From positions 1 to 28,599 of the IMG/VR virus record IMGVR_UViG_3300029266_001779: a stretch of DNA of 28,599 nucleotides, one strand, 5' to 3'. This DNA is from a virus. Positions 1 to 28,599 of the stretch are shown here, one piece after another (positions within the stretch are counted from its first letter, which is position 1; each line of letters opens with the position of its first letter). Below the pieces are notes generated by a model. The model was not told the DNA's origin. It saw nothing but the letters and a program-made list of their open reading frames with translations, and searched no databases. A program made the translations under genes and the position numbers.

Positions 1-183
1 AATTTAAAACTAGAAGCTCGTTCTCATAATGTTTATAATGGCAAACAAAATGTTATACTTGCTACAAATATAACCTTTGTTAGGATAGATGAAATGGGAG
101 ATTCAATACCTATAGCTGATAGAGTAAGAGATAAGCTTAAAGAAGAAAATGAAAATATATTGGGAATAAATTCTTCAATATGA
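1..183 (+). CDS. C-terminal part of a possible hotdog-fold acyl-CoA thioesterase
   Basis: The reading frame is open from the first base and ends at TGA 181-183, leaving 60 residues without the start. The visible part reads as a beta strand (LKLEARSHN), a turn (YNGKQ), then ATNITFVRIDEMGDSIPI. This resembles the last strands of YciA-like acyl-CoA hydrolases, which commonly end in a pattern like A..TFVA.D..G.P.P. Such enzymes cleave acyl-CoA thioesters in the cytoplasm. The catalytic Asp/Asn and the helix of the hotdog fold would lie upstream of the window, so the call rests on a C-terminal resemblance only. The stop overlaps the next start by four bases (ATGA), suggesting translational coupling. 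It could instead be an unrelated phage protein. Confidence 0.4.
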   Translation, partial: NLKLEARSHNVYNGKQNVILATNITFVRIDEMGDSIPIADRVRDKLKEENENILGINSSI

Positions 184-281
184 AAAACCTAATATTTCAT
201 GTACTAAAATGGTGTGTATGTTTTGCTATAGCTTATTATTATGAAGTACCAGAATATATATGCATTCCACTAAACAAATAA
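180..281 (+). CDS. 33-residue hydrophobic peptide
   Basis: This small frame starts at the ATG inside the ATGA overlap with the preceding gene and ends at TAA 279-281. The peptide has a hydrophobic, Cys- and aromatic-rich centre (FHVLKWCVCFAIAYYY) that could form one membrane span. No family is recognised. The coupled start and AT-rich codon use support translation, but it is short enough to be chance. Confidence 0.4.
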   Translation: MKNLIFHVLKWCVCFAIAYYYEVPEYICIPLNK

Positions 282-292
282 AAATAAGAGAT

Positions 293-478
293 ATGAGTAA
301 AAAAAGTAAAATAGGATATATTAGAAAACTTCAACATCTTAAATATGTTGAATCGCAAGTAGTGCAGAGACGTGCTAATGTTATTAAAATGGCTTTGCTA
401 TTCGGCAAAATAAATAGTCTAGATCGTGAGTTATTTATGAAATATAATGACTATCTGCAACGACTTAGAAACCCATGA
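293..478 (+). CDS. Small basic hypothetical protein
   Basis: A 61-residue Lys/Arg-rich protein with predicted helical character and no recognised family. An upstream in-frame ATG exists at 260, but it would overlap the previous gene. The ATG at 293 sits in the context AGAGATATG, which is repeated before several other genes here (787, 3667, 4129), so I chose it. The stop overlaps the next start (ATGA, 475-478). The strongly basic composition would suit nucleic-acid binding, but that is inference. Confidence 0.55.
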   Translation: MSKKSKIGYIRKLQHLKYVESQVVQRRANVIKMALLFGKINSLDRELFMKYNDYLQRLRNP

Positions 479-738
479 AGAAGAAAAAGTTACCTAAATA
501 CATACAAGATAAATTTAAGAAGCCACAATTTAAAGTAGGGGACAGAGTTAAATTTGAATTCCTAGGAGAAACTGGTATAGGTACTATATCAAAGATACAA
601 AATTTTAGTGATACAGTAAATTATATGGTACGGTATGGTAAGTATTCATACCCATGCGGATTGCAGATCAAAGAATATAGTAGTTATTATGCTGCTAGTA
701 TTGATTATGATGAATCAAAAAAGCTTCAAAAAAATTAG
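475..738 (+). CDS. Small SH3/KOW-like hypothetical protein
   Basis: An 87-residue protein. After a Lys-rich start, residues 18-45 read FKVGDRVKFEFLGETGIGTI, the usual look of a small SH3-like or KOW-type beta barrel (VGDxV followed by a G-rich turn). Such folds bind RNA, DNA or peptides, but nothing here fixes the ligand. The C-terminus, KKLQKN, is encoded by an AAGCTT box plus A-tract that also forms the upstream part of the promoter at 735-766, so those last residues may be dictated by the promoter. The start is coupled by a four-base overlap to the preceding gene. Confidence 0.6.
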   Translation: MKKKKLPKYIQDKFKKPQFKVGDRVKFEFLGETGIGTISKIQNFSDTVNYMVRYGKYSYPCGLQIKEYSSYYAASIDYDESKKLQKN

Positions 739-766
739 GATTTGTGAGAAAATGTCCTTATATTTA
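721..766 (+). promoter_or_regulatory. Phage promoter of the AAGCT/TTWG/TATMTTTA family (copy 1)
   Basis: AAGCTT at 721-726, TTAG at 735-738, a 20-base spacer and TATATTTA at 759-766, followed by a short A/T-rich leader to the ATG at 787. The spacer ends in CCT like most other copies. Confidence 0.7.
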
Positions 767-786
767 AGTATAATTTAATAAGAGAT

Positions 787-921
787 ATGAATATAGATAA
801 GTTACAAGAACAAGTTAATAAGAGTTACAATAAATATCAATCATGGGAGTGGGTTAATATTCAAAAAGAAATGGAAGAGGATGAAAATTCACCTTCTATA
901 ATGGATGATTTTAAAAAATAA
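787..921 (+). CDS. Small acidic hypothetical protein
   Basis: A 44-residue protein with an N-terminal amphipathic stretch and an acidic C-terminus (EMEEDENSP, then DDFKK). No family is recognised. It directly follows promoter copy 1, and its ATG lies in the recurrent AGAGATATG context, which makes it a credible gene despite its size. The next gene begins three bases after its stop. Confidence 0.55.
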   Translation: MNIDKLQEQVNKSYNKYQSWEWVNIQKEMEEDENSPSIMDDFKK

Positions 922-924
922 GAT

Positions 925-1275
925 ATGAATAAACAAAAAATAATTAACACATTAATACTAATAGCATTATTATTAGGAAGTTATAATAAAATAAATGGCC
1001 AAATGTCCAATAACGAAGTCCCGGTAGATCTTAAATTAAATTCTACGGAAGACAATCCTGAGAAATTAAAGTTTGAAGGTAAAAATATTAGTATGAGTTC
1101 TCAGTGTATGATAGGCGGAGGAGCAATGATTGCAGCTAGTATAATATCAATGACTACTAATAATAGTGGAAATAATTGGTCTGAACCTGGATTAGCAAGA
1201 CATATTACTCCAGATAGAATGGCATTAGGAATAGGATTATCAATGTTTTCTTATGGGATAATTATTAAATTTTAA
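925..1275 (+). CDS. Secreted or membrane hypothetical protein with signal peptide
   Basis: A 116-residue protein. Residues 1-25 form a classic signal peptide: a Lys-containing start, the hydrophobic core LILIALLLGSYN and a possible cleavage near INGQ. A Gly/Met/Ile-rich stretch near residues 62-76 (CMIGGGAMIAASIISM) and another at the C-terminus (ALGIGLSMFSYGIIIKF) could be membrane spans. This suggests an envelope location in the infected cell, possibly in superinfection exclusion or lysis, which is inference. The start follows the context ATAAGATATG. Confidence 0.6.
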   Translation: MNKQKIINTLILIALLLGSYNKINGQMSNNEVPVDLKLNSTEDNPEKLKFEGKNISMSSQCMIGGGAMIAASIISMTTNNSGNNWSEPGLARHITPDRMALGIGLSMFSYGIIIKF

Positions 1276-1283
1276 ATTAAACT

Positions 1284-1544
1284 ATGAAAGATCCAAAAAT
1301 GATAAAAGGTATGTTCTTCAATGAAGATGTAGCCTGGGATAATATTTACGAAAGTGAATTTAGAGATATATCAATAACAGAGTTAGTAGAGAAGTGTGAA
1401 TATCTAGTTCCATTTCCATGTGATCCATGGAACTTAACTCAGGATGATATCAAAGAAATGTTAGGACATTATGAAGGCAGAGAAGAATATGAAAAGTGTA
1501 TTGATATCTATAATGCAATAAAGAGTGGAGCCTATGCTAGTTAG
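1284..1544 (+). CDS. Hypothetical protein with a C-terminal EYEKC motif
   Basis: An 86-residue acidic protein of unknown function. The C-terminal half (DDIKEMLGHYEGREEYEKCIDI) resembles the C-terminus of the protein at 6978-7163 (LLSYFESIEDYEKCSDI): a short helix, a Y/F-E turn, then a helix with a conserved E/DYEKCxDI. The two are probably diverged copies of one small helical domain. The stop lies 10 bases inside the next gene. Confidence 0.6.
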   Translation: MKDPKMIKGMFFNEDVAWDNIYESEFRDISITELVEKCEYLVPFPCDPWNLTQDDIKEMLGHYEGREEYEKCIDIYNAIKSGAYAS

Positions 1545-2055
1545 ATATATTGATCAAGAAATAGAAATGAAAATAGAACTTGATAATTTTGATTGGGATC
1601 TATTTGATTTTGAGAAATATGATGATGATATGGCCATGGGATATTATTGTGGAGATTATGTAGAGATAGAAAAAGATGTTTATGATTTTTTAAATGCTCC
1701 AGAGAATAACAAAGAACCGCATGAGATGGGTGATACACATACTAATAAACATCATAACGGATTGTCGTATGATAAAGATAAAGGATTAACAAACTTCCAT
1801 AAAAATTTACCAGAGATGGATCCATGGACCGGTGATAGGAATCCATTGTTGGATAGTGAGGGTGTGAGGAAAGAAGAGTTAGGTAAGTTTGGTAAGTCCA
1901 GCTCGCATGCTGCTCGCAATGAAGAGATAACCTTTACACCAGAGGATGCAACGGACATGATATTGACATTTTTAACGGATGAACTTCCAATAACAAGCAG
2001 ATATATTGATCATGGATTGGTGAGAGAATGGATTACAAAAACATATAACTTATGA
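1534..2055 (+). CDS. Acidic hypothetical protein
   Basis: About 173 residues, not recognised. The N-terminal 50 residues are very acidic (DNFDWDLFDFEKYDDD). The middle is His/Asn/Asp-rich (HTNKHHNG) and looks disordered. The last 45 residues (FTPEDATDMILTFLTDEL onward) look folded and helical. The frame extends upstream to a GTG at 1525, but ATG 1534 is the better start because it shortens the overlap with the previous gene; ATG 1567 is also possible. The stop overlaps the next start by four bases. Confidence 0.6.
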   Translation: MLVRYIDQEIEMKIELDNFDWDLFDFEKYDDDMAMGYYCGDYVEIEKDVYDFLNAPENNKEPHEMGDTHTNKHHNGLSYDKDKGLTNFHKNLPEMDPWTGDRNPLLDSEGVRKEELGKFGKSSSHAARNEEITFTPEDATDMILTFLTDELPITSRYIDHGLVREWITKTYNL

Positions 2056-2150
2056 CACAATCAGATAAAGAGTTGGCCGGAATAACAGCAGTCATGATAA
2101 TAGGTTTGATTGCATGCTTATGCATTGCATCAGCCATAATACAAATATAA
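2052..2150 (+). CDS. 32-residue single-span membrane peptide
   Basis: Residues 10-31 are almost entirely hydrophobic (GITAVMIIGLIACLCIASAI), so this is a one-span membrane peptide with a short polar N-terminus. It is coupled to the preceding gene by ATGA, and the next gene starts four bases after its stop. It belongs to the series of tiny membrane proteins in this part of the window. Function unknown. Confidence 0.5.
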   Translation: MTQSDKELAGITAVMIIGLIACLCIASAIIQI

Positions 2151-2153
2151 GCC

Positions 2154-2342
2154 ATGAAAGTAAAAATGATGATACTTGTAACATATGCAACCATTATGAC
2201 AGCGTTATATATGGGTGAGTTGATAAACACATATAAGCAAGAAACAAGAGAAACCGAATTGATTGATCAGCTATTGGATTGTGAAGCCGAGGCAGCCAAA
2301 CAATTTGATGAGATTTTAAGATTGGAAACAGATGAATTTTAG
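2154..2342 (+). CDS. Small membrane-anchored hypothetical protein
   Basis: A 62-residue protein with an N-terminal hydrophobic segment (residues 5-24, MMILVTYATIMTALYMGELI) and an acidic, helical C-terminal tail, giving an inner-membrane anchor with a short soluble domain. It overlaps the next gene by 11 bases. No family is recognised. Confidence 0.55.
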   Translation: MKVKMMILVTYATIMTALYMGELINTYKQETRETELIDQLLDCEAEAAKQFDEILRLETDEF

Positions 2343-2541
2343 ATCAGGTAAGTATGCAGGATTGGAAGTAGCACATGTGCAACAAATTGCTCCATGGTAT
2401 ATTGCATGGGTCAAGGAGAATAGGCCGGAGATGTTGAAAGAAAGAAAACCCGGCAAACCAAAAGGTACTCCCATACCAAGGATGAATGTATGGGCAGGTC
2501 TTAAACCAAATTGGGAATATGATACAACCAGAACGGATTAA
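2332..2541 (+). CDS. Small ExoX C-terminal-like domain protein
   Basis: A 69-residue protein whose first half, FRSGKYAGLEVAHVQQIAP followed by WYIAWVKEN, matches the pattern FGKYkGxxxxeVxxxxPxYixWxxEN. That pattern occurs in the C-terminal domain of ExoX-like exonucleases and in free-standing phage and bacterial versions. The catalytic DEDD exonuclease domain is absent, so this is a stand-alone accessory domain, perhaps for nucleic-acid or protein binding. The Pro/Lys-rich C-terminal half (KPGKPKGTPIP) looks extended. The start overlaps the previous gene. Confidence 0.55.
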   Translation: MNFRSGKYAGLEVAHVQQIAPWYIAWVKENRPEMLKERKPGKPKGTPIPRMNVWAGLKPNWEYDTTRTD

Positions 2542-2544
2542 ACA

Positions 2545-2661
2545 ATGAATGTAATAATTGTGGCATTGGCCATATATTGGATCATAAGAAGTATGAGACA
2601 GATTTTAGAGCAAATAGAATATAACGAACAAAAAACAAAGAGAAATGGAAGAAATAGATAA
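2545..2661 (+). CDS. 38-residue single-span membrane peptide
   Basis: Residues 2-14 are hydrophobic (NVIIVALAIYWII), followed by a basic amphipathic tail (RSMRQILEQIEYNEQK). This topology fits a small N-terminally anchored membrane peptide. It starts four bases after the preceding stop and its end overlaps the next gene by 17 bases. Function unknown. Confidence 0.45.
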   Translation: MNVIIVALAIYWIIRSMRQILEQIEYNEQKTKRNGRNR

Positions 2662-2821
2662 ATCATTGATAACGGAATATGTATATAACAATTACAAAAA
2701 TATGAAAGGTAAGACTTTGATCATAACGGAATTGGATTCACATATATCAGTTAAAACCAATATTGACGGAGCACCTTTAGTATTGAACAAGAACACATTC
2801 AAACAACAACTTAACGGATAA
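2645..2821 (+). CDS. Small hypothetical protein
   Basis: A 58-residue soluble protein of unknown family, with alternating strand-like segments (KGKTLIITEL, HISVKTNI, APLVLNK). The out-of-frame overlap with the previous gene and the AT-rich codon use fit the compact layout. Confidence 0.5.
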   Translation: MEEIDKSLITEYVYNNYKNMKGKTLIITELDSHISVKTNIDGAPLVLNKNTFKQQLNG

Positions 2822-2835
2822 AATAAGCAGAAGTA

Positions 2836-2994
2836 ATGAGAAGCAAAGAAGAAGTAATGCTATTATGGATAGTATTAGGTATAGCAGCATTAGTAACATG
2901 CATAGCATATCCTCCTATTATAATGATAGCATGTTTATTATATGCATGCATTGGTCTATATAAGCATTACCAGGAAAAGAATCAGAACATATGA
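2836..2994 (+). CDS. 52-residue two-span membrane protein
   Basis: Two hydrophobic stretches (residues 8-24, MLLWIVLGIAALVTCIA, and 27-42, PIIMIACLLYACIGLY), separated by a Tyr-Pro-Pro turn, give a likely hairpin in the membrane. The stop is coupled to the next start by ATGA. Nothing ties it to a known holin or immunity family, though its size and topology would allow either. Confidence 0.5.
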   Translation: MRSKEEVMLLWIVLGIAALVTCIAYPPIIMIACLLYACIGLYKHYQEKNQNI

Positions 2995-3242
2995 ACCCAT
3001 TGAATAGAAAGGGTAGATCTTTAAATGAAATAAGGCAATGCAAGACATATGGGTATAGAAACCCTGAGTCCTATAAGCCTAATGCCAGAATAGATCATAC
3101 CCAGGTTAAGAGTATAGGCAATGTACTTGCTCCAGTGGAGTGGCTAGCCGCCAATCAAAACAACCGATGGGAGGGAACCACTGAGATGATGTATGCATAT
3201 GCCGAGTATTATGCAGATGAGTGCATTAAGAGCATTGGATAA
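2991..3242 (+). CDS. Hypothetical protein
   Basis: An 83-residue protein, not recognised. The N-terminal half is rich in Arg, Asn and Tyr (SLNEIRQCKTYGYRNPESY). The C-terminal half (APVEWLAANQNNRWEG, then AYAEYYADECIKSIG) looks helical. It closes the left gene cluster; the next 372 bases hold no accepted gene. Confidence 0.55.
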   Translation: MNPLNRKGRSLNEIRQCKTYGYRNPESYKPNARIDHTQVKSIGNVLAPVEWLAANQNNRWEGTTEMMYAYAEYYADECIKSIG

Positions 3243-3614
3243 TTGGTCCGGTTATTTGTTCAAATCTCTTTGAAATACAAAGCGGTTTGTCCTACCTAAT
3301 GCTTTGCCAGTATCCTGACATTGCAAATCTCAGGTAATATACGTGCCAATATATTACAAATCGGTTTGACTTTCAAAGCAGATTCACGTGTATCGGGAGA
3401 ATGTGGTAGAGAGAATACGTATATATATCGTACTTCCAATTTTTTTACTACATAAGATTTTACCTTATATAGCCGCTCCCATCTAATATGCAATATGATC
3501 TAATGGTATACAGTATATATTCCTTCGAAGGTAAGAGGGTCGTTTAAACGTTGTCTATTAAAGGATTAGGATATGGAAAAAATTTGTATTCTTAGAAAAA
3601 AAGCTTGGATTAAA
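3243..3614 (+). other. Gene-free region with inverted repeats; possible RNA or regulatory element
   Basis: No credible + strand gene lies here. The stretch holds a CTTTG/CAAAG stem (3268-3282); two near-identical 12-base stem-loops, CAAAnCGGTTTG, at 3278-3289 and 3357-3368; a perfect 8-base stem GTAATATA/TATATTAC with 8-base loop (3334-3357); a hairpin followed by T7 (3416-3446); and the palindromes CCTTCGAAGG and CGTTTAAACG near 3522-3555. This density suggests a transcribed structured RNA or a protein-binding region, but no known family is recognised. Confidence 0.4.
3416..3446 (+). terminator. Possible intrinsic terminator
   Basis: TACG/CGTA stem enclosing a self-complementary TA-rich stretch (3416-3432), then TTCCAA and T7 at 3440-3446. 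The stem is short and AT-rich, so the terminator would be weak. Confidence 0.3.
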
Positions 3615-3646
3615 TTAGGTTTTACGGTATTTTCACCTTATATTTA
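3601..3646 (+). promoter_or_regulatory. Phage promoter of the AAGCT/TTWG/TATMTTTA family (copy 2)
   Basis: AAGCTT 3601-3606, TTAG 3615-3618, a 20-base spacer containing TTTACGG, and TATATTTA 3639-3646. It is almost identical to copy 3 and drives the gene at 3667. Confidence 0.75.
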
Positions 3647-3666
3647 TATATAATTAGATTAGAGAT

Positions 3667-4080
3667 ATGAATAGTAAGCAAACAGAAGAGTTCAAGAAAG
3701 TAGTTTTAGAGTTAGATAAGTATGATCTTAATGATCATGTTAGCCTTGGTATAGGCGATGCTGAGAATGAGTCAGGTAAGAAGACCAAGCATATATATGC
3801 GTATTGGTTGGATACCGTAGCCGCTAAGAAGAGTGTAGATATGCTCCATCTGCCAGTCCATTATATATTAAAAGAGGTATGTAAGTGTGAAGAGATGAAC
3901 AAGTTCTTTAGTGGAGAGTTGTTTGCAGAAGGTGTAAATACAAAGGTTGCTTGGATAAAGGCCGACCATGAAGATAAGATAGCTTATTTAAAGGCTGAAC
4001 CAAATGCCCATCCAGCTTTGTTTCCGGCATGGTTGGAAGGCAATAAAGAATTAGTTCGAAAAAAGCTTGAAAAAAATTAG
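3667..4080 (+). CDS. Hypothetical protein
   Basis: A 137-residue soluble protein, not recognised. It has an acidic helical N-terminus (KQTEEFKKVVLELDKYDL), a central HLPVHYILKEVCKCEEM segment with two Cys, and a C-terminal ALFPAWLEGNKELV helix. It sits right behind promoter copy 2, and its ATG has the AGAGATATG context. Its C-terminus, KKLEKN, is encoded by the AAGCTT box of promoter copy 3, paralleling KKLQKN of the protein at 475-738. An early-expressed host-takeover protein is a reasonable guess from context only. Confidence 0.65.
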   Translation: MNSKQTEEFKKVVLELDKYDLNDHVSLGIGDAENESGKKTKHIYAYWLDTVAAKKSVDMLHLPVHYILKEVCKCEEMNKFFSGELFAEGVNTKVAWIKADHEDKIAYLKAEPNAHPALFPAWLEGNKELVRKKLEKN

Positions 4081-4108
4081 GATTTACGGATTATTTACCT
4101 TATATTTA
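4063..4108 (+). promoter_or_regulatory. Phage promoter of the AAGCT/TTWG/TATMTTTA family (copy 3)
   Basis: AAGCTT 4063-4068 inside the end of the preceding gene, TTAG 4077-4080 overlapping its stop codon, a 20-base spacer with TTTACGG, then TATATTTA 4101-4108. The leader to ATG 4129 matches copy 2 nearly base for base. Confidence 0.75.
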
Positions 4109-4128
4109 TATATAATTAAATTAGAGAT

Positions 4129-4293
4129 ATGATAGATAAAAAAATAGAAGTAGAAGGTTGGAAAGAATTCAAAGAGTTATTTGCAAAGAATGAAGCTATA
4201 TATAAGAAATATAGTGCCGAGGTTGTATCAGTGTTCCATTTAGATAATGATGTGGAAGCTATTCTGGAACTAAATGAAGAATCAGAGATATGA
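4129..4293 (+). CDS. Small acidic hypothetical protein
   Basis: A 54-residue, Glu/Lys-rich, probably helical protein (GWKEFKELFAKNEAIYKKYS). It is the first gene after promoter copy 3, with the AGAGATATG start context, and is coupled by ATGA to the next gene. No family is recognised. Confidence 0.55.
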   Translation: MIDKKIEVEGWKEFKELFAKNEAIYKKYSAEVVSVFHLDNDVEAILELNEESEI

Positions 4294-4424
4294 TATATTA
4301 CTTAAACGGATGGGAAGAATCCTTAAACTATATCTTAAATAGCACAGATGCTTTCGAAGTTGCTAGAGATGAAACAACCATTTGGTTTGAAACAGGTGAA
4401 AAGTGTTTTATTAGACCTGTATAA
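4290..4424 (+). CDS. Small hypothetical protein
   Basis: A 44-residue protein (MIYYLNGWEESLNYIL start; TIWFETGEKCFIRPV end) that looks like a small alpha/beta fold. It overlaps the preceding gene by four bases, and the next gene starts four bases after its stop, which supports a real mini-operon 4129-4638. Confidence 0.5.
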   Translation: MIYYLNGWEESLNYILNSTDAFEVARDETTIWFETGEKCFIRPV

Positions 4425-4427
4425 GTT

Positions 4428-4538
4428 ATGATAGACAAGTATATAAAGAAGATGATAATAGAAGGAGCAGCATTCGTTGCCATGTTATCAATAGCAGGAT
4501 ATGGAGTAGTATATATATTAACCCATTTACCTCATTAG
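4428..4538 (+). CDS. 36-residue single-span membrane peptide
   Basis: A basic N-terminus (MIDKYIKKM) is followed by a hydrophobic stretch (residues 9-32, IIEGAAFVAMLSIAGYGVVY). By the positive-inside rule the N-terminus would be cytoplasmic. It is part of the mini-operon behind promoter copy 3. Function unknown. Confidence 0.5.
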   Translation: MIDKYIKKMIIEGAAFVAMLSIAGYGVVYILTHLPH

Positions 4539-4539
4539 T

Positions 4540-4638
4540 ATGAGTATCCGAGTATATGTTAGTGGAGTTGGTTGGTGTTGGACGATTGTACAAGAACAAG
4601 AGCTTAAAAAGGATCTTACTAGTAGTCCAGAAGAATAA
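4540..4638 (+). CDS. Tiny hypothetical peptide
   Basis: A 32-residue frame (MSIRVYVSGVGWCWTIVQEQ start) beginning one base after the preceding stop. It is the last candidate gene before the gene-free region. The short length leaves it doubtful. Confidence 0.35.
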   Translation: MSIRVYVSGVGWCWTIVQEQELKKDLTSSPEE

Positions 4639-4871
4639 CTGATCATTGTTCAGAAGGGTTCTCCGAAAGGATACAAGTTCTGGTTAGGCTGCCAGAGTAA
4701 AAGAACGCAACTATAGGCCTTAAAATTAAAGAATACGCAGCTATGCGTCAAATAGCAATCATATCTCTAGTGGTGGAAGTCGAAAGGCTTCTACTGCACT
4801 GTTCGGCAAATCATAGATGTACGGTAGCAAGAAGCAATATATGCAGAAGATGGTTGCGAGCACTTATATAA
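4639..4871 (+). ncRNA. Candidate structured RNA with multiple hairpins, two capped by GAAA
   Basis: No convincing gene. Complementary segments follow one another: CTGA/TCAG (4639-4653); CAGAA/TTCTG (4651-4655 with 4678-4682) enclosing TCC-GAAA-GGA (4662-4671); an alternative stem TCTGG/CCAGA (4679-4683 with 4692-4696) that reuses the 3' arm of the previous one; ACGCA-GCTA-TGCGT (4735-4748); GAAGTC-GAAA-GGCTTC (4776-4791); and CTACTG/CGGTAG (4791-4796 with 4822-4827). Two GNRA-type tetraloops and two mutually exclusive stems are typical of structured RNAs. The sequence is also less AT-rich than the genes around it. It does not look like a tRNA, and I cannot match it to a known RNA family. Boundaries are approximate. 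Confidence 0.4.
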
Positions 4872-4904
4872 AGAGAGAGCATATACTATATACAAAGCAA
4901 ATCA

Positions 4905-5086
4905 CGAAAACACCCATACTGTTCTGAACCGAGGCATACCTATTCATACCAGCCCATATATAGGTATATAGCCCAATACAGCCCTATAACCCCTTATATA
5001 GCCCTAAAACCACCCATAATAGGGGATATACCGGTTTAACCTTACATATAGGGCGAACCATGGTTATCATGGGGGGTTATATCAAT
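4905..5086 (+). other. C-tract/G-tract region with long-range inverted repeats
   Basis: CCC runs occur at about 4953, 4972, 4982, 4990, 5002 and 5013, mostly 8-12 bases apart, then GGG runs at about 5022, 5051 and 5071. TATAACCCC (4985-4993) is complementary to GGGGTTATA (5073-5081), and GCCCTATA (4981-4988) to TATAGGGC (5047-5054). CCATG/CATGG (5058-5072) forms a further hairpin. On the minus strand the tracts fit a G-quadruplex pattern with loops of about 5-8. No gene is visible. A replication origin, the 3' part of a structured RNA or a protein-binding array are all possible. Confidence 0.4.
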
Positions 5087-5110
5087 TTCTCTCGAGAACA
5101 TATTTTTTTT
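5087..5110 (+). terminator. Possible intrinsic terminator with T8 tract
   Basis: Short hairpin TTCT-CTCG-AGAA (5087-5098), then CATA and eight T residues (5103-5110). The upstream G/C-tract stems could add to the terminator structure. It would end any transcript from 4639 onward. Confidence 0.35.
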
Positions 5111-5218
5111 GCCTATAGACCCTGTTTTCAAAGGATAAGGCTAAGCCTTCATCTCGCAGAAGATGCTATTCTCCCATTCCAAAAAAAATTACGGGCAAAA
5201 CTCCATATATATCTATAG

Positions 5219-5347
5219 ATGGTAATCTTAACAACGTCCCTAGATTTTCCTTATGTCTCAATACTACTCAGCCTGATATCAGTATTTGCTATTGGTGTTA
5301 TAGTGGGTGCCATTATAACCCACGTAATACACTATAAGCAGGATTAG
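5219..5347 (+). CDS. 42-residue single-span membrane peptide
   Basis: After a polar start (MVILTTSLDFPYV), residues 14-35 are hydrophobic (SILLSLISVFAIGVIVGAII), and the C-terminus is polar and His/Lys-rich. This is a clear one-span topology. An AAGGC-TAA-GCCTT hairpin lies 70 bases upstream (5137-5149). Function unknown. Confidence 0.5.
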   Translation: MVILTTSLDFPYVSILLSLISVFAIGVIVGAIITHVIHYKQD

Positions 5348-5351
5348 GTGC

Positions 5352-5369
5352 ATATTTATATAAAATGAA
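5352..5369 (+). promoter_or_regulatory. ATATTTAT late-type promoter candidate
   Basis: ATATTTATATAAAATGAA is identical over 18 bases to 11920-11937, and both end in an ATG followed by Lys-Arg codons. No TTWG lies at the -33 spacing, so it would need a factor other than the host-type sigma. Confidence 0.4.
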
Positions 5370-5410
5370 AAGAACCCCAGCAGATACCAATACATGCCAA
5401 GTATGCTTAT

Positions 5411-5809
5411 GTGGTATTCGATGTGTATGCACCTGCTGTAAAAATACAAGGACCAAAAATGTTTAATAGTCACAGATGGATTGCAATGTTCAAAGCTGGG
5501 AAGATAACAGAAGCCAAAGCATTGACAGAAGCGTTGCCTAAATTTAAAACTCCATATGAGGCATATGATTGGATAATGAGCAAAAGAAATGAAGCAATGG
5601 ATATTGAATCGGACATGATGAATACAAATGCTGCAATACAAGACAAATACAAAGAAATGGAAGCAGATCCAAACATTGAATCGCAGGGAGGTCCAATTGC
5701 CGATAAATATGCAACCGAACTTAAAGAACTTGAAGATACTCATAAAAACTTGAGAGCTCAATTTGCCGAAATAATGACCGTAATAGATGAATATGATCAA
5801 ACCTATTAA
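5411..5809 (+). CDS. Helical hypothetical protein, probable +1 frameshift near its start
   Basis: The frame is open from 5369 to 5809, but its only non-ATG start near the front is GTG 5411; the first in-frame ATG is 5460 (MFNSHRWIAMF). The codons before 5411 read convincingly as protein (PIHAKYAYVVFDVYAP). A well-placed ATG with a promoter-like motif lies at 5365 in another frame; a +1 shift at the CCCC run 5375-5378 would give MKRT joined to QQIPIHAKYAYVV. The body is a helical, acidic protein with coiled-coil character (residues 60-130). It is unrecognised; its position before other structural-looking small genes suggests a virion or assembly role, which is weak inference. Confidence 0.6.
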   Translation: MVFDVYAPAVKIQGPKMFNSHRWIAMFKAGKITEAKALTEALPKFKTPYEAYDWIMSKRNEAMDIESDMMNTNAAIQDKYKEMEADPNIESQGGPIADKYATELKELEDTHKNLRAQFAEIMTVIDEYDQTY

Positions 5810-5811
5810 TT

Positions 5812-6045
5812 ATGATAAAACTCAAAACAATTGTCAAACAAATAATGTCGGAAATAGATACCAATCTATTTTCTGCTGATGATCAACAAGCATGGCCATC
5901 CGGGCCTTTCGGTAAAAAAGATTTTTACGCAGATGAGTCCGGTGATTCATATAAAGAGGATGAAGATTGGAAAACCGATAATCCCGGCGAGGATGAAGAT
6001 ACCGTGGATACCGGATATAAAAAGGTTGGCAAATCTAAATCTTAA
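5812..6045 (+). CDS. Small acidic, largely disordered hypothetical protein
   Basis: A 77-residue protein. It starts with an amphipathic helix (MIKLKTIVKQIMSEI), contains the motif AWPSGPFGKKDFY and ends in a highly acidic Asp/Glu/Gly tail. Short N-terminal helices of this style (compare MKLKNLLEG at 9645) recur in phage structural or scaffold-like proteins. It starts two bases after the preceding stop. Function unknown. Confidence 0.6.
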   Translation: MIKLKTIVKQIMSEIDTNLFSADDQQAWPSGPFGKKDFYADESGDSYKEDEDWKTDNPGEDEDTVDTGYKKVGKSKS

Positions 6046-6092
6046 AACCACACTTCTTAAGTTTTTAAAACCACACTAATATATTATTAATT

Positions 6093-6308
6093 ATGACACT
6101 AACACCATCTAAAATAAGACAACAAATGGCAAAGAAACAATCTACCAAAAAAAGTAATACTGGAATCAACTGGATCAATAGTTGGTCGGCATCAAATAAA
6201 AAAAATGTGATAGAGATCAACATCCGAATAGGTAAACTTACTTTATTACAACTTGAAACAAACAAGAAGTTTCGATTCATTATATTCAACTTAGGTTTTG
6301 AGATATAG
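6093..6308 (+). CDS. Small basic hypothetical protein
   Basis: A 71-residue protein with a Lys/Gln-rich N-terminus (SKIRQQMAKKQSTKK) and strand-like C-terminal half (VIEINIRIGKLTLLQL). It overlaps the next frame by 11 bases. No family is recognised. Confidence 0.5.
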   Translation: MTLTPSKIRQQMAKKQSTKKSNTGINWINSWSASNKKNVIEINIRIGKLTLLQLETNKKFRFIIFNLGFEI

Positions 6309-6504
6309 GTTCATCATCTTATTATTTATCATATGTTCATGCTCTTTACATACAAGTATGGACCATCTTAACACAGACCAAAGAAGGTCAAGCCGAATCA
6401 CAAAGAAATTTAATTATACTCAGCCTCATCAAAGCTATAGTGATAAATCTTCGAAGCGCCGAATCCGTAAAGTCCTAGGCAATGGACATCATAAAACATA
6501 TTAA
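6298..6504 (+). CDS. Possible small lipoprotein with TTG start
   Basis: A 68-residue frame starting with TTG inside the end of the previous gene. The N-terminus MRYRFIILLFIICSCS has the shape of a lipoprotein signal (Arg residues, a hydrophobic core, then ICSC). The rest is basic (RRIRKVLGNGHHKT), with no other hydrophobic segment. Small overlapping lipoproteins are typical of outer-membrane spanin subunits, but no inner-membrane partner is evident next to it. The start could instead be ATG 6358, which would remove the signal. Confidence 0.4.
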   Translation: MRYRFIILLFIICSCSLHTSMDHLNTDQRRSSRITKKFNYTQPHQSYSDKSSKRRIRKVLGNGHHKTY

Positions 6505-6532
6505 ACTTTTTTCAAACATTTCTGGTAATTAA

Positions 6533-6564
6533 TTAGGAATCGTGAGCTTTTATCCTTATCTTTA
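6533..6564 (+). promoter_or_regulatory. Phage promoter, TTWG/TATMTTTA family (copy 4, no AAGCT box)
   Basis: TTAG 6533-6536, a 20-base spacer ending in CCT and TATCTTTA 6557-6564. The AAGCT box found in six other copies is missing. An A/T-rich leader of about 28 bases precedes ATG 6593. Confidence 0.65.
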
Positions 6565-6592
6565 AATATAGTTAATTAATAATAAATAAGAT

Positions 6593-6976
6593 ATGATAAA
6601 AGAGAAATACGGAATAGAAATTACAAAGCCATGGTCGACGGAGATGTATGATTGGAATGATAAAGTCATAGAAAAGATAAAAAATCATATTACAGAATTA
6701 TGGAAACAAGGTTATGCTTCCGCGGAAGAAGATTATTACGAACTCCATGGAAAAGATTGTGATACCAAATTTGAAGATTCAGATTGGAGTCAGGAATCAA
6801 ATGGTACAATGGAAGAAATCCAAAAGTCAATTACATTTAGTGGCCATGGCCCAGGCTTTAAAATATATGATGTAGAGAAAGAAGTTTTTCAAGAGTTAGA
6901 AGTTGCTCCATATTGGCATGCAAAGCAAATGGCAGAAGAGTTATATATAGAAAACATGTTTATAGGTTTAAAATAA
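6593..6976 (+). CDS. Hypothetical protein
   Basis: A 127-residue soluble protein, unrecognised. Notable parts are a helical, aromatic stretch (HITELWKQGYASAEEDYYEL), an acidic middle (KFEDSDWSQESNG), a glycine-rich turn (SGHGPGFKIY) and a C-terminal helix (YWHAKQMAEELYIENMF). It is first behind promoter copy 4 and the next gene follows after one base, forming a two-gene unit. Confidence 0.6.
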   Translation: MIKEKYGIEITKPWSTEMYDWNDKVIEKIKNHITELWKQGYASAEEDYYELHGKDCDTKFEDSDWSQESNGTMEEIQKSITFSGHGPGFKIYDVEKEVFQELEVAPYWHAKQMAEELYIENMFIGLK

Positions 6977-6977
6977 T

Positions 6978-7163
6978 ATGGATATAGAAAAATCATATAA
7001 TAACGCATATCAATTATTAGTAGGAGAAACTACCTATAATAAATTGGCAGAACAAAAAGAATTTTATTTACCTACTGATCATCATGATGCTAACAAATTA
7101 TTAAGTTATTTTGAAAGTATTGAAGATTATGAAAAATGTAGTGATATAGTAAAAAAGCTGTAA
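6978..7163 (+). CDS. Small hypothetical protein with EDYEKC motif
   Basis: A 61-residue protein. The C-terminal half (DANKLLSYFESIEDYEKC) matches the C-terminus of the protein at 1284-1544 in spacing and key residues (L, Y/F-E, E/D-Y-E-K-C, D-I). It probably consists of that small helical domain plus a short N-terminal extension. Its last residues, KKL, are encoded by the AAGCT box of promoter copy 5. Confidence 0.6.
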   Translation: MDIEKSYNNAYQLLVGETTYNKLAEQKEFYLPTDHHDANKLLSYFESIEDYEKCSDIVKKL

Positions 7164-7200
7164 AAAGATTTGCCGTTACGAAAATTTATCCTTATCTTTA
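7155..7200 (+). promoter_or_regulatory. Phage promoter of the AAGCT/TTWG/TATMTTTA family (copy 5)
   Basis: AAGCTG 7155-7160, TTTG 7169-7172, a 20-base spacer starting CCGTTACGA, and TATCTTTA 7193-7200. Downstream gene starts at 7231. Confidence 0.75.
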
Positions 7201-7230
7201 AATATAGTTAATTAATTAAAATTAAAAGAA

Positions 7231-7503
7231 ATGTTTACTAAATTAGAAAAAACAATATTGGTTTACCCAGAAAATGAAAAAAAATATATGATGGAATTAG
7301 ACAAGTATAATAAAGTAGATTTAATATTAATGTTAAATCAAATCAATAATCAGAAAGATTTAAAAATAATTGAACATGCAATTACAGACATTGAAAAATG
7401 GAGAGGTGTAGCTGTCAGAAGACTTGATGAGATTAGTAATGCAGTTGATGATATTAAAGAAGTATTAAAAAAAATGGAAAAACATGTTTATCCATTTAAA
7501 TAA
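7231..7503 (+). CDS. Helical hypothetical protein
   Basis: A 90-residue protein predicted to be mostly helical, with heptad-like spacing in residues 45-85 (IIEHAITDIEKW, then LDEISNAVDDIKEVLKKM), so a coiled coil is likely. It is first behind promoter copy 5. No family is recognised. Confidence 0.6.
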   Translation: MFTKLEKTILVYPENEKKYMMELDKYNKVDLILMLNQINNQKDLKIIEHAITDIEKWRGVAVRRLDEISNAVDDIKEVLKKMEKHVYPFK

Positions 7504-7508
7504 AGATT

Positions 7509-7646
7509 ATGAGTTATACAAATGATGATTACGATATAGACCTTTGGGTAAGTTTAAGTAGTGGATTTATTACTAAAAACGAATACTTAGAATTAATAAA
7601 TGAATATGAAGAGCCATGGGAAAGTAATTCAATGTGGTGTAGTTAA
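7509..7646 (+). CDS. 45-residue acidic hypothetical peptide
   Basis: Starts five bases after the preceding stop and reads MSYTNDDYDIDLWVSLSSGF at its start, with an acidic helix (EYLELINEYEEPWE) and a C-terminal WCS. It fits the gap between two genes exactly and uses the same codon style. No family is recognised. Confidence 0.45.
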   Translation: MSYTNDDYDIDLWVSLSSGFITKNEYLELINEYEEPWESNSMWCS

Positions 7647-7658
7647 TTAAAAAGAATT

Positions 7659-8144
7659 ATGAAAACAATATATATATGGTCACTGATAATGACGATACCA
7701 TTATTCGGATCTATGATTGATTATACTAAAACTAAAAAAAGTATATGCTTACCTGATGAAGTTGAAGTTGTGCAAGATTCTATTATTATACAAGATTCTA
7801 GTCTTGTGTATTCTTTAATACAAGTTGAAAGTGCCGGCATAGACAGTTGTGTAGGCGACAAACATTTGGTAATTCCTTCCATAGGATGCCTACAAATTAG
7901 GCCTATAATGGTTCGTGAAGTTAATCGGATATTAAAGGGTCTAGGTAACACTACGAGATTTAAAAACAAAGATCGTTGGAGTAGAAAAAAGTCAATTCAG
8001 ATGTTTTATGCATGGAAAAACTTTCATCATAAAGAATCTACCGATGAAAAGATAGCTCGAAACTGGAATGGGGGGCCTCGAGGATATAAGCGTAAACGTA
8101 CATTACAGTATTGGGAAAAAGTACAAAAAGAATTAAATAAATAA
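7659..8144 (+). CDS. Lysozyme/transglycosylase-like protein with N-terminal anchor
   Basis: A 161-residue protein. Residues 1-20 form a signal or signal-anchor segment (IYIWSLIMTIPLFG). Residues 50-140 carry the elements of an SLT-type lysozyme fold: the likely catalytic Glu57 in LIQVESAG, a GCLQIRP segment (76-82) equivalent to the conserved G-x-x-Q-I/M of transglycosylases, and ARNWNGGP (133-140) near the end. Such enzymes cut the glycan strands of peptidoglycan. The signal-anchor suggests export to the periplasm, as in signal-arrest-release endolysins, and hence a role in host lysis. A virion-associated role is less likely because of the signal. An XhlA-like membrane protein and a possible lipoprotein lie nearby. 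Confidence 0.65.
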   Translation: MKTIYIWSLIMTIPLFGSMIDYTKTKKSICLPDEVEVVQDSIIIQDSSLVYSLIQVESAGIDSCVGDKHLVIPSIGCLQIRPIMVREVNRILKGLGNTTRFKNKDRWSRKKSIQMFYAWKNFHHKESTDEKIARNWNGGPRGYKRKRTLQYWEKVQKELNK

Positions 8145-8146
8145 TT

Positions 8147-8329
8147 ATGAAATATATAGTAGCACATCGAGATCAAGTTTCTAATAAATTTGAAGCAGAA
8201 GTTTTTGACATATTGGAAGAAGCTAATGATAGGCAGACACAATTACGTCTCGAATATCATGATACAATTGTTTTACAAAATACAGATATTAATGAAATAT
8301 ACGATATCAGCAGATCCGTACAAGTATAA
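8147..8329 (+). CDS. Small hypothetical protein
   Basis: A 60-residue protein (MKYIVAHRDQVSNKFEAEVF start) with strand-helix-strand character: EAEVFDILEEANDRQTQLRL, then HDTIVLQ. It begins two bases after the lysozyme-like gene and overlaps the following frame by 38 bases. No family is recognised. Confidence 0.5.
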   Translation: MKYIVAHRDQVSNKFEAEVFDILEEANDRQTQLRLEYHDTIVLQNTDINEIYDISRSVQV

Positions 8330-8522
8330 ACATACTTATCGTATTCAATTAGAGAAACGTTTAGTGCGCACATCTACATTATATCCAATGCATTGTGATT
8401 ATCCTAACCCACGTGATAAACGTAATATCAAAGAATTACGTAGACGTATATTATGGTCAATGGATGGGTGTAGAATAGAACATATACAAACTACCAAATC
8501 AAAATTATTATTAAATAAATAA
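8292..8522 (+). CDS. Basic hypothetical protein
   Basis: A 76-residue, Arg/Lys-rich protein (KHTYRIQLEKRLVRTST, NIKELRRRILW). The frame is open upstream to 8190, but ATG 8292 limits overlap with the previous gene and gives a natural MKYTISADPYK start. The basic character would suit nucleic-acid binding. No family is recognised. Confidence 0.45.
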   Translation: MKYTISADPYKYKHTYRIQLEKRLVRTSTLYPMHCDYPNPRDKRNIKELRRRILWSMDGCRIEHIQTTKSKLLLNK

Positions 8523-8543
8523 GGTTTATTAATGATTAGTCAA

Positions 8544-8551
8544 TATTTATT
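8544..8551 (+). promoter_or_regulatory. ATATTTAT late-type promoter candidate
   Basis: TATTTATT, seven bases before ATG 8558, with no TTWG at the -33 position. It is one of a set also found before 5365, 8795, 11933, 12593, 18516 and 20667. Confidence 0.3.
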
Positions 8552-8557
8552 TGTAAA

Positions 8558-8764
8558 ATGATAGATTTAGAAAATATACAAACTAACGAATCCTTTTCCG
8601 GTGAGGATATAGAATATTTTGTCGATGATGATTCATTGATAGGAGAAGTATATCTAGACGGAAATTTAATCTTTCAGTCATTAGATGTGATTGATGAAGA
8701 ACAGTTAGAAGCAGAATTTTACAAACAATTTTTTGTTAAGCAAGATGAAGCTTTTCAATTTTAG
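8558..8764 (+). CDS. Small acidic hypothetical protein
   Basis: A 68-residue, very acidic protein (FSGEDIEYFVDDDSLIGEVY). The middle looks like a beta-hairpin (SLIGEVYLDGNLIFQSL), followed by a helix (EEQLEAEFYKQFF). No family is recognised. Its acidity and position before a DNA-binding Hc1-like protein are suggestive but prove nothing. Confidence 0.55.
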   Translation: MIDLENIQTNESFSGEDIEYFVDDDSLIGEVYLDGNLIFQSLDVIDEEQLEAEFYKQFFVKQDEAFQF

Positions 8765-8773
8765 ATTATATCA

Positions 8774-8781
8774 TATTTATT
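8774..8781 (+). promoter_or_regulatory. ATATTTAT late-type promoter candidate
   Basis: TATTTATT between the stop at 8764 and the Hc1-like gene, followed by an AAAAAGGA Shine-Dalgarno-type sequence before ATG 8795. Confidence 0.35.
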
Positions 8782-8794
8782 AAAAAGGAATGTT

Positions 8795-8980
8795 ATGACA
8801 TCAAATGATATATACACAGAGTTAGAAAAAAGTTGGAACGAATTTACAGAAAATCATTCTAAGTTTATGGACAAAGGTAATAGAGCAGCCGGGACAAGAG
8901 CTAGAAAAGCAATCGGCGAATTAAAAAAATTAGTAACTGAATATCGTAAACAATCAGTTGCTGAATCTAAAAAGGCTTAA
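8795..8980 (+). CDS. Histone H1-like (Hc1 family) DNA-binding protein
   Basis: A 61-residue protein whose central stretch, KGNRAAGTRARKAIGELKKL, closely follows the conserved core of Bacteroidetes Hc1-like proteins (KGN-AAGTRARK-x3-EL-KL), with the C-terminal EYRKQSVAESKK also typical. The family consists of small helical, basic proteins that bind DNA and condense the nucleoid. In a phage it could compact host or phage DNA or change transcription; this is inference. Length agrees with the short host versions and the core residues are intact. It has a good AAGGA ribosome site, and the next gene starts directly after its stop. Confidence 0.75.
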   Translation: MTSNDIYTELEKSWNEFTENHSKFMDKGNRAAGTRARKAIGELKKLVTEYRKQSVAESKKA

Positions 8981-9238
8981 ATGGCACAACGGTTAACTAA
9001 TGCTGAACTACATACAGATATAAAGATGGTTCAGAAAGATATGGATTATCTTAAAGATGGGCAGATCAAAATGCAATCAGATATATCAATGATAAAACAA
9101 ACATTGTTAGATCCTAATAAAGGTACTATATCTAAAGTTAATCGTAACACTACTTTTAGAAATAAAGCAAATAAAGCTTTGTGGTCTATATGGGTAGTAG
9201 TGTTAGGAGTAATAGCTAAATTAATATTTTGGAACTAA
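8981..9238 (+). CDS. XhlA-like coiled-coil membrane protein
   Basis: An 85-residue protein. The N-terminal 45 residues form a heptad-like coiled coil (HTDIKMVQKDMDYLKDGQIK), and residues 64-84 form one C-terminal membrane span (ALWSIWVVVLGVIAKLIFW). This layout, with an Asn/Lys-rich link before the span, matches XhlA/haemolysin-type lysis accessory proteins. Those sit in the inner membrane and help a holin or endolysin. Placed about 850 bases after the lysozyme-like gene, it is a lysis candidate. Its stop overlaps the next ATG by one base (TAATG). Confidence 0.5.
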   Translation: MAQRLTNAELHTDIKMVQKDMDYLKDGQIKMQSDISMIKQTLLDPNKGTISKVNRNTTFRNKANKALWSIWVVVLGVIAKLIFWN

Positions 9239-9636
9239 TGAAAAATAATGACTTATATAATAAATTAACTAATATGATAAATGAAGAACTTAATATCATA
9301 TTAAGTGAAGAAACTTCTAAATATGGCAATCTTCTTAAGCCAGACGACTTTGATCCAATTGATCCGCAAATACATGTAGTAGGATTTGGAACAATGAGTA
9401 GAAATGCATTAAGAAAAGAAATTGTTACTAGATTAGAAGGTGCTTTAAAGTCAGCAGAAAATGCAGCCATGAATCCAGATTCAGCTTATGATATTTATAA
9501 GACAATAGAAGATACTATTGGAGACGATAGTGTTTTAATGTTACAAATGAGAGCTGATAATGAAGTATCGGATCAATTAGAAGCATTAAGAACAAAAGGT
9601 GGTAGAAGAGCTATTCCGATACCTCCACAAAAATAA
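9238..9636 (+). CDS. Hypothetical protein
   Basis: A 132-residue protein. I place the start at ATG 9238, which overlaps the preceding stop by one base, rather than the in-frame TTG nine bases earlier. The N-terminus is helical (MKNNDLYNKLTNMINEELN), and a mid segment reads IDPQIHVVGFGTMSRNAL. The rest is helical, and the end, GGRRAIPIPPQK, is extended and basic. No family is recognised; it may be structural, given its style and following genes. Confidence 0.6.
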   Translation: MKNNDLYNKLTNMINEELNIILSEETSKYGNLLKPDDFDPIDPQIHVVGFGTMSRNALRKEIVTRLEGALKSAENAAMNPDSAYDIYKTIEDTIGDDSVLMLQMRADNEVSDQLEALRTKGGRRAIPIPPQK

Positions 9637-9644
9637 AGATAGAT

Positions 9645-9944
9645 ATGAAATTAAAAAATTTATTAGAAGGATTTGCTTGGGAAAGAACACCTGGTAAACC
9701 ATTACCAACATTAAATGATGTTGCTAAAAAACATAATGACCCAACTGCTAAACCAGTTACAGAAGCTATAATGAAATCAGACATCGATTTGACATGGAAA
9801 AATTCCGATATTGCAAATAAAGATTTACAAGAATTTTTAAAAGCACTTTATATGGATGGTAATTATGATACAATGGATGATATGGCAAACATGTTTAATG
9901 TCTTATCTAGATTAAGTAAAGATTATCTTAGACAAATGAGATAA
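9645..9944 (+). CDS. Hypothetical protein, possibly structural
   Basis: A 99-residue protein. It begins with a short helix (MKLKNLLEGFAWERTPGKPL) like that of other small phage virion proteins, and has an Asp/Asn/Met-rich helical C-terminal half (YDTMDDMANMFNVLSRLSK). The start follows AAGATAGATATG. Function unknown. Confidence 0.55.
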   Translation: MKLKNLLEGFAWERTPGKPLPTLNDVAKKHNDPTAKPVTEAIMKSDIDLTWKNSDIANKDLQEFLKALYMDGNYDTMDDMANMFNVLSRLSKDYLRQMR

Positions 9945-9979
9945 TTTAAATTCTATTACAATTAAAAACATCGAAAGTT

Positions 9980-10066
9980 ATGGCCGTTATAAAAATACTA
10001 ACAATCAGCTGTGTGCTAATTGTTACAATAATGCTATTAGAAGCAATCTTCAAAAAAAAATATTAA
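9980..10066 (+). CDS. 28-residue single-span membrane peptide
   Basis: Nearly the whole peptide is hydrophobic (VIKILTISCVLIVTIMLLEA), with a Lys-rich C-terminus. It matches the other tiny membrane peptides, but its short length keeps confidence low. Its end lies just before the AAGCTT box of promoter copy 6. Confidence 0.35.
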   Translation: MAVIKILTISCVLIVTIMLLEAIFKKKY

Positions 10067-10068
10067 AA

Positions 10069-10114
10069 AAGCTTCAAAAAGCTTTGCCTTTATGATTTAT
10101 TTACCTTATATTTA
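10069..10114 (+). promoter_or_regulatory. Phage promoter of the AAGCT/TTWG/TATMTTTA family (copy 6)
   Basis: AAGCTT 10069-10074, TTTG 10083-10086, a 20-base spacer beginning CCTTTATGA and ending CCT, and TATATTTA 10107-10114. It precedes the gene group starting at 10142. Confidence 0.75.
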
Positions 10115-10141
10115 TAGTAAGTTAAATTAAAAAAATAGAAA

Positions 10142-10357
10142 ATGAGTTATTATATAGCAAAAGTGAAAGTAGCCACAGATACACCCAAAGGCGTAAAACA
10201 AGTATCAGAACAATATCTAGTTAATGCAACATCTGTAACACATGCAGAGGCATTAGTAAACAAAGATTTCTTAGATAGCGGAGTTGACTTTGAAGTCAAA
10301 GCAGTCCAAGACACAAGAATTTGTAAAGTTATCGAGAATCAACCCCAAAATTCATAA
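10142..10357 (+). CDS. DUF4494-like protein
   Basis: A 71-residue protein with the layout of the Bacteroidetes DUF4494 family: a first strand YYIAKVKVATDT, then EQYLVNATSVTHAEALV, where the family typically has a YLVdA.s.teAEa motif, then a C-terminal strand. The biochemical role of the family is unknown. It is the first gene behind promoter copy 6 and the next gene starts two bases after its stop. The match supports a Bacteroidetes host. Confidence 0.6.
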   Translation: MSYYIAKVKVATDTPKGVKQVSEQYLVNATSVTHAEALVNKDFLDSGVDFEVKAVQDTRICKVIENQPQNS

Positions 10358-10359
10358 TA

Positions 10360-10725
10360 ATGAGAATAGCATATACTGAAGGCAATATTGTAGTTGCACG
10401 TATCGAAGATAAAAATCATGTAGGTATCGTCACTAATGTAAGAAAAAAGAAAAATCAAATTCTAGGATATGATATTAGGATAGAAAGAGGTGGTGGGTAT
10501 TGTATGACCCAGATCGATAAACCAAAAAGTAAATATTCAATCGATTCTAATCTAACTGCAGTATTTATGCAGAACACAGATAAGCCTACCAATTTACATA
10601 TTAATAGTTCATTAGGACATACCAGAGCCAATTATAGTGATAATGTTGAGATGGACTTAGAGATGGGTCATTTTGAAAAATGTTCAGATTTTTCATTCCC
10701 AGTTGTTGGTCCTAGATCATTCTAG
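10360..10725 (+). CDS. Hypothetical protein
   Basis: A 121-residue protein, unrecognised. The N-terminal half looks like a small beta barrel (EGNIVVARIEDKNHVGIVTN, then GYDIRIERGGGYCM). The C-terminal half is polar with His and Asp. It lies between close neighbours in the group behind promoter copy 6. Confidence 0.6.
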   Translation: MRIAYTEGNIVVARIEDKNHVGIVTNVRKKKNQILGYDIRIERGGGYCMTQIDKPKSKYSIDSNLTAVFMQNTDKPTNLHINSSLGHTRANYSDNVEMDLEMGHFEKCSDFSFPVVGPRSF

Positions 10726-10727
10726 TC

Positions 10728-11012
10728 ATGGATAAAAATCAAAAAAGAGTATTAAAAGAATATCCTAATGCTATTATAGCTAAACAAAGTGACGGCGCAT
10801 ATGTCGTCACTGAGGATGATAATTTTATAGCAGAAGAATTCTTCTTGCCAGATGTATATACTGAAGAAGATGCTTGGTCACATGCCGCATTAGCATGTAA
10901 GACGTCACAACATTTTAACAGAACGCATCCAACTAGAATGGATTTGAAAAGTTTAGAAGCTAAATTAATGCGTATAGAAAATAGAAAAAGGAGAACAGGT
11001 TATGTTAGATAA
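10728..11012 (+). CDS. Hypothetical protein
   Basis: A 94-residue protein. The start (MDKNQKRVLKEYPNAIIAKQ) and a strand-rich middle (GAYVVTEDDNFIAEEFFLP) lead to a helical segment (EDAWSHAALACKTSQHF) and a basic C-terminus (RIENRKRRTGYVR). It overlaps the methyltransferase gene by 11 bases, and its last codons contain that gene's AAGGAG ribosome site. Function unknown. Confidence 0.6.
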   Translation: MDKNQKRVLKEYPNAIIAKQSDGAYVVTEDDNFIAEEFFLPDVYTEEDAWSHAALACKTSQHFNRTHPTRMDLKSLEAKLMRIENRKRRTGYVR

Positions 11013-11643
11013 ACTTAAAAGAATGATAAAAGGTAAAGATATCGAAGTTGATAAAAAGGAAATTGATAAAAAAGATGTTAGAGTTGTAGAACAAGATGAT
11101 ACATATTTACAATATTCTTCAGAAGCAGTAGGTTATAATACACGTGAAAATCAATGGGATGTTTATAAATCAGCTTTACAATATATTCCTGCAGGATCAA
11201 GTTTACTAGACTTCGGATGTGGTAGAGGAGATTTACATGTAATGCATTTATCTGAATACGGCGAAGTTGATTATGCTGGAGTTGATATGAATGGACCTTT
11301 AGTTAATGCAGGTAAAATAATAGATCCTAAACGAGATATTACATTATCAGATTGGTTTGAATTGCCTTTAAATGTAACTAAAGATTGGTGTATTAATGTA
11401 GGCTCGTGCAATTTACGATATGATGCTGATATGACGCGTGATGATTTTAAATACTTATGTGATACTATAGATAAAATGTATATGCATGCAATTAATGGAG
11501 TAGTAATTCTGATATCATATTCAGAAGGTTTGATACAACATGACCCAGGTAAAATATTAAATTGGGTAAAAGATAAATTTAAGAACGTTATATTAGATCA
11601 TTCAGTATCTGATGACGGATTTTGTTTAATAATAAAAAAATAA
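11002..11643 (+). CDS. Class I SAM-dependent methyltransferase
   Basis: A 213-residue protein. Residues 68-77 (LLDFGCGRGD) are motif I of Rossmann-fold methyltransferases, and Asp95 in YAGVDMNGPL is the acidic residue that binds the SAM ribose. Further strands follow (residues 127-138 and near VVILISYSEG), with a C-terminal GFCLIIKK strand. The first 50 residues are a charged extension. No DPPY/NPPY motif typical of amino-methylating DNA enzymes is visible, so the substrate is open: RNA, protein or a small molecule. It has an AAGGAG ribosome site inside the preceding gene. Confidence 0.7.
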   Translation: MLDKLKRMIKGKDIEVDKKEIDKKDVRVVEQDDTYLQYSSEAVGYNTRENQWDVYKSALQYIPAGSSLLDFGCGRGDLHVMHLSEYGEVDYAGVDMNGPLVNAGKIIDPKRDITLSDWFELPLNVTKDWCINVGSCNLRYDADMTRDDFKYLCDTIDKMYMHAINGVVILISYSEGLIQHDPGKILNWVKDKFKNVILDHSVSDDGFCLIIKK

Positions 11644-11647
11644 AAAA

Positions 11648-11920
11648 ATGAGTGTAAATAGTAGATACGCTATCAATGAAGATAGAGTAAAAAGATTTGG
11701 TAAGTTATATAGTGGTATTGATTTTGATATAGCTAAAACATTGACTGCCGATCAATTTCGTACAAGAAACGATTATCAGCCTATAGGCAATTTTATAATT
11801 GGCGATAAAGCTTTTAACATAACCTTTAAGGAATTAGAGAGAATTGAAGAGACATGTAGAGAGGCAAGGGGAGCATTAGAAAGATCTTATCAGATCGGAC
11901 TCCTAGGTAAGCTAAAATAA
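11648..11920 (+). CDS. Hypothetical protein
   Basis: A 90-residue protein. An N-terminal basic segment (RYAINEDRVKRFGKLYSG) leads to a strand pair (YQPIGNFIIGDKAFNITF) and a long C-terminal helix (LERIEETCREARGALERSYQ). No family is recognised. It begins four bases after the methyltransferase stop. Confidence 0.6.
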   Translation: MSVNSRYAINEDRVKRFGKLYSGIDFDIAKTLTADQFRTRNDYQPIGNFIIGDKAFNITFKELERIEETCREARGALERSYQIGLLGKLK

Positions 11921-11937
11921 TATTTATATAAAATGAA
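11920..11937 (+). promoter_or_regulatory. ATATTTAT late-type promoter candidate
   Basis: Identical over 18 bases to 5352-5369 and again running into an ATG followed by Lys-Arg codons. It starts at the last base of the preceding stop codon. Confidence 0.4.
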
Positions 11938-12094
11938 GCGATTTAAATATTTTAATATTACGGATTCATCTAAAGAACAAATTGGCATTGTTGAATCGCG
12001 TTCTAGAGATAAAGCTTATATTAAAGCTAGTAAAATTAAAAATCTAACTCTAGAAGATTTTAAAAAATTATTTGACATAGAAGAACTGATATGA
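11933..12094 (+). CDS. Small basic hypothetical protein
   Basis: A 53-residue protein: strands MKRFKYFNIT and QIGIVES, then a helix with DKAYIKASKI, and ending LTLEDFKKLFDIEELI. The size and strand-helix order look like a small alpha/beta domain. The stop is coupled by ATGA to the next gene. Confidence 0.5.
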   Translation: MKRFKYFNITDSSKEQIGIVESRSRDKAYIKASKIKNLTLEDFKKLFDIEELI

Positions 12095-12498
12095 AACTTA
12101 ATGAGCTCGAAATAATGGAAGATGACTTCGATTTATTTATATTATTAGACGAGCCCAATAAGATAGAATATTTGCATGATACAGCAACATTAGGTCCTCG
12201 AGGAGCAATGCTAAAACAAATTGCTAAGATTGAAGATATGAAACAAGAGTCTATGGGAATGGCACATGTACAAGATGTATTAGTAGCTGGCCATAGACTT
12301 TGTATAACGACTTATGATGATGTTATTACATTTAATAGTGAGAGTTTATCTGTTATTAATAAATGTATAAAAAATATTTGGTTAGACGGACATATATTGA
12401 CGCGTGACCATGATATGATAAAAACTAGTTTAGATATCTATAAATATTTTAAAGCATTTTCTATAATAAAATTAAGTATGCCTATTTGCGAAAATTAG
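12091..12498 (+). CDS. Hypothetical protein
   Basis: A 135-residue alpha/beta protein, unrecognised. It starts MKLNELEIMEDDFDLFILLD, has a central LVAGHRLCITTYDDVITF strand pair, and ends with a helical ASIIKLSM-like region. It is coupled to the previous gene. It could be a small virion or regulatory protein; nothing decides this. Confidence 0.6.
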   Translation: MKLNELEIMEDDFDLFILLDEPNKIEYLHDTATLGPRGAMLKQIAKIEDMKQESMGMAHVQDVLVAGHRLCITTYDDVITFNSESLSVINKCIKNIWLDGHILTRDHDMIKTSLDIYKYFKAFSIIKLSMPICEN

Positions 12499-12511
12499 TA
12501 TATTTATATAA
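12499..12511 (+). promoter_or_regulatory. ATATTTAT late-type promoter candidate upstream of hsp20
   Basis: TATATTTATATAA directly after the preceding stop, with no TTWG at the -33 distance. A leader of about 80 bases follows, containing one arm of the inverted repeat at 12517-12535. Confidence 0.4.
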
Positions 12512-12516
12512 GTAAT

Positions 12517-12535
12517 TGAAAGACACTGCGGGTCA
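12517..12535 (+). repeat. Left arm of an inverted repeat flanking hsp20
   Basis: TGAAAGAC-ACT-GCGGGTCA. The reverse complement of 13017-13033 is TGAAAGAC-C-GCGGGTCA, so two 8-base blocks are shared. The arm stands out by its GC content in an AT-rich leader. Confidence 0.6.
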
Positions 12536-12570
12536 TTTAATTAAATTAAAACTAAAGTTTAATAAAAAAA

Positions 12571-12589
12571 TAATCATTTAAGGAGATTA
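12571..12589 (+). promoter_or_regulatory. Shine-Dalgarno in a small hairpin before hsp20
   Basis: AAGGAG at 12580-12585, seven bases before ATG 12593, an unusually strong site for this window. TAATC (12571-12575) and GATTA (12585-12589) can pair, placing most of the site in the loop. This could weakly modulate translation. Confidence 0.4.
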
Positions 12590-12592
12590 ATT

Positions 12593-13009
12593 ATGGGAAC
12601 ACTAACAAACTTTGGCACATCGCCATTCGATATTTTATTCAGAAACTTTTTCGATCAAGAAGGAGAGTATGAACCTTTCAACCAAATCAGAGTCAATCAC
12701 CCAGTAGATATATATGAAGCTAATGATAGCCTCAATATTGATATTGCATGCGTTGGCTTAACAAAAAAAGATATTGATCTTACTATAGAGGGAGATATTT
12801 TAAGAGTTGAATATAAGAAGGCCATTAGTAATAATGATGAGTCTCAATATATTCAGCGCAATATAGCAAAAAGAGCATTTAATTTTGGGTGGAGAATCTC
12901 TAGAAGATTTGACCTTTCATTATTAGAAGCAAAGTTACAAAATGGATTATTACATTTGGAAGCACCGCTTACAGAAGATAATAAACCTAAAACAGTTACA
13001 ATAAAATAA
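12593..13009 (+). CDS. Hsp20-family small heat-shock protein
   Basis: A 138-residue holdase chaperone of the alpha-crystallin type. The N-terminal arm (residues 1-34) is rich in Phe (FDILFRNFFDQ). The crystallin domain starts at HPVDIYEAN and continues through GLTKKDIDLTIEGDILRV to FDLSLLEAKLQNGLLHLEAP, the family's hallmark F.L......A.L.NGLL.....P. The C-terminal KTVTIK supplies an I-x-I-like anchor. Such proteins bind unfolding proteins without ATP and are known in T4-like cyanophages. Here it could protect capsid or host proteins during late infection. The gene is a separate unit: a late-type promoter motif, a long leader, a strong AAGGAG and a flanking inverted repeat, consistent with an acquired cassette. 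Confidence 0.9.
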   Translation: MGTLTNFGTSPFDILFRNFFDQEGEYEPFNQIRVNHPVDIYEANDSLNIDIACVGLTKKDIDLTIEGDILRVEYKKAISNNDESQYIQRNIAKRAFNFGWRISRRFDLSLLEAKLQNGLLHLEAPLTEDNKPKTVTIK

Positions 13010-13016
13010 ATTAAAT

Positions 13017-13033
13017 TGACCCGCGGTCTTTCA
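13017..13033 (-). repeat. Right arm of the inverted repeat flanking hsp20
   Basis: TGACCCGCGGTCTTTCA, reverse complement of the 12517-12535 arm apart from a 3-base/1-base difference in the centre. It lies between the hsp20 stop and the next ATG. Confidence 0.6.
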
Positions 13034-13035
13034 TT

Positions 13036-13233
13036 ATGAGTTATTGGTTTAAACATCTAGAATTTAATAGACAACGATATGTTCTTAAACGAACATTAAA
13101 GGAATCAACGATCCCGTCTGACGTTAGTTCAGATGAGCTTAAGGAATATTTCATGGTCAACACTATACTAAAAAAAGATGGCATATATTATCTATGTGAT
13201 AGTATAGATGATGTAGAAATAGTTGCAGAATAA
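13036..13233 (+). CDS. Small hypothetical protein
   Basis: A 65-residue protein (MSYWFKHLEFNRQRYVLKRT) with an acidic C-terminal half (DGIYYLCDSIDDVEIVAE). No family is recognised. It starts three bases after the right arm of the inverted repeat and ends just before promoter copy 7. Confidence 0.5.
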   Translation: MSYWFKHLEFNRQRYVLKRTLKESTIPSDVSSDELKEYFMVNTILKKDGIYYLCDSIDDVEIVAE

Positions 13234-13265
13234 TTTGCCTTTACGAGATATTATACTTATATTTA
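13234..13265 (+). promoter_or_regulatory. Phage promoter, TTWG/TATMTTTA family (copy 7, no AAGCT box); leaderless
   Basis: TTTG 13234-13237, a 20-base spacer starting CCTTTACGA, TATATTTA 13258-13265. Only three bases separate it from ATG 13269, so the transcript should begin at or next to the start codon. Confidence 0.75.
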
Positions 13266-13268
13266 GAT

Positions 13269-14321
13269 ATGGAAGATAAAGTAAGAATAGGCTATGCATG
13301 TGTCAATATGACACTTACTAATAGACCTAATAAGTTAGGAGGTAGAGTAACTACCTCAAGAACAGCAAGAAAAGCAACATGGTATCCAGATAATTTATCG
13401 ATACTTAGTGAACGAGCATTAGCCAATGCTAAGGACTTACTTCACTATTTGAAATGGAATGAAGAGAATAAGATACGATTGTTTCGTATAGGTTCTGAGT
13501 TATTTCCGTGGCATGATCAATATGAATTACATCAGTTACCTGATTATGAAGAGATAAGTGAAGCATTACATACCGCCGGAGATTATGCGCGTGAACATAA
13601 CCATCGGTTGACAACCCATCCTGGACCGTTTCATGTATTGGGTTCGCCTACAATGGATGTAGTAGATCGATCTATAATTAGTTTAGAAAGACATTCTCAG
13701 TTATTTGATTTATTAGGATATGCACCGTCATATGATAATAAGATCAATATACACATAGCCGGAGCATATGGCGATAGAGAATCAACTGCTAAACGCTGGA
13801 TCAATGGTTATAATCGTTTATCTGATGAATGTAAGGCTAGAGTGGTTGTAGAAAATGATGATAAGCCTAGTTTATACAGTGTTAAGCAATTATATGAGTT
13901 ATTTCATCAGAAGATAGGCATTCCTATTACATTCGATTATTTTCACCATACATTTCATACCGATGAATTAACAGAACATGAAGCATTAGAAATGGCCGGT
14001 AGTACATGGCCTAGTGATGTTATACAATGTTGTCATTATTCAGAATCTAGACGAATTGAGAAAAAGAATTATTTAGCAGAAGTATGTAGTAAACATAATA
14101 TAGAATGGGATCAGATAGATGAATGGCCAACGTTTGCAAAATACAAAAAAGAATTCTCCAAGATAAGAGAACAGGCTCATGCCGATTACGTATTGGATCC
14201 TATAGAAAATTATGGACATCGTATAGATGTTGTATTGGAAGCCAAAGCCAAAGAGTTGGCAGTATTCAAGTATCGTGATATTTATACAAAAAAAAAAAGA
14301 AAGATAAGTTATGAAAGATAA
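13269..14321 (+). CDS. uvsE: UV-damage endonuclease UvsE (UVDE family)
   Basis: A 350-residue TIM-barrel, metal-dependent endonuclease that nicks DNA 5' of UV photoproducts, starting an excision route independent of UvrABC. Family segments in order are RIGYACVNMTL (6-16), RIGSELFPW (73-81), TTHPGPFHVLGSP (115-127), NIHIAGAYGDR (160-170), VVENDDKPSL (193-202), ITFDYFHHTFH (220-230) and IQCCHYSESR (252-261). These hold the expected metal-binding His, Glu and Asp residues. Length is normal for the family, though the last 40 residues (ending TKKKRKISYER) are very basic. A leaderless promoter lies immediately upstream, and the end overlaps the next gene by 11 bases. It would repair sunlight damage to phage DNA. 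Confidence 0.9.
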   Translation: MEDKVRIGYACVNMTLTNRPNKLGGRVTTSRTARKATWYPDNLSILSERALANAKDLLHYLKWNEENKIRLFRIGSELFPWHDQYELHQLPDYEEISEALHTAGDYAREHNHRLTTHPGPFHVLGSPTMDVVDRSIISLERHSQLFDLLGYAPSYDNKINIHIAGAYGDRESTAKRWINGYNRLSDECKARVVVENDDKPSLYSVKQLYELFHQKIGIPITFDYFHHTFHTDELTEHEALEMAGSTWPSDVIQCCHYSESRRIEKKNYLAEVCSKHNIEWDQIDEWPTFAKYKKEFSKIREQAHADYVLDPIENYGHRIDVVLEAKAKELAVFKYRDIYTKKKRKISYER

Positions 14322-14481
14322 AGATAATGTTTTAAGAGAACTAGACGAAATTGATAATATGATATTCATATTAGCTGATCTAGCCGGAAAGCAAGCAGTT
14401 GACACAAATGAAGCAGTTCGTAGATTAACAGAAATAAGAAGAAAATTAAAATTTGTATTTGATAGAGTAACTATTAGTTAA
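14311..14481 (+). CDS. Small helical hypothetical protein
   Basis: A 56-residue, probably all-helical protein (NVLRELDEIDNMIFILADLA, then AVRRLTEIRRKLKFVFD). The gene overlaps the end of uvsE by 11 bases and stops four bases before the next start, consistent with a shared transcript. No family is recognised. Confidence 0.55.
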   Translation: MKDKDNVLRELDEIDNMIFILADLAGKQAVDTNEAVRRLTEIRRKLKFVFDRVTIS

Positions 14482-14484
14482 TGA

Positions 14485-15525
14485 ATGAAGAAAACTTTTC
14501 CATATATAATATTAACAGCTGCATTATCATTAGCCGGCATTGCAGCATATTATAGTGTATTTGGATTAAGTAAATTATTTTCAGCACAAGCAGCAGCCGT
14601 AATAATTATGGCATCGGCATTAGAAGTATCTAAATTAATTACAGCAACATTCTTACATAGATTCTGGAATAAGATAAATATATTACTAAAAACATATCTT
14701 ACAGCAGCAGTCGTTATATTAATGATGATAACTTCATTAGGTATATATGGATTCTTAACATCTGCATATCAAACCACATCCGATGAATTATTAATATTAG
14801 ATAAACAGATTAATGTTGTTGAAATGAAAAAAAATAGATTTCAAGAACAATTAGATAGTTATTCAGAAGAAAAGAAACAATTAGCTAGTTCAATATCTGA
14901 ATTGACTAAAGGTCTTTCTAATAATAAAATACAATGGCGAGACAAAGAATCCGGGCAAATAATTACATCAACATCAAGTAAAACTAGAAAAGTATTGCAA
15001 GAACAACTCGATGATTTCAAAGTACAACGTAACAATGTTTCATTAAAAATAGAAACACTATCCGATTCTATAACTAATTTAGATCTACAAGTGTTAGGTA
15101 TTAATACTAATTCACAAGTAACTTCAGAAGTAGGTCCATTAAAATATATTTCAAAGATAAGTAATATACCAATGGATAATATAGTTAATTATTTTGTATT
15201 AGCATTTATATTTGTATTTGACCCATTAGCAATATTATTATTAATATCAGCAAATAAGGCATTTAGTATAGTACAAAACAAATCCGAAGAGTTAAAAGAA
15301 CCGATAGAAGATTTTAAGGATCGTTTTAGACCTCCACATCCTAGTGATGCATATGAAGAAGAGTCTGAACAAAGAATGAATATTATAGGACAAAATGGAA
15401 ATGATGGATTACATTATGATTCAGGTTCTATTGAAAAAGAAAATATATATAAAGAAGAAGATAAGGAACCTATTCAAACAGAAGAAGTTCCGGGAAAACG
15501 AACATCAAATGCATATTGGTCATGA
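14485..15525 (+). CDS. Four-span membrane protein with periplasmic or cytoplasmic coiled coil
   Basis: A 346-residue protein. Membrane spans are likely at about 4-24, 32-53, 69-92 and 242-263 (the last containing FVFDPLAILLLISANKAF). A long coiled coil (about 100-212) links spans 3 and 4, and an acidic disordered tail follows (about 285-346). A VFDPLA-type last span after a coiled coil is a layout I associate with uncharacterised phage membrane proteins; no enzyme motif is visible. It may scaffold something at the inner membrane, such as DNA entry, exclusion or assembly. Coupled by ATGA to the next gene. Confidence 0.65.
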   Translation: MKKTFPYIILTAALSLAGIAAYYSVFGLSKLFSAQAAAVIIMASALEVSKLITATFLHRFWNKINILLKTYLTAAVVILMMITSLGIYGFLTSAYQTTSDELLILDKQINVVEMKKNRFQEQLDSYSEEKKQLASSISELTKGLSNNKIQWRDKESGQIITSTSSKTRKVLQEQLDDFKVQRNNVSLKIETLSDSITNLDLQVLGINTNSQVTSEVGPLKYISKISNIPMDNIVNYFVLAFIFVFDPLAILLLISANKAFSIVQNKSEELKEPIEDFKDRFRPPHPSDAYEEESEQRMNIIGQNGNDGLHYDSGSIEKENIYKEEDKEPIQTEEVPGKRTSNAYWS

Positions 15526-16022
15526 AAAAAGAAAAAATAAAATATAAAACAGTTACACGTAATGGAGAACGATTTATGGTATGTCGTAATAGTAATCCAA
15601 ACAATAAATATTATAAAGGTACTAGTTGTACAAATTATGAATTAGTAAGTGCTACTAGTGTAGCAGTATTATGTAATAATTGTGTACGAAGTATTACAGC
15701 ACCACCAGAGATATCTAAAGGATATATATCTAAAGGTAGAGTTAGAGGTTGGCAGTTTATGAAAGAATTTGTACATAGTGATGGATCTGTATTTCATAAA
15801 GGTGTAGAACAACCTAAGTTAAAAGGAACATTGTCTCCCACTCCAAAACCAGAACCAAAAAAGAAATTATCTAAACAAGAAAAAATAGATTTAAAAAATA
15901 AATTAGCCGAGCAAATGGTATTTGTTCGTAGAGAATTAAATAAGTCTATACTTAAGAAAGATATAAGATCAAATCAGTCATCTCTTAAGAGAATTGAAAG
16001 ACGATTAAAAAAGCTCATTTAA
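15522..16022 (+). CDS. Cys4 zinc-ribbon-like protein
   Basis: A 166-residue protein. Cys21, Cys36, Cys51 and Cys54 (CRNSNPN, GTSCTNYE, LCNNCVR) are spaced as a possible zinc-binding ribbon. A GWQFMKEFVHSDG segment follows, then a Pro/Lys linker and a C-terminal basic coiled coil (KIDLKNKLAEQMVFVRRELN). ATG 15522 overlaps the upstream stop by four bases and is a better start than the TTG six bases earlier. The C-terminal RLKKLI is encoded by the AAGCT box of promoter copy 8. The layout suggests nucleic-acid or protein binding; function unknown. Confidence 0.6.
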   Translation: MKKEKIKYKTVTRNGERFMVCRNSNPNNKYYKGTSCTNYELVSATSVAVLCNNCVRSITAPPEISKGYISKGRVRGWQFMKEFVHSDGSVFHKGVEQPKLKGTLSPTPKPEPKKKLSKQEKIDLKNKLAEQMVFVRRELNKSILKKDIRSNQSSLKRIERRLKKLI

Positions 16023-16056
16023 TCTTTGCCTTTACGAAAAAAAGTTATTATATTTA
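16011..16056 (+). promoter_or_regulatory. Phage promoter of the AAGCT/TTWG/TATMTTTA family (copy 8); leaderless
   Basis: AAGCTC 16011-16016 within the end of the preceding gene, TTTG 16025-16028, a 20-base spacer starting CCTTTACGA, TATATTTA 16049-16056. ATG 16060 follows after three bases. Confidence 0.75.
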
Positions 16057-16059
16057 GGT

Positions 16060-16680
16060 ATGAGTTTATATGAAGAAAAGCCAAAGGCCACAACTAAAAA
16101 AGATGATAAAGAAGATGATGTTGATAGTCCATATTCAAAACTATCAGATGTATTATCTAACTTAGTCGATTATGATGATTCTGTTATTTACCTAAATGGT
16201 GATATTACAAGTGAATCAATGGTAGATTTTATGATTAAAGTAAGATCTATTATTTCAAATCGTGATGAAAAAATAAAAGATGATCCTATCAATGTTATAA
16301 TTAACTCCGATGGTGGAGATGTATATGATATGTTGGGATTAGTTGATTATATTGAATCACTTTCCGTTAAAGTTAATACCATATGTAGAGGAAAAGCATT
16401 TTCAGCTGCAGCAATTTTATTGGCCCATGGTACCGGAGTACGGATGTCAAGTAAACGTTCATCAGTAATGTTTCATCAATCCTCTAGTTTCATAGGTGGT
16501 AAGATGGGAGATATATCAGCATATGTAGATAATGTGAAAACGATAGAAAACATTGTTTATGAGTTACTAGAAGCTAAAACTAAAAAAGATGCTAGTTGGT
16601 GGAAAGATAAAATGAAAACAGACTTTTTTGTAACACCAGAAGAGTTATTAGAATATGGCGTAATTGATCAAATAATATAA
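16060..16680 (+). CDS. clpP: ClpP-type serine protease
   Basis: A 206-residue protein of normal ClpP length. It carries the full catalytic triad: Ser115 in GKAFSAAAIL, His139 in VMFHQSS and Asp188 in KTDFFVTPEELLEYGVID, the exact context of the Asp in bacterial ClpP. The INSDGGDVYD segment (81-90) forms the substrate-stabilising strand and turn. ClpP assembles into a barrel and degrades proteins delivered by a Clp ATPase; phage versions may also mature heads or pair with the host ClpX/ClpA. The first 25 residues are a charged extension (KPKATTKKDDKEDD) not usual in bacterial ClpP. No phage Clp ATPase is visible in the window. Its own leaderless promoter sets it apart from upstream genes. Confidence 0.88.
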   Translation: MSLYEEKPKATTKKDDKEDDVDSPYSKLSDVLSNLVDYDDSVIYLNGDITSESMVDFMIKVRSIISNRDEKIKDDPINVIINSDGGDVYDMLGLVDYIESLSVKVNTICRGKAFSAAAILLAHGTGVRMSSKRSSVMFHQSSSFIGGKMGDISAYVDNVKTIENIVYELLEAKTKKDASWWKDKMKTDFFVTPEELLEYGVIDQII

Positions 16681-16685
16681 AAAAA

Positions 16686-17435
16686 ATGAGTTTAACAGCA
16701 GAAGAAATATCAATCAATTGGAGTAAATTATTAGAAATAATTGAAACAGAATTCTCCGGAGATAGGAGAGAAAAATTATTAAATCTTTATAATAAGTATG
16801 AAGATCGTATAAGTATAGCACCGGCTTCTAGTGTCGATCATTATCATAATGCATTCATAGGAGGTTATGTAGATCACGTCTTAAGGGTTATTAGAAATGC
16901 AAAAGAAGTATATAAATTATGGACCACTAGTGGTGCAGACATGAGTGGATATACTAAAGAAGAATTAATATTTGTTGCATTGAATCATGATTTGGGTAAA
17001 ATAGGATTTCCTGGAGATGGTAATGAGGTTTATATACATAATGATTCAGAATGGCATAGAAAGAATCAAGGTAAAATATTTAAAGTTAATCCTAATAATC
17101 CATTTGCGTTAGTAAATGATTTATCTATATGGTTATTACAACATCATGATATAAAAATATCATTCAATGAAATGATAAGTATTAAGTGTACTGATGGGTT
17201 ATATGATGAAAGTAATAAAGCTTATTTTATTTCTAGAATGAAAGAATCTAAATTAAGAATTAATTTACCATATGTAATGCATCAAGCTGATTTAATGGCG
17301 GCTAGAATAGAATATGAGATGTGGGTAAAAGATGAACCAACCTTATCTCCACCTAAACAGAAACCTTCTAAATTATCAGAGGCAGCTAGTAAAGTAGATG
17401 CATCTAAAATATTTGGGGAATTATTTGGAGATTAA
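16686..17435 (+). CDS. HD-domain phosphohydrolase
   Basis: A 249-residue protein. The HD signature appears as His54 (DHYHNAFIGG), His64 (YVDHVLRV) and His101-Asp102 (ALNHDLGKIGF), with Lys105 following, plus a later QHHDI (about 156-160) and a possible closing Asp near QADLMAARIE. HD enzymes hydrolyse phosphate esters of nucleotides, cyclic dinucleotides or nucleic acids using metal ions. The substrate cannot be read here; nucleotide recycling or removal of a host signal nucleotide such as (p)ppGpp or a cyclic oligonucleotide are options. It starts five bases after clpP and one base before the next gene, so it shares the clpP transcript. Confidence 0.75.
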   Translation: MSLTAEEISINWSKLLEIIETEFSGDRREKLLNLYNKYEDRISIAPASSVDHYHNAFIGGYVDHVLRVIRNAKEVYKLWTTSGADMSGYTKEELIFVALNHDLGKIGFPGDGNEVYIHNDSEWHRKNQGKIFKVNPNNPFALVNDLSIWLLQHHDIKISFNEMISIKCTDGLYDESNKAYFISRMKESKLRINLPYVMHQADLMAARIEYEMWVKDEPTLSPPKQKPSKLSEAASKVDASKIFGELFGD

Positions 17436-17436
17436 T

Positions 17437-17721
17437 ATGGGAATTACAATTATCGGTTTATCAGTATTATTAGTAAGTTCTATTTTATTTATTATTAATT
17501 TAACACGTAAGATAGAAGCAAACGAAGATTACATTGAAGAACTAGAAACATCTAATACAGATTTTTATCAATTCTTTAAAGATATAAAAACGCAAGTAAA
17601 TAAATCCAATTCACATTTAAAACAAATAGATAGATTAGGATCGTTTGAATCAGATGATGAAACAGGATATGTATTTAAAGAAATAAATGATATAGTAGAA
17701 AAATTAAATAAAAGATTTTAA
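17437..17721 (+). CDS. Small membrane-anchored coiled-coil protein
   Basis: A 94-residue protein. The N-terminal 22 residues are one membrane span (ITIIGLSVLLVSSILFIINL), followed by a charged coiled coil (RKIEANEDYIEELETSNTDF onward). I chose ATG 17437, just after the preceding stop; the upstream in-frame ATG 17398 lies inside the HD gene. Its stop overlaps the sigma-factor start by one base. Function unknown. Confidence 0.6.
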   Translation: MGITIIGLSVLLVSSILFIINLTRKIEANEDYIEELETSNTDFYQFFKDIKTQVNKSNSHLKQIDRLGSFESDDETGYVFKEINDIVEKLNKRF

Positions 17722-18482
17722 TGAACGCAATAGAAGAATTTTATAAATGGGTAACAATTGAAGAGACATTACCCCCTCGTGCTAGAAGAGGTCGTAAGCC
17801 TAGTAAAAAACAATACTTTACTTATATCACGCAAGAAGCAATTGTAGCATATAATAAAGAAACAGGAGGCGATGTTGATCTACGTAATAAAATTTATAGA
17901 GAATATATTGACTATCCATTTAATAAGTTAGTAGAAAATATATATCATACATTTAAGTTTAGTTATTTCGATGTACCATATGAAGATATTAAGTGTGAAG
18001 TAGTTGCATTCTTAAATGAAAAAATAACTAAATTTACTGAAGGTAAAGGTAAGGCATTTTCATATTTTTCTATTATTGCTAAGAATTATCTTATTATACA
18101 AAATAATTCAAACTATGTAAAATTTAAAAGACGTGCTGATACGATAGAAATTGACGAACATCGTGATGTAGTAAATGAAATGTCAATGACTAGTTATCAA
18201 GAATCTTTGAGAGACTTTTGTAAATTATGGTGTGATTGGTATGACACTAATTTGAATATGATCTTTACCAATAAAAGAGATATTTTAGTAGCAGATACTG
18301 TTGTTGAATTATTTAGAATGGCAGATAATATAGAAAATTTTAACAAAAAAGCAATTTATATTTTAATACGTGAAAGAACAGGATTAAAAACTCAAAATAT
18401 TACTAAAGTAATTAATATTATGAGAAGAGATTTTGCAAAGATGTTAATATCCTATCAACAATCCGGTAGGCTTCATTCATAA
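17721..18482 (+). CDS. gp55-like late-transcription sigma factor
   Basis: A 253-residue protein. The part from about 60 to 150 has sigma-70 region 2 features and resembles T4 gp55: NKLVENIYHTFKFSYFDVPY, YEDIKCEVVAFLNEKITKF, then GKGKAFSYFSIIAKNYLI, the aromatic helix contacting the -10 region in sigma factors. An Arg/Lys-rich segment near the start (RARRGRKPSKKQ) could bind DNA. gp55 binds host RNA polymerase and directs it to late promoters with only a -10-like box. The larger size (gp55 of T4 is 185 residues) reflects extra N- and C-terminal parts. Position just before the tail module fits a role in expressing it. Confidence 0.75.
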   Translation: MNAIEEFYKWVTIEETLPPRARRGRKPSKKQYFTYITQEAIVAYNKETGGDVDLRNKIYREYIDYPFNKLVENIYHTFKFSYFDVPYEDIKCEVVAFLNEKITKFTEGKGKAFSYFSIIAKNYLIIQNNSNYVKFKRRADTIEIDEHRDVVNEMSMTSYQESLRDFCKLWCDWYDTNLNMIFTNKRDILVADTVVELFRMADNIENFNKKAIYILIRERTGLKTQNITKVINIMRRDFAKMLISYQQSGRLHS

Positions 18483-18493
18483 TATTAATCTTT

Positions 18494-18503
18494 TATATTT
18501 ATT
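18494..18503 (+). promoter_or_regulatory. ATATTTAT late-type promoter candidate before the tail module
   Basis: TATATTTATT right after the sigma-factor gene, then AAAAGGA and ATG 18516. There is no TTWG at the -33 distance, as expected of a gp55-type promoter. Confidence 0.4.
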
Positions 18504-18515
18504 TAAAAGGATTGT

Positions 18516-18926
18516 ATGAACGAATATGAATTGTTTGCAGGTACTACATTTTCAGATCTCATGAAAGATGTATATCATAACTCTAAAAAAAAATCTAGAC
18601 AAATAGATTCTTTAATACAAGATCTCAAACCTCATATTAAAAATGTAGGCGATGCTACTATTATAGCTCCTATACTAAAAGATTATCTAGAAGTATCAGT
18701 AAAAAATGATGATGCATTAGTTAAATTAGCTGCAGTAGTCCAACGTATAATTTCAGCGACCAGTAAAGATGAAGATGGCAATGAATTTGGAATGACTGAT
18801 GAAGAACGTAGTCGTCTCTTAGAAGAAGCTGAAAATGAAATAAAAATAATAAAACAATCACAAGATAAGGATACCCATGGCGACGTTTCTGGCAGCGGAA
18901 GTAGTAAACAATCAGATCTCATTTAA
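18516..18926 (+). CDS. Hypothetical virion or tail-assembly protein
   Basis: A 136-residue, mostly helical acidic protein (MNEYELFAGTTFSDLMKDVY; LLEEAENEIKIIKQSQD), ending in a Gly/Ser-rich tail (GDVSGSGSSKQSDLI). It has an AAAAGGA ribosome site. It overlaps the hub gene out of frame by 50 bases, and the low-complexity tail is encoded in the overlap. No family is recognised; position suggests a baseplate-assembly role. Confidence 0.6.
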   Translation: MNEYELFAGTTFSDLMKDVYHNSKKKSRQIDSLIQDLKPHIKNVGDATIIAPILKDYLEVSVKNDDALVKLAAVVQRIISATSKDEDGNEFGMTDEERSRLLEEAENEIKIIKQSQDKDTHGDVSGSGSSKQSDLI

Positions 18927-19881
18927 AGAGACCGAGAGTAAGAAAACGCAACTCCCATTTCCTCAGGGAGCAATTAAATTTAAATTGTTTAATATACGAA
19001 GTAAGGCCAGAACGGTAGAAATGGCAATGCCATTAGATCCTTATACAACTGAAATTCCTTTAGTGGGTGAATATGTACTAATTATTCAGTTATTAGATAA
19101 AAATGCAGATCCATATTTTCAAAAACACCAATATTACTATACTCAAATATTAAATGTATATGATAGAGTCAATGAAAATAAATTATTTGGTATACAATCA
19201 TCATCGCCTCCAACTGTACCTGGTAATGAGAAGGGTATGCAAAAGAAAAAGGCTCAAGTAATTGATGATAATGCAGATATATCTAGATTACAATCATATG
19301 AAGGCGATAAAATATTTTATTCTAGATTCGGATCTTCGATTCGATTTTCTTCAAATAATATAAAAGACCAAGAAAATATTACATATGAGAATAAAAAGAC
19401 GCCATGGGAAGGTGGTGAAGTTCTAAGCCCCATTCTAATGTTAACTAATGGTTATAAACAAATAGGAAAAAAATTAACTATAGAAGATCCTAAAACAGAT
19501 AAATCGTTAATGTATTTGACATTTGATCAAAAAATTAATATCGATTCATCACAATCAAAATTAGGAAAAGGCATTTCAAATAGTAGTATAAAAGATTATT
19601 CCGGGGCACAGGCAATAATATCTGCAGATAGATTATTATTTAATGCAAAAGAAGATCATATTTTATTATCCGGTGCTAAATCAGTTAATATTGCTACTCC
19701 ATCATGGGCAATGGACATGAATCAGTTTTTTGATTTGTTTGATGAGTTTCTGGAAGAGGTGATGAAGACAGCTCGAGCTGAATCAAATTATTTAACTGGA
19801 GTTGGACCGACTACCGGCAATCCTACTTTGTTAGCAGGTGCAACAAAGATAAAAACCAAACTAATACAAATGAGGCAGTAG
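18877..19881 (+). CDS. Baseplate hub/spike protein (gp5-like)
   Basis: A 334-residue protein. Residues 20-110 look like an OB-fold domain (IPLVGEYVLIIQLLD). RLQSYEGDKIFYSRFGSSIRFSS (about 148-170) resembles the GRFGNSIRFG motif I associate with T4-like hub proteins of marine phages. The C-terminal region has beta-solenoid-style strands (AQAIISADRLLFNAKEDHIL, LSGAKSVNIATPSWAMDMNQ) and a final helix. Such proteins form the central spike that pierces the cell envelope. The lysozyme domain of T4 gp5 is not seen. ATG 18877 starts inside the preceding gene; the first residues look authentic (MATFLAAEVVNNQISF). Confidence 0.7.
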   Translation: MATFLAAEVVNNQISFKETESKKTQLPFPQGAIKFKLFNIRSKARTVEMAMPLDPYTTEIPLVGEYVLIIQLLDKNADPYFQKHQYYYTQILNVYDRVNENKLFGIQSSSPPTVPGNEKGMQKKKAQVIDDNADISRLQSYEGDKIFYSRFGSSIRFSSNNIKDQENITYENKKTPWEGGEVLSPILMLTNGYKQIGKKLTIEDPKTDKSLMYLTFDQKINIDSSQSKLGKGISNSSIKDYSGAQAIISADRLLFNAKEDHILLSGAKSVNIATPSWAMDMNQFFDLFDEFLEEVMKTARAESNYLTGVGPTTGNPTLLAGATKIKTKLIQMRQ

Positions 19882-20625
19882 ATGCCAGCACTTTGGCCCA
19901 CATTTGAAAATACAGTATCTCAGTTTTTAACTAAAGGGACACTATCTCAGGACCAGTTTATTAAAATGCTAGCCAACGCATATACAGTAGCTACTACGCC
20001 AATAACAGTTAATTACTCGACAGGGCCAATTCCTCAGCCAGTACTTACAGGTATAGCTCGTCAAAAAATTTTACGGGATGCTCTCGAGAAAGTATTAAAT
20101 GCCGGTAAAGTTGCAACTAACACATTAACAGTAAAAGATTTCCTTCCAGCAGCATTAGGATTTGTAAAATATTGGACTCCAGGTATTGGTGTATTAATTA
20201 GCCCGTTCCCAGCACCACCACCATGTGTAGCTCCAGTAGTTGCCGGCACATTTCTTTCAGATGACGAATTCAAGTCAGCATTGCCATCTAATATAGCCTT
20301 TGATGCGGCTGCATCTCTCGCGGCACTAGGTAACGCAGACGGCGATACTAAATCTTTATATTCTAGAATAACTAGTCAGGCAGTAGTTAATGACCCAGTA
20401 GTAATAGTACCTAGTCCTATTATTTTATTTCCTGGCAATCCATTATTATTAGCTAAAGATTTACATTTTGCTATGACTAGAAGTTTTAGTACGCGAGCTA
20501 CTGCAACTAATTTAACAAAAGCATTTAGTAATCATCTATCAACAATCATGGGAATTTATATTGGATTACTACCACCAGGTTCAGTACCACCATTTACTAT
20601 TGTAGTATTTAACGGAATAACATAA
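19882..20625 (+). CDS. Structural protein, unassigned
   Basis: A 247-residue, Ala/Thr/Pro-rich protein of virion-like composition, with PFPAPPPCVAPVVAGTFLSD in the middle and Pro-rich turns near the end. It begins at the base after the hub gene stop. The N-terminal 40 residues (FENTVSQFLTKGTLSQDQFI) are helical. No family is identified; placement between hub and wedge genes suggests a baseplate component. Confidence 0.6.
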   Translation: MPALWPTFENTVSQFLTKGTLSQDQFIKMLANAYTVATTPITVNYSTGPIPQPVLTGIARQKILRDALEKVLNAGKVATNTLTVKDFLPAALGFVKYWTPGIGVLISPFPAPPPCVAPVVAGTFLSDDEFKSALPSNIAFDAAASLAALGNADGDTKSLYSRITSQAVVNDPVVIVPSPIILFPGNPLLLAKDLHFAMTRSFSTRATATNLTKAFSNHLSTIMGIYIGLLPPGSVPPFTIVVFNGIT

Positions 20626-20644
20626 CTGAATTAGTATACCATGA

Positions 20645-20652
20645 TATTTATA
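20645..20652 (+). promoter_or_regulatory. ATATTTAT late-type promoter candidate
   Basis: TATTTATA in the 41-base gap between genes, followed by AAAAAAGGATAAGTA and ATG 20667. No -33 TTWG. Confidence 0.4.
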
Positions 20653-20666
20653 AAAAAGGATAAGTA

Positions 20667-21119
20667 ATGAAATCAGAATTATTCGTAAAACTATTACGTA
20701 AAGTTATAAGAGAAGAAGTACAATCAGTTGTACGTAAAGAATTGAGATCTGTGTTAACTGAACAAAAACCAGATCATTCAAAGGCAATAACTCATGGGTT
20801 AGATCTATCTAATATGGTATCTAACACAACGGCTAAACCATCCAGGAAGTATGTTAAAGATACTATGTTAAATGATATACTAAATGAAACTTCTGGGTTT
20901 AATAGTAATGGCAATACACGACAAGAATATCCATCGATGGCAAATTTTAAAAGTGAAATGGCACAATCGTTTGGACAACCATCTGCGGCACCATTAACAG
21001 ATATTACAGGAAAGCCTGTTGATACTAATAATAAAAATGTTGCAACAGTTGTAAATGCAATGACAAAAGATTATTCATCATTGATGAAGGCAATTGATAA
21101 GAAAAAAGGTAAAAGATAA
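20667..21119 (+). CDS. Small structural or scaffold-like protein
   Basis: A 150-residue protein with a very basic amphipathic helix at the start (LLRKVIREEVQSVVRKELRS) and a long polar, Asn/Ser/Thr-rich, probably disordered middle. No family is recognised. It has an AAGGA ribosome site, and its stop touches the start of the gp25-like gene. Confidence 0.6.
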   Translation: MKSELFVKLLRKVIREEVQSVVRKELRSVLTEQKPDHSKAITHGLDLSNMVSNTTAKPSRKYVKDTMLNDILNETSGFNSNGNTRQEYPSMANFKSEMAQSFGQPSAAPLTDITGKPVDTNNKNVATVVNAMTKDYSSLMKAIDKKKGKR

Positions 21120-21686
21120 TTGGCTAGACAAGTATTTCAATATCAACCATTTAATGAAACTCCGGATAAACCATTAGGTATATTGCTACCTTTAAATAAA
21201 GATGCAGGAGGATCTAGATCTTTACAATCTACTTATAATGCAGCTCCTGGAGCCGGCGGAGGTGTATTTGCATCTTCTTATACAACGCAAGAACAGGGAT
21301 TGAGTAATTTAAAAAATTTAATACTTACTAAAAAAGGTGAACGATATTTTTTACCAGATTTTGGAACTAATATACAATCAGCATTATTTGAAAATAGTAC
21401 AATTGATTTAGAATTACAATTACAAGAAACGGTAACAGCTGACATTGAAAGATGGTTGCCATATATTAAAATAAATGAATTGAAAATTGTAAGAAATATT
21501 GATAATCAGCAAATAGCTATTAGGCTAACATTTAGTGTTACTGAAAATGGAGCAAATCAAGAAATAGTAATTTTTGCATCGCCGGATTCTGTAGTAGTAC
21601 AAGATGGAGGAACTTCTGAAGTAGAATTGCAATTAGCTCCAGTTGCAGCAGGTGGCGGTAGTAGTGGAGCCGGAGGAGGATATTAA
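21120..21686 (+). CDS. Baseplate wedge protein gp25
   Basis: A 188-residue protein of the gp25/GPW family. The core runs from YTTQEQGLSNLKNLILTKKG through GERYFLPDFGTNIQSALFE, the family's conserved G-ER---P-FG-----LFE, to an ITADIERWLPYI-like helix (residues 100-118) and strands KINELKIVRNIDNQQIAIRL. It forms the lysozyme-like inner wedge that contacts gp6 and the sheath start. The gene begins with TTG, in TAATTG right at the preceding stop; no nearby ATG fits. The Gly/Ala-rich insert (residues 42-52) and Gly-rich C-terminus (AAGGGSSGAGGGY) are unusual additions. Its stop overlaps the gp6 start. Confidence 0.85.
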   Translation: MARQVFQYQPFNETPDKPLGILLPLNKDAGGSRSLQSTYNAAPGAGGGVFASSYTTQEQGLSNLKNLILTKKGERYFLPDFGTNIQSALFENSTIDLELQLQETVTADIERWLPYIKINELKIVRNIDNQQIAIRLTFSVTENGANQEIVIFASPDSVVVQDGGTSEVELQLAPVAAGGGSSGAGGGY

Positions 21687-23563
21687 TGGAATTAGTAAAA
21701 AAAGATATAAAATATTTAAATAAAGATTTTGGACAATTCAGGCAGAACCTAATAAACTTTGCTAAAAATTATTTTCCGGATACATATTCGGATTTTAATG
21801 AAACATCGCCTGGAATGATGTTTATAGAAATGGCATCATATGTAGGTGATGTTCTTTCATTTTATTCAGATCAATCCTTTAAAGAAAGTTTATTGAGTAG
21901 TGCACAAGAGGATAGTAATGTACTACAGATGGCTCAATTATTTGGATTTAAATCAAAATTAAATTCACCATCTAATTGTATGGTAGATATATTTCAACTA
22001 GTGCCATCTATAGGATCTGGTACTAATTCTCTTCCAGATTATCGTTATGCATTAAATGTTAATACCGGTGCTAGATTAATAGGAGGTAATAATACTTTAT
22101 TTAGGACATTAGATTCCGTAGATTTTAGTGTTGATTCGGCTAATGATCCTTTAGATATATCTGTATACGAATTAGATTCTAATGGCAATGTGCAGTACTA
22201 TTTACTAAAAAAACATGTACCGGTACAATCCGGAGAAGTTATTACATCGACATTCTCATTCGGCAATCCTAAGGCATATGATAAAATTACATTGCCAGAC
22301 AATAATTTAATAGATATTGTATCGGTAGTAGACAGTAGAGGAAATACTTGGTATGAAGTAGATTATCTAGCACAAGATACTATATTTGAAGATACATTGA
22401 ATATTAAATTTAATGATGAAACATTAGCCGAACATAAATCAACGGTACCGTATATATTAAAATTAAAAAGAACGCCTAGACGATTCATAACAAGATTAAG
22501 AGATGATAATAAAACAGAATTAATATTTGGTTCAGGTATAAGTTCTGATGCAGATGAAGAATTAATACCAAATCCAAAGAATGTAGGAATAGGGTTAGAA
22601 TATTTAACTAGAACAACAACTACTAATGTAGATCCCACTAACTTTTTAAAGACTCGTACATATGGATTAGCTCCAGATAATATCACATTAACTATTACAT
22701 ATACAGTTGGCGGCGGAATAAAAGATAATGTTGTTGTTAATTCAATAACTAAAATTGATACAATATCATATAATGATAGTATTAATTTCACCGGAGTAGA
22801 TAAAACATTTGTTAAAAGTACTGTAGCAGTAAATAATACAACGCCGGCAGTTGGTGGATTGGAAAAACAAAACATAGAAAGCTTAAGACAAAGCGCAATG
22901 GCATCATTTGCAGCACAGAATAGAGCAATAACTAGAGAAGACTATATAGTACGTTGTTATTCAATGCCAAGGAAATTTGGTTCGGTAGCTAAAGCATATG
23001 TAATTGGAGATATGCAACAAGATTCATCTGATGTATCATATCCGCGTGAAACAATCTCTAATCCTTTAGCATTAAATTTATATACTTTAGCATTTGATAA
23101 TAATAAACGTTTAGTGCCATTAAATCAAGCATTGAAGCAAAATTTAAGAACATATTTATCAAACTTCAGAATGTTAACAGATGCATTAAATATAAAATCG
23201 GCCCATATAATTAATATAGGAGTTGATTTTGAAATTATACCTAGACCTAGATTTAATAGTAATGAAGTTTTATTGAGATGTATTGATCTGCTAAAACGTT
23301 TATTTGAAATAGATTCAATGCAAATTAATATGCCATTAAATATATCTAACCTAATGACGGAGTTAGATAAGGTTGAGGGAGTTCAGAGCGTATCTAAATT
23401 TGAAATTATTAATTTATATGATCTAACTAAAGGATATGTGGGTAATTTATATGATATTGAAACAGCAACAAAAAATAATATTGTATATCCTAGTTTAGAT
23501 CCTAGTATATTTGAAATAAGATTTCCTAATGGAGATATTAAAGGAAAAATAACAAGTAAGTAA
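21686..23563 (+). CDS. Baseplate wedge protein gp6
   Basis: A 625-residue protein, close to T4 gp6 length (660). The start (LNKDFGQFRQNLINFAKNYF, then DFNETSPGMMFIEMASYVGD) is the typical opening of the gp6/baseplate J-like family, followed by YSDQSFKESLLSSAQEDSNV. Near the middle, RAITREDYIVRCYSMPRKFG resembles the conserved AVT.eDY......p..g segment. gp6 forms the ring that binds gp25 and gp53 and links the wedges. Overlaps gp25 by one base, so it is co-translated. Confidence 0.88.
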   Translation: MELVKKDIKYLNKDFGQFRQNLINFAKNYFPDTYSDFNETSPGMMFIEMASYVGDVLSFYSDQSFKESLLSSAQEDSNVLQMAQLFGFKSKLNSPSNCMVDIFQLVPSIGSGTNSLPDYRYALNVNTGARLIGGNNTLFRTLDSVDFSVDSANDPLDISVYELDSNGNVQYYLLKKHVPVQSGEVITSTFSFGNPKAYDKITLPDNNLIDIVSVVDSRGNTWYEVDYLAQDTIFEDTLNIKFNDETLAEHKSTVPYILKLKRTPRRFITRLRDDNKTELIFGSGISSDADEELIPNPKNVGIGLEYLTRTTTTNVDPTNFLKTRTYGLAPDNITLTITYTVGGGIKDNVVVNSITKIDTISYNDSINFTGVDKTFVKSTVAVNNTTPAVGGLEKQNIESLRQSAMASFAAQNRAITREDYIVRCYSMPRKFGSVAKAYVIGDMQQDSSDVSYPRETISNPLALNLYTLAFDNNKRLVPLNQALKQNLRTYLSNFRMLTDALNIKSAHIINIGVDFEIIPRPRFNSNEVLLRCIDLLKRLFEIDSMQINMPLNISNLMTELDKVEGVQSVSKFEIINLYDLTKGYVGNLYDIETATKNNIVYPSLDPSIFEIRFPNGDIKGKITSK

Positions 23564-23571
23564 GGAAACAG

Positions 23572-24723
23572 ATGTATCAATTATATTTCGCAGAAAGAGA
23601 TACGACATTATATGAAAAATTTCCAGATCAAAATACTGGAATAGATCAGATATTAGAATTAACAAAAGTTAGTTCTGGGTCTAAGTTAAATGGCATTATA
23701 CAAGCTAATACAACTAATACACGAATATTATTAGATTTTGGGACACAGATATCTTCAATTACAACAGATGTTAGTAATGGAAAAATACCTCCTATAGGCA
23801 CTGGAATTAACTCTTCTTCAATATTTTTAAATTTAAAAGCATCTGATGCATCTGATCTTCCATTATCTTATAATATTAAAGCATTTCCTATTTCAGAATC
23901 GTGGAATAATGGCACCGGAACTCATGCTGATGTTCCAGAAACTACTAATGGAGCATCATGGCATTATAAAGACGCAAAGAATCCTGGTACAGAATGGAAC
24001 ACTGGCTCTGCTGCTAGTTATAATAATCTTGGTGTATTTGATACTCAAGGCGGTGGTACATGGATGACAGGGTCTGGATATGAAGCTAGCCAATCATTTC
24101 AAAATCAATCACCAGATATTAGAATGGATGTTACTGATATAGTACAACGATGGGTAGATGCAGATATTACTAATAATGGATTTATAATTAAACGAAAATA
24201 CGAAGAAGAAATTAATGGATCTATATTAGGTTCTATCAAATTCTTTGGAAGAGAATCACATACTATATTTTTACCTAGATTAGAAGTTGCATATAATGAT
24301 GTTAATTTATCTGGTACTGGTTCATTTGATGTAATTAGTACAGATATGTACGTGCCATATATAAAAAATATAAGGCCAGAATATAGATCCGGAGATATAA
24401 CAAAATTTAGAATTGGCGTAAGGCCTGAATTTCCAATAGCTAGTTATGCTACGAGCTCTTTCTATATAACAAGAGATAGATTGCCAGTAACAAGTTATTA
24501 TAGTATATCTGATACTGTAACTAATGAAGTTTTAATTCCGTTTGATGAAGGCGTAAAGAGTGCTACTCAAATATCTTGTGATAGCAATGGAAGCTTTTTT
24601 AAATTAAATTTAAATACCTTTTTACCAGAACGATATTATAAAATAGCATTAAAGGTTATTAGAGATAATGGTGATGATACGCAAATACATGATGATAGAT
24701 TTTATTTTAAGGTTGTTAAATAA
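23572..24723 (+). CDS. Tail/baseplate structural protein with DNRLRE-like beta domain
   Basis: A 383-residue, beta-rich protein. The beginning (ERDTTLYEKFPDQNTGIDQI, then RILLDFG) has the pattern of the DNRLRE-like extracellular beta-sandwich (D-T-x-y-E...N-G-D-I--L; S--LL-FD). Residues 170-215 (IRMDVTDIVQRWVDADITNN, GFIIKRK) continue it in the usual DVT..V..W....NNGF.l form. A second half (about 250-383) is another beta region. Such domains are common in adhesive or structural parts of phage and bacterial surfaces. Here it is placed between gp6 and the large wedge gene, so it is likely part of the baseplate exterior. Confidence 0.65.
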   Translation: MYQLYFAERDTTLYEKFPDQNTGIDQILELTKVSSGSKLNGIIQANTTNTRILLDFGTQISSITTDVSNGKIPPIGTGINSSSIFLNLKASDASDLPLSYNIKAFPISESWNNGTGTHADVPETTNGASWHYKDAKNPGTEWNTGSAASYNNLGVFDTQGGGTWMTGSGYEASQSFQNQSPDIRMDVTDIVQRWVDADITNNGFIIKRKYEEEINGSILGSIKFFGRESHTIFLPRLEVAYNDVNLSGTGSFDVISTDMYVPYIKNIRPEYRSGDITKFRIGVRPEFPIASYATSSFYITRDRLPVTSYYSISDTVTNEVLIPFDEGVKSATQISCDSNGSFFKLNLNTFLPERYYKIALKVIRDNGDDTQIHDDRFYFKVVK

Positions 24724-27530
24724 TGGCAAATAAACTAATAGATAAAGAAAATGGCAATCAGTCACAAGTAGAAGACTTACACGGATTACTAATAAATGTA
24801 ATGCGTGAAGAATTTCCAGATGATCCATTATATGCTAATGGTAAAACATATGTTTCTCAAACTGATACTGAAAGAAAAGAGCCTATATTAGTATCGGTAA
24901 AAGATCTTAATTTATCAAATCGTGATGTTAATCAGAAGTTAGATTTAAATGCTGAACAAATAACATATGCTAAATATAAAATTAATAAAATGTTACCATC
25001 TATCGACGATGATGATTTAGATGAATTATTAGAAGATGAATGGGATTATTATGTCGATGAGGATAGTTTATCGGCTCCCCGAGTAGATGGATTATTTCTA
25101 ATTAATAAAGAAGTCAATCTTAATCCTCCTGACTTTCATAATGAATATATAAAAAGAGGTCCGGCTGCTATAGATGAGAGAATGTCCGGCAATGATAATC
25201 CAGATGATATAGTAAAATCTACTTTTTGTGTATTTTTTATACAGAATAGTGCTGCATTACCAATACCTAATTACAAAACTTTAGAAGTCATGTTAGTAGA
25301 ACGTAACAAAACCTATGGTGATATAAAGGAAGCTACTGTCGAACAAACTAGAGAATTTGATTTAGAAATAGATGGTAGATTTACACAAGATGAGGATGGA
25401 CAAATTGATCCGGTTGAAGAATTTAGATTTCGTCAAGTATTAGATCGAACTACAAGTTGGAATCCTAGAGTTAGATTTGCTAGTGGATATGTTCCTGGCC
25501 AAGATGAAAATGCTGCACAGTTTCTTAGAGATCCGGGTGATTATTTAATAGTTCCGGAAATGAGATTTGATGGATTTTATGATCAATTGGTATATCAAAA
25601 ACAAACATATAGAGAAAAACTCCGTGCAAAATTTGAAGGCAAACTAATTGCTCTGCAATGGACTATACCATATAGTCAAGCCGGTGTTGAGAGTGGTACG
25701 CCAAATCTTTTGAGTGATGATAAAGTATTTTTAATACGTATGATGATTAATGGATATTGGAAACAAGTTATTTCTTCTAATGTATTACGAGAATATGCAA
25801 TAATTAATAATATTGATTTATCCGGAATAGGATATCTATCACGATCAGATTTTGAAACAATACTAAATACAGGTGCTAGTATAGAGACCGGATTCTTACG
25901 TGGCGGATTATATGGAGCTAATGGATTAATTAACACGATAATTTCCAATGGTGGTATGACAGTATTTCAGGATGATAATATTCTAGATGGGGATATAAAA
26001 GAACAAACAGATCAGATTAAAGCATTTTATAAGCTTATATTTATTTATGCTTATGGAAGAGTTCCAATACCAGGAGATCCTTTATTTCCGCAATTCAATA
26101 AAGTTGTAACTGAGTATAGTAATGCAGTTGCCGGCGAAGCTAAATCGCCGGGCTGGACTGACTTTTCTCATATTGCAGAAGTAGATAGACTTGAACCCCA
26201 AGAATATGAAGATTATCTAAATAAGTATAATAATGGCGGAGATCCATTTGAAATAGATTATCTAAAACCATATGAGCCTCCCGGTTCCATAGCATATTAC
26301 CCTAGAGAAAATGTAAATTTATTACGAGAACAAGCTGCAGCACAGGCCGCGATAGATAGTATTAAAAAAGATATTATGGAACTACTCCCAAGATTGTCAT
26401 CTAGGGCAGCTGAACTTGATCAGCGATTTAAAGCTGCACCTGGAAATTATTTGAATTATGCCAATAGTGCATTGAGTCCAGGCGGTGATATATATAAAAT
26501 AATGTTTTCTAATGATAAATTTAGATTTATGAAACAAAAAGGAAGAAGACGTAAGGGAAAGTTTAAACAAAAACAAAGTGAAGGCAGTTTTATGCGATTG
26601 GCAGAAAAGGCAGATAGATTATTTCTCAAAATGGGAAAGGGCGCGGAAAATGATATGTTTTATCAAGATGGCAAAAGAGATTTTACTAGATTAATTAAAC
26701 AAGATGATGAAATATTAGTAAAATTATCACAATATTTAAATACCGGTAGGAAAAAATTATTTACTGCACCTGATATGGAAAATGCAGTTCCAGGTGTAAG
26801 TGCAGCAGTTCTAGCAGCAGTCGCTGGAACAGGCGCAGCTGTTGCGGGAGTAGGAGTTTTATTAACGGGATTACCTTTAGCGCCGGGAGTTGCAGTCGCC
26901 GCCGGTGTTGCTGCGGGAGTTAAATCAGTTTTTCTAGATGTTGATTTAACGCCTATGGGTCAACTATTTCGACGTGGAATGCCTAGAGGGCAAGCAGGTA
27001 ATAGACAAAGAAAACTATTGAAAAGGATTTCATATATTAAAGTAATATTAGGTACATATATTTATCTAGAATTTGTACGTAAGGAAGTTTGTGGATTGGC
27101 AGATGCTAATGGCCAGGCAGTTGATTTATTTGATAAATGTATAGAAGTTGATGATTCTTTTATTGCTACTAGAGAATTAGTTGATAGATCTTTAGTAGAT
27201 ATAGCAGATATAGATAATCGTGTTATAAATTCAAATACAGTTGGACAATTTCAACAAATATTAACAGATTTAATAGATATAGAACAACAATTTGATGATA
27301 TAGACTTAACATTGTTTGAACAAGGTGAACAATTAAGAGTACAAATAGATGATATTGTAAAATATATGATTAAACAACAATATGATTGTGTTGAATATGC
27401 GAGAGGTAAACTGTATCGTGCAAATAGCAGATTTTTCTTTACATGGCCAAAAGATGTAAGAGAAGTAATTGAAAATTATTTTCCCGGGAAAAACTTCGCT
27501 TCCAATCGTCCCGGAAGATTTGAGGATTAA
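24723..27530 (+). CDS. Large baseplate protein, gp7-like by position
   Basis: A 935-residue protein, the largest here. No clear family motif is visible. By position after gp6 and size (T4 gp7 is 1032) it may be the gp7-type wedge. The N-terminal 100 residues are acidic and helical (DDDDLDELLEDEWDYYVDED). The middle has mixed strands. The region from about 550 to 680 is helical and basic (MKQKGRRRKGKFKQKQSEG). Residues 688-735 form a striking Ala/Gly/Val-rich hydrophobic block (AAVLAAVAGTGAAVAGVGVL, then LAPGVAVAAGVAAGV). The start overlaps the previous stop by one base (TAATG). Confidence 0.6.
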   Translation: MANKLIDKENGNQSQVEDLHGLLINVMREEFPDDPLYANGKTYVSQTDTERKEPILVSVKDLNLSNRDVNQKLDLNAEQITYAKYKINKMLPSIDDDDLDELLEDEWDYYVDEDSLSAPRVDGLFLINKEVNLNPPDFHNEYIKRGPAAIDERMSGNDNPDDIVKSTFCVFFIQNSAALPIPNYKTLEVMLVERNKTYGDIKEATVEQTREFDLEIDGRFTQDEDGQIDPVEEFRFRQVLDRTTSWNPRVRFASGYVPGQDENAAQFLRDPGDYLIVPEMRFDGFYDQLVYQKQTYREKLRAKFEGKLIALQWTIPYSQAGVESGTPNLLSDDKVFLIRMMINGYWKQVISSNVLREYAIINNIDLSGIGYLSRSDFETILNTGASIETGFLRGGLYGANGLINTIISNGGMTVFQDDNILDGDIKEQTDQIKAFYKLIFIYAYGRVPIPGDPLFPQFNKVVTEYSNAVAGEAKSPGWTDFSHIAEVDRLEPQEYEDYLNKYNNGGDPFEIDYLKPYEPPGSIAYYPRENVNLLREQAAAQAAIDSIKKDIMELLPRLSSRAAELDQRFKAAPGNYLNYANSALSPGGDIYKIMFSNDKFRFMKQKGRRRKGKFKQKQSEGSFMRLAEKADRLFLKMGKGAENDMFYQDGKRDFTRLIKQDDEILVKLSQYLNTGRKKLFTAPDMENAVPGVSAAVLAAVAGTGAAVAGVGVLLTGLPLAPGVAVAAGVAAGVKSVFLDVDLTPMGQLFRRGMPRGQAGNRQRKLLKRISYIKVILGTYIYLEFVRKEVCGLADANGQAVDLFDKCIEVDDSFIATRELVDRSLVDIADIDNRVINSNTVGQFQQILTDLIDIEQQFDDIDLTLFEQGEQLRVQIDDIVKYMIKQQYDCVEYARGKLYRANSRFFFTWPKDVREVIENYFPGKNFASNRPGRFED

Positions 27531-27532
27531 TA

Positions 27533-28599
27533 ATGGCAATAACTAGATATTCAAATAATGAATCGTTAATGCAATCTAAAGGAAGAAACTCCGGGATTGT
27601 TTGGGATCAAGAGCTTCTTAAATTTCTAAATTTAAAAGAAGTTTCTATATCTCCGGAAGAGACTCCAAAAGTAGAAATGCATATTTATTCTCCGACAGGC
27701 AATAAATTACTTACCAGTGTCGATGTTAAAAACTTTATACAACGTGGAGATGAAATTTTCATAGATTATGTTACAGAACTTAATGATATTAATATACAAC
27801 GAGGTTATTTTCGAGTTGTAGTTAATATTGTAAAGGAAGTAATAGGTAATTCAAGTATTCCATTATTGACTATAAAAGATATATCTCCGGATAGGCAAGA
27901 AATACAAGTTGTGATTAGACCTGATATCGAAGGTGTTGATCAAGCTATGCGTAAACAAATCATCAATGGCTATTTAGAAGAATATTCGTCAGCATTTGTT
28001 GAAGACCTTGCATTAAACTTCGGTCAGAATAAAATTTACAAAATCATAAATCAGAAAGAATGGATTAATGAGGATGATATAGTATTAAGATTGTATAAAC
28101 CGTTGCCAGAAGAATTTCAATTGAATGATACTTGTTGGTTAATAGAGCAATTAAGTGATTCAATCATAGATGAAATAGATATAAATTTAGATCCATTAGA
28201 AGCAAAGCCTAATATTTTAAGAGGTCCTAATTTTGAAATAGAATCTAGATATAATACTATTACAGAAACGGACTTTAAATCATGGAATACATTATTAAAT
28301 GCAAATGTAAGTACATCACAAAAAATAATTAATTCATATTTTTCCGGTTCCATGGGAGTTAATTTAGGATTAGATTATACAGGATTTCAAAATTTTATTC
28401 AATATTCGTCTGCAAATGAACGATTAAATAACTTTAAATATAAATTACAAAACATAGAATATTTTGATCAACAATTAGACGTATTAAATACGTCATCTGG
28501 TAGTAGTTCAAGTCCTACATTAAAAAATATTTCTAACTATACTAAACGAAAAGATAGTATTATCGGAGAATTTGATCAATTTGAAAATTGGCTATATAA
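27533..28599 (+). CDS. Tail structural protein, truncated by window end
   Basis: From ATG 27533 the frame stays open to the window edge (355 residues visible; the apparent TAA at the end is out of frame). The protein starts MAITRYSNNESLMQSKGRNS, has an acidic, beta-rich first half and helical segments near 275-320, and reads SIIGEFDQFENWLY at the edge. FDxFENYLY-type motifs are common in long T4-like tail proteins of Bacteroidetes phages. I consider it a large baseplate or tail-fibre-associated protein. It begins two bases after the preceding stop. Confidence 0.65.
   Translation, partial: MAITRYSNNESLMQSKGRNSGIVWDQELLKFLNLKEVSISPEETPKVEMHIYSPTGNKLLTSVDVKNFIQRGDEIFIDYVTELNDINIQRGYFRVVVNIVKEVIGNSSIPLLTIKDISPDRQEIQVVIRPDIEGVDQAMRKQIINGYLEEYSSAFVEDLALNFGQNKIYKIINQKEWINEDDIVLRLYKPLPEEFQLNDTCWLIEQLSDSIIDEIDINLDPLEAKPNILRGPNFEIESRYNTITETDFKSWNTLLNANVSTSQKIINSYFSGSMGVNLGLDYTGFQNFIQYSSANERLNNFKYKLQNIEYFDQQLDVLNTSSGSSSSPTLKNISNYTKRKDSIIGEFDQFENWLY

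Follow-up and report, generated by a model that had tools for sequence, protein, structure and literature searches.

The window analysed here (the whole 28,599-nucleotide stretch, positions 1 to 28,599 of the virus record IMGVR_UViG_3300029266_001779) encodes a UV damage endonuclease, uvsE, and a Clp-type protease, clpP, the start codons of which nearly abut a promoter-like box. This arrangement raises the question whether the two genes are read from mRNAs without a leader and, if they are, what the layout signifies.

Promoter copies in the window

Eight matching promoter copies, all on the + strand, start at positions 735, 3615, 4077, 6533, 7169, 10083, 13234 and 16025 of the window, and in all eight, the -7-like box lies 24 bases after the first T of a TTTG or TTAG element. 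The uvsE promoter (13234..13265; TTTGCCTTTACG ... TATATTTA; 30.8 bits with the family matrix) consists of a -33-like TTTG at 13234, 20 intervening bases and the -7-like box TATATTTA (13258..13265), followed by the three-base spacer GAT (13266..13268) and the ATG at 13269. The clpP promoter (16025..16056; TTTGCCTTTACG ... TATATTTA; 33.0 bits) has the TTTG at 16025, the box TATATTTA at 16049..16056, the spacer GGT at 16057..16059 and the ATG at 16060. The other six copies of the same promoter class leave 20–30 bases, in agreement with the original prediction: 20 bases for the TTAGG forms at 735..766, 3615..3646 and 4077..4108 (ATG at 787, 3667 and 4129, respectively), 28 bases for the TTAGG form at 6533..6564 (ATG 6593), 30 bases for 7169..7200 (ATG 7231) and 27 bases for 10083..10114 (ATG 10142).

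By itself, TATATTTA was rejected as a signal given that its frequency lies within chance: it occurs 17 times on both strands of the window, against an expected mean of 12.66, and at least 17 times in 12 of 100 shuffles. A further box followed by an ATG at a gap of 3, at 26012, was discarded as coding sequence inside a gene. In such AT-rich DNA, the ATG-adjoining TATATTTA might not be a -7 box at all, with transcription starting from another promoter further upstream. We consider this very improbable, because the enriched feature is not the box but the two-part motif in its fixed 24-base register: a matrix trained on the eight window copies yields, at a threshold of 14 bits, 222 matches on the + strand versus 2 on the - strand in 1.07 Mb (96 sequences, namely, the window and 95 related contig pieces). 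Moreover, the DNA upstream of the motif is the end of the preceding gene, and at the related locus L079, this DNA differs whereas the motif is kept.

The promoter resembles that recognized by the housekeeping sigma factor of Bacteroidetes (sigma-ABfr; consensus TTTG / TANNTTTG, about 20 bases apart). TTTG followed by 20 bases to the -7 box is found in the copies at 13234, 16025, 10083 and 7169, with TTAG in the other four, and the boxes of all eight copies, TATATTTA or TATCTTTA, have TA at -12/-11, no G at -10/-9 and TTT at -8 to -6. The exception is position -5, the last base of the box, where all eight copies carry A instead of the nearly invariant G, and hence we call this promoter a variant rather than a consensus member of the sigma-A class, one that probably works like a sigma-ABfr promoter. 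In F. johnsoniae, 4 or 5 bases are reported between the box and the transcription start site (PMC6847099). Gaps of 4–5 between the box and the ATG, found in 18 of the 43 short-gap genes identified among the relatives of the window (see below), fit this spacing, whereas the gap of 3, found in the other 25 including both window genes, is one base short; with a 4-base spacing, the first base of the RNA at a gap of 3 would be the U of AUG.

For calibration, a genome scan with UvsE, which led to one Bacteroidota metagenome-assembled genome (Parafilimonas), was used only to reach the genomes of its class. In 60 of these genomes, TTTG-N20-TANNTTTG-N4-ATG occurs 66 times versus 28 for the reversed control (table sums) and the N3 form 40 times versus 23, with five of the 40 being copies of one repeat in a single genome (G039); thus, the N4 form outdoes its control more clearly. 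Genome G047 contains eight matches with a gap of 4 and one with a gap of 3. These counts, like the A at -5, speak against the leaderless reading of the window genes.

Start codons and the distribution of gaps

The uvsE gene (13269..14321, + strand; predicted leaderless) encodes 350 amino acids, with a Pfam UvdE match over residues 7–264 (5.9e-52) and a match to phrog_8420, and no in-frame ATG, GTG or TTG is found upstream of its ATG. The clpP gene (16060..16680, + strand; likewise predicted leaderless) encodes 206 amino acids with a Pfam CLP_protease match (3.5e-30). As for any gene, the real start codon could lie downstream, leaving an ordinary leader. This possibility, named in the original prediction as one that would overturn it, is extremely remote: the next in-frame methionine is residue 14 of UvsE, within the UvdE match, and residue 54 of ClpP, and orthologs of both layouts share the N-terminus of ClpP: of 55 distinct orthologs, 53 have MS[IL]Y[ED]E and two have MYDE. 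Domain coverage, N-terminal conservation and the lack of an upstream in-frame start all identify the annotated AUG as the true start codon.

The matches in the 96 sequences comprise 151 distinct stretches (promoter plus 30 bases), 12 of which have no ATG open reading frame of 40 codons within 45 bases. The gaps in the remaining 139 promoter–ORF pairs are clearly non-random and bimodal: 25 pairs have a gap of 3, 15 a gap of 4, three a gap of 5, one a gap of 8 and 95 a gap of 12–36, with none at 0–2, 6, 7 or 9–11. Because the loci were fetched via uvsE and clpP, the 139 pairs are enriched in these two families (33 and 42 pairs, respectively); the short layout occurs in five of the 28 ORF families. 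An exact-pattern scan of viral contigs returned nine stretches, all on contigs of close relatives of the window.

In favour of the leaderless reading, the two classes also differ in the base at -3, which is a purine in 83 of the 95 leadered genes versus 25 of the 43 short-gap genes (Fisher test, 0.00026, with rows that are not independent); within single families, the difference is not significant for clpP (0.31) and reaches 0.03 for uvsE. In F. johnsoniae, an A at -3 is reported to favour translation (PMC6847099); in the gap-3 genes, this position borders the box. The possibility that T-A at the ATG serves as an initiator was considered and rejected: T precedes the ATG in 41 of the 43 short-gap genes and in 67 of the 95 leadered ones.

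We consider it likely, from the promoter pattern and its register with the ATG, that uvsE and clpP are read from leaderless mRNAs. Both genes would be driven by a promoter (TTTG, 20 bases, TATATTTA) that is a phage version of the flavobacterial housekeeping type and is presumably recognized by sigma-A; the start codon lies where transcription should begin, so that the 5' end of the mRNA would coincide with the AUG to within about a base and no leader would be made. The ribosome would then use the 5'-terminal AUG itself, by a mode of binding that we can only infer; such use of a bare AUG appears feasible because the mRNAs of this phylum lack Shine-Dalgarno sites.

Conservation and turnover of the short layout

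The main competitor is translation of uvsE and clpP mostly from leader-bearing read-through mRNA of the upstream gene, the product of the abutting promoter being minor or untranslated. Each of the two genes is indeed preceded by an ORF in the same orientation, the distance from stop to ATG being 35 and 37 bases, respectively; the start of the short-gap promoter overlaps the upstream stop or lies within 7 bases of it in 41 of 43 cases, and a gap of 3 falls one base under the canonical spacing. Nevertheless, read-through is unlikely to be the main source of translation. There would be no use for a promoter firing into a start codon, but the register of this promoter with the ATG survives both sequence turnover and the change of context at L079, where UvsE is 97% identical to that of the window and the DNA is unrelated beyond about -40. 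Furthermore, the leadered relatives of clpP are mostly, as judged by eye, just as tightly packed against the upstream gene, yet they retain leaders of about 20 bases.

If uvsE and clpP are indeed leaderless, the significance of the layout has to be considered. Among the uvsE rows with at least 50% identity, 34 of 44 have the short layout, eight are leadered and two have no recognizable promoter. The rest of the 76 distinct rows, 31 with identities under 50% and the short row L026, which is leadered with a gap of 17, were left out of the tree, in which the starred branches force three layout changes. The non-core promoter bases turn over across these rows, with TTTGCC, TTAGGA, CTAGGA and TTTTGA forms and TATATTTA, TATCTTTA and TATATTAA boxes. 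The layout of clpP varies (14 short, 40 long and one gap of 8 among 55). That single gap-8 gene (L095) has an 18.6-bit promoter and a long branch; without it, the clpP tree requires two layout changes, one forced by starred branches, and with it, three and two, respectively.

The original prediction of a deliberate leaderless class holds in part. A distinct layout class is supported by the bimodal gaps, which recur in a cultured phage (see below), and by conservation among relatives; one regulated pair made up of uvsE and clpP is not supported. Of the 41 loci that carry both genes, 40 have a short uvsE but only 10 a short clpP, nine having both, and at one locus (L113), clpP is short and uvsE leadered. 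Neither is the description of the genes as accessory established, a clpP relative being encoded in 181 viral stretches (the best 80 of which were kept).

There is a nearly even chance, if slightly less, that the leaderless layout is a mere by-product of genome compaction, whereby the promoter came to occupy the intergenic space and the leader disappeared without effect. This reading concerns significance, and its probability is not exclusive of that of leaderless mRNAs. The proximity of the promoter to the upstream stop, or its overlap with it, in 41 of 43 short-gap copies compared with 51 of 91 scored leadered ones is in line with compaction, as is the change of layout within the clpP tree; the retention of the short layout in most of the uvsE rows, and the very commonness of tight leadered promoters, speak against it. 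More tentatively, selection may maintain leaderless initiation as a class of translation specific to certain genes in T4-like-tailed phages of flavobacteria, a possibility prompted by the fact that uvsE keeps the short layout through promoter turnover and upstream change while clpP gains and loses it.

A cultured phage and known leaderless systems

The window belongs to a marine phage, the hosts of which are probably flavobacteria. Against this host assignment, the closest match of its baseplate protein is in a Microcystis phage (49.5%), above that in the cultured Flavobacterium phage immuto (vB_FspM_immuto, NC_055915; 41.1%); no + strand motif match was found at 12 bits in 49 kb of the Microcystis phage. 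Immuto shares the promoter architecture and the bimodal gaps. At 20 bits, immuto has 49 matches on the + strand versus one on the - strand, and 52 of 68 motif matches have an ATG ORF; the gaps are 3, 3, 4 and 4, and then at least 11, the same bimodality as in the relatives of the window. The four short-gap genes (20.9–28.3 bits) begin exactly at deposited CDS starts and differ from those of the window phage: gp020, gp217, gp238 and the glycosyltransferase gp178. The predicted 5' ends of the four transcripts fall, to within one base, at positions 16431, 20739, 29855 and 52406 of NC_055915. One of the two gap-11 matches falls inside the coding region for DNA polymerase, where no start is deposited, and the other (14.9 bits) precedes a deposited start. 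GTTG mostly replaces TTTG in immuto, and its deposited table includes no UV endonuclease or ClpP by name.

In the leadered copies of immuto, many of which are near-duplicates, an A stands four bases after the box in 38 of 46 and a T five bases after it in 29 of 46. This pattern would favour a 3-base spacing and was discounted on account of the near-duplicates.

Leaderless initiation is a known but uncommon mode that uvsE and clpP, judging from their promoters, probably use. Leaderless mRNAs are reported to make up 5.5% in F. psychrophilum (PMC9723704); 87% of the reported F. johnsoniae leaders exceed 10 nt, and about 3.7% of the reported 5' UTRs of Bacteroides thetaiotaomicron are shorter than 10 nt. 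As described in these sources, the flavobacterial and B. thetaiotaomicron cases are similar in that a TAnnTTTG-type -7 box immediately precedes the start codon, in a phylum without Shine-Dalgarno sequences; the present cases differ in being sequence-based predictions for phage genomes, with TATATTTA-type boxes mostly 3 rather than 4–5 bases before the ATG. Among leaderless phage genes is cI of lambda. Lambda is described as the first leaderless case (PMC3160421), and the likeness lies in the expected use of a 5'-terminal AUG by a phage gene; unlike cI, the genes analysed here encode a repair enzyme and a Clp protease rather than a repressor, in a phage that has a baseplate of the T4-like type and presumably a flavobacterial host. 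Leaderless translation is reported to resist kasugamycin (PMC5230787). Among the titles and opening lines of abstracts listed in one open-access library, none described leaderless genes for Bacteroidetes phages.

Shine-Dalgarno pairing plays no part in the initiation of translation in Bacteroidetes, whose leaderless mRNAs form a small and little-studied share of the total. In the phage group described here, the same promoter precedes leadered and, as predicted, leaderless versions of the same gene, and the cultured pair of immuto and Flavobacterium sp. LMO8 allows a direct test of the leaderless prediction. A selected class, if real, would allow the synthesis of certain phage proteins under conditions that restrict leader-dependent initiation, such as cell damage or the late phase of infection.

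Promoter layout and the short-gap class

The window of 28,599 bases, a virus record, carries eight copies of a two-part motif, all on the + strand and consisting of TTTG or TTAG, N20, and then TATATTTA or TATCTTTA. Three bases separate the box from the start codon at two of these: the copy at 13234 (+), which precedes the ATG of uvsE (13269..14321), and that at 16025 (+), which precedes the ATG of clpP (16060..16680). For the remaining six copies, the distance is 20, 20, 20, 28, 30 and 27 bases, so that the original prediction described the layout correctly (3 vs 20–30 bases). The TATATTTA box taken singly is unremarkable in the window; the full motif is strand-specific, with 222 + strand and 2 − strand matches in a matrix scan of 96 sequences.

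The gap, measured from the box end to the first ATG opening an ORF of at least 40 codons, takes few values among 139 distinct pairs that are weighted to uvsE (33) and clpP (42), the genes by which the loci were fetched: 3 in 25 pairs, 4 in 15, 5 in three, 8 in one and 12–36 in 95, with no other values. Because the matrix spans only the 32 promoter bases, it could not have created this bimodality. The short layout occurs in five of the 28 ORF families (uvsE, clpP, one in the related viral contigs L018–L021, one in L014/L015 and a small ORF in L015); the other 23 have the long layout only. Short-gap promoters are a distinct class. The L018–L021 family (gap 4) resembles by eye, at its N-terminus, the phosphohydrolase-like gene (phrog_28876) that adjoins clpP at 16686–17435.

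Two phages were compared through the baseplate wedge protein: its identity is 41.1% with the protein of Flavobacterium phage immuto, which is cultured on Flavobacterium sp. LMO8, and 49.5% with the one in Microcystis phage Mel-JY01. Scanning 49 kb of Mel-JY01 at 12 bits gave no + strand matches and two on the other strand. Immuto, scanned with its own matrix, gave 68 + and 28 − strand matches at 10 bits, and 49 and 1 at 20 bits. An ATG ORF of at least 28 codons follows 52 of the 68 matches, with gaps of 3, 3, 4, 4 and then at least 11, bimodal as in the window phage. The four short-gap ORFs coincide exactly with deposited starts (gp020, gp238, gp217 and the glycosyltransferase gp178), an independent confirmation of the class. 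Immuto also has, at 67.6–73.9 kb (about 17600–23900 of piece L166), a run of alike promoter-leader modules with GGTATCAATAATTAAAA before successive small genes, their leaders mostly 28 bases, which suggests duplicated expression cassettes.

Start codons and conservation of uvsE and clpP

The uvsE product is a UV damage endonuclease with a Pfam UvdE match beginning at residue 7, and that of clpP is a Clp-type protease. No in-frame ATG, GTG or TTG was found upstream of either start, and the first in-frame Met after the start is residue 14 in UvsE and residue 54 in ClpP. The ClpP N-terminus is MS[IL]Y[ED]E in 53 of 55 orthologs, leadered and leaderless alike (MYDE in the other two), and the clpP start, judged from this shared protein sequence, is thus genuine in both layouts. 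Two ORFs upstream of uvsE lies an HSP20-type small heat shock protein gene (12593–13009; Pfam PF00011, 4.8e-09), flanked by the roughly complementary GACACTGCGGGTC and GACCCGCGGTC; this pair is not among the repeats listed in a repeat search of the window.

Among 44 uvsE rows with at least 50% identity, 34 have the short layout, eight are leadered and two lack a recognisable promoter; starred branches of the tree force three layout changes. In L079 (UvsE 97% identical), the sequence upstream of about −40 bears no relation to that of the window, and the promoter-ATG register is unchanged. The 55 distinct clpP rows comprise 14 short, 40 long and one with gap 8, without which the tree needs two changes, one of them forced. 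Both genes are present in 41 of the 81 clpP loci, all searched for uvsE: 31 combine a short uvsE with a long clpP, nine have the short layout at both genes, and one (L113) has a long uvsE with a short clpP; over 31 distinct sequence sets the counts are 23, 7 and 1. The two genes therefore are not a pair, and the idea that they are regulated jointly finds no support, both being short in only nine of the 41 loci; uvsE is the steadier in keeping the short layout. Many distant uvsE relatives (L028–L076, about 37–44% identity) have TTGACA-like and TATATT-like boxes together with a GAGGTG-like stretch ahead of the start codon, an arrangement that would suit hosts using Shine-Dalgarno initiation.

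Expected RNA start and probable leaderless initiation

Published work puts 4 or 5 bases between the box and the RNA start at many Flavobacterium johnsoniae promoters, with 87% of leaders longer than 10 nt (PMC6847099); the box lies at −12 to −5 in F. psychrophilum, where 5.5% of mRNAs are leaderless (PMC9723704), and about 3.7% of Bacteroides thetaiotaomicron 5′ UTRs are shorter than 10 nt (PMC7366714). With the F. johnsoniae spacing, gaps 4 and 5 put the A of the ATG at +1, and gap 3, that of uvsE and clpP in the window, puts it one base early. Counting the pattern in 60 genomes from the class of a Parafilimonas MAG also gives gap 4 the advantage: 66 matches vs 28 for its reversed control, as against 40 vs 23 for gap 3. 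Two of these genomes, G038 and G047, show a marked excess of TTTG-N20-TANNTTTG-N4-ATG (13 vs 1 and 8 vs 0 in the reversed control), a hint that leaderless genes may be abundant in some bacterial lineages. At gap-3 promoters, either the RNA starts one base earlier in these phages or the AUG is lost from part of the transcripts; the kept promoter-ATG register argues for the earlier start.

The uvsE and clpP mRNAs are likely leaderless: the host polymerase with its sigma-A would probably transcribe from a variant promoter, with A replacing the usual G at −5, and the 5′-terminal AUG would then likely be recognised directly. A purine occupies −3 in 25 of 43 short-gap and 83 of 95 leadered genes, weak evidence, in its fit, that this DNA is untranscribed in the former. 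Compaction may be sufficient reason for uvsE to keep the short layout, since the promoter abuts or overlaps the upstream stop in 41 of 43 short-gap vs 51 of 91 scored leadered cases. A literature search (open-access; titles and abstract starts) found no report of leaderless genes in this phage group. Leaderless initiation itself is of a known kind.
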